Virus record (IMG/VR): IMGVR_UViG_3300033155_001544
Coordinates: 1-36,549 of that record
From: a virus
Strand: one strand, 5' to 3'
DNA: 36,549 nucleotides
Positions 1-36,549 of this stretch are shown here, one piece after another. Numbering within the stretch: the stretch's first letter is position 1; each line of letters opens with the position of its first letter. The translations under genes and the position numbers were made by a program. The notes beneath the pieces are model-generated. The model saw only the letters and a list, made by a program, of their open reading frames with translations, had not been told where the DNA came from and searched no databases.

Positions 1-114
1 AAACGCCGACCAGTTATCGGTGTTCCCGGTGTGCTGCTCCATCCATTCCCAGACGTCGTCCGCGATGTTCCGGACAGAGTCCAGGCGGTCCGCGAATTCA
101 GGGCCCCTGTCGAG
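1..114. repeat. Terminal overlap of a circular genome, left copy
   Basis: Bases 1-114 are identical to 36436-36549 at the other end. The reading frame on the minus strand continues from position 1 into 36435 without a break, so this is best read as the assembly overlap of a circular or circularly permuted molecule of 36,435 bp, not a functional terminal repeat. Confidence 0.95.
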
Positions 115-399
115 GGCGGTGACTTGCATTTTATGTTCAACGATGAAATAGCCGGACGGGCTGTTCTCCAGGTCGACCGGGCTTATGTCGTCGTCGTCAC
201 TGATAATTATCCTCGGGTACACGTCCGGCTGGTTCCTCGGGTCGTCCTGCTCGAAGATCGTGATGTTCGCGGCCGCGACGTGCGCCGTCACGTTCTCATC
301 ACCCTTCAGGCCGTCCCGGAGTCCCTCCGCCGCGTTCTTCGTTGCGGTCCCGATGTTCGTCAGGCTGCCACCCCCAACTCTCTGAGGAACTTCACGCAC
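1..399 (-). CDS. Putative tail completion or neck protein, 5' part (runs across the circle junction)
   Basis: Minus-strand gene cut by the window edge. From a GTG at 399 (GAGG four bases upstream) it reads to position 1 and continues at 36435 to a TGA at 36331-36333, giving 167 residues. The start is uncertain, since the GTG start makes a 40-base overlap with the upstream gp10-like gene. The protein is acidic and tryptophan-rich near the C-terminus (WEWMEQ, NTDNW). It lies between the gp10-like protein and the genes leading to the tail tube, where siphoviruses encode a tail terminator or completion protein. That role is inferred from position; I do not recognise the family from sequence. Confidence 0.75.
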   Translation of the reverse strand, partial: MREVPQRVGGGSLTNIGTATKNAAEGLRDGLKGDENVTAHVAAANITIFEQDDPRNQPDVYPRIIISDDDDISPVDLENSPSGYFIVEHKMQVTALDRGPEFADRLDSVRNIADDVWEWMEQHTGNTDNWSAF

Positions 400-863
400 T
401 CGTCCTCGGCGTGCCGCTGCGCGTGACCTTTGAACTTCGAGAACGCGGGGTTGATGAAGTCCCGCGGTTTCATCCCGCGGACGAACCGGGCGAAGTGCAT
501 CTCACCGGACTTGCCCTCCCACGCGAGCACGCCGCCGGGCTCCTTTGGTCGTATGACCTGTCCGGATGGGCCGTAGATACCGGACCCAGTTTGGACGGCG
601 TCCATGTACGGGAACCCGTCGCTCGTCGCGGTAGGCCCGACGTACACGGTCTTCCCGCGGATGATGTGCTCGACCGATTCGATACCACCGCCGAGGCGAC
701 GCGCCCCAACCTGCGATATGGCCGTCTTCACGTCGCCCTCGGCTACGATGCCGAGCCGGCCGAGCACACGGTTCATCAGGACTGTCTCGATCCGTGAGCC
801 GAGCTGAAAGAATTGTTCGAGCTTCGTGAGGTCGACCTCGATCGTCACGACGTCATCGGTCAC
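360..863 (-). CDS. HK97 gp10-like head-tail/tail completion protein
   Basis: 167 residues from a GTG at 863 that follows GGAGGAGGT by six bases and overlaps the stop of the upstream gene as GTGA; this sets the start. The C-terminal half contains a segment reading VRGMKPRDFINPAF, like the 'G..p.PFl.PA' signature of HK97 gp10-like proteins, after a central beta-rich part. In siphoviruses this protein helps complete the tail or join it to the head. Its place directly after the connector gene supports the call. The family match is by eye and moderate. Confidence 0.6.
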   Translation of the reverse strand: MTDDVVTIEVDLTKLEQFFQLGSRIETVLMNRVLGRLGIVAEGDVKTAISQVGARRLGGGIESVEHIIRGKTVYVGPTATSDGFPYMDAVQTGSGIYGPSGQVIRPKEPGGVLAWEGKSGEMHFARFVRGMKPRDFINPAFSKFKGHAQRHAEDECVKFLRELGVAA

Positions 864-1240
864 GAGGATGACCTCCTCCACGCGGATACCGCCCGTGTCG
901 TGCGGCCCGTTTCCGTGTAGGTGTCCTCGATGTAACGGTCGAGAGCGTCGAGCCCGCGCTTCATCAGCGGGTTCTGTTGGGCGACCATCTCGGCCTCCAT
1001 CTGATAATGGTGATCTGTCATGTAGATCCCCGCGCCGATGTCCGCGGTGATCTCCTTGATAGCATCCGGGCATGTCGTGAGCGGGAGCGTGTCCTCGAAC
1101 CTGCCGAGCGCGGGATCCACGAACTGCACCCGCGCGCGCTTGCAGCAGTTATCGAGCTCCGTATCATGATCGGTATTGGGTGCAGGTATCTGCGGGATCC
1201 TGATCGCCTTCAGGTCGGTCTTGGTCGCGTACTCAGCCAT
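860..1240 (-). CDS. Putative head-tail connector (gp36/gp6-like)
   Basis: 126 residues beginning MAEYATKTDL, which resembles the N-terminal YAT..DL of Mu gp36-like proteins, followed by a helical middle with a DHHYQMEAE segment. Such proteins form a ring under the portal that seals the head and docks the tail. It overlaps the upstream SAP-domain gene by 8 bases and the downstream gp10-like gene by a GTGA junction, so the three are probably translated together. The C-terminus is Arg/Ser-rich. Function is inferred from position and weak sequence resemblance. Confidence 0.55.
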   Translation of the reverse strand: MAEYATKTDLKAIRIPQIPAPNTDHDTELDNCCKRARVQFVDPALGRFEDTLPLTTCPDAIKEITADIGAGIYMTDHHYQMEAEMVAQQNPLMKRGLDALDRYIEDTYTETGRTTRAVSAWRRSSS

Positions 1241-1697
1241 TGACCTCGCCGCCCATCGATGCCTTTGCGATGCGCGCGGCGAGCACGGACTTCCTGCCGG
1301 ATGTCGAGACGTTCATGTCCGCGGCCATCCTCCGGAGCTCTTTCACCGTATATGCCGGGCTGTCGAGCTCTTCGACGGTGTACCCCGGAGTGTCTGGGTT
1401 CCCGAAGTCGTAGGCGTCGTCCACGGCGTCCGATTCGGCCGTATCGTCCTGCTCCCACACGGGCTCGTCCTCGGTCTCCGAGGGGAGCGGTTCAGGGACA
1501 TCCTCGACGTACTCCTCGATATCGAGCCAATACTCGTCGAGGACGTTCTGGAGGAGTCGGTCGCCTTCGTCTCCGCTCGGGAAGTCGGCTCTCGATATGA
1601 CACGGGGCTCTCTGCCGAACTTCATCCCGCTCCGGTTGAAGTTCCCGAAAGGGTGGTTCTTCCGGACCTGCACGCTGTATCGCACATCTTCCTTCAT
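1233..1697 (-). CDS. Acidic protein with C-terminal SAP/HeH-like domain
   Basis: 154 residues from ATG 1697, preceded by AAGGAGAG. The N-terminal part contains RYSVQVRKNHPFGNF, the middle is very acidic (many Glu/Asp/Pro around residues 75-110), and the last ~35 residues (YTVKELRRMAADMNV... then KSVLAARIAKA) look like a SAP or HeH helix-extension-helix fold, a small nucleic-acid-binding domain often found after capsid genes in phages. It lies just after the capsid gene and a strong hairpin. A head-closure or DNA-contact role is inference. Confidence 0.6.
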   Translation of the reverse strand: MKEDVRYSVQVRKNHPFGNFNRSGMKFGREPRVISRADFPSGDEGDRLLQNVLDEYWLDIEEYVEDVPEPLPSETEDEPVWEQDDTAESDAVDDAYDFGNPDTPGYTVEELDSPAYTVKELRRMAADMNVSTSGRKSVLAARIAKASMGGEVNG

Positions 1698-1738
1698 CTG
1701 TCCATCTCTCCTTGACGTCTGGATCATTATGGGGGGGT

Positions 1739-1759
1739 GTCCTCCCGTGACGGGAGGAC
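1739..1759 (-). terminator. Hairpin after the major capsid gene
   Basis: A perfect 9-bp GC-rich stem (1739-1747 pairing with 1751-1759) with a three-base loop, inside the 81-base gap between the capsid gene and the next start. No T-run follows on the transcribed strand, so it is more likely an attenuator, mRNA 3'-end stabiliser or processing site than a classical terminator; such hairpins can set capsid expression above downstream genes. Confidence 0.4.
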
Positions 1760-1778
1760 CTTTGCCGGTTCAGCCCGA

Positions 1779-2708
1779 TCAGCTCGGGTTGTTCCTGATC
1801 GACAGCCGCCAGTCGCCGTATCCGAACACCATACGCTCCTTGATCCCGAACAGGTAGCTGTTCTCCACTACCGCGAGGCTCGTGCCCTCGCCCAGGCTCT
1901 CGTTCTTGATCTTCTCGCGCTCCTGGAACACGAACGGCCGCGCGAACTGCTTGGCGCCGTTCAGGTACCAGCAGTTGACGTCCTCCAGGTGGATGTTCAC
2001 GAGCGGCTTCAGGCCGTACTTCGTGACGATGTTCTTGTCGTTGTTCGTGCCGCCCGGGAGCAGCTCGGACTCGATCGCCACGTACAGGTCGGCCTCGAGG
2101 TCGATGGGCACCATGATGGAGCTCGGGATCACGCCGGCCTTCCGGCCGCGGTCGTCCCGGAACTTCCGCATCTTGATGATCGCCGCCTTGATGCCGGCCG
2201 CGCCCAGGGTCTGCGTCTCGTCGTTGTCCTGTGCGGTCGTGTACTCTGAGGCGGGGTCGACGTGGTCGCTGTCGTACATCTGCTGGCCGTCGTAGCAGAG
2301 CCCTGCGGAGGTGACGCCGGCGATCACGGTCGCCGCGAACAGGAGCTCCTTCTCCTGGTACGCGCTCTCAGCGAGCTGCTGGACCCTGCGCTTGACCTCG
2401 CCGAACTGGTCGTCGGCGAGCTCGTCACGGCCGATGAGGATCGACGCCTCGTACGTCTTGTTCTCGAGGCTGTAGCGCTGCTCGGTGAGCCGCTTCGGCT
2501 GGCGCTCGTCGATCCACTCCTGGAGCCGCGCGGTCGACCCGAGGGTCACGTACCTGTGCTCGGAGGTCGTGGACTTCACGGTCTCGCAGAGCTCGGGCCA
2601 CGTCGGCGCGGTGATGGCGTCCCTGGCCGTCTCCGCGTACGCCATCTTGAAGATGGTCGCGAGGGCGGTGTTCAGGTACGACTGGTTCAGAACTTCAGGT
2701 CCTGGCAT
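1779..2708 (-). CDS. Major capsid protein, Mu gpT-like (HK97 fold)
   Basis: 309 residues from ATG 2708, which overlaps the upstream stop (TGATG) and follows GGGGGG. It shows the hallmarks of Mu gpT-type major head subunits: a segment TLGSTARLQEWIDERQ, then RYSLENKTYEASILIGRDELADDQFG, then a 'YDGQQMYDSDHVDP' motif and a long C-terminal domain. It would form the icosahedral shell after removal of the scaffold. Neighbours are the decoration protein upstream and connectors downstream, the usual head order. A longer in-frame start exists but has no ribosome site and overlaps the decoration gene. Confidence 0.88.
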   Translation of the reverse strand: MPGPEVLNQSYLNTALATIFKMAYAETARDAITAPTWPELCETVKSTTSEHRYVTLGSTARLQEWIDERQPKRLTEQRYSLENKTYEASILIGRDELADDQFGEVKRRVQQLAESAYQEKELLFAATVIAGVTSAGLCYDGQQMYDSDHVDPASEYTTAQDNDETQTLGAAGIKAAIIKMRKFRDDRGRKAGVIPSSIMVPIDLEADLYVAIESELLPGGTNNDKNIVTKYGLKPLVNIHLEDVNCWYLNGAKQFARPFVFQEREKIKNESLGEGTSLAVVENSYLFGIKERMVFGYGDWRLSIRNNPS

Positions 2709-3568
2709 CAGGCATTCCCCCCTGGTAGGTAGATGGCGATGTGCAGAACACAAGACAGGTCTGCATGATTGCTCGTGGTGACCTTCAGCGCAGTCTCCGC
2801 GGCGTAACCGTGATTGAGCCTCACGGTACTGCCGGTCTGGTCTGCTCCGAGGGCATAGGCTCCGAGCGTGGTAGCATCGGATCCTGCCAGTGCCGTCCAG
2901 CCTACGGCCGCTGCGGTGGTGGCTGCGAGGAACCCGTTCGCGTCGTCGGCGTCACCAGCATCGACGGTAGCGCCCGACATGTGTACGAGGACCTCCAGAT
3001 CCTCCGAATAGACGATAGCGCCAATGGGTACGGTGACGACGGTCGTGCTTACTGTGTTAAGGTTGCCGAAGGGGTACTCGAGGTGATAGATCCCTGCAGG
3101 CCGGTTCGTGTATCCCGTGATGTCGATTAACGGCGCGGTCGCCGATGGTACGTCGACGATCATGCCGTGCGGTGGGTAACACTGTGGTGTGGTGGTGACG
3201 GTCTGGTCGTCAGTGAGCCATACTTCCCTCCCGATGTCCGTCTCAGCAAGGCCGGATCCGACGAACTCTCCGATGCCACTACGGTCCACGTTGTCAGCGT
3301 CGCCCGCTGCGCCTCCGTTCACTGCGATCCCAGCGAACGGCTTCAACGCGAGCGCGGTCGTGAATGGCTTCAGGTATCCGCCGTCGATCACGTAGGCTGC
3401 GCCGGCGTAGCCGGTCACGCCCGTCGCGATCGTCATGGACTTCACGGTGCCGTCCTGGTGCTTCGGGTCGCGGTGGTTGGCCTGCGCGGTCATCTTGATG
3501 ACCACGAGGAACATCATCAGGAGCAAGGGTATGCACCCGAGGATCGTGCTTGCGAGAGCCGGGATCAT
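2708..3568 (-). CDS. Probable capsid decoration protein with N-terminal hydrophobic helix
   Basis: 286 residues from ATG 3568 with GGGGGTGA upstream and a TGATG overlap with the scaffold stop. Residues 1-25 are a hydrophobic stretch (LGCIPLLLMMFLVVIK). Residues ~40-85 read like small head-decoration proteins of the DUF2190 sort (TVKSMTIATGVTGYAGAAYV, then KPFAGIAVNGG), followed by a larger beta-rich domain rich in Ala, Gly and Thr. Position between scaffold and major capsid protein is typical of a decoration or head-fibre gene. The hydrophobic N-terminus is unusual; an alternative Met26 start (3493) would remove it but has no good ribosome site. Confidence 0.6.
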   Translation of the reverse strand: MIPALASTILGCIPLLLMMFLVVIKMTAQANHRDPKHQDGTVKSMTIATGVTGYAGAAYVIDGGYLKPFTTALALKPFAGIAVNGGAAGDADNVDRSGIGEFVGSGLAETDIGREVWLTDDQTVTTTPQCYPPHGMIVDVPSATAPLIDITGYTNRPAGIYHLEYPFGNLNTVSTTVVTVPIGAIVYSEDLEVLVHMSGATVDAGDADDANGFLAATTAAAVGWTALAGSDATTLGAYALGADQTGSTVRLNHGYAAETALKVTTSNHADLSCVLHIAIYLPGGNA

Positions 3569-4137
3569 CAGGCATCACCCCCGTCAGGCTTGTCGAGCTT
3601 CCAGTCCGGGTCGAGCTCCTTCGCGGTCAGGCCGAACTTGTCGAATGTGTCCTTCCCGTCCTCGTAGGTCTTCTCGTGCTCCGCCTTCCCGCCGGTACGC
3701 TGGGCGCCGATGACGCTCCTGCGCTCCCCCGCGGGGACGTCCTCCAGGAGACGCTCCTTGTACGCCCGCATCGCCTGTGCTGTGACGGCGACCGCGGTCT
3801 TCTTCAGCTCCGGGGTCTCCATCTCCGTCAGCTCTGCGAGGCGCTTCTTGGCTGCCTCCTCGTCCAGCTCGTCCTCAGCCAGGTCCTTCTCGATCTCGAG
3901 TGTCTCCTCCGCGAGGGCCTCCTTCTCCTTCTGGCGATAGGCTTCGAGTTCCGTGCTGTGGTCCTCGAGGGCCTTCTTCGCCTCGGCGAGCTCTGCCTCC
4001 GCTTTGGTGACCTTCTCGGTGAGGGCCTCGACGCTGGCCGTCTCAGTCTCGCCGAGCTGCTTCTTCAGGCCGGCGTTCTCCTTCTCGAGAGTCGCGAGGC
4101 GGCTCTCGAGCTCCTTCACCTTGTTATCTTCTGCCAT
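3568..4137 (-). CDS. Probable nested scaffold protein (in-frame internal start)
   Basis: An in-frame ATG at 4137 (Met275 of the larger gene) is preceded by GGAGATGA four bases upstream, a strong ribosome site inside coding sequence. Starting here yields 189 residues, nearly all charged alpha-helix with clear coiled-coil heptads (KELESRLATLEKENAGLKKQ). This mirrors lambda C/Nu3 and Mu I/Z, where the scaffold is made separately from inside the protease gene. The site is visible; its use is inferred. Confidence 0.5.
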   Translation of the reverse strand: MAEDNKVKELESRLATLEKENAGLKKQLGETETASVEALTEKVTKAEAELAEAKKALEDHSTELEAYRQKEKEALAEETLEIEKDLAEDELDEEAAKKRLAELTEMETPELKKTAVAVTAQAMRAYKERLLEDVPAGERRSVIGAQRTGGKAEHEKTYEDGKDTFDKFGLTAKELDPDWKLDKPDGGDA

Positions 4138-4959
4138 AAGGTCATCTCCGTCGGTGGTCACTGGCGGGTCCGATGAGGCCCCCGCCGTGAACGTGATGGC
4201 CAGCGCTTCGACGGCGCTGGCCGCGAGAGGTCTGACGCGCGACTTGTCCTTCGAGAACGCGGGCTCGAGCGTCGCGGCAACGCCGCGCGGTTCGATCCCG
4301 ATAAACCGCCCCGAGGTGTCGAACTCAGGCCACCCCTGGATGCTTTCGTACAATTCGCCGGCCGCTGCAAGGTCCTGCAGCGCCTTGTCCTTGATCGTGT
4401 GGTAAATGTCCATCTCGCCGTCGTCGTTCTTCCTGGCGTCCTGGATGCGCGTGTCGAACGCCAGCGGGTTGTCTATGAACAACGTCGAGCCGTTGTGTGA
4501 TATCTCCGTATGAAATTTCAGGAACGGCTTGTCCTTCCAGCGCTCTGGCTGGATCATCTCTGACGTGAAGTCCCACCCCTGCAGCTCCCCGGGGCCGAGC
4601 ACGGTGGCCTTCACGAGCATCTCGCCCTCGGGCACAGTGAACCCCGTGATGTCCTCGACGATCGAAGCTGGGGAGCTCGCCTGCCATGCGATGCTGACGG
4701 ATCCCGCGATAGGTGCGTCAGCCTTCCACTCGTCCGCGAGCCACTTCTCGACGGCGTCCGCGTCCGAGAATTTATCCTTTGAGAATCGGAGGCTCTGCGC
4801 CTCTTTCTTGCCGGATTCGGTGAGGGTCCCGACGACGAGCTGCACGCCCTCGGCGAGCTCCGTCTGCCCCCATGAATCGGTGGAATCCTTGAAAAGCGAG
4901 GGGTCCTTCAACCGGACCTTGAACTCGGTCTCTTTCTCGTCGATACCAGGCATCGACAA
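3568..4959 (-). CDS. Prohead maturation protease / scaffold fusion
   Basis: 463 residues, from TTG 4959 or ATG 4953, about 25 bases after a TATA box, so the message is nearly leaderless. The N-terminal ~110 residues resemble an XkdF-like domain (VRLKDPSLFKD; SLRFSKDKF; VEKWLADEW). Residues ~110-255 have the layout of prohead proteases, with a candidate catalytic His in FLKFHTEISH and Ser in LYESIQGWPEF. Residues ~275-460 are a coiled-coil scaffold. The protein would shape the procapsid and then cleave scaffold and capsid. Catalytic residues are tentative. It sits between the gpF-like gene and the decoration gene and carries a nested scaffold start. Confidence 0.7.
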   Translation of the reverse strand: MSMPGIDEKETEFKVRLKDPSLFKDSTDSWGQTELAEGVQLVVGTLTESGKKEAQSLRFSKDKFSDADAVEKWLADEWKADAPIAGSVSIAWQASSPASIVEDITGFTVPEGEMLVKATVLGPGELQGWDFTSEMIQPERWKDKPFLKFHTEISHNGSTLFIDNPLAFDTRIQDARKNDDGEMDIYHTIKDKALQDLAAAGELYESIQGWPEFDTSGRFIGIEPRGVAATLEPAFSKDKSRVRPLAASAVEALAITFTAGASSDPPVTTDGDDLMAEDNKVKELESRLATLEKENAGLKKQLGETETASVEALTEKVTKAEAELAEAKKALEDHSTELEAYRQKEKEALAEETLEIEKDLAEDELDEEAAKKRLAELTEMETPELKKTAVAVTAQAMRAYKERLLEDVPAGERRSVIGAQRTGGKAEHEKTYEDGKDTFDKFGLTAKELDPDWKLDKPDGGDA

Positions 4960-4996
4960 TTTAAATTTCCGGACTCTCGATATAAAGTTGTCGGCG
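4951..4996 (-). promoter_or_regulatory. Archaeal-type promoter of the head operon (copy A of a repeated element)
   Basis: On the minus strand the sequence reads CCGACA, two bases, then TTTATATCGAGAGTCC, GGAA, then ATTGTCGATG at the gene start. The TATA box (about 4981-4986) is ~25 bases upstream of the TTG at 4959, the normal archaeal distance to a transcription start, implying a nearly leaderless mRNA. The element is almost identical to that at 7645-7689. It lies within the 3' end of the upstream small gene. Confidence 0.75.
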
Positions 4997-5182
4997 CGGT
5001 TTCAGCCCTTTTCGGGCCATTATCTCGTCGTGCATGTACCTTACGGTCCTCGTGTTCGGACGCTCTCCGAAGTAGGCGGCCAGACGGTCTGTGATACGTT
5101 CGAAAGACACCCCCGATCCGCGGTAATGTCTGATGATAAATATCACGTCAGGATCGAGCCTGAATTTTTTCACACGTCCCAT
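4961..5182 (-). CDS. Small HTH-like protein
   Basis: 73 residues from ATG 5182, just after the stop of the gpF-like gene. The sequence (RVKKFRLDPDVIFIIRHYRGSG, then ERITDRLAAYF, then RTVRYMHDEIMARKG) has the spacing of a helix-turn-helix unit of the kind seen in small homeodomain-like phage proteins. Its last residues (LYIESPEI) are encoded by the promoter element that drives the next gene, so its C-terminus and that promoter are constrained together. A longer upstream start would overlap the gpF-like gene and lacks a ribosome site. Role unknown. Confidence 0.6.
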   Translation of the reverse strand: MGRVKKFRLDPDVIFIIRHYRGSGVSFERITDRLAAYFGERPNTRTVRYMHDEIMARKGLKPRRQLYIESPEI

Positions 5183-5184
5183 GG

Positions 5185-6099
5185 TCAAATCACACCCCTC
5201 GCGCCGGTGAATTGTAGGTCCGGATGAGACCAACACGCCGCCTCATCTTGCCGGGAAAAACCGATGCTTTCGAGCGTCTCCAATTTGCTCTCGTCGAAGT
5301 AGGGAATCTCGACGCACCCGCAGTTCATGTGATACGGAGGGAGCCCGTAGGTCGGCTTGTCGTAAGAGTGCGGGTTGTCGTCCTCTATCTCACGGCAAAG
5401 ATCACAGCAGTCGCCCGCCGCGAGTGACTCGAACATCCGGGTGAACGGTTGGTACCTGGCGCGGGCCGCCGTGTTGTACGAGTCCGCCATCGTCGTCCTG
5501 ATGTACCCCGAAGCGCGCGCCCTCGGGCTCATGTTGCCGGTGCCGGTGGTCATGTACTTCGAGTGGAGACCGGGGTACTGTTCCCGGTGAAAGTAATGCT
5601 CGATGTCGTTCCTCAATCCTGTAATACTCTTGCCGGTGGTGAGCGCGTTCGTGACCGTGCTCTTGAGGGACTGCGTCGTGTTCCGGACGATACCGTCGAA
5701 GGCGTCGACGACACGGGCGTGATGTGCCGACAGCATCGCCCTGTCCATGGACAGAGTGGTGCCAATGTTCACTTTCACCCTACCCCGTGACGCCTTCTTT
5801 AATCGCATCTCCCCGTCCCTCGCGCCCTTCGAGTACGCCTTACCGAGCGGGTCCTCGACCTGGGCCGCGAGGTAGTCCGGTGTGAATATCTCCATCGTCG
5901 TGCCGATGTGTCCCATGAGGAAGTCGTGCACCGCAGGATCCACGGGCGTCGGGTTCGGAGGCGGCGCGTCAGCGAACGCGATGGGTACGTTGATGATGGC
6001 GCCCTCGTCGACGACGAGCTCGTCGAAGATCGCGAGGATGTGCTCTGCGAGAAAATCGAACTGCCCTGCCATCTGACGTTCTATCCGGTTGCTCATCAC
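5185..6099 (-). CDS. Head morphogenesis protein, Mu gpF-like
   Basis: 304 residues (GTG 6099 or ATG 6096). The C-terminal domain has the Mu gpF signature: a helix IRTTMADSYNTAARARY, then CCDLC (Cys231/232, Cys235), then PPYHMNCGCVEIP (His257, Cys260, Cys262), a probable metal-binding site. The N-terminal half is helical. These minor head proteins attach to the portal and are needed for capsid assembly. It follows the portal gene by 36 bases, the usual order. No good ribosome site is visible, so translation may be coupled to the portal gene. Confidence 0.85.
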   Translation of the reverse strand: MMSNRIERQMAGQFDFLAEHILAIFDELVVDEGAIINVPIAFADAPPPNPTPVDPAVHDFLMGHIGTTMEIFTPDYLAAQVEDPLGKAYSKGARDGEMRLKKASRGRVKVNIGTTLSMDRAMLSAHHARVVDAFDGIVRNTTQSLKSTVTNALTTGKSITGLRNDIEHYFHREQYPGLHSKYMTTGTGNMSPRARASGYIRTTMADSYNTAARARYQPFTRMFESLAAGDCCDLCREIEDDNPHSYDKPTYGLPPYHMNCGCVEIPYFDESKLETLESIGFSRQDEAACWSHPDLQFTGARGVI

Positions 6100-6135
6100 G
6101 CGGAGGCCGTTGGGGTTGGGTCTCGGCGTGGGCCA

Positions 6136-7653
6136 TCACCCCGTCGCTTCCAGTCCAGTCCCGTCTGCCTTACCCTCACCAGGTCCTTCGCCAGCACCGT
6201 GAGGTCCGGTAGCGTCGGGCGCGTGCCCGCCGGGGCCTTTCGCCGGTGGCGCGTCTGCGAACGGGTCGGGGCCCTGCGGCTGTTCGAGCGGTGGTAATCC
6301 CCACATCTCACGGGCCTCTGTTGCGGGGTCGATTATGCCGGCGTCCACGAGCACCACGATGGTATCGGCGAGCGCCTTGCGGTCGTCCGGGAGGAACGGG
6401 TCATGCACTACCTCGATCTCCGCGTCCTCGTGGATCTTCAGGTTTTGTCGCAGTATCGGGAAAAGCCCGTTATGCCAGAGGTCATCGTCGAGGATCATCT
6501 GCTCGAACAGTATCCCCGGTGCCATGAGCGTGGCCTGTGTGTTTGCCGTGGATCTGTTCGCGCCCTCGCCCTCGGTGGTGAACTTCGGGACCCTGAGAGC
6601 CCTGGTCTTCCGGTTCTCCGTTTTCTCGATCGCCTTCACCAGTTCGGAGATCTGGTTGTTCAGGGAGATCGGGAGGAGGTCGACCGAATCGTCGGTGATT
6701 ATCTGGTTCGCTATCGATGCGATCGTGGTCCTGCCGGCGGAGGTGCTGACGCTGACACGGTCCTTCAGGAGCTCGTCGAGCTTGACTATCCGCTCTTCAG
6801 CGTCCGCCACGCCGTCGTCTGTGTCCATGTCGATGTACCCGTCCTTGTGCATCTCCCACAGCTTTATCTTCGCGTGGAGGAGCCCGTGCGCCGCTCTGAG
6901 GAGGAGCTGGTAGAGCAGTTCCCAGAGCGTGTCCTCGCGGGCCACCAGGTCGCTCACCTGTTGCGCGAGACCGAACCCGAGAAGGTCCGTGCCGAGCCTC
7001 CGCCAGTACGAATGAATGATCACGTCGGGGCCCCACGGCGTCGCTTCCGTGCCGTTGCCGTTCCCGGTGTCATCGCCGGACGACGTGCTGTCCTCGTCCT
7101 CGCTGCAGTAGTACCCGACGAGTTTTCCCGTCTCGTTCTTCTTCGGGATGACACCGTTCGGGTCGAGCACCTGGACGTCGAGCTGCCATGGATCCCACAG
7201 CTCTACATCCACGTCGTCCTCGTCGGTGATGATATGTCCAAAATAATTGCCGAAGAGGAGCTTGTTCAGCATGACCTCTTGCTCCCAGCGGCTCGCGGAG
7301 AATTTCTTGCCGAACTTGTTCAGCGACTTCTCCCACTCTTTCGCTTTGTCGGGGTCCTTGTCCCACGATACCGAGAACGTGATTCGACCGCCGGCGATGA
7401 ACGTCGCCAGGATGTCAGCCGAATAAAACACCTGGTCGTCGTGCGCCGCCATGTAGAGGTTCGTCTCCGTGTTCGGTATGACGAACGCGGTGCTCTCCTG
7501 GAGGCCTTCGGCAGAACCGGGGCTCGTCGTCCTCCGCGTAGCGAGGGGGACGTCGATATCGGTCCGCATCATAACAATCGGTCTTTTCCTGTAGGGACGC
7601 TCTACGCCCTCGATAACTTGCTTGCCGGTACCGGTCAATTCGGACACCGACAA
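6136..7653 (-). CDS. Portal protein
   Basis: 505 residues from TTG 7653 (GTG 7647 is an alternative), about 25 bases after a TATA box, so probably leaderless. Features typical of phage portals: an aromatic-rich clip region (PWQLDVQVLDPNG), a long helical wing (LWELLYQLLLRAAHGLLHAKIK), the ISELVKAIEKTENRKTRALRVP stretch, and a Gly/Pro-rich disordered tail after residue ~455. The dodecamer forms the DNA entry vertex and docks the terminase. It lies directly downstream of the large terminase and upstream of the gpF-like gene, the standard order. Confidence 0.85.
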   Translation of the reverse strand: MSVSELTGTGKQVIEGVERPYRKRPIVMMRTDIDVPLATRRTTSPGSAEGLQESTAFVIPNTETNLYMAAHDDQVFYSADILATFIAGGRITFSVSWDKDPDKAKEWEKSLNKFGKKFSASRWEQEVMLNKLLFGNYFGHIITDEDDVDVELWDPWQLDVQVLDPNGVIPKKNETGKLVGYYCSEDEDSTSSGDDTGNGNGTEATPWGPDVIIHSYWRRLGTDLLGFGLAQQVSDLVAREDTLWELLYQLLLRAAHGLLHAKIKLWEMHKDGYIDMDTDDGVADAEERIVKLDELLKDRVSVSTSAGRTTIASIANQIITDDSVDLLPISLNNQISELVKAIEKTENRKTRALRVPKFTTEGEGANRSTANTQATLMAPGILFEQMILDDDLWHNGLFPILRQNLKIHEDAEIEVVHDPFLPDDRKALADTIVVLVDAGIIDPATEAREMWGLPPLEQPQGPDPFADAPPAKGPGGHAPDATGPHGAGEGPGEGKADGTGLEATG

Positions 7654-7689
7654 TAATCATGTTCCGACTCTCGATATAAAGATGTCGGT
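7645..7689 (-). promoter_or_regulatory. Archaeal-type promoter of the portal gene (copy B of a repeated element)
   Basis: Minus strand reads CCGACA, then TCTTTATATCGAGAGTC, GGAA, and ATTGTCGGTG at the start codon. The TATA box centres near 7677. CCGACA and the downstream TGTCGG form an inverted repeat around the core promoter, a possible operator. The stretch 7690-7868, between this promoter and the terminase stop, holds no gene I can support; 7805-7865 is AT-rich. Confidence 0.75.
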
Positions 7690-7868
7690 CGTTTTGGCTG
7701 TTGACGACGACGCAACACCGGGGGTTTTGTCCGTATGAGCACGAGTGCGGCCGCCGGCGGACCTCGAGGGCGGAGATCTTGACGTCGACGAGCTCCTGCA
7801 GAGTTCCGCTTCAAACGTAAATCGGGATGTTTATTTTAAAATGATTCAATTACGATTATGAGAGGGTA

Positions 7869-9293
7869 TCACGATATCCGACCGATACTGTGACGCATCT
7901 TCCTTACTCTCTTCACCGGCCGGATCTTCCCCATCACCGTCGCCCACGCCATCGCGAGCGCGTCCACGGCGTCGTCGTGCATCCCGGCGGCGTGCTGCAG
8001 CCGGATGTTCCCGGCGGACGTCTCCACCTCCTGGAAGCCGAGCACTTGCTCCTTCATGTCGGTCCAATGGTCCTTATCGAGCGCCGGGTGGTATCGGAGG
8101 TCCAGGTCGCTGCGCTCGAACGCCGACCGTAGCCACCCCATCATCTGGTTCTTGTTGCCTGTTCCCGAGGCCTTGAAGCGTACCGCCTCGACGGGTGCCT
8201 TCAATTCTTTGAACCGGTCTATCATCCCCGCGCCGAGGCCCTCGTCCACCGGGATCGCGTCGTACGGGTGAGCCTTGTGCCACTTCATGATCACGCCGAC
8301 CGTCTCCATGTCGGCGCCGCCGGGCGCGACGTAGCAACGTGTCCATTTACCACCGCACAGCTCGACGCCCCACGTCAGCGAGCTTGTGGCGCCGGGGTCG
8401 ATCGCGAGGACCCGAGGACGTCCGGCCGGGTGACTGACGGACGTGAACGCGGCGTCGACATGCCTCGCGTCGTGCTCGCCGATCTTCGGGTTGTGCCATC
8501 TGAAGAACCCGTGCTCGGTCCACGCGCAGAACTCGCTGAGGACACGGCGTCTGAAGACGGGGTGGTTCCGCCCGTACTTCAGCTCCATGTATTGTATCCA
8601 CTCGGGGTCGGTCCATGGGCTGTCGTAGGCGTTCACCTGGACGCGGCGCCAGTAGTACGAGCCGTCCGGCTTCCTCAGAGTCCACGCCTGATATAGGTCA
8701 CTGCCCTTCGACGGATTACCGGGGACTGAGAGCAGGATGACCGCGTGTGGATTACATGAGTCGATCGCTTCGTAGATGTATGCCGGGAGACCACGGGCCT
8801 CGTCCGCCACGATGAGAAGGTGCTTGCCGTGGAATCCCTCGAACGGCGACTTGTCCGGTGACTTCTCGGCGCTGTCGCCGGGACGGTACCCGATCATCCG
8901 GTGGTCCTCGTCCCACGAGCGGCAGAGCATCGCCTCCGGCAGAAACTCCCAGCCGAGTTTTTTCTGGATGTGTGCAGCGGCCTTCTTCGACTTGCCCCAT
9001 AATTGATATCGTAACTGCGTCCTCGAGGTTGACGTCGCGATGACCTCGGCGTCATCGTATTGGTGAAAATACTCGTCCATCAGGTGAGCGATGCCGAACG
9101 TCTTCCCGGACTCGTTCGCGCCGACGAAGATGATCCTCGGCTTCGGGTCGTTGAAGAGGTAGTTGCCGACCTTCCGCTGGTACGGTCCCGGCTCGAACCC
9201 GAAGTTGTGCTTCAGAGAATACCACGGGTCTGTCGCCGCCTGGATCGCATCGGCGCAGTCGCGGATGAGGGCGTCGGAGGACGAGGTGGTCAT
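7869..9293 (-). CDS. terL: Terminase large subunit
   Basis: 474 residues, the packaging motor ATPase and headful/site nuclease. Walker A is GANESGKT (58-65), Walker B LLIVADEA (159-166, with the catalytic Glu following the Asp). The RNase H-like nuclease has its acidic residues in LAIDPGATS (Asp299), IPVDEGLGAG (Asp350) and MHDDAVDALAMAW (Asp440/441, Asp444). All key residues are present and the length is normal. It works on the portal vertex with the small subunit. It begins 11 bases after a small zinc-finger gene, and the portal follows after a promoter-bearing gap. Confidence 0.96.
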   Translation of the reverse strand: MTTSSSDALIRDCADAIQAATDPWYSLKHNFGFEPGPYQRKVGNYLFNDPKPRIIFVGANESGKTFGIAHLMDEYFHQYDDAEVIATSTSRTQLRYQLWGKSKKAAAHIQKKLGWEFLPEAMLCRSWDEDHRMIGYRPGDSAEKSPDKSPFEGFHGKHLLIVADEARGLPAYIYEAIDSCNPHAVILLSVPGNPSKGSDLYQAWTLRKPDGSYYWRRVQVNAYDSPWTDPEWIQYMELKYGRNHPVFRRRVLSEFCAWTEHGFFRWHNPKIGEHDARHVDAAFTSVSHPAGRPRVLAIDPGATSSLTWGVELCGGKWTRCYVAPGGADMETVGVIMKWHKAHPYDAIPVDEGLGAGMIDRFKELKAPVEAVRFKASGTGNKNQMMGWLRSAFERSDLDLRYHPALDKDHWTDMKEQVLGFQEVETSAGNIRLQHAAGMHDDAVDALAMAWATVMGKIRPVKRVRKMRHSIGRIS

Positions 9294-9303
9294 GGCTTCT
9301 CGG

Positions 9304-9459
9304 TTAGGGTATCCCCTGTTTCTCCGCCCACGATTCCCTTACATAACCCGTTCCATTACACTCGGGACAAGGATGAGAGACCTCCCCGTTCACGACGTGA
9401 CCTGTGCTGTAACAGACAGGGCAGGAATCGCCCCAACGTGCGATTTTCCTTTCGTCCAT
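9304..9459 (-). CDS. DnaJ-type zinc-finger microprotein
   Basis: 51 residues from ATG 9459, directly after the upstream stop and with GGGGGTGA four bases before it. It contains CPVCYSTGHV and CPECNGTGYV, one CxxCxxTG / CxxCxGTG pair as in half of a DnaJ zinc finger, with nothing else. Proteins like this may bind misfolded protein or nucleic acid; the role is unknown. It is tightly placed before the terminase gene. Confidence 0.75.
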   Translation of the reverse strand: MDERKIARWGDSCPVCYSTGHVVNGEVSHPCPECNGTGYVRESWAEKQGIP

Positions 9460-9657
9460 TCAGTCACCCCCCTCATCCCGGTGCACGTTCCGGTAGTAGA
9501 AGTCATGGCATTCCCGCATCTCTTCCGCGATATCTTGGAGCTTGCCGAGGACCTCTTCCGTCTCATCGAGTCTCGCGTCTGTGAGGGTCTCGGTGATCCG
9601 GTCGCTCCACTCCTTCATCGCGTTCGCCGCGCTCTTGTCGTTGATGACGATGGTCAT
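9460..9657 (-). CDS. Small acidic helical protein, function unknown
   Basis: 65 residues from ATG 9657, overlapping the upstream stop as ATGA. The sequence is mostly one amphipathic helix (NAMKEWSDRITETLTDARLD, then ETEEVLGKLQDIAEEMRE), probably a coiled coil. No known family recognised. It belongs to the run of overlapping small genes upstream of the terminase. Confidence 0.65.
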   Translation of the reverse strand: MTIVINDKSAANAMKEWSDRITETLTDARLDETEEVLGKLQDIAEEMRECHDFYYRNVHRDEGGD

Positions 9658-10028
9658 GTCTTCATCTCCTTCATCTTCTCGTACGCTTCGATGTGTTCGG
9701 AGGTCAGCACATCCCGGCGCCAGCCGTGGTTTGCTGCACTGCTGAAGAGCGCTATGGCCCCGTCAAATGTTATGTCGGGGCTCATGTCCTGGAGCATGCT
9801 CACCATTCTAAGCAGTTTCTCAGTGTCATATCCGGTGCGCTGCCAGAGTGAGGATACCTTCTCGCCAACTGCTATCGATTCGGCGTTTGTCATCGCGTGA
9901 GTGTCGAGAGTATCGCCGAGCAACGTACGGCACTGCTTCCGCTTGATCCCTGTGCATATCGAGATGAGTCGGGCGGACTTCCTAATGGCCCACCACCGAC
10001 GAAGGCGCTGAATGAAGGCGCGCATCAT
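9654..10028 (-). CDS. Hypothetical basic/helical protein
   Basis: 124 residues from ATG 10028 (ATGA overlap). The N-terminus is strongly basic and aromatic (RAFIQRLRRWWAIRKSAR), followed by a helical, mixed-charge body ending in KMKEMKT. The basic tryptophan-rich start could contact membrane or nucleic acid. No family recognised; adjacent genes are also unassigned. Confidence 0.65.
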   Translation of the reverse strand: MMRAFIQRLRRWWAIRKSARLISICTGIKRKQCRTLLGDTLDTHAMTNAESIAVGEKVSSLWQRTGYDTEKLLRMVSMLQDMSPDITFDGAIALFSSAANHGWRRDVLTSEHIEAYEKMKEMKT

Positions 10029-10585
10029 TCCACCCCATCAGACTGATCCCTTATTATCCCTGCGTCGTACTCCCGGTGGCACCCCGTGCCGTCGCAATGG
10101 CGTATCGTCAGGCCGTAACCTTCCGGGCTGCTCTCGTACCACGGGCGCGTGTCATCGGATCCGCAGTGCGGACATGTCTTGTTCGGCCGGGTCGTGTCGA
10201 CGAACAGGTCCCCGAAGGTCGTCTTCAGGTCCTCGACGATAGAGCCGGACTTCTTCCTGCCGTCGAGGATCGCGCGCTTCAGCCGGTTGTACGGTTTCCA
10301 GCAGTTCCTCGCCACGAGCACCGCCCACTGGGCCATCTCCGCAGGGGGATTCATCGACGGCGTCACGTCCGGATAGTCCTGGTCCATGATCAGGAGCCGG
10401 GACTTCACGAGCGCTTCCCGGACGTCCTCGCTCGTCATGTGTTTTGTATGGGTGTACCTGTTCTCAAGGAGCGCGAAGAACCGTTCCAACCGGATGAACC
10501 GGTCCGCGCCGTCCTCGTGCTCGTCCATTTTTATTCGGAGAGCATTCCATATCTTCCCGCCTTTTCCGCGTCTAATCTGTACCAT
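10025..10585 (-). CDS. Hypothetical protein with C-terminal zinc ribbon
   Basis: 186 residues; ATG 10585 is preferred because an AAAGGAG lies nine bases upstream, while the ATG at 10594 touches it. Residues 1-125 are helical and basic (FIRLERFFALLENRY; NCWKPYNRLKRAILDGRKK). The C-terminus has CPHCGSDDTRPWY and later RHCDGTGCHREY, a treble-clef or zinc-ribbon-like site. A nucleic-acid-binding role is plausible but inferred. Overlaps its neighbours on both sides. Confidence 0.65.
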   Translation of the reverse strand: MVQIRRGKGGKIWNALRIKMDEHEDGADRFIRLERFFALLENRYTHTKHMTSEDVREALVKSRLLIMDQDYPDVTPSMNPPAEMAQWAVLVARNCWKPYNRLKRAILDGRKKSGSIVEDLKTTFGDLFVDTTRPNKTCPHCGSDDTRPWYESSPEGYGLTIRHCDGTGCHREYDAGIIRDQSDGVE

Positions 10586-10829
10586 CGTTATCATCTCCTT
10601 TCACTGCCTCGATGTCTGCCTCGCTCAACGCGATGACCTCGGATATCTCTCCCTGTAGCGTGATGATGTGATCAATCGCAGACTGGTAATTCTCCCACTC
10701 GATAGCGGCCCGGATATCTCCGACCGCGCCGTCCCACTTCCGCAGGATCTCGACGACGTGCTCCATCTCGGCGATGCGCTGCTGCTCAATCTCCAGGTGG
10801 GCCGCGTGGATCTCGTCGCCGTCGCTCAT
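10572..10829 (-). CDS. Small coiled-coil protein, function unknown
   Basis: 85 residues from ATG 10829 (ATGA overlap). Highly acidic with long helices (AHLEIEQQRIAEMEHVVEIL and AIDHIITLQGEISEVIALSE), likely a coiled coil. No catalytic motif. It sits in the small-gene operon and its 3' end overlaps the next gene's ribosome site. Confidence 0.65.
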   Translation of the reverse strand: MSDGDEIHAAHLEIEQQRIAEMEHVVEILRKWDGAVGDIRAAIEWENYQSAIDHIITLQGEISEVIALSEADIEAVKGDDNDGTD

Positions 10830-11008
10830 GTCCCGGGCCTCCTGAGACGGTAGTCGTAGAGCCGGTGCTTCTTCGGCGGTGGGTCAGCGCCGCAGTACGG
10901 GCACATGGTCAGTGCGTCCTCGTGGTAGCCTCGGATGACGTAGATGTGCCCGCAGGTAGGGCACGTCATGAGGATCCACCTGTCGGGCGGTCCGGGTTCA
11001 CCGTTCAT
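10826..11008 (-). CDS. Zinc-ribbon microprotein
   Basis: 60 residues from ATG 11008 with GAGGTGA six bases upstream. Two knuckles, CPTCGH and CPYCGAD, spaced as in a rubredoxin-like zinc ribbon, then a basic tail (KKHRLYDYRLRRP). Likely binds one zinc ion; partner unknown. ATGA overlap with the coiled-coil gene. Confidence 0.7.
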   Translation of the reverse strand: MNGEPGPPDRWILMTCPTCGHIYVIRGYHEDALTMCPYCGADPPPKKHRLYDYRLRRPGT

Positions 11009-11009
11009 A

Positions 11010-11105
11010 TCATTTCACCTCATTATTCGACGTTCGCCGTTCTTTCCCGTTATCATCATCGACGTTTCTACGTGGGAATGTTTCTGTGCCATGGCAGGCC
11101 AGCAT
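11010..11105 (-). CDS. Possible 31-residue peptide
   Basis: A short frame from ATG 11105, three bases after the upstream TAA and with GGAGGCG before it, ending one base before the next ATG. It fills the gap exactly, as genuine genes here do. The product is hydrophilic with one CH pair and many Arg/Asn/Asp. Size alone makes it uncertain. Confidence 0.4.
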   Translation of the reverse strand: MLACHGTETFPRRNVDDDNGKERRTSNNEVK

Positions 11106-11106
11106 C

Positions 11107-11292
11107 TTATCGCCTCCAATCCTCGGGTCCGAGGCCGTCCCGGATCCCGCAGGTCCGTTCGATATACTCCTCCCGCGCTCCATCTACGGCATGATATCGA
11201 ACGTGGAGGTCGGCGTTCCCATCACGGCTGGCGGTGGTGACTACGATATACACCTTCGAGAACTTACGGGTCCAGAACTGTTGGAATGTCAT
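11107..11292 (-). CDS. Small hypothetical protein
   Basis: 61 residues from ATG 11292, with a GGAGGGGGG ribosome site overlapping the end of the terminase-small-like gene. Predicted beta-rich middle (KFSKVYIVVTTASRDGNADL) followed by a basic/acidic helix (VDGAREEYIERTC). No family recognised. Confidence 0.6.
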   Translation of the reverse strand: MTFQQFWTRKFSKVYIVVTTASRDGNADLHVRYHAVDGAREEYIERTCGIRDGLGPEDWRR

Positions 11293-11294
11293 CG

Positions 11295-11921
11295 TTATCC
11301 GCCCCCCTCGACCGGGTGCTTCTCCAGCCACTCCTCCAGGCCCTTCGCGAACTTGCCGGGCGCCTTCTTCCCCATCTTTTTTAACGCAAACGCCTCCGCG
11401 CGCTTGTACCGGAGCCAGTCGGGGTGCTCGACCAGGACGACGTTCAGCGTCTGGGTCCTGGCGTCGATCATGATGCTGAGGGTCTTCTCCGCGTTCGCGA
11501 TACGCTCGTAGTTCCTGGCGATGCTGTCGAGGAGCTTGATCACTACCGTGATGTTGTCCCGGAGGCGCTTCTCCATCTCCTCGGAGAGGTGCCCCTTCTT
11601 CTTCAGCTGTTTATCGAACCACCCCAGGACGGTCTTCATTATTACCCGGAGGTCCTCGATGTCCGTGTTCACATCGCGTATCTTCTGCTGTACCTCGACG
11701 ATCACCGGGTTGAGGGCTTTGTTCTCGACCTCGAGGTCGGCCTGAAATTGTAGTAGAATTTGCTTAACCCCGGCTCGGTCCAGATAATTTTTCACCGTAG
11801 AGCGGTGCACGCCGATATCCTTGGCGAACTCACGCTTGCTCGAACCGCCGACGACGACGGCCTTGTGGTAGAGCCTGGCGAACGCTTCGTCCTCGAACAT
11901 TCGCTTGCCGTCGCCGTTCAT
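11295..11921 (-). CDS. Probable terminase small subunit (HTH plus coiled coil)
   Basis: 208 residues from ATG 11921 (ATGA overlap). Residues ~25-55 form a helix-turn-helix (SKREFAKDIGVHRSTVKNYL), then a long helical oligomerisation region (residues ~60-160), and a basic C-terminus (KKMGKKAPGKFAKGLEEWLEKHP). This order of DNA-binding, oligomerisation and motor-contact segments matches small terminases, which recognise the packaging site. It lies about 2 kb upstream of the large subunit, with small genes between, which is further than usual. A transcription regulator is the alternative. Confidence 0.55.
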   Translation of the reverse strand: MNGDGKRMFEDEAFARLYHKAVVVGGSSKREFAKDIGVHRSTVKNYLDRAGVKQILLQFQADLEVENKALNPVIVEVQQKIRDVNTDIEDLRVIMKTVLGWFDKQLKKKGHLSEEMEKRLRDNITVVIKLLDSIARNYERIANAEKTLSIMIDARTQTLNVVLVEHPDWLRYKRAEAFALKKMGKKAPGKFAKGLEEWLEKHPVEGGG

Positions 11922-12220
11922 TTCGGCTCATCTCCGGGCGTGCGGATCCCGCGCCGTCCTCTCGCGGTGATGCCGTAGAGGGTCGTGTGCTGCGTGATGC
12001 TGCGACCTCTGGATACCATCCGGTCGATGCTACGGTGCACGGTGATGACCTGCGCCCGACGGAGCTCTCTGATGACCTGGTGCAGTTCGAGCCGCGTTAC
12101 GAACTTCCAGCGTCGGCGATACTCGTCGTAGAGGGCCTCGAACGTGACGTCGCCCCATTCGGCAAGATACGCTGGGATATCGCGCTTGACCTGTGCTCTG
12201 ATGTCTGCTCTGATCGCCAC
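11918..12220 (-). CDS. Winged-helix-like protein
   Basis: 100 residues from GTG 12220. The middle (FEALYDEYRRRW... then LELHQVIRELRRAQVITVHRSI) has the helix layout of a winged helix, and the end is basic (GITARGRRGIRTPG). It is similar in style to the 112-residue protein at 13965-14303, with 'VR/AQVI..HR' in the wing position. It probably binds DNA; target unknown. Overlaps the small-terminase candidate as ATGA. Confidence 0.6.
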   Translation of the reverse strand: MAIRADIRAQVKRDIPAYLAEWGDVTFEALYDEYRRRWKFVTRLELHQVIRELRRAQVITVHRSIDRMVSRGRSITQHTTLYGITARGRRGIRTPGDEPK

Positions 12221-12224
12221 CGGA

Positions 12225-12410
12225 TCATTCCTCGGCGTCCAACGGCAGAACGATTGCCAGTATAGACTCGTCTTTGAACCTCGCGACTTCCTTCTCTCCG
12301 CGAGAGAACACTATCCAGTTGCCGTTAAATTTGAAGTCGTCGGCGTGTACCTTCATGCTGATCTCGCCACCATATACATCGTAGATCTTCTCTTTCGTTT
12401 CTTCAGTCAT
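12225..12410 (-). CDS. Small hypothetical protein
   Basis: 61 residues from ATG 12410 with a GGAGATG upstream. Beta-rich sequence (IYDVYGGEISMKVHADDFKF, then WIVFSRGEKEVARF), acidic C-terminus. Looks like a small beta-barrel or sandwich. No family recognised. Confidence 0.65.
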   Translation of the reverse strand: MTEETKEKIYDVYGGEISMKVHADDFKFNGNWIVFSRGEKEVARFKDESILAIVLPLDAEE

Positions 12411-12415
12411 TCACA

Positions 12416-12742
12416 TCATCTCCTCGTCTCCTTCGGGGCTCTCCAGCCCTCAGCCTGTCTCTGGAGGCGTCTCCGGCCTATCACGCTGTCGAGCGGTACG
12501 AGCACGGGCTGCACGTCCGCCGGGTCGTACGGCTTCGCGCACGACATGCAGAAGAGCAGTCCGCTGACGCCCATCTTCATGAGCACGTCGCTGCACTCCG
12601 GGCATACCATTCGATGGGTGAGCACGAACTCTCCCTTGCAGTCAGGGCATTCGAGCACGTCCTTCTTGTTCGTCCTGTTCAGTTGTCCGCTGCAGTCGGG
12701 GCACTCGTGCTGTTTCTCGGTTGGTGGTTCGGGTTTCACCAT
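12416..12742 (-). CDS. Multi-zinc-ribbon protein
   Basis: 108 residues from ATG 12742 with GAGGAG upstream. Four CxxC pairs follow one another: CPDCSG, CPDCKG, CPECSD and CMSC, i.e. two complete zinc ribbons, then a basic tail (GRRRLQRQAEGWRAPKETRR). This is typical of archaeal nucleic-acid- or RNA-polymerase-associated zinc ribbons. A role in transcription is a guess from fold only. Confidence 0.72.
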   Translation of the reverse strand: MVKPEPPTEKQHECPDCSGQLNRTNKKDVLECPDCKGEFVLTHRMVCPECSDVLMKMGVSGLLFCMSCAKPYDPADVQPVLVPLDSVIGRRRLQRQAEGWRAPKETRR

Positions 12743-12746
12743 CGTA

Positions 12747-12965
12747 TCACTCCTCTTCTACGGGTTCGGGTTCCTTCGGGGCGGTGTCGTCGACCGTTAC
12801 GGTGATGTAACGTTCGGTCTCGAATCCGTATTGGTTCACCCTGTTGACCCACTCGATCTGTGGTGCTGTCTTCCCGTACTGGTCTTTCAACCGACGGTTT
12901 ATCACTTCAACCAGGTCCTCTTCCGTGACCTTGAAGTCTATCGTCTTCATGTTCATTCTTATCAT
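12747..12965 (-). CDS. Small hypothetical protein
   Basis: 72 residues from ATG 12965 (ATGA overlap; a second ATG at 12956 is possible). Reads MKTIDFKVTEEDLVEVINRR near the start and ends in a Pro/Glu-rich tail (KEPEPVEEE), with a central beta hairpin (FETERYITVTVDD). No family recognised. Confidence 0.65.
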   Translation of the reverse strand: MIRMNMKTIDFKVTEEDLVEVINRRLKDQYGKTAPQIEWVNRVNQYGFETERYITVTVDDTAPKEPEPVEEE

Positions 12966-13255
12966 CTCCCTGCTTCCTGTCCGTTCTTTCCCCATTGGTC
13001 TCCCTTGATCGTGAAGTGTTTCGTGATCCCGGCGCCGTGCTCCTGTTCAAGGCTCTCCTGGGTGCGCTCCCAGATCCCGTGGAGCCGGTCGATGCACGGG
13101 CGCTCGTAGCACGCCCACTTGTCACCGGAGATAGGACCGTGCATTACCTCCCAGTCGTTGTCGAACGCGTCCTGGTCGTCGACATACCACTCCTGACGAC
13201 CGCAGTGGATGCAGGTGTAGAGGGTAGAGGTCGGGGGCATCAGGGCTTCCCCCAT
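12962..13255 (-). CDS. Zinc-finger-like small protein
   Basis: 97 residues from ATG 13255 (or ATG 13240, which has GGGGG at better spacing). It has CIHCGRQEWYV near the N-terminus and WACYERPCIDRLHG about 30 residues later, a split zinc site with Cys4 or Cys3His. The C-terminus is helical then basic. Function unknown; part of the zinc-rich small-gene run. Confidence 0.65.
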   Translation of the reverse strand: MGEALMPPTSTLYTCIHCGRQEWYVDDQDAFDNDWEVMHGPISGDKWACYERPCIDRLHGIWERTQESLEQEHGAGITKHFTIKGDQWGKNGQEAGR

Positions 13256-13256
13256 C

Positions 13257-13448
13257 TCATTGACAACACCCCACGGAATTTTCTACTGTTATTCCCATTT
13301 TATAGTCCTCGATGATGCCTTCCAGCCGTTCTATTTCTTTATCCGCAGCTATTTGGCGTTCCATCATGGCTGTGAACGTCGCCTCTAAAATGCCGAAGTC
13401 AGTATCTTTCCAGTGCTTCAGTATATAGAAATTCACTTTGTTCCCCAT
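13257..13448 (-). CDS. Small coiled-coil protein
   Basis: 63 residues from ATG 13448, sharing one base with the upstream stop (TGATG) after GGAGGGG. Mostly helical (GILEATFTAMMERQIAADKE, then IERLEGIIEDYK) with a CC pair near the end (VGCCQ). No family recognised. Confidence 0.6.
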   Translation of the reverse strand: MGNKVNFYILKHWKDTDFGILEATFTAMMERQIAADKEIERLEGIIEDYKMGITVENSVGCCQ

Positions 13449-13618
13449 CACCGTCCCCTCCATCGCTTCGCTGTCGGCCCGAGCCTCGCCGGTTTCAGCG
13501 TCCTGCACCTGCGGCAGTACATCATTATTCGTGACGGGTGATGACCGCCCTTGTATCTCACGACTCGGTGGCCGACGATGATGCACTGCAGGGATCTCCA
13601 CGGGTGGCGCCAGTTCAT
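13448..13618 (-). CDS. Small basic protein with single CxxC
   Basis: 56 residues from ATG 13618 (ATGA overlap). Very basic and tryptophan-containing (MNWRHPWRSLQCIIVGHRVV), with a CRRC pair that may work with the earlier Cys/His residues as a zinc site (C, H, CxxC). Likely nucleic-acid binding, by composition only. Confidence 0.6.
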   Translation of the reverse strand: MNWRHPWRSLQCIIVGHRVVRYKGGHHPSRIMMYCRRCRTLKPARLGPTAKRWRGR

Positions 13619-13968
13619 TTGAAGAACCTCCCCCACCAGTGCTTTCGCTGTCGCTTCTGTTTCGCCTTGTACTCGCGGATGAGGGACTCGGTCACGGGCA
13701 TCGTGGACATTCCCGGACCAGCGCGCATTTCCTCGGGGTCATGTGGTTCGAGACAGCGCGGGCACAGTAAGCGCCCGTCATCGGTCCAGTAGGGGACGGT
13801 GTCTCGCATCTCGACGACACGCCCGTAGGTCGGGCAGTACCCGAGTGCGTTATGCGGCAGGATCCCCTGTCGCACCATCTCCAGAAGATTCATGTCCCCC
13901 ATGCGTTGCGCGACTTGGAGCAGTGGCCACGTGGGGTCTTCCTTCTTCACGTCCGCTTCGTGCTTCAT
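13615..13968 (-). CDS. Zinc-ribbon-like small protein
   Basis: 117 residues from ATG 13968 (ATGA overlap). A helical N-terminus (LLQVAQRMGDMNLLEMVRQG), then GYCPTYG and LLCPRCLEPHD, which could form a zinc site, then a strongly basic end (KAKQKRQRKHWWGRFFK). Probably nucleic-acid binding; no family recognised. Confidence 0.65.
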   Translation of the reverse strand: MKHEADVKKEDPTWPLLQVAQRMGDMNLLEMVRQGILPHNALGYCPTYGRVVEMRDTVPYWTDDGRLLCPRCLEPHDPEEMRAGPGMSTMPVTESLIREYKAKQKRQRKHWWGRFFK

Positions 13969-14303
13969 CCGTGCACCTCCGCCAGTGCTGCCAACGGCGC
14001 GAGGACGTCGATGAGCGCCTGCTCCCGACGGCGCATCTGGAGCATCAGGTTCTCCTTCGCACGGGTGACGCCGGAGGGTGTCAATGAGTAGTAGGAGTGC
14101 CGGTGCTTCCCGACGTGCTGGTATCTCCGCTCGACGTAGCCCGTGCCGACCATCCTGCCGAGCGCGTACTTCAGCTGATGCTTGTCGGGCGCGTGCATCC
14201 CGTAGTTGCCGCCGTTCAGCGCTTCCTCGATCGCGTCGAGGGACGCTTCCTTCACCGTCGCGAGGTAGCGGTAGAGCTCGCCGATGATGTCGACCTTCCT
14301 CAT
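13965..14303 (-). CDS. Winged-helix DNA-binding protein
   Basis: 112 residues from ATG 14303 (ATGA overlap). Residues ~5-75 form a winged helix: helix 1 IIGELYRYLATVKEASLDAI, a recognition helix around KHQLKYALGRMVGTGYVERR, and a wing with YSLTPSGVTRAKE, the typical ending of MarR/PadR-like archaeal regulators. Likely a transcription regulator of viral or host genes. Confidence 0.72.
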   Translation of the reverse strand: MRKVDIIGELYRYLATVKEASLDAIEEALNGGNYGMHAPDKHQLKYALGRMVGTGYVERRYQHVGKHRHSYYSLTPSGVTRAKENLMLQMRRREQALIDVLAPLAALAEVHG

Positions 14304-14671
14304 TCGGCGACCTCCCCCCGCATCATCCGAGCACGGTGGTGGAGCATCATCGCCATGAGCCCGATGTCGACATTCTCAGCGACGAGCTCGTCGTGCGGTG
14401 GGCGACTGCCCCACCGGAGAAGCCACTCCTCCATCTCGACGTCGAGCTCCCCGACCTCTTCCTTCAACTTCTCGAAGAGCCACGCAAACGAGCAGACTTT
14501 GTACGAGTCGCCCTTCTCCGGATCGTGCCTTCTCATCGTGCGCTCCATCGCTTCCGCGAACTCCATGATCTCCGGGCGCGGGTACTCGCCGCGCTCGATA
14601 TCCCGGATCACTTGCCGGATCCTACGGGCGTGCTCGGCCTTGACCGTTATTCGTACCTCTCCCGGTTCCAT
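14300..14671 (-). CDS. MazG-like NTP pyrophosphatase
   Basis: 123 residues from ATG 14671 with GGAGGAGGG upstream. The all-alpha NTP pyrophosphohydrolase motif is visible: E71-E72-V-G-E75 in the first helix and E99-N-V-D102 in the second (EKLKEEVGELD; VAENVDIGLMAMM), which bind Mg2+. Members hydrolyse (d)NTPs to monophosphates, cleaning the nucleotide pool or altering host signalling. The N-terminal 45 residues are an extra helical region (VIRDIERGEYPRPEIMEFAE). Confidence 0.7.
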   Translation of the reverse strand: MEPGEVRITVKAEHARRIRQVIRDIERGEYPRPEIMEFAEAMERTMRRHDPEKGDSYKVCSFAWLFEKLKEEVGELDVEMEEWLLRWGSRPPHDELVAENVDIGLMAMMLHHRARMMRGEVAE

Positions 14672-14838
14672 CTTACTCGCCCTCCTCCGGCGGTGGGGGC
14701 CTCCAATATCCGGGCGAGGGCTTCCATCATCATGCCGTCGTGAAAATCGGTATCATTCCGGTGGGTTGGTTTTCCCCGGTGGAGCATGATTATCAACTCC
14801 TCGTCGCCCATCTCTCTAAAGTGGTTTTGTCCGTCCAT
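14647..14838 (-). CDS. Small hypothetical protein
   Basis: 63 residues from ATG 14838 with GAGGTGA six bases upstream. His/Met-rich start (REMGDEELIIMLHRGKPTHR) and a helix with MMMEALARILEAP. Overlaps the start of the MazG-like gene by 25 bases. Function unknown. Confidence 0.6.
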   Translation of the reverse strand: MDGQNHFREMGDEELIIMLHRGKPTHRNDTDFHDGMMMEALARILEAPTAGGGRVRWNRERYE

Positions 14839-14840
14839 CC

Positions 14841-15125
14841 TCAATCACCTCTCTTTCCGAATGCGTCCAGCGGGACGCTGTCCGGGTCCCCCTGGTCGCA
14901 GAGTTCGCTCTTCCGGGTGTTCCTGTTCGTGATCATCATTTTTATCCGGAGGTACTTCTCGTTGACCGCGATCGGTGAGAGCCCGTCGGCCTTTCGCCGG
15001 GCGTTCCGCCGTTTCGCGAACTGGAGGTAGTCGTCGACGAGCGTGTAGATCGTCCGGATAAGCTGCTCGTCCATGTTGGCGAGAGCCTTGTACGTCTTCA
15101 GCTCGACCTCGGATCTCCTGAGCAT
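14841..15125 (-). CDS. Small basic helical protein
   Basis: 94 residues from ATG 15125 (TGATG overlap with the SWIM gene). Helical (MDEQLIRTIYTLVDDYLQFA) followed by a basic stretch (KRRNARRKADG). It could be a DNA-binding accessory of the SWIM protein next to it; that is inference from coupling only. Confidence 0.65.
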   Translation of the reverse strand: MLRRSEVELKTYKALANMDEQLIRTIYTLVDDYLQFAKRRNARRKADGLSPIAVNEKYLRIKMMITNRNTRKSELCDQGDPDSVPLDAFGKRGD

Positions 15126-15697
15126 CACGCCGCCCCCCGCAACACTTCCACCTTGTGCGTCACCAACGACAGGTCCAGGTTCATCCACGCCGTCTCGTGC
15201 TCCGCGTGGACGTACTGTTCGACCTTGTACTCGTTGGGATTGAATGACATCAGCGCCAGGAACTCTTCGATGTGCGAGCATTTCTGCCGGTAGTGGAAGC
15301 CGTCGCACGAGCACTCCCAGCGTTCCCGGTCGTCGGTGTACTGCATGCAGTGGTTGTGATCTCCGACGGGGTCCGTGCTCGTGTGGACCATCACCCTTCT
15401 CGCGTCGACGATGTGGAACCCCTTTCCCCGCAAGGCGGACAGGACGCGCCACACGTAGACCATGAACTGATGGAGGCACCAGCCGTTCGTGTGGTAACCT
15501 TGACAATCGCATTCGAGTAACCAGGATAAATGTCTCTCGGTCTTGTTGTAGTTCTCTTCCGTTAACGGCTTGATCGAGTAGCCCTTCGCCGTCCTGATCA
15601 CCTTGTCATACGATAAAAACTTCCAGATCTTGTTCAGCGGAGAGCCCTTCGGATATGCGGTTGATATCCATATCGGAAGCTCGTCGTTGTCGTACAC
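15125..15697 (-). CDS. Double SWIM zinc-finger protein
   Basis: 190 residues from GTG 15697. Two CxC...CxH SWIM-type fingers are visible: Cys63, Cys65, Cys74, His76 (CDCQGY...WCLH) and Cys129, Cys131, Cys140, His142 (CSCDGF...KCSH). SWIM domains bind DNA or protein and occur in MuDR-type transposases, SWI2/SNF2 ATPases and archaeal recombination factors. The frame stays open and protein-like upstream (PFSVTKYEVAAILGW) to an ATA at 15757 that follows GGGGGTGA and overlaps the previous stop (ATAA), so the true protein may be 20 residues longer with a non-standard start. Confidence 0.75.
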   Translation of the reverse strand: MYDNDELPIWISTAYPKGSPLNKIWKFLSYDKVIRTAKGYSIKPLTEENYNKTERHLSWLLECDCQGYHTNGWCLHQFMVYVWRVLSALRGKGFHIVDARRVMVHTSTDPVGDHNHCMQYTDDRERWECSCDGFHYRQKCSHIEEFLALMSFNPNEYKVEQYVHAEHETAWMNLDLSLVTHKVEVLRGAA

Positions 15698-15753
15698 GGT
15701 CCAGCCGAGGATCGCTGCGACCTCGTACTTCGTGACGGAGAACGGGGACGAGG

Positions 15754-15918
15754 TTATGGTGCGTCACCCCCGTCCGTTGAAAAGGGTGAGGGAGAAACAC
15801 CGGCCTGGGAGGTTCGCGGGAAAGATGGAGTCAGACCCGCGCACCTATCACCGGCGCGCTCCCCCATTATACGAATAATATTGATGTTCATTAAGGTTCC
15901 GTCGGGAATCGTGATCAT
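15754..15918 (-). CDS. Possible 54-residue protein
   Basis: From ATG 15918, overlapping the upstream stop as ATGA with GAGGTG just before, to TAA at 15754-15756. N-terminus hydrophobic (TLMNINIIRIMG), then Ser/Pro/Thr-rich and low complexity. The coupling signals are good, the protein is not recognisable. Confidence 0.45.
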   Translation of the reverse strand: MITIPDGTLMNINIIRIMGERAGDRCAGLTPSFPRTSQAGVSPSPFSTDGGDAP

Positions 15919-16946
15919 TGCACCTCAACCCCGTCGTATGGATCCAGCGTCTCGCGCTCGTCCCTCGGCTCGAACGTCAGCTGCGGGTGCTTCAGCTCGT
16001 CGCCGATACGATTCAATGATCTCGATACTCTCGAGAGTGACCGCGATATCTCCGGGAGGTCCTGCCACCCGTTCTTGATCGCCTCGAGGTCGACCTCGAC
16101 CACCTCCACCTTTTTCCGTACCTCGAGGACCATGTCCTGGGTCAGCATGACCTCGTCCTTGATGTCCAGGAGAGAGCGCGGGGCCCTCGCGACCAGGTCC
16201 GCGATCCTCGGGTCCTCGGTCTCGACTTCGACGATGCCGTCCTTCGCGGTCCCGAGGCTGTCGTCGATCCAGCCGCCGTCCGTTAGGATCTTGCCGTCGG
16301 TTCCCTTCACCTCGTCAGCCAACGCCTTCGAGTGCGTCATCACGCCGAGGTGCTTGGACACTTCCATCGGCATGCCGAGCCTGTAACCCCACCGCTTCTC
16401 GATGTAATTCTTCAGCTGGAACGCGACGTCGTCCCGGTCCTTCAGGCACTGCTCGAGCGTCGGCGCTGACACGAACTCTATCGGCAGGTACGCTACCATC
16501 GTCTTGTCGCCGTAGACCCGGACAAAAACGTCGACCTCACCGAACCGCAGTCGTTTCTGGCTTACCTTCGTGTCTTTCATCCAGTATTCAGAGTCCCAGG
16601 CGACGTTCCCGCTCTCCGTGATCTTGTACTTGAACGCGTGGTTGTGGACACGTATCGCACGGGACTTCGTCCCGTCCCCCACGTCGTGATAGTTACAATC
16701 CTCTTTCGGGGCGTTTCGGCCCCTTTCATAGAACGTCCTTCGCTTGCTGTAGTTGACGCCCGGGAGGAGCAGCCGGATCTTTTCTTCCGCATCGGAGCGT
16801 CTCGCGATCGGGCGTATCCACCCATCCTTCAGGAGCTCCTGGACGTAGTACGATACCATCCGTTTCGATATCCTGAGCATGTCCGAGATCTGCTTCTGCA
16901 GGAACATGTTCGGGGGGACGATGAGCCGGAAGACGTCGTCCTTCAC
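15915..16946 (-). CDS. Winged-helix protein with C-terminal coiled coil; candidate replication initiator or regulator
   Basis: 343 residues from GTG 16946. Residues ~12-50 form an HTH (QKQISDMLRISKRMVSYYVQ, then ELLKDGWIRPIARR). The central ~180 residues have alternating beta and helix (VDVFVRVYGDKTMVAYLPIE) and the end is coiled coil (SRSLSRVSRSLNRIGDELKH). It stands directly downstream of an array of GTTACA repeats at 16970-17042, the arrangement of an iteron-binding replication protein or an autoregulator. No known family was identified; the replication role is inferred from the repeats and the lack of any other replication gene. Confidence 0.7.
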   Translation of the reverse strand: MKDDVFRLIVPPNMFLQKQISDMLRISKRMVSYYVQELLKDGWIRPIARRSDAEEKIRLLLPGVNYSKRRTFYERGRNAPKEDCNYHDVGDGTKSRAIRVHNHAFKYKITESGNVAWDSEYWMKDTKVSQKRLRFGEVDVFVRVYGDKTMVAYLPIEFVSAPTLEQCLKDRDDVAFQLKNYIEKRWGYRLGMPMEVSKHLGVMTHSKALADEVKGTDGKILTDGGWIDDSLGTAKDGIVEVETEDPRIADLVARAPRSLLDIKDEVMLTQDMVLEVRKKVEVVEVDLEAIKNGWQDLPEISRSLSRVSRSLNRIGDELKHPQLTFEPRDERETLDPYDGVEVQ

Positions 16947-16969
16947 GGCGATGCTTCCACCCCCCTGTT

Positions 16970-17042
16970 GTTACAGAAAAGGTTACATGAATTGCCATGA
17001 CAGTTACAATCTGCCTTGATAGTTACATCCTTGATAGTTACA
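16970..17042. repeat. GTTACA repeat array upstream of the winged-helix gene
   Basis: Five direct copies of GTTACA starting at 16970, 16982, 17003, 17022 and 17037; the last three extend to (T/C)AGTTACA and two to TTGATAGTTACA. Spacing is 12, 21, 19 and 15 bases. A sixth GATAGTTACAATC lies inside the gene at 16692. The 100-base gap is otherwise featureless. It could be an iteron-type origin, an operator, or both. Confidence 0.6.
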
Positions 17043-17046
17043 ATGC

Positions 17047-17457
17047 TCAGGCGACCACCTCCTTGAAGCGGATCACCTGGAGCAACTGTCCGGGGCCGTA
17101 CCATCCGAGGAGGAGTTTCCCGAGGGCTTCACCCGTCGGGGGGTCGATGAAGTCCAGCTCCGCCAGGTACGTGAGCTTTGGATGGGCCCACGGATAGAAC
17201 TTGCCATTCATGGTATCCGTCAGTCCGGTCTTTTCCAGCTCCAGGACGAGGAACTTCTCGACCTCGACCCGAAGACGCCACGACCACTTCGAGCGGTACG
17301 GCTTCCCTTCCCATCCGTGGAAGAGTATCTGGTCATCCCAGATGGGTATCTTGTCCGGGTCGTCCGTCTTGATCGCGCGGATGGTCTGAGTACAACGGCC
17401 GTCGAGGACCGCCGGGATCTTCGGCGCGTAGGTGAAGGCCTTGACGAACTTCTTCAC
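17047..17457 (-). CDS. ASCH-domain protein
   Basis: 136 residues from GTG 17457 (GTGA overlap, GGAGGTGGTC upstream). The N-terminus KIPAVLDGRCTQTIRAI is the ASCH signature 'G.KTQTIR', followed by the barrel strands and a closing WYGPGQLLQVIRFKEVV. ASCH domains are PUA-related RNA-binding or RNA-processing modules, common in archaeal viruses and plasmids. It is the last gene of a coupled set that starts after the attP region. Confidence 0.65.
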   Translation of the reverse strand: MKKFVKAFTYAPKIPAVLDGRCTQTIRAIKTDDPDKIPIWDDQILFHGWEGKPYRSKWSWRLRVEVEKFLVLELEKTGLTDTMNGKFYPWAHPKLTYLAELDFIDPPTGEALGKLLLGWYGPGQLLQVIRFKEVVA

Positions 17458-17612
17458 GGGACCACCTCCTGACGGTAGGGTGGATCCAGGATCGGGGTGT
17501 TGCAGATCGAGCAGACCATCGGGCCATCTCCCTCAAGCCGTAACTGCACGATCTGGGGCAGGTACGCGCAACACGTCCGGCACCAGAACACTCTCTTCGC
17601 GGGAGGTCTCAC
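17454..17612 (-). CDS. Zinc-ribbon microprotein
   Basis: 52 residues from GTG 17612, overlapping the upstream stop (GTGA) after GGAGGTGGTCC. It has WCRTCC and CSICNT separated by about 20 residues, a compact zinc ribbon, and ends in QEVVP, encoded by the same GGAGGTGGTCCCGTGA junction as the upstream gene. Confidence 0.65.
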   Translation of the reverse strand: MRPPAKRVFWCRTCCAYLPQIVQLRLEGDGPMVCSICNTPILDPPYRQEVVP

Positions 17613-17863
17613 GGGACCACCTCCACCGGGAATTTATGCCCGCAGTCACGGTCACTGCAACGGTATTCCGTCGTGCTCCACTGGTAGGTGTCGCCGCCGC
17701 ATATCGGGCACCGGACGCCCTGTCCCGGTCGCGTGGTCGGCCTCGGCTGGAAGTTATCCGGATAATGACGTCGGCACTTCGAGCATTGCGGTGACGAGCC
17801 TTGAGGTCGGTAGAAGCGGCACTTCGACGAACCGCATGATGCTCCCTCGGCGCGGCGGCCCAT
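17609..17863 (-). CDS. Double zinc-ribbon protein
   Basis: 84 residues from ATG 17863. Three Cys groups: CGSSKCRFY/CSKC, CPICGG and CSDRDCGH (treble-clef style), with a basic linker (FQPRPTTRPGQG). Two zinc sites are likely. It ends in FPVEVVP. Nucleic-acid binding is the likely general role. Confidence 0.68.
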   Translation of the reverse strand: MGRRAEGASCGSSKCRFYRPQGSSPQCSKCRRHYPDNFQPRPTTRPGQGVRCPICGGDTYQWSTTEYRCSDRDCGHKFPVEVVP

Positions 17864-18135
17864 CAGAGCACCTCCCCGTCCGTCCGCTTGTACTTGTTAA
17901 GGACATCGAGGACGTCGATGATGTCCTTCAGGCATTGATTATTGAAGATCGTACAATCTTCGAGGAACACAGTATATTGACGCCACGGTGGATGCCATCT
18001 TATCATTCCGAGAAGGGATTCGTCCCTTGATTCGATAGTCCACACTTCCGTCTTCCCACTGTCTGTTACTTTTAATAATTCGAATGTGAGGTATGATGTA
18101 CTCTGAATAAGTTGAATAAGATCCCGGACCTTCAC
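17863..18135 (-). CDS. Small hypothetical protein beside attP
   Basis: 90 residues from GTG 18135 (TTG 18138 also possible), GGGGGTG upstream. Sequence is a mix of beta (YLTFELLKVTDSGKTEVWTI) and helix (LKDIIDVLDVLNKYKR). More AT-rich than its neighbours. If the virus integrates at the attP described next, this gene would lie at the opposite end of the provirus from the integrase. Confidence 0.62.
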   Translation of the reverse strand: MKVRDLIQLIQSTSYLTFELLKVTDSGKTEVWTIESRDESLLGMIRWHPPWRQYTVFLEDCTIFNNQCLKDIIDVLDVLNKYKRTDGEVL

Positions 18136-18218
18136 CAACGCACCCCCGCTCTCAGTGCATCAAAAGAGCATTCGCTGATCCCGTCGTTTGCGACGACTGG
18201 ATCAACGGTAGTACCAAA

Positions 18219-18308
18219 AAGTGCTACTCCGGGGATGAGCCAGGGGGTATAGTAGGACCGAATCCGGCCGGGCCCACTCGTTGTCTGGCGTTTCGCGTAG
18301 TAGCACTT
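18219..18308. other. Candidate attP: tRNA 3'-end-like core with flanking inverted repeats
   Basis: The core 18259-18276 (CGAATCCGGCCGGGCCCA) reads like the end of an archaeal tRNA: T-loop CGAAT, T-stem CCGGC, acceptor strand CGGGCCC and discriminator A. Perfect 10-bp inverted repeats, AAGTGCTACT (18219-18228) and AGTAGCACTT (18299-18308), flank it almost symmetrically, as integrase arm sites would. It lies just downstream of the integrase gene. The two T-loop bases before the core do not match a tRNA, so any shared region starts at CGAAT. Confidence 0.5.
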
Positions 18309-18328
18309 CTCGGCTCTATTCGCAGCCT

Positions 18329-19273
18329 TCAGACTCTTCTCATCTTCGGAGCTATCAGAGGTTGATAGATGCTGTCGCGCACCGCGTCCCGTGCGAGATC
18401 TTCGAGCTCGCCGACGTAATGGCGGAACACCGCTTCCGTCGAGTGGTCGCTGATCCTCATCGCCACCGGGACAGGTGTGCCGTTCCTGATGAGCATCTCG
18501 CACCCCGCTCTCCGGAGCATGTGGAAGGTCACGCGGAACCCGAGCTCGTCCGAGAGCGTGTGCATCCTGTTCTCCAGTGACGACCGCGTCAGGTTCCCCA
18601 TTTTTTTCCGCTCGTACTTCGTCCAGATGAACAGCTTGTCCGGGATCGGCGCATCCGGTGAAATCTGCTTCACCGACCGGATCACCTGACGACGGTGTTC
18701 GAGGAACTCCTGGTACTCGTCGAAGATCTCCGGGTTGATCGGGATCACACGTTCCCGTCCTCCGCCGGGGCCCTTGTCGATCCCCCGGATGTAGGTCGGG
18801 TGGATGTCGCCGGGCGTCATCCCGAGGGCCATCTTTCGACGCGCCGTCAATAGCCCCGTCATCACCATGATCCGCGTCTGATGCTGCTCGAATGTCCGCC
18901 ATCCATTTAGACATGACATCATGCAGTCGAGCTCGTCCATGGTGAGCCTCGGCCTGTCCGGTATGTGGTGTTGTAGTAAGGGTCGGTCGAGCGGGTTCCC
19001 GCACTTGTGCAGGAACGCCATCATGATACCGAGCTGGTACTTCCTGTTCCCGGGCCCCCCCGGGATCATGTGCTTCAGCTCGATCAGCTCGTCCTGCGTT
19101 ATGGTGATCGGTTGCGGCAGGTATTTTGTTCGCGTTCCCCGGATCTCTTTCAGTTGCCGGAAGCAGTGCCTGAGCACTCTCGCGCTGTCGTCTATATGCC
19201 TCTGCGTCCTCTCCTTGCGTCTGAGACTCGATAGATACCGCTCCAGCTCCGTACCGAAGCTCGGCGGCCTCAT
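18329..19273 (-). CDS. int: Tyrosine recombinase / integrase
   Basis: 314 residues from ATG 19273 with a near-perfect GGAGGTGA before it. N-terminal SAM-like DNA-binding domain (~1-100), then the catalytic domain: Arg145/146 in TGLLTARRKMALGMTPGDI, Lys ~167, His251-x-x-Arg254 in FHMLRRAG, His277 in ISDHSTE and nucleophile Tyr286 in FRHYVGE. All catalytic positions are filled. It should integrate the genome into the host chromosome, probably at a tRNA gene, and makes the virus temperate. It is followed by the candidate attP. No excisionase was recognised; a nearby small basic protein could serve. Confidence 0.93.
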   Translation of the reverse strand: MRPPSFGTELERYLSSLRRKERTQRHIDDSARVLRHCFRQLKEIRGTRTKYLPQPITITQDELIELKHMIPGGPGNRKYQLGIMMAFLHKCGNPLDRPLLQHHIPDRPRLTMDELDCMMSCLNGWRTFEQHQTRIMVMTGLLTARRKMALGMTPGDIHPTYIRGIDKGPGGGRERVIPINPEIFDEYQEFLEHRRQVIRSVKQISPDAPIPDKLFIWTKYERKKMGNLTRSSLENRMHTLSDELGFRVTFHMLRRAGCEMLIRNGTPVPVAMRISDHSTEAVFRHYVGELEDLARDAVRDSIYQPLIAPKMRRV

Positions 19274-19303
19274 CTGTCACCTCCCTATCCCGTCGTCTCC
19301 TTA

Positions 19304-19672
19304 TCATTCTTGTGCCTTCTTCCGTGGAAGTTCTGCGATTTTCTTTAGCGTCTCCTCTACGTCTTCTTCTGACATCCAACCGATAACGTCGTCCGTGATG
19401 GGTGTGTCATTTGTCAGGTTTTCGCCGTCCAGTACCCCCAGCTCCCACTTCCCTGCCTCGTGACCATAAGAGAACGAGTGCTTGACCACCGACGCCCCGT
19501 AACCATTGTCGAAAGCGAAGCAATACTGAACGCCGCCGTTTATGTAACGTCCTTCGCTCGGCTGGTGGCCGAACATCACAGGTACTTCTTCCATCTCGCC
19601 GTCTTTACTGCGCCCGGCAATCACATCAAACGCACGGGCGACACTCTCACCGGTTGTTGGTTCTTTACTCAT
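19304..19672 (-). CDS. Hypothetical protein
   Basis: 122 residues from ATG 19672 with AAAGGAG upstream. A beta-rich centre with aromatic and Gly residues (GGVQYCFAFDNGYGASVV, then FSYGHEAGKWELGVL) and an acidic helical end (SEEDVEETLKKIAELPRKK). Located directly before the integrase. No family recognised. Confidence 0.68.
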   Translation of the reverse strand: MSKEPTTGESVARAFDVIAGRSKDGEMEEVPVMFGHQPSEGRYINGGVQYCFAFDNGYGASVVKHSFSYGHEAGKWELGVLDGENLTNDTPITDDVIGWMSEEDVEETLKKIAELPRKKAQE

Positions 19673-19685
19673 TTGGATGTCTCCT

Positions 19686-20132
19686 TTACGATTCGTCGAG
19701 GGTCGTCTGCTTCTCGACCTTCCCGACGGTGAACGTGATCACGTCGCCGACCATCTCCAGGTTCCACGCCTTGGCGGTGGTCTCGTCTGTGGTCATCTTG
19801 AAGTCGGGCTTCTCGTCCTTGCCGACCTTCTGCGCCAGCTTGTACGTGACGCTCGATCCGTCAGACTTCTCCTTCGTGTCGATCTCGATAACTTCCAGTT
19901 CGATGTCCATGCTACGCTCACCTCTCTCTTTCTTGATGATGTGGTCGAACTCGCCAGACTCTATTCTTCCCGGGAGCTCTTCCATCTGTTTGAACGTGAG
20001 GTCGGCGGCCTTCTTACCACCGACAGATATCTCGATGTTCGTCTCCTTCTTCGGCCAGCACTTGTCGCATCGATAGACGCCCTTCTCGACGCACACCATC
20101 TTGGTCCCGCAGTTCGAGCAGAGCTCAGGCAT
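19686..20132 (-). CDS. N-terminal zinc-ribbon protein
   Basis: 148 residues from ATG 20132 with GGAGG six bases upstream. A complete zinc ribbon at the start (CSNCGTKMVC...YRCDKCWPKK), then beta strands and acidic helices (DIELEVIEIDTKEK; DVITFTVGKVEKQ). The C-terminal part repeats short beta segments and may be an oligomerisation domain. Function unknown. Confidence 0.7.
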   Translation of the reverse strand: MPELCSNCGTKMVCVEKGVYRCDKCWPKKETNIEISVGGKKAADLTFKQMEELPGRIESGEFDHIIKKERGERSMDIELEVIEIDTKEKSDGSSVTYKLAQKVGKDEKPDFKMTTDETTAKAWNLEMVGDVITFTVGKVEKQTTLDES

Positions 20133-20295
20133 TCAGGGCCTCCTCTCTGGAGCTAAGTAAACCGGATTCGGGAAACGTTGCTAACGTGCCGTCTAAATTG
20201 TAGTACGGTGATGGATGATAGTAGAACTGACAGAATGAGCATCGATATCCGCATTTGTAAGGGTTCAGTATTCCGAAGCAATATAAACAGTCCAT
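20125..20295 (-). CDS. Zinc-finger microprotein
   Basis: 56 residues from ATG 20295, four bases after the previous stop. CLYCFG and KCGYRCSFCQFYYH give a Cys4/His zinc site; the sequence is AT-rich with many Tyr. It overlaps the next gene by 8 bases and contains that gene's ribosome site. Confidence 0.6.
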   Translation of the reverse strand: MDCLYCFGILNPYKCGYRCSFCQFYYHPSPYYNLDGTLATFPESGLLSSREEALNA

Positions 20296-20298
20296 CCG

Positions 20299-20523
20299 TC
20301 ACGACCCCCTCTCTGTCGGGGGAACCTTCTGTGCAATCATTTTCATGCCGTCTTCAGGATAATACATCAAATCAATACAATCGATATGGAATACTTTGGC
20401 CTCGTAAGTGAAGCCTTCGTCCTCATTCGTTCCATAGACTGATATGAGCGTTGACTGACCTTCTTCATTCGTCCCGCAGATGGGGCATTCCTGCTCTGGT
20501 GGAAATTCCTCAAACACCCTCAT
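20299..20523 (-). CDS. Small zinc-binding protein
   Basis: 74 residues from ATG 20523 (ATGA overlap). CPICGTNEEG near the start and FHIDCIDL later suggest a CxxC...HxxC treble-clef-like site, as in HNH-type or RING-like small proteins but without nuclease residues. Function unknown. Confidence 0.65.
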   Translation of the reverse strand: MRVFEEFPPEQECPICGTNEEGQSTLISVYGTNEDEGFTYEAKVFHIDCIDLMYYPEDGMKMIAQKVPPTERGS

Positions 20524-20717
20524 TCCTTCACCCCGTCGTACGTGTAGCTGCTTGACGTCCTCCGGAACTGGAAGATCATCCCATTAGGCATGATCGCTTC
20601 GATGTGGTGATGACCCTTCTCGTCCGTCAACATGTCGACTATCTCGCAGCCGAGCTTCTCGAGGATCTCGCGCATGAAGCCGTTCCATTGGCCGATCGTC
20701 ATCGTTCTCCTTTTCAT
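20520..20717 (-). CDS. Small hypothetical protein
   Basis: 65 residues from ATG 20717, closely following the zinc microprotein stop. One helix (IGQWNGFMREILEKLGCEIV) then a beta part (HHHIEAIMPNGMIFQFRR). Resembles a small alpha/beta fold; no family recognised. Confidence 0.65.
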   Translation of the reverse strand: MKRRTMTIGQWNGFMREILEKLGCEIVDMLTDEKGHHHIEAIMPNGMIFQFRRTSSSYTYDGVKE

Positions 20718-20721
20718 GTGA

Positions 20722-20868
20722 TCACCCGCACGTCAGGCAGCTCCCGCAGTTGTAGCAGAACTTCGTTCCTCTCTGGTGAGAGCTTCCGCAGCGGTCGCAG
20801 TCTATCGTTTCGATGTCAATTCCCACGGAGGCCGTGAGCCGTACGCCGACCTCGACGGGGGCGCTCAC
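20722..20868 (-). CDS. Zinc-ribbon microprotein, CxxC-dense C-terminus
   Basis: 48 residues from GTG 20868 (GTGA overlap). CDRCGSSHQRGTKFCYNCGS is a standard zinc ribbon, immediately followed by another Cys pair (CLTCG) at the very end. N-terminal half is beta (EVGVRLTASVGIDIE). Confidence 0.62.
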   Translation of the reverse strand: MSAPVEVGVRLTASVGIDIETIDCDRCGSSHQRGTKFCYNCGSCLTCG

Positions 20869-20972
20869 TCCAGCCCCTCCGTTACCGTGAGAGACGGGGT
20901 GATCATGATCATCCTGCGGTGGGTCAGCTCGCCGCGAGGCTCGATGATGCCGATGCCGATGCGGAGGGTCAC
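20865..20972 (-). CDS. Possible 35-residue peptide
   Basis: From GTG 20972 (GTGA overlap with the upstream stop), ending at 20865 within a further GTGA overlap. Beta-like sequence (LRIGIGIIEPRGELTHRRMI). The exact fit between coupled genes is the only support. Confidence 0.45.
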   Translation of the reverse strand: MTLRIGIGIIEPRGELTHRRMIMITPSLTVTEGLE

Positions 20973-21589
20973 TTGGAGGCCTCCTCCGGCGCAGCGTCCT
21001 GGATGCGCTGATGCTTCCAGCACAGCGGACGCCCGTACTTCTCGCAGCTGAACTCGTCCACCTTCACGCTGATGGGTTCGCTGCAGACCGCGCACGTCGC
21101 GTTCCCCCACTCGGGCACGTCCTCCTCGGGTGGTGGTCCGTCCTTCGGTGGATCGTCAGGAACATGTTCCTCGTCCTGAGCATGCCCAGGTTCGGGCTTG
21201 ACCTCCTCGACTTCCATCTCTCCATCGGGGAGTTCGTCCGGGGGGTCCTTCACCACTTTGACGGAGCCCTCGGCGGCTGTCTCTACACCGGGGAACAGGA
21301 CGCTGTATTGGAGTTGATAGGCGCTGACGAGCTCGTCGTACGCGTCGTCTGCGATCGCTCTCTTCACGCGCTGCTCCTCGGCGTGGACCTTCTCCGCAAG
21401 GGCAACGTTCAGCTTCTCCCACATGAGCTCTGCTGCTTTCACGCGGTCGTCGAGGGGGAGCTCCATGATGGGAGCGCCGAGGCCGAAGGAGAGATGACCC
21501 TCGATGTGACAGCTCTCGAAAGGGCGCGGCTGTACGGACACCTTCCGGGTCGCGCCGATCCATGCGGCGGGTTGCGGGAACTCGCCCAT
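20969..21589 (-). CDS. Hypothetical protein with C-terminal zinc site
   Basis: 206 residues from ATG 21589, GGGGGG upstream. N-terminal domain has beta-type sequence (CHIEGHLSFGLGAPIMELPL) and helix (AAELMWEKLNVALAEKVHAE), followed by a long acidic Pro/Glu-rich linker (~residues 115-165), then CAVCSEPISVKVDEFSCEK...LCWKH, a Cys4/His zinc-binding module. The N-terminal part resembles single-stranded-DNA-binding-like or structural small domains only vaguely; function not assigned. Confidence 0.68.
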   Translation of the reverse strand: MGEFPQPAAWIGATRKVSVQPRPFESCHIEGHLSFGLGAPIMELPLDDRVKAAELMWEKLNVALAEKVHAEEQRVKRAIADDAYDELVSAYQLQYSVLFPGVETAAEGSVKVVKDPPDELPDGEMEVEEVKPEPGHAQDEEHVPDDPPKDGPPPEEDVPEWGNATCAVCSEPISVKVDEFSCEKYGRPLCWKHQRIQDAAPEEASK

Positions 21590-21590
21590 C

Positions 21591-21734
21591 TCAGCACCCC
21601 CCTCTGAGGTCCGCGAGCGCCTTCCGGTAGCCTCGGTAGAACTCGACATCGTAGGATGCTTTCGCACCGGCGGCCTTCTCCATCGCCTTGACAGCGAACG
21701 CGTCGGATGCGTCGAGGTCCTCGACGGTGATCAC
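21591..21734 (-). CDS. Small hypothetical protein
   Basis: 47 residues from GTG 21734 (GTGA overlap, GGGAGGTGGTC upstream). One helical segment (DAFAVKAMEKAAGAKASYD) and a basic turn (YRGYRKALADLRGG). Too short for family assignment. Confidence 0.55.
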   Translation of the reverse strand: MITVEDLDASDAFAVKAMEKAAGAKASYDVEFYRGYRKALADLRGGC

Positions 21735-21874
21735 TCGACCACCTCCCACCTGGGCTCCTCGTCACCAACCTGGAAGTACCCCTCGGTGCGACCGCATCGC
21801 TCGCACGTCCTCATGGAACCACCTTCCGGCTTCTTGAAGCGGTTCCACTTGTGATGACGGCACCGGTCGCTCAT
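21731..21874 (-). CDS. Zinc-ribbon microprotein
   Basis: 47 residues from ATG 21874 (ATGA overlap). CRHHKWNRF and CERCGRTEGYF form a C/H...CxxC zinc site, with WEVVE at the end encoded by the GGAGGTGGTC junction that also serves the next gene. Confidence 0.6.
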   Translation of the reverse strand: MSDRCRHHKWNRFKKPEGGSMRTCERCGRTEGYFQVGDEEPRWEVVE

Positions 21875-22515
21875 TCGACCACCAGCCCTTCCTTCTCGAG
21901 CTCTGCCCGGTGGCGCTCCTCGAGCTCGGCCATCCCCGCGTCCGGCTTCTCCACCTGAACGTACAGGTTGTGTTTCTCCGTGTACGTCGCCGCGTCGTCG
22001 CCGAGGATCCCGACGTCTTTCAGCTTCCGTAAGAACGGCTTCGCGAATGTCTTGACGCCCTCAGAGACCTTGTCGTTCGCGACCAATACGGCAATAACTT
22101 TCGCCTTGTCGACGACCTCGAGGGACTTGGTCACGCGGACGTTCGCGTGGATGATGTCGAGCCCGTCGATGACGTCGAGCTCCTTCAGGTCGCCGAACTC
22201 GTCGACCCACGAGTCGCGGACCTGGTCGAGGAGCTTTGCCCGGATGTCCTCGTGGAGTATTATCTTCTCGATGAAGCGGGACTGCGTTGCTGTGATGAGT
22301 CCGTGCGCGGCATCGAGCTTCTCCTCGATGATCTCCCTCTCCCGGTCCAGCTCTTTGTGGTGCTGCACCGCCTCGATGACCGACGGGTCCTTGGTCATGG
22401 ATGTCTGCTCGTCCTCGATCCACCCGGACAGCTCGTTGTAGCGTCTGAGGAGATCGTCGATCTGCATTCCGTGTTCGAGCGGCCCCCCGTCCTCGTGCTC
22501 GGTGCCCATGGTCAT
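21871..22515 (-). CDS. Coiled-coil protein, possibly Gam- or Gp157-like
   Basis: 214 residues from ATG 22515, GGGGTG upstream. Helical first half (DDLLRRYNELSGWIEDEQTS; HHKELDREREIIEEKLDAAH) and a second half with a beta-type segment (HANVRVTKSLEVVDKAKVIA) then FAKPFLRKLKDVG. This helix-then-small-domain layout recalls phage Gam (nuclease inhibitor/DNA-end binding) and Gp157 proteins, but the match is weak. Early-region position suits a DNA-metabolism role. Confidence 0.6.
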   Translation of the reverse strand: MTMGTEHEDGGPLEHGMQIDDLLRRYNELSGWIEDEQTSMTKDPSVIEAVQHHKELDREREIIEEKLDAAHGLITATQSRFIEKIILHEDIRAKLLDQVRDSWVDEFGDLKELDVIDGLDIIHANVRVTKSLEVVDKAKVIAVLVANDKVSEGVKTFAKPFLRKLKDVGILGDDAATYTEKHNLYVQVEKPDAGMAELEERHRAELEKEGLVVE

Positions 22516-22517
22516 TC

Positions 22518-22721
22518 TCAGCACCCCACGATGGACATGATGTCGTTCACAAGCTCGGCGTCGGTGCCGCTGCGCGGTCCTGACAACAGGTCGGTGATCT
22601 CCTCGACCATCCGCTCAGAGCGCTGCGCTCTCTTTAGCCGGGCGTTTACCAGGTCGCTCAGGTAATCGTCTGCGACTTCACTGCTTCGTTTCTCCGTGTT
22701 GTTCTCCATCTTTTCCTTCAC
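22518..22721 (-). CDS. Small helical protein
   Basis: 67 residues from GTG 22721, GGGAGG seven bases upstream. Charged helices (NARLKRAQRSERMVEEITDL) and a short C-terminal helix (AELVNDIMSIVGC). It overlaps the upstream RHH gene's end by 44 bases. No family recognised. Confidence 0.6.
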   Translation of the reverse strand: MKEKMENNTEKRSSEVADDYLSDLVNARLKRAQRSERMVEEITDLLSGPRSGTDAELVNDIMSIVGC

Positions 22722-23094
22722 GATAAATCCTCCCAGTTTCTTCTTCGGGTGAGCGGGAAGGGAGGACGGGATGTCGTGGGGGCACCACTGTGGTCCCGTC
22801 CTCCCCGTTGTCGGGCTCCGAGGGGATGGTTCGCGTGCTAATCTCGGAGTTACCGCCGGAACCGTCGCCGCCAGAGGTGACATTGCCTTCTCCCGTATGC
22901 AGAGAGGACGCAGGCTCTGAAAATTCGGCGGCAGCGGGGCCAGAGGGATCTGGGAATTTTTCAATGAAACGACGGACCGCATCCTTCACGAACTCCGCTC
23001 GAGACGAGTAGTCGCTTTCGGGGGAGTTGATCAGCCCATCTATTTTATCGATCATGGATACCGGGAGATTGATGTACCCGTAGTCTTTCCGCAT
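22678..23094 (-). CDS. Ribbon-helix-helix (RHH) DNA-binding protein, leftward switch gene
   Basis: 138 residues from ATG 23094. An RHH domain fills residues 1-45: strand YGYINLPVSMIDKIDGLI then helix SRAEFVKDAVRRFIEKF, as in CopG/Arc-type dimers. The remaining ~90 residues are Pro/Ser/Gly/Glu-rich and probably disordered. A TATA-like ATTATATA at 23116-23123 is ~25 bases upstream, giving an almost leaderless mRNA. It is divergent from a second RHH gene around a repeat-rich region; probably the early regulator controlling the leftward small-gene operon. Confidence 0.75.
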   Translation of the reverse strand: MRKDYGYINLPVSMIDKIDGLINSPESDYSSRAEFVKDAVRRFIEKFPDPSGPAAAEFSEPASSLHTGEGNVTSGGDGSGGNSEISTRTIPSEPDNGEDGTTVVPPRHPVLPSRSPEEETGRIYREGKDGEQHGETKQ

Positions 23095-23216
23095 GTATCC
23101 GGTATAGGACGGGTAGTATATAATCCTTCGGTATGTGTATGGTAAGGGTTGGGGTATGATTGGAGTAAATATATATATACCTAACCGGGAGGGTATGGGT
23201 GCGTGAGGAGATACCC
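23095..23216. promoter_or_regulatory. Divergent promoter/operator region with GGTAT repeats
   Basis: Contains a leftward TATA box (23116-23123) and a rightward TATA stretch ATATATATA (23170-23179). The motif GGTA(T/A) recurs at about 23101, 23112, 23130, 23141, 23153 and 23192, and its complement ATACC at 23176 and 23211; GGGTAT (23191) and ATACCC (23211) make an inverted repeat that overlaps the rightward start. This is the spacing expected for RHH dimers binding several short sites. Confidence 0.65.
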
Positions 23217-23402
23217 ATGCCGCCAAAAGGATACGTCAGCGTGGCCCTCCCCGAGGGCCTAATCACAGCTGTTAATGATTTGATCGGGAGCCACCCCGAC
23301 CTGGGATATCGGAACCGGACAGAGTTTATTATCGAGGCAACGCGGCGCCGGATCGAGCAAGTCGAAGCCCACCGCGACATCATGAACCTCGGGAAGGAAT
23401 GA
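23217..23402 (+). CDS. Ribbon-helix-helix (RHH) DNA-binding protein, rightward switch gene
   Basis: 61 residues from ATG 23217, with GAGGAG six bases upstream; a GTG at 23199 in frame is less well placed. RHH domain: strand KGYVSVALPEGLITAVNDLI, then helix RNRTEFIIEATRRRIEQVEAH. It is the only plus-strand gene I support, similar in layout to the divergent RHH protein. The pair probably forms the lysogeny/lytic switch. A rightward TATA box lies ~22 bases before a predicted start near 23200. Confidence 0.75.
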   Translation: MPPKGYVSVALPEGLITAVNDLIGSHPDLGYRNRTEFIIEATRRRIEQVEAHRDIMNLGKE

Positions 23403-23597
23403 TCACCGTATCCCGAGACGGACCGCCACCCTTATCGGCATGATTATTTGTATTCCGCTGCCACCTTCTCCGAGGGTGATCCGGACATCATCTCCGTGAT
23501 CCTCGATAGTGATCTCCTTCGACGTCGTCTCAAGACACAGCCCCATCGTGTCCCCGCATATTCCATATACCTTTACATCTCGCGTCGCCCGGACCAT
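23403..23597 (-). CDS. Small hypothetical protein
   Basis: 64 residues from ATG 23597 with GGGGAG seven bases upstream; it converges on the rightward RHH gene with no gap. Sequence is beta-rich (CLETTSKEITIEDHGDDVRI, then GIQIIMPIRVAVRLGIR), perhaps an AbrB- or OB-like small fold, not certain. An AT-rich patch at 23632-23642 could hold its promoter. Confidence 0.55.
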   Translation of the reverse strand: MVRATRDVKVYGICGDTMGLCLETTSKEITIEDHGDDVRITLGEGGSGIQIIMPIRVAVRLGIR

Positions 23598-23691
23598 TTG
23601 GTTACTCCCCCAAAGACAACCCCGCGTCTAAGGGTATTAAAACATGTCGTGGTAATTACCAACGGGGAGGTGGGGTCGGTGAAAGTGTGCG

Positions 23692-24564
23692 TCACTTAAT
23701 ACCGAATGCATCATCGGGATCGATGAAGTCATCCTCGCCGTCCGGCTTCTTCGCCCGCGTGATATAAATGGTACAGGCGTCCAATCCGCGCAATTCACGA
23801 TCCAGCATCCCGTATGTGTAGTCTGGATTATTCTTACAGTATTGATTGCAGATGCTTTCAACACGCGATTTATTGTCGGGACCGCGAGCAAATACTAATA
23901 GAGAGTTCTGGGTTTCACGAATCATTCGGAGTTCGATTCTACGATAAACATCGGAATCCGACTGACCAGCAACGAAGATCGCAAAGTGATGATAGTGCAG
24001 AATATCATCGAAATGTTTTCTGAACTTCTCACCGACTTCCTGGATGTAATTTATTTCTGAAGGTTCCTTCGAGATATTGTTTTCGAGATCGTCGAGGAGT
24101 GGTAGGAAATCCAATTCAAACATGTCCATTTCCATAATGTGATAGATTCTCTTTGCTCGTTCTCCATAATTCCTTTTCAAAGAGATGAGCATGTCGTCGG
24201 CAATATTGTTCTCATCGTTATCCTCATAATATTTAATATTGTAGACGATCTTTAAAATTGTTAAGTCTCGGGGTGATAAATAATCTTTCAATCTCGTAAC
24301 CGCAGGATAGTCATCAACGCGTTTCTCCTTGATGATATCATCGACAATTTTATCGTCTCGGATGATTTCAAATTCCGCTTCATTCAGTAACGGAGACGCT
24401 TTACCCTCTTCACCCTGCACGAGTGTGACTAAAGTTAAATTCATTTCCCCTATATTGATGTCGCCCTTTGCCGACATTTTGGTATCAATGCGATCTTTGG
24501 TCTGCTGTGCGTTCTCATTCAAGCTAAGACCATTAAGAAAATCCTTGATAGCCGCAGGTAACAT
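23692..24564 (-). CDS. AT-rich cargo gene, function unknown
   Basis: 290 residues from ATG 24564 with GAAGGTGA upstream. N-terminal ~65 residues include beta strands (MNLTLVTLVQGEEG), a helical centre (PRDLTILKIVYNIKYYEDND; RAKRIYHIMEMDMFELDFLP), then an alpha/beta C-terminal domain (HHFAIFVAGQSDSD...RRIELRMIRETQNSLLVF) with a conserved-looking RGPDNKSRVESI and an acidic end. Base composition and AT-rich codons differ from the rest of the genome, a sign of recent gain. Superinfection exclusion or host defence are possible but not shown. Confidence 0.7.
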   Translation of the reverse strand: MLPAAIKDFLNGLSLNENAQQTKDRIDTKMSAKGDINIGEMNLTLVTLVQGEEGKASPLLNEAEFEIIRDDKIVDDIIKEKRVDDYPAVTRLKDYLSPRDLTILKIVYNIKYYEDNDENNIADDMLISLKRNYGERAKRIYHIMEMDMFELDFLPLLDDLENNISKEPSEINYIQEVGEKFRKHFDDILHYHHFAIFVAGQSDSDVYRRIELRMIRETQNSLLVFARGPDNKSRVESICNQYCKNNPDYTYGMLDRELRGLDACTIYITRAKKPDGEDDFIDPDDAFGIK

Positions 24565-24567
24565 GGG

Positions 24568-24801
24568 TCACCTTCGGTCGCCCGAACGGAACGCATAGCA
24601 GGCGGGATTGTCACAGTAAGTGAGCAATGATCCTTTTGAAATGTTCGCGACGTTTGATGTGGTGATGTCGTTTCCGCAGGCTCGGCATTTGACTTGCTCA
24701 CCACCTAACAGAAGGTGTTTTTGGTCATCGATATCGAACCCCAGAGCGTGTGCTACTGGTTCAATGGTATGTTGATCGAATAATGCCGCATTGAATACCA
24801 T
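24568..24801 (-). CDS. Zinc-binding small protein of the AT-rich cargo unit
   Basis: 77 residues from ATG 24801 with a perfect GGAGGTG five bases upstream. CRACGNDITTSNVANISKGS then YCDNPACYAF gives a Cys4 zinc site in the C-terminal half; the N-terminus is alpha/beta (VFNAALFDQHTIEPVAHALG). It shares the promoter at 24855-24872 with the larger downstream gene and is coupled to it; the two probably act together. Confidence 0.7.
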   Translation of the reverse strand: MVFNAALFDQHTIEPVAHALGFDIDDQKHLLLGGEQVKCRACGNDITTSNVANISKGSLLTYCDNPACYAFRSGDRR

Positions 24802-24854
24802 TAATACACCTCCTCTTTTTCTGGCATGATGCACTTCCGCAAGTGACCATATTC

Positions 24855-24872
24855 TCTTCGATATAAATAACT
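24855..24872 (-). promoter_or_regulatory. Promoter of the AT-rich cargo unit
   Basis: Minus strand reads GTTATTTATATCGAAGAG, close to the TTTATATCGAGAG core of the portal and scaffold promoters. The TATA box (24861-24868) is ~60 bases before ATG 24801, giving a short leader with a ribosome site. Confidence 0.65.
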
Positions 24873-24897
24873 ATCCGAATGAGCCAGTGTCATTTCA

Positions 24898-25926
24898 TCA
24901 CGTCTTCCGCCGGTAGAACAACACACCCACGGCGGTCGCGCCGATCATGCCGGTGATTATCAACGGAGAGTAATTCACGGCGTCCGATGATGAGCTCTCC
25001 GTCCCGTTGCCGGTAGTGTCCGGTCCGGGATCCGGGTCGGGGTCAGGATCCGGGTCCGGGTCGGGCGGCGGTACGTACGGGGGATCGTCGTTCACGGGCT
25101 CCATCGCCTTGCTCGTCGCGTTCCACTCCATCAGGATAACGTTCTCGCTCACGGGGTCCTTGACGTTGGTCACGTTCAGCTCGAGGGTGAGGTTCTCGTC
25201 CTGGACGAACACCCCGAGGACGTTGCCCTCGATGAGGTTCTCCTCGATGATGAGGCCGTTCGGGAGGGTGCCGGTATGCGTTCCCTCGTAGATTCCTATA
25301 CCGCACCCGGTGATCGTGTTCCGGACGATGGTATAGTTCTCGCCATGCGCGATTGCTACACCATACGATGCGTTACGGATAGTGTTCCCTTCGATGAGTC
25401 GGTTGTTCGATCGTCCCTGGATGTCCAATCCACCCTCTCCCGCCTCGATCGTGCAATTACGGATGATGACATCATCGGCGATTCGCGCCATGACCCCGAT
25501 GTATTCACAGTAGATGGTAAGGTTTTCAAGACGTGTTCCGTTTCCCTCGAAAGAGATCCCACTCATAACGTCCCGAATGATACAGTTCTCTATTGTAAGA
25601 TTGTCACACTTCCGTGCTCTTACTGCTCCGGATTCTTCAATCATGGATTCGATAACAAGATTTCGTAATGTAATGTTTACGCCGAAAAAATCAAGTGTAA
25701 CGATTTGGTCACCAGTAATAATGCTCGTCCCGTTCGTCGTTCCCTGTATCGTGATGGACCTGTTCAGGAACGTCGAGTATCCTGGTGAGCTGTACGTCCC
25801 GTTCGAGAGATACAACGTGCCGCCCTCCTCGGTCCCGTCGACCATCTCCTGGAGGGTTTCCCCGCTCGAGGTCGTAACAAGCACGAGCAAGAGCGCCGAT
25901 GCGAACACCATGACCGCGTATCTCAT
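24898..25926 (-). CDS. Secreted NosD-like parallel beta-helix protein with C-terminal membrane anchor
   Basis: 342 residues from ATG 25926. A signal peptide (MRYAVMVFASALLLVLVTTS) is followed by a right-handed beta-helix (~25-255) with NosD/carbohydrate-binding-like repeats (LTIENCIIRDVMSGISF; VIIRNCTIEAGEGGLDI; YTIVRNTITGCGIGIYEG), a Pro-Asp repeat linker (PDPDPDPDPDPDPG, ~285-300), many N-glycosylation sequons, and a C-terminal helix (LIITGMIGATAVGVLFYRRK) that anchors it in the membrane. This is host surface-protein architecture, not a tail spike. It has its own promoter and stands apart between the tail and cargo genes, so it is probably made in the lysogen and displayed on the cell. Confidence 0.8.
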   Translation of the reverse strand: MRYAVMVFASALLLVLVTTSSGETLQEMVDGTEEGGTLYLSNGTYSSPGYSTFLNRSITIQGTTNGTSIITGDQIVTLDFFGVNITLRNLVIESMIEESGAVRARKCDNLTIENCIIRDVMSGISFEGNGTRLENLTIYCEYIGVMARIADDVIIRNCTIEAGEGGLDIQGRSNNRLIEGNTIRNASYGVAIAHGENYTIVRNTITGCGIGIYEGTHTGTLPNGLIIEENLIEGNVLGVFVQDENLTLELNVTNVKDPVSENVILMEWNATSKAMEPVNDDPPYVPPPDPDPDPDPDPDPGPDTTGNGTESSSSDAVNYSPLIITGMIGATAVGVLFYRRKT

Positions 25927-25944
25927 CCGGATATAATCAACACG

Positions 25945-25962
25945 GAGACTATATTAAATTAT
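25945..25962 (-). promoter_or_regulatory. Promoter of the beta-helix gene
   Basis: Minus strand AATTTAATATAGTC; the TATA stretch (25949-25960) is 24-30 bases before ATG 25926, so the mRNA is nearly leaderless. A palindrome TTAATTAATTAA lies at 25979-25990, just after the upstream tail gene's stop, and may mark the end of the tail transcript. Confidence 0.6.
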
Positions 25963-25991
25963 CTTTTGGTTCTCCCGAGTTAATTAATTAA

Positions 25992-28900
25992 CTACTGGAG
26001 CAGGTCGAACAACGAAGGGCGCCGGGTGTCGAGCGTGACCTGTGTATGAAGATCTCCTTCGTACTCGGTCTCGAGGATGTATGCGCTGTCGACAGGAAGA
26101 TCGTGAGCGCTGACGTCCATCCCCATCAACGGGCGGAGGAAGTAGCCACCGTGGTAGTTCAGGGAGAACGCGGCCTTCGGCTCCCGATTCAGTAACGCGT
26201 AGTGTATCGCTGCTTCCTTCAGGCGGTCGGGGCTCTCTGACGGAAACTTTTTCACTACCACCGGGCTCGGGCCGTGAAGTTGCTCGAGCGCAGTGTTCGT
26301 GAACGACGCCTCGATGGTACTGTCGGTCTTCGACTGCATCACCACGCGGGTCAGCGGGATCCCGGCATCGACGCTGGGGTCGAGGTCCACGCTCTCGTGA
26401 CTCGGAAGGTGCAGGTTGATGGCGTCGAGCTCCGGGACGCCTTTGATGCGCCCGACATTGTCGTACGGGTTGAGCAAGAAATATTCGGTGACGTCGGTCA
26501 TCGACTTGATGAGCACCGCCGCCTCCATCATCTCGTTCACCGCATCGAATCCGGACAGCCCGGGCAGCGTGCCCTCGAGGTCGCTCGGCATCCTCGAGAT
26601 ATCCGGTGTGAGATCGCTCTGGAACGTGGTGAGGTCGAACTGCCCCGTACGGTGCAGGAGCTCGCCCGTAAGGCCCCCGAGCGTCCAGCCGCTGACGTTC
26701 TCGTCGATGGCGATGCGCTCGCCCCCGAGGTACCGCGTGCAGTCGACGAGCGTGAGCACCACCTCGTCGCTCTCTATCTCCGCACCGACCACCTGGCCGC
26801 GGAAGTTGCGGCGCTCGTTCTTGTGGAATATACCGTGATAGAAGTATGCGTGAAGACCAAGGAGCGCGGTGGATGCGAGGAAGGATCGGCGCGGCAGTAT
26901 CACCTCGATGTCCCGGACGATGATGTTCCCCTCGGTCGCAGTATGTACCTTGAAGTCCCGGACCGGAACATCGTTACCCTCGATCGTCAGGAGCGCCTTC
27001 ACGCCGCGCTTACGGCCGACGATAACGAGGTTCGCGATAGTGAACTTTGCCGCGATCGTGACAGACAGCAGTTCCCCGTCCAGCTCCGTGACCTTGAACC
27101 CGCAGTCGTTGCTTGCGTCATCCGGGACCTCGATCGATGCGGAGCCGTCATTCGTCTCGCTCGTGCTCAACGTCTGCCACGTCTTACTGCCGGTGAAGTC
27201 AGTGCAGTACCAGAGTTTCACGTTCGTTGCACCGCCTGCAGCGACGGGCGTATTCCCCCACTCGAAGGTGAACATGTTCCCGATGTAAAGCGTCTCGCTG
27301 CCGCCCGGCTCGAGGAGCGTCTGGTCGAGCTTGTAGATCGTGAACTCGGCGCTCTCGTCGTACGCCGGCGTGTCCGACTTATCTGCGCTCGCGTCCGTTA
27401 CCTTCACCTTGATAGCGACCCCGGGGGCGTTCGGTATCGTCCATGTCTTCCCGGGTGTCGTCAGGTTCCCGATGGCCTCGCTCGCCCAGATCGTGTGCCA
27501 GGAGCCGTCGTAATACTCGACCTTGAGATGGGTCGCGTCGCCGACCTCGGTGATGATGATCTTATGGGTTGTCTTGCCGACGCCGACCTCCTCGGAGCCA
27601 CCGGGCCATGTGATCGTGAAGGACCTCGCGCTGATGGTGAAGTTCGCGGCGCTCTCGTCCTTCGTCGCAGGGGCAGCGGTCACCGACGCCCTCACGCGAA
27701 AGTCCGTGTCCGGTGTCTCGTCGATGTTCCAGTCCCACGTCCAGGAGCCGTCACCGCTCACCGACAAAGCGCTCGTCAGTTCTGTCGGGAAGGTCACCCC
27801 GCTATCGAGCGAGAGGTCCAGCTCCACCGTCGTCACGCCGTACACTCCGGAGGACGTCCCGTAGATCGCGTGCTTCGTCTTATTGTCCCAGTCCTCCCCG
27901 CCGTCCGGGTCGGTCAGTGTGATCGAATAGGACGACTCCGTGACCTCCACGTAGGGGTCCTTCGACGTGCCGGTGTTGTCGGCGTAGTAGTTGCCGTTGA
28001 TGAACGATTCGCCGGTTCCCGGCGCGTAGTTCGAGACGTCGTGGACATCCTCACGGATGCACACTTTCGTAACGCCGCCGGCGGCTATCAGCCCCTCGAT
28101 GCTCGTGAACCCATTATAGACCAGCGTCCATGGGTCTATCGTGTCGATGGCGGGGCCAACGAAACTGTCGTAGTCGTCCACGGTCATCGCGATGTTCTGG
28201 GTTCCCTGCTGGATGGCAGCAACGCCGCCGGTGTTCGTCTTCCCGTACACGAAGCAACTGGCATCCGCAGGCGTACCAACCGCCGAGGTGTCGAAGTCTA
28301 TGAGGAGCCGGTATATCGAATAATTGCCGGACAGTTCCCTGGCACCGAAGCCGTAGGTGTTAGACCAACTCACGAGGTCGAGGTTATTCCCCGCACTGGC
28401 GCCCTGGCACGTCCCCCAGTCGCCCACGTTCGCGTAGGCGATACGCCCGTCTGACGTGTTCCCGTAGTAGGTGTCGACGTCGATGTACCGGACACGAGGG
28501 TCCGTGACGTACCCTCGCTTGATGTAGTTCCCGTTGATGTATTCGCCTTCGATAGTCGTCCCTTCCGCCAGGTCCTCTATCGGGATCTCTTCGAAGTCCT
28601 CGTCGAAGAATTTGGGGGGCGCGAGAATGAACCGACGGTCGGTCTTCTGCGAGTAGAACGTCGGGAGGTCCATGATGTCCTTACGAACAAGTCCCTTGAT
28701 GTGAACCCGTTCCTTGATGTCGAAGGTCCCCTCGAAGTCCTCCGGGACCTTGAAGTATTGCCGGGTGAAGATACGCCCGGCCTCGATGACAACGCTGCCC
28801 TTGTCGACGAGGACGCCGCCGAGCTCCTCGTGTTCTACCGGGTCGTTCTTCGACACGTCGATGGTCTGCTCCTCGCCGTTGAACTTGATGTGCTTGATGG

Positions 28901-29237
28901 TGAACTCCAGCTGCTCCTCGCCTGCCGTGGCGTTCGGGCGCAGCGCAAGGTACTTCTCCGAATCGGTCCAATAGCCGATGGTTATGTTATTGCAGGGCCG
29001 GATCTTAATTGCCTTCCCATGCTTCGTCATGCCATCGACCTCGGTCATGTCGATCGGGAACGGGCGGCCCTTCGGGGATTTGTACCACACGTCCAGCCCC
29101 ATCGGGACGATGGACTTCACGGGCTTCCCGTGCTTCGGGTGGCCTTCCGGATAATAAATGAAGCGCATGCTCGGATGGTGGGTTCTGTTCCGAAGCATCA
29201 CCGGCGCGATCGTCGTGCCCACTGGGTAGTGGGTCAA
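25992..29237 (-). CDS. Large distal tail / hub protein with DNRLRE-like and Ig-like modules
   Basis: 1081 residues from TTG 29237; the frame stays protein-like upstream to ~29285 (see findings). Residues ~1-245 are beta-rich. Residues ~250-435 resemble DNRLRE-type beta-sandwiches (YRLLIDFDTSAVG...ADASCFVYGK). Three Kre9/KNH-like Ig domains start with LTDPDGGEDW (~441), ITWPGGSEEV (~541) and LLEPGGSETL (~638). Residues ~730-1081 look like a baseplate hub or tail-associated domain (RNFRGQVVGAEIESDEVVLT; ILETEYEGDLHTQVTLD). Probably forms the tail tip and adhesion region. It is after the tape measure and another large tail protein. Confidence 0.72.
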   Translation of the reverse strand: MTHYPVGTTIAPVMLRNRTHHPSMRFIYYPEGHPKHGKPVKSIVPMGLDVWYKSPKGRPFPIDMTEVDGMTKHGKAIKIRPCNNITIGYWTDSEKYLALRPNATAGEEQLEFTIKHIKFNGEEQTIDVSKNDPVEHEELGGVLVDKGSVVIEAGRIFTRQYFKVPEDFEGTFDIKERVHIKGLVRKDIMDLPTFYSQKTDRRFILAPPKFFDEDFEEIPIEDLAEGTTIEGEYINGNYIKRGYVTDPRVRYIDVDTYYGNTSDGRIAYANVGDWGTCQGASAGNNLDLVSWSNTYGFGARELSGNYSIYRLLIDFDTSAVGTPADASCFVYGKTNTGGVAAIQQGTQNIAMTVDDYDSFVGPAIDTIDPWTLVYNGFTSIEGLIAAGGVTKVCIREDVHDVSNYAPGTGESFINGNYYADNTGTSKDPYVEVTESSYSITLTDPDGGEDWDNKTKHAIYGTSSGVYGVTTVELDLSLDSGVTFPTELTSALSVSGDGSWTWDWNIDETPDTDFRVRASVTAAPATKDESAANFTISARSFTITWPGGSEEVGVGKTTHKIIITEVGDATHLKVEYYDGSWHTIWASEAIGNLTTPGKTWTIPNAPGVAIKVKVTDASADKSDTPAYDESAEFTIYKLDQTLLEPGGSETLYIGNMFTFEWGNTPVAAGGATNVKLWYCTDFTGSKTWQTLSTSETNDGSASIEVPDDASNDCGFKVTELDGELLSVTIAAKFTIANLVIVGRKRGVKALLTIEGNDVPVRDFKVHTATEGNIIVRDIEVILPRRSFLASTALLGLHAYFYHGIFHKNERRNFRGQVVGAEIESDEVVLTLVDCTRYLGGERIAIDENVSGWTLGGLTGELLHRTGQFDLTTFQSDLTPDISRMPSDLEGTLPGLSGFDAVNEMMEAAVLIKSMTDVTEYFLLNPYDNVGRIKGVPELDAINLHLPSHESVDLDPSVDAGIPLTRVVMQSKTDSTIEASFTNTALEQLHGPSPVVVKKFPSESPDRLKEAAIHYALLNREPKAAFSLNYHGGYFLRPLMGMDVSAHDLPVDSAYILETEYEGDLHTQVTLDTRRPSLFDLLQ

Positions 29238-29300
29238 TCCCAGATCGTGGGCATCGTAAAGAAGCCCGTCCTCGTCCAGTGCCTTGAACGTTTACTCACC

Positions 29301-29612
29301 TCATGATAATATCCCGGTGATGTATGTGAGGATCCCGCCGACGGTGCCGGCGATCGTTAACAGGAGCATCTGCCCGCGGGGTGTCAGTATCGCCGAACCT
29401 GCGCCGGGCTCGGCTGGGGGTGATGGGGGATGACGGGCGCCGCTACCGTTGGTCTTGAGCGCAGTGTCGATCCGGCCCCGAATGTAGCTCACGTCTGTGG
29501 CGATTCCATCAACCTTCTTCCACATGAGCTTGCGCTCCCGCTCACCCTGCGCTATCTTCTCCTCGTGACGGATGCACTGCGCTCCGTGTCCTGGTTCTAC
29601 CTTTGGATTCAT
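29301..29612 (-). CDS. Small coiled-coil and membrane protein (XhlA/holin-like)
   Basis: 103 residues from ATG 29612, with GGTGAT upstream. N-terminal coiled coil (IAQGERERKLMWKKVDGIAT), Pro/Gly-rich linker, and a single C-terminal membrane helix (MLLLTIAGTVGGILTYITGI). This resembles XhlA-type proteins that help holins in cell lysis, but it could also be a tail-tip membrane contact protein since it lies between the two large tail genes. It is the only lysis candidate in the genome. Confidence 0.5.
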   Translation of the reverse strand: MNPKVEPGHGAQCIRHEEKIAQGERERKLMWKKVDGIATDVSYIRGRIDTALKTNGSGARHPPSPPAEPGAGSAILTPRGQMLLLTIAGTVGGILTYITGILS

Positions 29613-29636
29613 AGGTGATCACCGATCGTTATCTCA

Positions 29637-31997
29637 TCAAGTCCCATCGATGTAGTCCTCCTTCGGCCTCGCGAGGAACAGTGCGCTCCCTACCAGATTC
29701 TTCGCCGTACCGTCGCGGTACGCCGCGCCCGCGTCCTCAGCAGGCCATAGAACGTACACCGTGCTGTCGATCGTGAACGTCGCCCAGTCGTAATAGCCGT
29801 CGAGCAACCGGTTTATCTTCGTGATATCGGTGGTGTCGTTCGCGTCGAACGTCAGCTCGAGGAGCGTTAGCCCGTAATGACGATAGTAGGGTTCTTCGAG
29901 CGCTTCCTTCTCGCCAGCGACCGGGCCGTATGACGCGTCAGGGCCCATGTTCGGCAGCTCGCGGCCGCCGACGGTGGTGTTCGTGAGATCCCCCCCGACG
30001 TTCAGGTCGAGCACCGTCGCCGCTACCACGTCAACGCCGACCGTCCCCTCGACGGTCGCTGCGTCGCTGTCCTCGAGCTGCGTGTAGACCGTAGCCGCAA
30101 GGGCATCGTTCGCGAACATCACATAGTGCAGGAGATCCAGCTGGATATAAGTGCCCGTCCTGCTGAAGAACGTCCCGATGGTGCCGCTACCGGGGCTGTC
30201 GTGGATGACCTCGAAATCCTGGACGTCGTGGTCCGCGATGATCGCCAGGACGTGTCTGTAAGTGTTCGTTGAGGTCACGTATGTCGTCGGGTCAGTATAA
30301 TCCGGGATGTTCACCTGCTCCTCCTGGATGTTTCCCTCAGTGTCGAGCCCGATGATACGGCATGTTCTCCCGGATGTGTAGCTGGAGAGCACCCCCACCT
30401 TCACCTTGTTCCCGACGTTCGCGAACCCGCTCTGGTCGATGGAGCCGATGGTCAGATATCCGCTACCGGTATCCTGGGTGTACTTCACCTTCACCTTCGA
30501 GATCGTGAGCCCGGCGCGTCCGAGTACCATGTCCTCGATGTACAGGCGCATCCGGCGCCGTCTCGGGACGTACGCCGTGTCGACCCCGGGGCTCACGCTG
30601 TCGGCCTGAAGCCCGACGTGCCCCTCGTCGCCCGCGTCGATCGTCGTGCTGGTGGCGTCGCTGCTGAAGCCGTGGTGGTTCAGCGCGTAGACCTTGACCG
30701 TCGTTATCTCGGTGCCCGCCGGATACTCGGTGTCCTCGTATGTGTGCTGACGATACTGGTATGTGCCGATGTCCTCGGCGGCATCATCTAACCAGTCCGA
30801 CTTCTCACCATCACCCCATGCGTACAAGAACGCCACGTCATCAGCGGTGGCCGTCGTTCTTATCCGGACGCGGTCGAACACGACCCAGTCGTCGTCTGCG
30901 CCCCACGCACCACTCGCGTACTTCTGGAGTTGCACCACAGGCTTCACCGGGCGGTCAACCATGATCGCGTTCGACATGATCGCGTCGGCGCCGGTGTGGT
31001 TCTCGTCCTCGATGCACAGCGCATAGTACGTGTCCGTGCCCTCGGTTGGCGCGATCGGTACGCCGGAGGAGTTGACCAGGTGACAGTTGGTGATCCCGAA
31101 GTCGGTGATGTCCTGGGTGTATGCGACAGACCCGAACGAGACGTACGCCTTCGTCCCGTCGCTCGGGTCGCTCGGCGCGCTGCTCTCCTTGTAGATAATA
31201 TAGAACTTCGTGACGTCGACCTCGAACGCGTGCTGATCCCAGGAGAACTCCGGGACCGTCTTGTAGGCATCGTTCGCGTCCATGAAGTCGTCGGACCCGA
31301 TAGTCGCGAGAGTCGTTAGCTTCGCAGGGGGCGTGTCGACGTGCTTCACGGTCACGTACGGTCGTGTGCCAGAGCTCTGTTCCTTTGAGAAGAACCTACA
31401 GGACGCGTCTCCCGGGTCATACGCGACCAGGAGGAGATAGATGCTGTCTCCCCATTCAGGGCTGTGTTTCTTCACGTACTCCTTAAGATTTATCGTTACA
31501 TCCCCGGCACTACCGATCTGAGCGTCGATAATTCCGGTCCCATATTTGTATGCCTCAGACGTTTCATAATCTCCCCCTCCGGATGACCAGGCAATATCAA
31601 CCATAACGTCCTGTTCATCCCACGACGGTCCGCCAGGAGATCCGGTCTCGGGGGCTACGATAGTGCCGGTCAATCCGGGATATATCGGCCGACTCAACAC
31701 GTACACGTAGAACTTCGGGTTGTTGGCGTGTTCATCACCATCAAGTGTGAGGCGAATATCGAGAATGTCCGGGGTGGTGCCGTCTGCAATACCATCGTCC
31801 AGGGTTATGACGATCCACGGCCGGCATTCATTGAGTTCATATGCGGTGTCTCCCGGTCTACAGAGGTAGAGGTATTCGTCCCCGCCATAACAATTCCCAG
31901 TTAAATCAGTAGGTGCCGTGTCAGCGCACAAGAACCCGTCCGCTTCGACCATCCCCTGCCCCGTGGCGTTATTGCCGCCGTACGTTCCCTGCTTCAC
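29637..31997 (-). CDS. Large tail protein with DNRLRE-like and fibronectin-like segments
   Basis: 786 residues from GTG 31997, overlapping the tape-measure stop (GTGA). Residues ~1-230 form a DNRLRE-like beta-sandwich ending in CRFFSKEQSSGTRPYVTVKH; residues ~240-430 contain PKD/Ig-like strands (YALCIEDENHTGADAIMSNA; FLYAWGDGEKSDWLDD, a PKD-style WGDG); the C-terminal third (residues ~480-786) has segments like phage distal tail proteins (LTISKVKVKYTQDTGSGYLTIG). Likely the distal tail protein or straight fibre working with the downstream 1081-residue protein. Confidence 0.7.
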   Translation of the reverse strand: MKQGTYGGNNATGQGMVEADGFLCADTAPTDLTGNCYGGDEYLYLCRPGDTAYELNECRPWIVITLDDGIADGTTPDILDIRLTLDGDEHANNPKFYVYVLSRPIYPGLTGTIVAPETGSPGGPSWDEQDVMVDIAWSSGGGDYETSEAYKYGTGIIDAQIGSAGDVTINLKEYVKKHSPEWGDSIYLLLVAYDPGDASCRFFSKEQSSGTRPYVTVKHVDTPPAKLTTLATIGSDDFMDANDAYKTVPEFSWDQHAFEVDVTKFYIIYKESSAPSDPSDGTKAYVSFGSVAYTQDITDFGITNCHLVNSSGVPIAPTEGTDTYYALCIEDENHTGADAIMSNAIMVDRPVKPVVQLQKYASGAWGADDDWVVFDRVRIRTTATADDVAFLYAWGDGEKSDWLDDAAEDIGTYQYRQHTYEDTEYPAGTEITTVKVYALNHHGFSSDATSTTIDAGDEGHVGLQADSVSPGVDTAYVPRRRRMRLYIEDMVLGRAGLTISKVKVKYTQDTGSGYLTIGSIDQSGFANVGNKVKVGVLSSYTSGRTCRIIGLDTEGNIQEEQVNIPDYTDPTTYVTSTNTYRHVLAIIADHDVQDFEVIHDSPGSGTIGTFFSRTGTYIQLDLLHYVMFANDALAATVYTQLEDSDAATVEGTVGVDVVAATVLDLNVGGDLTNTTVGGRELPNMGPDASYGPVAGEKEALEEPYYRHYGLTLLELTFDANDTTDITKINRLLDGYYDWATFTIDSTVYVLWPAEDAGAAYRDGTAKNLVGSALFLARPKEDYIDGT

Positions 31998-33826
31998 GAT
32001 GTCGCCCACCTCCCTCTGCGATGATGGGTTTTCTGGATCACACGGCGCACTCCTTCCGCGTCGTGCACGTTCGGGAAATTGTAATAGTGATTGTGGACCC
32101 CGCCCCCGCCACCACCGCCGCCGGCCGGGATCGCGTGCGCCGGCGTCACCTGCACTCTTTCGCCGGGCGACACCTTCGCCATCAGGAGTTGGCTGTCGGG
32201 GCCTCCGGCGCCGCCGACGATGAAGTCCGTGCCCTCCTTGAAGCCGAACATACCACCGACCGCGTCAGCAGCGCCACCCATCCATTCACCGGCCTGCTTC
32301 AGGCCGTCGATGATCTTCTCGATGATCTCCCACCATGGCTTCAGGATGTTATCGTAACCCCACTCGAGCCCGTTAAGAAGCACTTTGAAACTGTTCTCCC
32401 AGAGCCACATTACGGCTTTCCCAAGCCCTTTGAACCCTTCCCACAGCATCTCGACAATCCACGTCAGCGTGCCGAACCGTTCCTCGAGCTGCCACAGCAC
32501 GAGCACGAGCCCGACGATGAGCAGCACGATCCACGTTATCGGGTTCGCGAGCAGCGCGGCGGTGCTCGCCCATATCGCACCCGTCAGTGACCAGGTCGCG
32601 ACGGTGGACGCCCCCGTGATGGCAGTGTGCGCGGCGACGGCTGCGGTGTGCCCCCACTCCACTGCCGTGACGGCGAGCTTCGCGATCTTGTACAATACCC
32701 ATGCGCCGATCAATCCGTAGATTATTCCCGGATACTGCGTGAGTACCAGGAGCAGCGGGCGGATGACCTCCATGATGGACATCAGCGCCGGGAGCAGTCC
32801 CTCGGATAACTCCAATTGGAGATCCTCCCACGCCGAGGTCATCTTGTCGGCTTCGCCGCCGACGCTGTCCGCATAGCTCTCGCCGGCTTCCGCCGCGAGC
32901 CCGTATGCTTCGGAGTTCGATCCCGCGAGGTCGTTCACCTTGTCGAGGTTCTCGAGGAGCGCTATCAGTGCAGACTGCGATCTCACGCCGAACGCCTCGA
33001 AGACGTCCGCGTCCTCGGCGCCGCGTTCCTTCAGCTCGGTCAGCACGACCGTCATCGAGCGCAGGTTCCCATTGTTGTCCTTGATCGCGACGTCGAACTT
33101 CTCGAGCAGCTCTTTCGCGTACGTCGACCCTGCGGCCATCTGCTGGTATGCTGTGAGCAGCCCGCGCGCGCTATCGACGCTCTCGTTCTTCAGGTACCCC
33201 ATGATAGAAGCGAGCTGGTCGAAATCGCTGCCGATGGCGCCGCTCACCTGGCCGGCGGCGCGCAGCTGTGCCACGAGTTCCTCGACGGGCGCGCCGGTGC
33301 TCTGCCAGGTATTCACGAGCACCGATGTGATGTGATCCGCGTCCTCGACCTTCATGTTGTACACGTCGAGGGTTGCCTCGATCGACTCCACCGCGGTAAC
33401 GAGGTCCACGCCGGTCGCGGCAGCGAGGTTCATGCCCTCGCGGACCAGTGAGAGTGTGCCCTCGAGACCGCGACCCTCCGCTGATATCCCGGCGTACGCC
33501 TCGGCGACCTGGTTCGCGGAGAACACGCCGTCGAGGTGATCTGCGGCGGTGCTCTTGATGGCGGCGCCGAGCTTCTGGGTCGTCATGTCCGCGTCGTTCA
33601 TCGCGATCACGGAGCGAGAAAGAGTACGGTTCATGTCGAGGCCTTTGTTCAGAAATTCCATCGCAGCGCCGCCGAGGCGCTGTATCGCTTCCGTGATGAA
33701 CGTGACGCCGACCGCGCCCTCGACGGCCTTGTCTCCGATACCCTTGACGTCGTCGCCGACCTCTTTGGCGACCGCGGACGCCTCGTTGCGGGCGCCGATG
33801 ATTATTTCCGCCTTGGGCTTTGCCAT
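31994..33826 (-). CDS. Tail tape measure protein
   Basis: 610 residues from ATG 33826 with AAGGAG upstream. Typical layout: N-terminal helical region (EIIIGARNEASAVAKEVGDD), a TMP core with ISAEGRGLEGTLSLVREGMN and VNTWQSTGAPVEELVAQLRA (the PhageMin_Tail style), hydrophobic segments at ~349-395 and ~425-446 (ANPITWIVLLIVGLVLVLWQ), and a Gly-rich C-terminus (PAGGGGGGGGGVHNHYYNF). Length sets tail length; 610 residues predicts a rather short tail of roughly 90 nm if the usual ~1.5 A per residue holds. Confidence 0.9.
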   Translation of the reverse strand: MAKPKAEIIIGARNEASAVAKEVGDDVKGIGDKAVEGAVGVTFITEAIQRLGGAAMEFLNKGLDMNRTLSRSVIAMNDADMTTQKLGAAIKSTAADHLDGVFSANQVAEAYAGISAEGRGLEGTLSLVREGMNLAAATGVDLVTAVESIEATLDVYNMKVEDADHITSVLVNTWQSTGAPVEELVAQLRAAGQVSGAIGSDFDQLASIMGYLKNESVDSARGLLTAYQQMAAGSTYAKELLEKFDVAIKDNNGNLRSMTVVLTELKERGAEDADVFEAFGVRSQSALIALLENLDKVNDLAGSNSEAYGLAAEAGESYADSVGGEADKMTSAWEDLQLELSEGLLPALMSIMEVIRPLLLVLTQYPGIIYGLIGAWVLYKIAKLAVTAVEWGHTAAVAAHTAITGASTVATWSLTGAIWASTAALLANPITWIVLLIVGLVLVLWQLEERFGTLTWIVEMLWEGFKGLGKAVMWLWENSFKVLLNGLEWGYDNILKPWWEIIEKIIDGLKQAGEWMGGAADAVGGMFGFKEGTDFIVGGAGGPDSQLLMAKVSPGERVQVTPAHAIPAGGGGGGGGVHNHYYNFPNVHDAEGVRRVIQKTHHRRGRWATS

Positions 33827-33839
33827 CTTGCACGTCTCC

Positions 33840-34121
33840 TTATTCGACCAGGGATTCCCGGAAAGCCTGGTCCTTCTTCATCATGTACTGCTGCGGTGAC
33901 ATCGCGGCGACCTGGCGCGCCTCGGTCGACGGGCCGTTGCCGTCCCGGTTGCGCTCCATGATGATCCGCTCCGCCTCGTGCATCAGCCGGTTCAGCTGCC
34001 CGACGGCGCTGAAGCACCGGATGTCGAACATGAACCGCCCGGCCTCGGAGAGCTCGTGCCGGGGGTCGTAGATGTCCGCTGGGCGGCAGCTCCCGTCGAT
34101 GGCGGTCTGGCCGAACGTCAC
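33840..34121 (-). CDS. Tail assembly chaperone, frameshifted (GT-like) part
   Basis: 93 residues if it starts at GTG 34121, which has no ribosome site. The frame is open and protein-like further upstream to 34241 (reading IKPSELVEHYDSALTRI before the GTG), where it overlaps the end of the preceding chaperone in another frame. This is the pattern of tail chaperones G/GT made by programmed frameshifting. The product (CFSAVGQLNRLMHEAERIIM, then TEARQVAAMSPQQYMMKKDQ) would extend the upstream protein by ~130 residues and bind the tape measure during tail assembly. Confidence 0.65.
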   Translation of the reverse strand: MTFGQTAIDGSCRPADIYDPRHELSEAGRFMFDIRCFSAVGQLNRLMHEAERIIMERNRDGNGPSTEARQVAAMSPQQYMMKKDQAFRESLVE

Positions 34122-34185
34122 GTCCCAGTCCGTCAGGTCGGACTCGGCGATCCGCGTCAGCGCGGAGTCGTAGTGCTCGACGAGC

Positions 34186-34779
34186 TCACTCGGCTTTATC
34201 TCCGACAGGCAACGCCGGGAGCGCGCCGAGAAAGAACGACATCACCTCGGGGTCCAGGAGCTTGGACACGTTCAGCGCCTTCACGATCAGCATCAGCATG
34301 TCCCACGGCGCGATGGCGTCGAGGGGGTACTTCCCGGGCTTCAGGTCGCCGTTGCTGTCCAGCGCGATCTTGTCGTCGAGCACGATCTGCGGGTCCTTCA
34401 CGCACCTCGGCAGGATCGCCCTCGCGAGAGGCGCGATGTGCTCCGCGACCTTCGCGATGAGCGTGATGCCCACCGTGAACATCTTCTCAGGTTCCGCCTC
34501 CGCGGGCTTGCCGGTCTTCGGGTCGATCGGCACACCGTCCTTCGTGTGCGTCCCGGCCTCGTACGCGGCCTTGAAGTCCTTCGCGGTCCAGTCCTTCATC
34601 TCGCCGAACGCGCCGATGACTTCCTTCGCGTCCGCGCCGAGCGCATCGAGCATCGGGCCGAGCACCTCGGCGCCGTACAGGATCCCGGCGTCTCTGACCA
34701 CCATCACCTCGCCTCCGAAGAGTTCGACCTCTTCGTGGCGGGCCTGGTAGTATGCGTTCCAGTCTTGCGTTGCAGGCAT
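34186..34779 (-). CDS. Tail assembly chaperone (G-like)
   Basis: 197 residues from ATG 34779 with GGAGG upstream. Helical protein (EVMVVRDAGILYGAEVLGPM, then VKALNVSKLLDPEVMSFFLG) placed between the tail tube and tape measure genes, as gpG is in lambda-like phages. It should keep the tape measure soluble during tail assembly. Its 3' end carries a candidate frameshift site (34228-34236) leading into the next frame. Confidence 0.65.
   Translation of the reverse strand: MPATQDWNAYYQARHEEVELFGGEVMVVRDAGILYGAEVLGPMLDALGADAKEVIGAFGEMKDWTAKDFKAAYEAGTHTKDGVPIDPKTGKPAEAEPEKMFTVGITLIAKVAEHIAPLARAILPRCVKDPQIVLDDKIALDSNGDLKPGKYPLDAIAPWDMLMLIVKALNVSKLLDPEVMSFFLGALPALPVGDKAE
34188..34241 (-). promoter_or_regulatory. 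Candidate programmed frameshift window in the tail chaperone gene
   Basis: Between 34241 (after a TGA in the +1 frame) and 34188 (zero-frame stop) both frames are open. Zero-frame codons include TTC TTT CTC at 34236-34228, where slippage by +1 (equivalently -2) keeps good pairing. The fused product would join residues ~180 of the G-like protein to the downstream frame. Confidence 0.5.
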
Positions 34780-34820
34780 GGGGGTATTCCTCCGTTATCT
34801 CGTGGGAGCGTCAGTCATTC

Positions 34821-35840
34821 TCAGGCGGGTATCTGCGGCCACGTCCCGACGTCGTCCGTCCAGGTGTTGAGGAGCCCGATCTCGAACGTCAGCGAGTCGC
34901 CGTCCGAGAACTCGCTGATGAACGGTGTGACGAAGGTGACGTCGTCGAGCTGGACGACGTTCCAGTCCGACTCGGGCCACTTCGCGGCGAACAGCCGGGC
35001 GTAGAATTCGTAGTAGTGCGGGTCCGCTGCGAAGACCCCCTGCTGAACCTTTAGCCGGAGGTCGAACGGTGTGATGCCACCGGCCTGGGCTTGACTGTTC
35101 CCGGTCGTGCCGTCGAAGAACCGCTTCGCGATGTCCGTGCTCGCGAACCGCTGCGTGATGGATCCACCGACGCGGACGTGCCCCGGCCTTCCCGCGGTGG
35201 CGAACCGGCCCTCCTGGGCCCGTGACCAGTGAGCGTTGTTCGTTATCTCCAGGGTCGCCGTGATGATGTCGGTCCAGTCTCCGCTCTCGGCCAGCTGGTG
35301 CCCGTTCGTCGTTACCTGGTCGAGGGACGAGAATGGTGCCAGGGGCGAGAGAGAGTACGAGCCGTCGAGCGCGGCGAGGCTGTCGATGGAGCCCTCGAAC
35401 TCCGCCCTGTACGTCATCAGCGGCGCGTTCGGGGCCGGGAAGTTGACAGTCAGCTTCTTGATGAACCCCGCGTCTATCTTCCGGGCGGTCAGGTCCTCCT
35501 CACGGAACAGCGTCAGGAAGTCGAGGGTACTGCCAACGTCGTCATCATCCCACGTGTGCAGCCATGCCGCCGTCTCGCCCTGCTGTGCATGCGTCGGGAC
35601 GCCCATGAAGACGTTGTCGAGCAGTATCGGGAAGATGCCCTCCGGCTCGATCGTGCCCTCAAGGGTGCCCATGACCTCGTACGCGCCCTCCCTGGTCTTC
35701 ACCAGTGTCGAGTGCGACGTCGGGGCGATCTGCGTGCCGTGCTTCGCCTTGATCGGGAACGAGATGAAGGTGTCGTCCTTCTGCGAGGGGTCCATCGTCC
35801 CGACCTCGGTCTGCTTCCCTACCAGTACGTACCTGCTCAT
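34821..35840 (-). CDS. Major tail tube protein
   Basis: 339 residues from ATG 35840 (ATGA overlap). Typical tail-tube features: an early beta region (YVLVGKQTEVGTMDPSQKDD), EVMGTLEGTIEPEGIFPILLDNVF, a core with TLDFLTLFREEDLTARKIDAGFIKKLTVNFPAP, and a C-terminal half with Ig-like strands (RLKVQQGVFAADPHYYEFYA). It polymerises around the tape measure. Order tube-chaperone-tape measure is standard. Confidence 0.8.
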   Translation of the reverse strand: MSRYVLVGKQTEVGTMDPSQKDDTFISFPIKAKHGTQIAPTSHSTLVKTREGAYEVMGTLEGTIEPEGIFPILLDNVFMGVPTHAQQGETAAWLHTWDDDDVGSTLDFLTLFREEDLTARKIDAGFIKKLTVNFPAPNAPLMTYRAEFEGSIDSLAALDGSYSLSPLAPFSSLDQVTTNGHQLAESGDWTDIITATLEITNNAHWSRAQEGRFATAGRPGHVRVGGSITQRFASTDIAKRFFDGTTGNSQAQAGGITPFDLRLKVQQGVFAADPHYYEFYARLFAAKWPESDWNVVQLDDVTFVTPFISEFSDGDSLTFEIGLLNTWTDDVGTWPQIPA

Positions 35841-36334
35841 TTGCTCACCTTCTCAGTCGTCTTCGGGACAGACTCCGGGGGCGCGCCCTTCATCGGCGCC
35901 GGGACGGCCGTGGCCTCCCACGCCTTCTTCAGGATCTCGACCTGCTCGGGTTTCACCTTGCGGTCGTTCAAGGCCTTCTCGTACGCGCCCTTCGCGTCGA
36001 GACGGTCCTTCATCGACTCTGCCGTGGCTTTCATCGTGTGCTTCGCCTTCCCGGCGAACTTGCGCCCGTCGGGCTTCGCCTTGAATGTCCACTTGCCGCG
36101 GATGAGTCCGACCTTCACCAGGTGCATCATCTTCCAGGCTTTCTTCTCGGACATCTCGACGGTCTTCGCGGGCATCGACTTGGGGCCGGTCGTCTTCTGC
36201 CAGAATTCGCCGAAGCTCATGATGCAGTTCCGTATTCCCGTTGCCACGGCCTCGCCGTGGAACTCCACTTCGACGGTCGTCGGCACTTCCACCTTCTCTT
36301 CTCCGGTCATGATCATTACCTCCAGTTTCGTCAT
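35837..36334 (-). CDS. Putative tail terminator/accessory protein
   Basis: 165 residues from ATG 36334, overlapping the upstream stop (ATGA). N-terminal beta region (LEVMIMTGEEKVEVPTTVEV), a helical basic centre (AKPDGRKFAGKAKHTMKATA; KDRLDAKGAYEKALNDRKVK) and a Pro/Lys-rich end (VPAPMKGAPPESVPKTTEK). Position between the completion gene and the tail tube suggests a tail terminator or sheath-less neck protein; the family is not recognised. Confidence 0.6.
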   Translation of the reverse strand: MTKLEVMIMTGEEKVEVPTTVEVEFHGEAVATGIRNCIMSFGEFWQKTTGPKSMPAKTVEMSEKKAWKMMHLVKVGLIRGKWTFKAKPDGRKFAGKAKHTMKATAESMKDRLDAKGAYEKALNDRKVKPEQVEILKKAWEATAVPAPMKGAPPESVPKTTEKVSK

Positions 36335-36549
36335 TTCACCGCAATTCTCGCCACGCACCAGATGATGAACGCCGAGATCACGTTCACGCGACTCTTGTTT
36401 TCCCAGGCGTACCCGGGCTGGTAGAAGGTCGGCGTAAACGCCGACCAGTTATCGGTGTTCCCGGTGTGCTGCTCCATCCATTCCCAGACGTCGTCCGCGA
36501 TGTTCCGGACAGAGTCCAGGCGGTCCGCGAATTCAGGGCCCCTGTCGAG
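36331..36549 (-). CDS. Putative tail completion or neck protein, 3' part (same gene as at 1-399)
   Basis: The C-terminal end of the 167-residue gene split by the window edge; stop TGA at 36331-36333, ending in ISAFIIWCVARIAVK, a hydrophobic/basic tail. Bases 36436-36549 duplicate 1-114 because of the overlap. See the entry at 1-399 for the whole gene. Confidence 0.75.
   Translation of the reverse strand, partial: LDRGPEFADRLDSVRNIADDVWEWMEQHTGNTDNWSAFTPTFYQPGYAWENKSRVNVISAFIIWCVARIAVK
36436..36549. repeat. Terminal overlap of a circular genome, right copy
   Basis: Exact duplicate of bases 1-114; shows that the genome is circular or circularly permuted, with a unit of 36,435 bp. Confidence 0.95.

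Follow-up and report, generated by a model that had tools for sequence, protein, structure and literature searches.

The decision between dormancy and lysis in archaeal tailed viruses is known for only a few haloviruses, where proteins of other folds make it, and the locus considered here raises the question of whether two small ribbon-helix-helix (RHH) proteins, encoded back to back around a repeat-bearing gap, could act as such a switch. The locus lies in what is termed the window, the whole 36,549-base stretch of viral DNA that was analysed. In lambda, with CI and Cro, and in the lambdoid immunity regions generally, divergent regulators of one fold share operators, and the cassette containing them is exchanged between otherwise similar phages. 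How far the two RHH genes, the gap between them and their relatives elsewhere in archaea follow that pattern is taken up below, with coordinates collected in Table 1.

Table 1. Positions of the switch locus, the integrase gene and the replacement cassette in the relative G001 (window positions unless prefixed by L003)
Feature	Position	Strand	Remarks
Tyrosine integrase	18329..19273	-	PF00589 E=1.5e-8; phrog_1 2e-16; same strand as left RHH gene
Left RHH gene	22678..23094	-	138 aa, ATG at 23094; first gene of minus-strand array
Exchanged cassette	22950..23399	.	replaced in G001 by 1,012 bp of unrelated sequence with another divergent pair
Divergent control region (putative operator/promoter gap)	23095..23216	.	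122 bp between two ATGs
Two GGTA half-sites 11 bp apart	23101..23116	+	between left TATA box and left start codon
Leftward promoter TATA box TTATATAC	23117..23124	-	~26 bp from left ATG; leaderless archaeal geometry; from sequence
Three GGTA half-sites, spacing 11 and 12 bp	23130..23157	+	between both TATA boxes
Rightward promoter TATA box	about 23167..23179	+	~25 bp from GTG 23199; from sequence
Inverted pair GGGTAT...ATACCC (23191/23211), 14-bp loop	23191..23216	.	over right start region
Right RHH gene	23217..23402	+	61 aa from ATG 23217; 67 aa from possible GTG 23199
G001 replacement RHH gene	L003 7547-7750	-	phrog_4738 'transcriptional repressor' 3.3e-5
G001 46-aa ORF, probable RHH	L003 7855-7992		RHH-like by eye; weak match to RHH_10 (0.085)

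Virus genome and host

The window is a virus contig whose two ends (1-114 and 36436-36549) are exact direct repeats of 114 bp. A complete relative, G001 (37,583 bases), is about 97% identical to it across the structural genes and carries its own terminal repeat of 114 bp at a different place, which makes each of the two look like a complete circular assembly, cut open at a different site. Queries with RHH, 217-aa, portal, integrase and surface proteins found no further close relative among the viral contigs, and an alignment of right-type RHH proteins searched against the same contigs gave no confirmed match.

The structural genes are of the head-tailed type and include those for a Mu-like major head protein (1779-2753; PF10124, 1.3e-46), a terminase (phrog_2, 1e-24) and a weakly portal-like protein. 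The Mu gpT-like head protein is about 30% identical to its counterparts in Pseudomonas Mu-like phages, and its pairing with a tyrosine integrase is unusual for an archaeal tailed virus. The virus is probably archaeal, judging by the placing of its TATA boxes, by the almost exclusively archaeal relatives of its RHH proteins and by a terminase similar to that of a haloarchaeal virus among others. The one feature of the window virus that points to a temperate life style is its integrase gene. Searches by terminase and portal found no lysogen or integrated copy: with the terminase there was none in the genome contigs or in 293 genomes of the phylum reached via a Thermoplasmatota MAG and only four distant matches (best E 1e-15, 25% identity) in 295 genomes of the phylum of the archaeon SCG-AAA382B04, and with the portal query there was none in 250 genomes.

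The evident genes other than the right RHH gene all point left, and the claim of the initial annotation that the right RHH gene is the only one on the plus strand is consistent with the layout of ORFs and with the homologous blocks of G001. On a circular genome the leftward promoter would head essentially all of it, and for this reason we propose that the lysogenic repressor is the right protein.

The two RHH proteins

Each window protein has a single RHH motif, and not the fused tandem of AvtR, and aligns with SSV1 F55 and other RHH proteins (the MetJ/Arc/CopG group, marked by a strand and two helices); the Pfam RHH profiles stay below threshold. That the divergent genes are related is borne out by a search of the window genome in which the right protein retrieved its left partner (E 3.5e-5, 41% identity) and by their common match to phrog_38461, at E=7.6e-11 for the left protein and E=3.6e-10 for the right. 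The two score 43 and 41 bits on this model and F55 itself scores 121.6 (E 2e-35); since the model seems to be little more than F55 itself, the window match denotes family-level similarity and not orthology. In the left protein the RHH domain occupies codons 1-49 and is fused to an 89-aa low-complexity tail, and tblastn aligns it with the F55 region of SSV1 at 43% identity (E=4e-4). An AlphaFold2 model of the right protein has an extended N-terminus followed by helices at 13-25 and 34-58 (pLDDT 88), and the closest PDB folds found by Foldseek are the RHH proteins PrpA/ParD/ParB, at a non-significant E>0.4.

Among these closest solved folds are the ParB of plasmid pCXC100 and ParD-type antitoxins. 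RHH proteins of the CopG and ParB types control plasmid copy number and partition, and a pair that maintained a circular element by regulating copy number, partition or integrase and excision, with no lytic/lysogenic choice to make, would suit those folds, the position of the integrase within the array led by the left RHH gene and the lack of an integrase in the stretches fetched for some relatives. With no parA-like or toxin gene adjoining the window pair, and with every structural gene downstream of the leftward promoter, such plasmid-style control is nonetheless improbable.

The control region

The gap extends exactly from the left ATG (23094, minus strand) to the right ATG (23217, plus strand), the latter preceded by GGAG, and the two TATA boxes facing both ways and the inverted pair overlapping the rightward start are where they had been reported to be. 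The count of eight repeat copies holds for the GGTA core; only seven are exact GGTA(T/A) or (T/A)TACC. On the plus strand GGTA(T/A) occurs at 23101, 23130, 23141, 23153 and 23192 and ATACC at 23177 and 23211 (GGTA cores on the opposite strand at 23178 and 23212), and the eighth copy is an inexact GGTAG at 23112.

No other 122 bp of the window hold as many as seven copies, a modest excess when number alone is considered (dinucleotide-shuffle p=0.016; p=0.003 for 23050-23240), and a general test for repeated 6-mers does not flag the gap (p=0.49), from which its repeats are taken to be degenerate. Successive GGTA copies are spaced by 11, 11 and 12 bp (p=0.003 for helical, 11-bp phasing), and three of the four phased GGTA pairs of the entire 36.5-kb genome fall in the gap. 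As with CI and Cro, divergent regulator genes flank candidate operators that lie over both promoters. The F55 operator ATAGATAGAGT is absent from the vicinity of the window gene; the repeated element there is GGTAT/TATGGTA and not ATAGATAG, and the window proteins are therefore no orthologues of F55 sharing its target.

Exchange of the cassette

The alignment of the window with G001 ends at 22949, where codon 49 of the left gene closes the RHH domain, and restarts at 23400, in the stop codon of the right gene. What replaces the intervening segment in G001 is a second divergent arrangement, of one clear and one probable RHH gene, around different repeats: its gap has four copies of ACGTCA, three of them as TGACGTA/TACGTCA (p 0.002 to 0.014, depending on the measure). 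The tail of the left gene remains in frame in both viruses, in G001 as a separate ORF with overlapping stop and start, and the right proteins of the two viruses have a C-terminal EAHxxIxNLGK in common, with 28% identity over the whole alignment. Judged from these junctions, the specificity region appears to be exchangeable as a cassette in the manner of CI and Cro. The early region of both viruses is mosaic at many other places too, which counts against a special status for the swap at the switch.

Between window 9300-22000 and L008 mosaicism is heavy, precise replacements being numerous, whereas the structural half is conserved. Directly behind the switch (window 23692-24834) are two genes, one of 290 aa and a zinc-ribbon-like one of 88 aa, that have no counterpart in G001, where homology resumes at 24898, and no significant Pfam, PHROG or PADLOC match; they are candidate accessory (moron) genes. 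G001 itself has, behind the right RHH gene of the replacement cassette (L003 6984-7547), a membrane protein with SHOCT-like and zinc-ribbon-like parts, whose gene is a candidate for superinfection exclusion expressed together with the repressor.

Divergent RHH pairs in archaeal genomes

An alignment of the window pair and F55, searched in the 293 genomes of the phylum reached from the Thermoplasmatota MAG, yielded five divergent RHH pairs, and a 13-sequence RHH alignment searched in 295 and 250 further genomes yielded fourteen more. This brings the total beyond the window to 19 among the matches listed, 16 of them independent after removal of near-duplicates. Among the matches listed, as read by eye, every RHH pair less than about 250 bp apart was divergent and none was tandem or convergent. 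Significant repeats are present in 11 of 18 gaps, compared with 8.8% of 91 composition-matched control windows from the same loci, and the repeat varies by pair (TTACGCCAT, TACCGTA, TACCATA, AATCATAT, TAGCGGA, TGTCTAA and others).

Were the window genes two unrelated housekeeping regulators that are neighbours by accident, with repeats that arose by chance, the abundance of RHH genes in archaea (a match in 286 of the 295 genomes, mostly NikR-like by length) and the modest repeat count of the window taken alone would be as expected. A coincidence of that kind is very improbable in view of the divergence of all adjacent pairs among the matches listed, the repeats in most gaps, the likeness of partners considered below and the precise swap.

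A profile for tyrosine integrase found a match in the fetched stretch of 9 of the 16 independent pairs (L046, L047, where it is weak, L048, L049, L050, L067, where it is 6 kb away, L070, L071/L072 and L073). For single RHH loci the proportion with an integrase within 1.5 kb is about 3 of 30, from flanks that are too short for a distance-matched control of the pairs. A few pairs adjoin metabolic genes, so some may lie outside mobile elements.

A comparison may be drawn with the filamentous virus AFV6, whose gp29 (AvtR, minus strand) and gp30 (an RHH gene, plus strand) diverge from an 85-bp gap; AvtR covers about 100 nt between both promoters, represses itself and activates or represses gp30 (PMC5569661). 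The two divergent RHH genes and the short gap, bound in AFV6 by a regulator, are as in the window; the tandem double-RHH form of AvtR, which acts as a monomer, and the lack of a known immunity role set it apart. A pair of this type in the window would autoregulate and time early and late transcription with no dormant state. That is rather unlikely, as the window virus has an integrase, other pairs are often near integrases, and the exchange of specificity as a whole cassette fits selection for immunity type better than it fits timing.

RHH partners without the long loop (L062, L064, L065 and L068) often have a short DAxxxxxVFEG tail that is common to otherwise different pairs. A rule that the HPELGY-loop RHH always points away from the integrase holds in the window, L046, L048, L049, L050 and L070 but was discarded, its orientation being reversed in L071/L072 and L073. 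The idea of a conserved gene of about 220 aa beside the left RHH gene in L046, L048 and the window was likewise dropped, the genes having no sequence similarity.

Matching of partners

Partners within a pair are 0.38 identical and mismatched partners 0.30 (permutation p<0.001; reached in 0 of 5,000 permutations), the corresponding values being 0.60 and 0.43 for the strand and 0.39 and 0.32 for the helices. At the two outward-facing positions of the beta-strand, 9 of the 17 pairs have identical residues, against an expectation of 1.2 (p<5e-5). It is the strands of RHH proteins that contact bases, and partners are therefore predicted often to read the same operator, like CI and Cro. Recent duplication or shared descent could contribute to the likeness.

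The window pair itself differs at the outward strand residues, with Tyr/Asn in one protein and Ser/Ala in the other (YGYINLP / YVSVALP), so its two proteins may prefer different site variants, and a common set of sites seems less certain for it than for about half of its relatives. Window 23130-23144 matches the operator of the L065 RHH pair at 14 of 15 positions, and strand position 2 is Tyr in the left protein of either pair. An operator shared with L065 was not adopted: p=0.008 applies to that comparison, but with 15 gaps compared the match is only suggestive.

A proposed switch

A bistable and exchangeable immunity or lysogeny switch made of two RHH proteins is, in our judgement, probably the best explanation of the locus. 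The cI/Cro-type reading given in the initial annotation is the one best supported by the cassette swap, the recurrence of pairs often near an integrase, the matched strand residues and the likeness to F55; its element of shared sites is less certain for the window pair. From the layout of the genes the right protein is proposed as the CI-like repressor and the left as its Cro-like partner, and we infer binding, repression, lysogeny and the role of each protein in the switch.

In a lysogen the right RHH protein would be made alone, from the rightward promoter, and would bind the GGTA half-sites that recur once per helical turn across the left TATA box, BRE and start. It would thereby silence the leftward promoter, which would drive expression of essentially every other gene. 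The left RHH protein, product of the first gene of the leftward array, would be the Cro-like partner and would bind those sites or ones that overlap them, among them the inverted pair at the rightward start, shutting off the rightward promoter and so committing the virus to replication. An element with a different cassette would escape repression, and a cassette swap would thereby change immunity type.

Relation to known systems

Lambda differs from the window in its helix-turn-helix regulators, its bacterial promoters and the cleavable domain of CI, where the right RHH protein has 61 aa. Of the lysogeny regulators of archaea, F55 is the best defined: it keeps SSV1 in the lysogenic state by occupying 11-nt sites arranged in tandem across early promoters (PMC9608457, PMC5569661). 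Like the window proteins it is a small RHH of phrog_38461, with tandem sites about one helical turn apart over promoter elements in a temperate integrating archaeal virus; unlike them it is the product of a single gene and not of a divergent pair, it has its own operator, and its virus is a spindle-shaped member of the Fuselloviridae and not tailed. F55 has been described as unique to SSV1 (PMC9608457), though a 55-aa F55-like gene is present in the genome of Metallosphaera yellowstonensis MK1 (L013 4977-5144). In the haloarchaeal tailed viruses phiH (rep/T4) and phiCh1 (rep/ORF49) a repressor gene is back to back with a lytic transcript with an operator between them, an arrangement that has been likened to CI/Cro (PMC4284463; PMC6210493). 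The back-to-back repressor and lytic promoters are shared with the window, whereas the Rep of phiCh1 is of the winged-helix type, that of phiH has been described as resembling coliphage repressors, and the partner is not an RHH paralogue.

The statement that such a switch is seldom described in archaeal tailed viruses needs to be narrowed, in that RHH lysogeny control (SSV1 F55), divergent RHH genes (AFV6) and tailed-virus switches of other folds (phiH, phiCh1) are each known; it is their combination that is new. No description of a divergent RHH pair as a lysogeny switch was found in the open-access papers searched, and the main text of a paper on 38 archaeal head-tailed proviruses makes no mention of RHH proteins or repressors. 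What appears to be new here is putative lysogeny control by two RHH proteins together, as an exchangeable unit and in a tailed virus.

It is conceivable, though we would stop short of calling it probable, that what the lambdoid immunity region is to phages, divergent RHH pairs are to archaeal elements in general: a bistable switch, with phased operators peculiar to each element, that tailed viruses and other integrative elements carry and swap as a cassette, thereby altering their immunity type. If so, superinfection immunity in archaea would gain a general model open to experiment, the pairs would serve as a convenient marker of temperate archaeal elements, and the combinations of protein and operator found in nature would be material for deriving an RHH recognition code.
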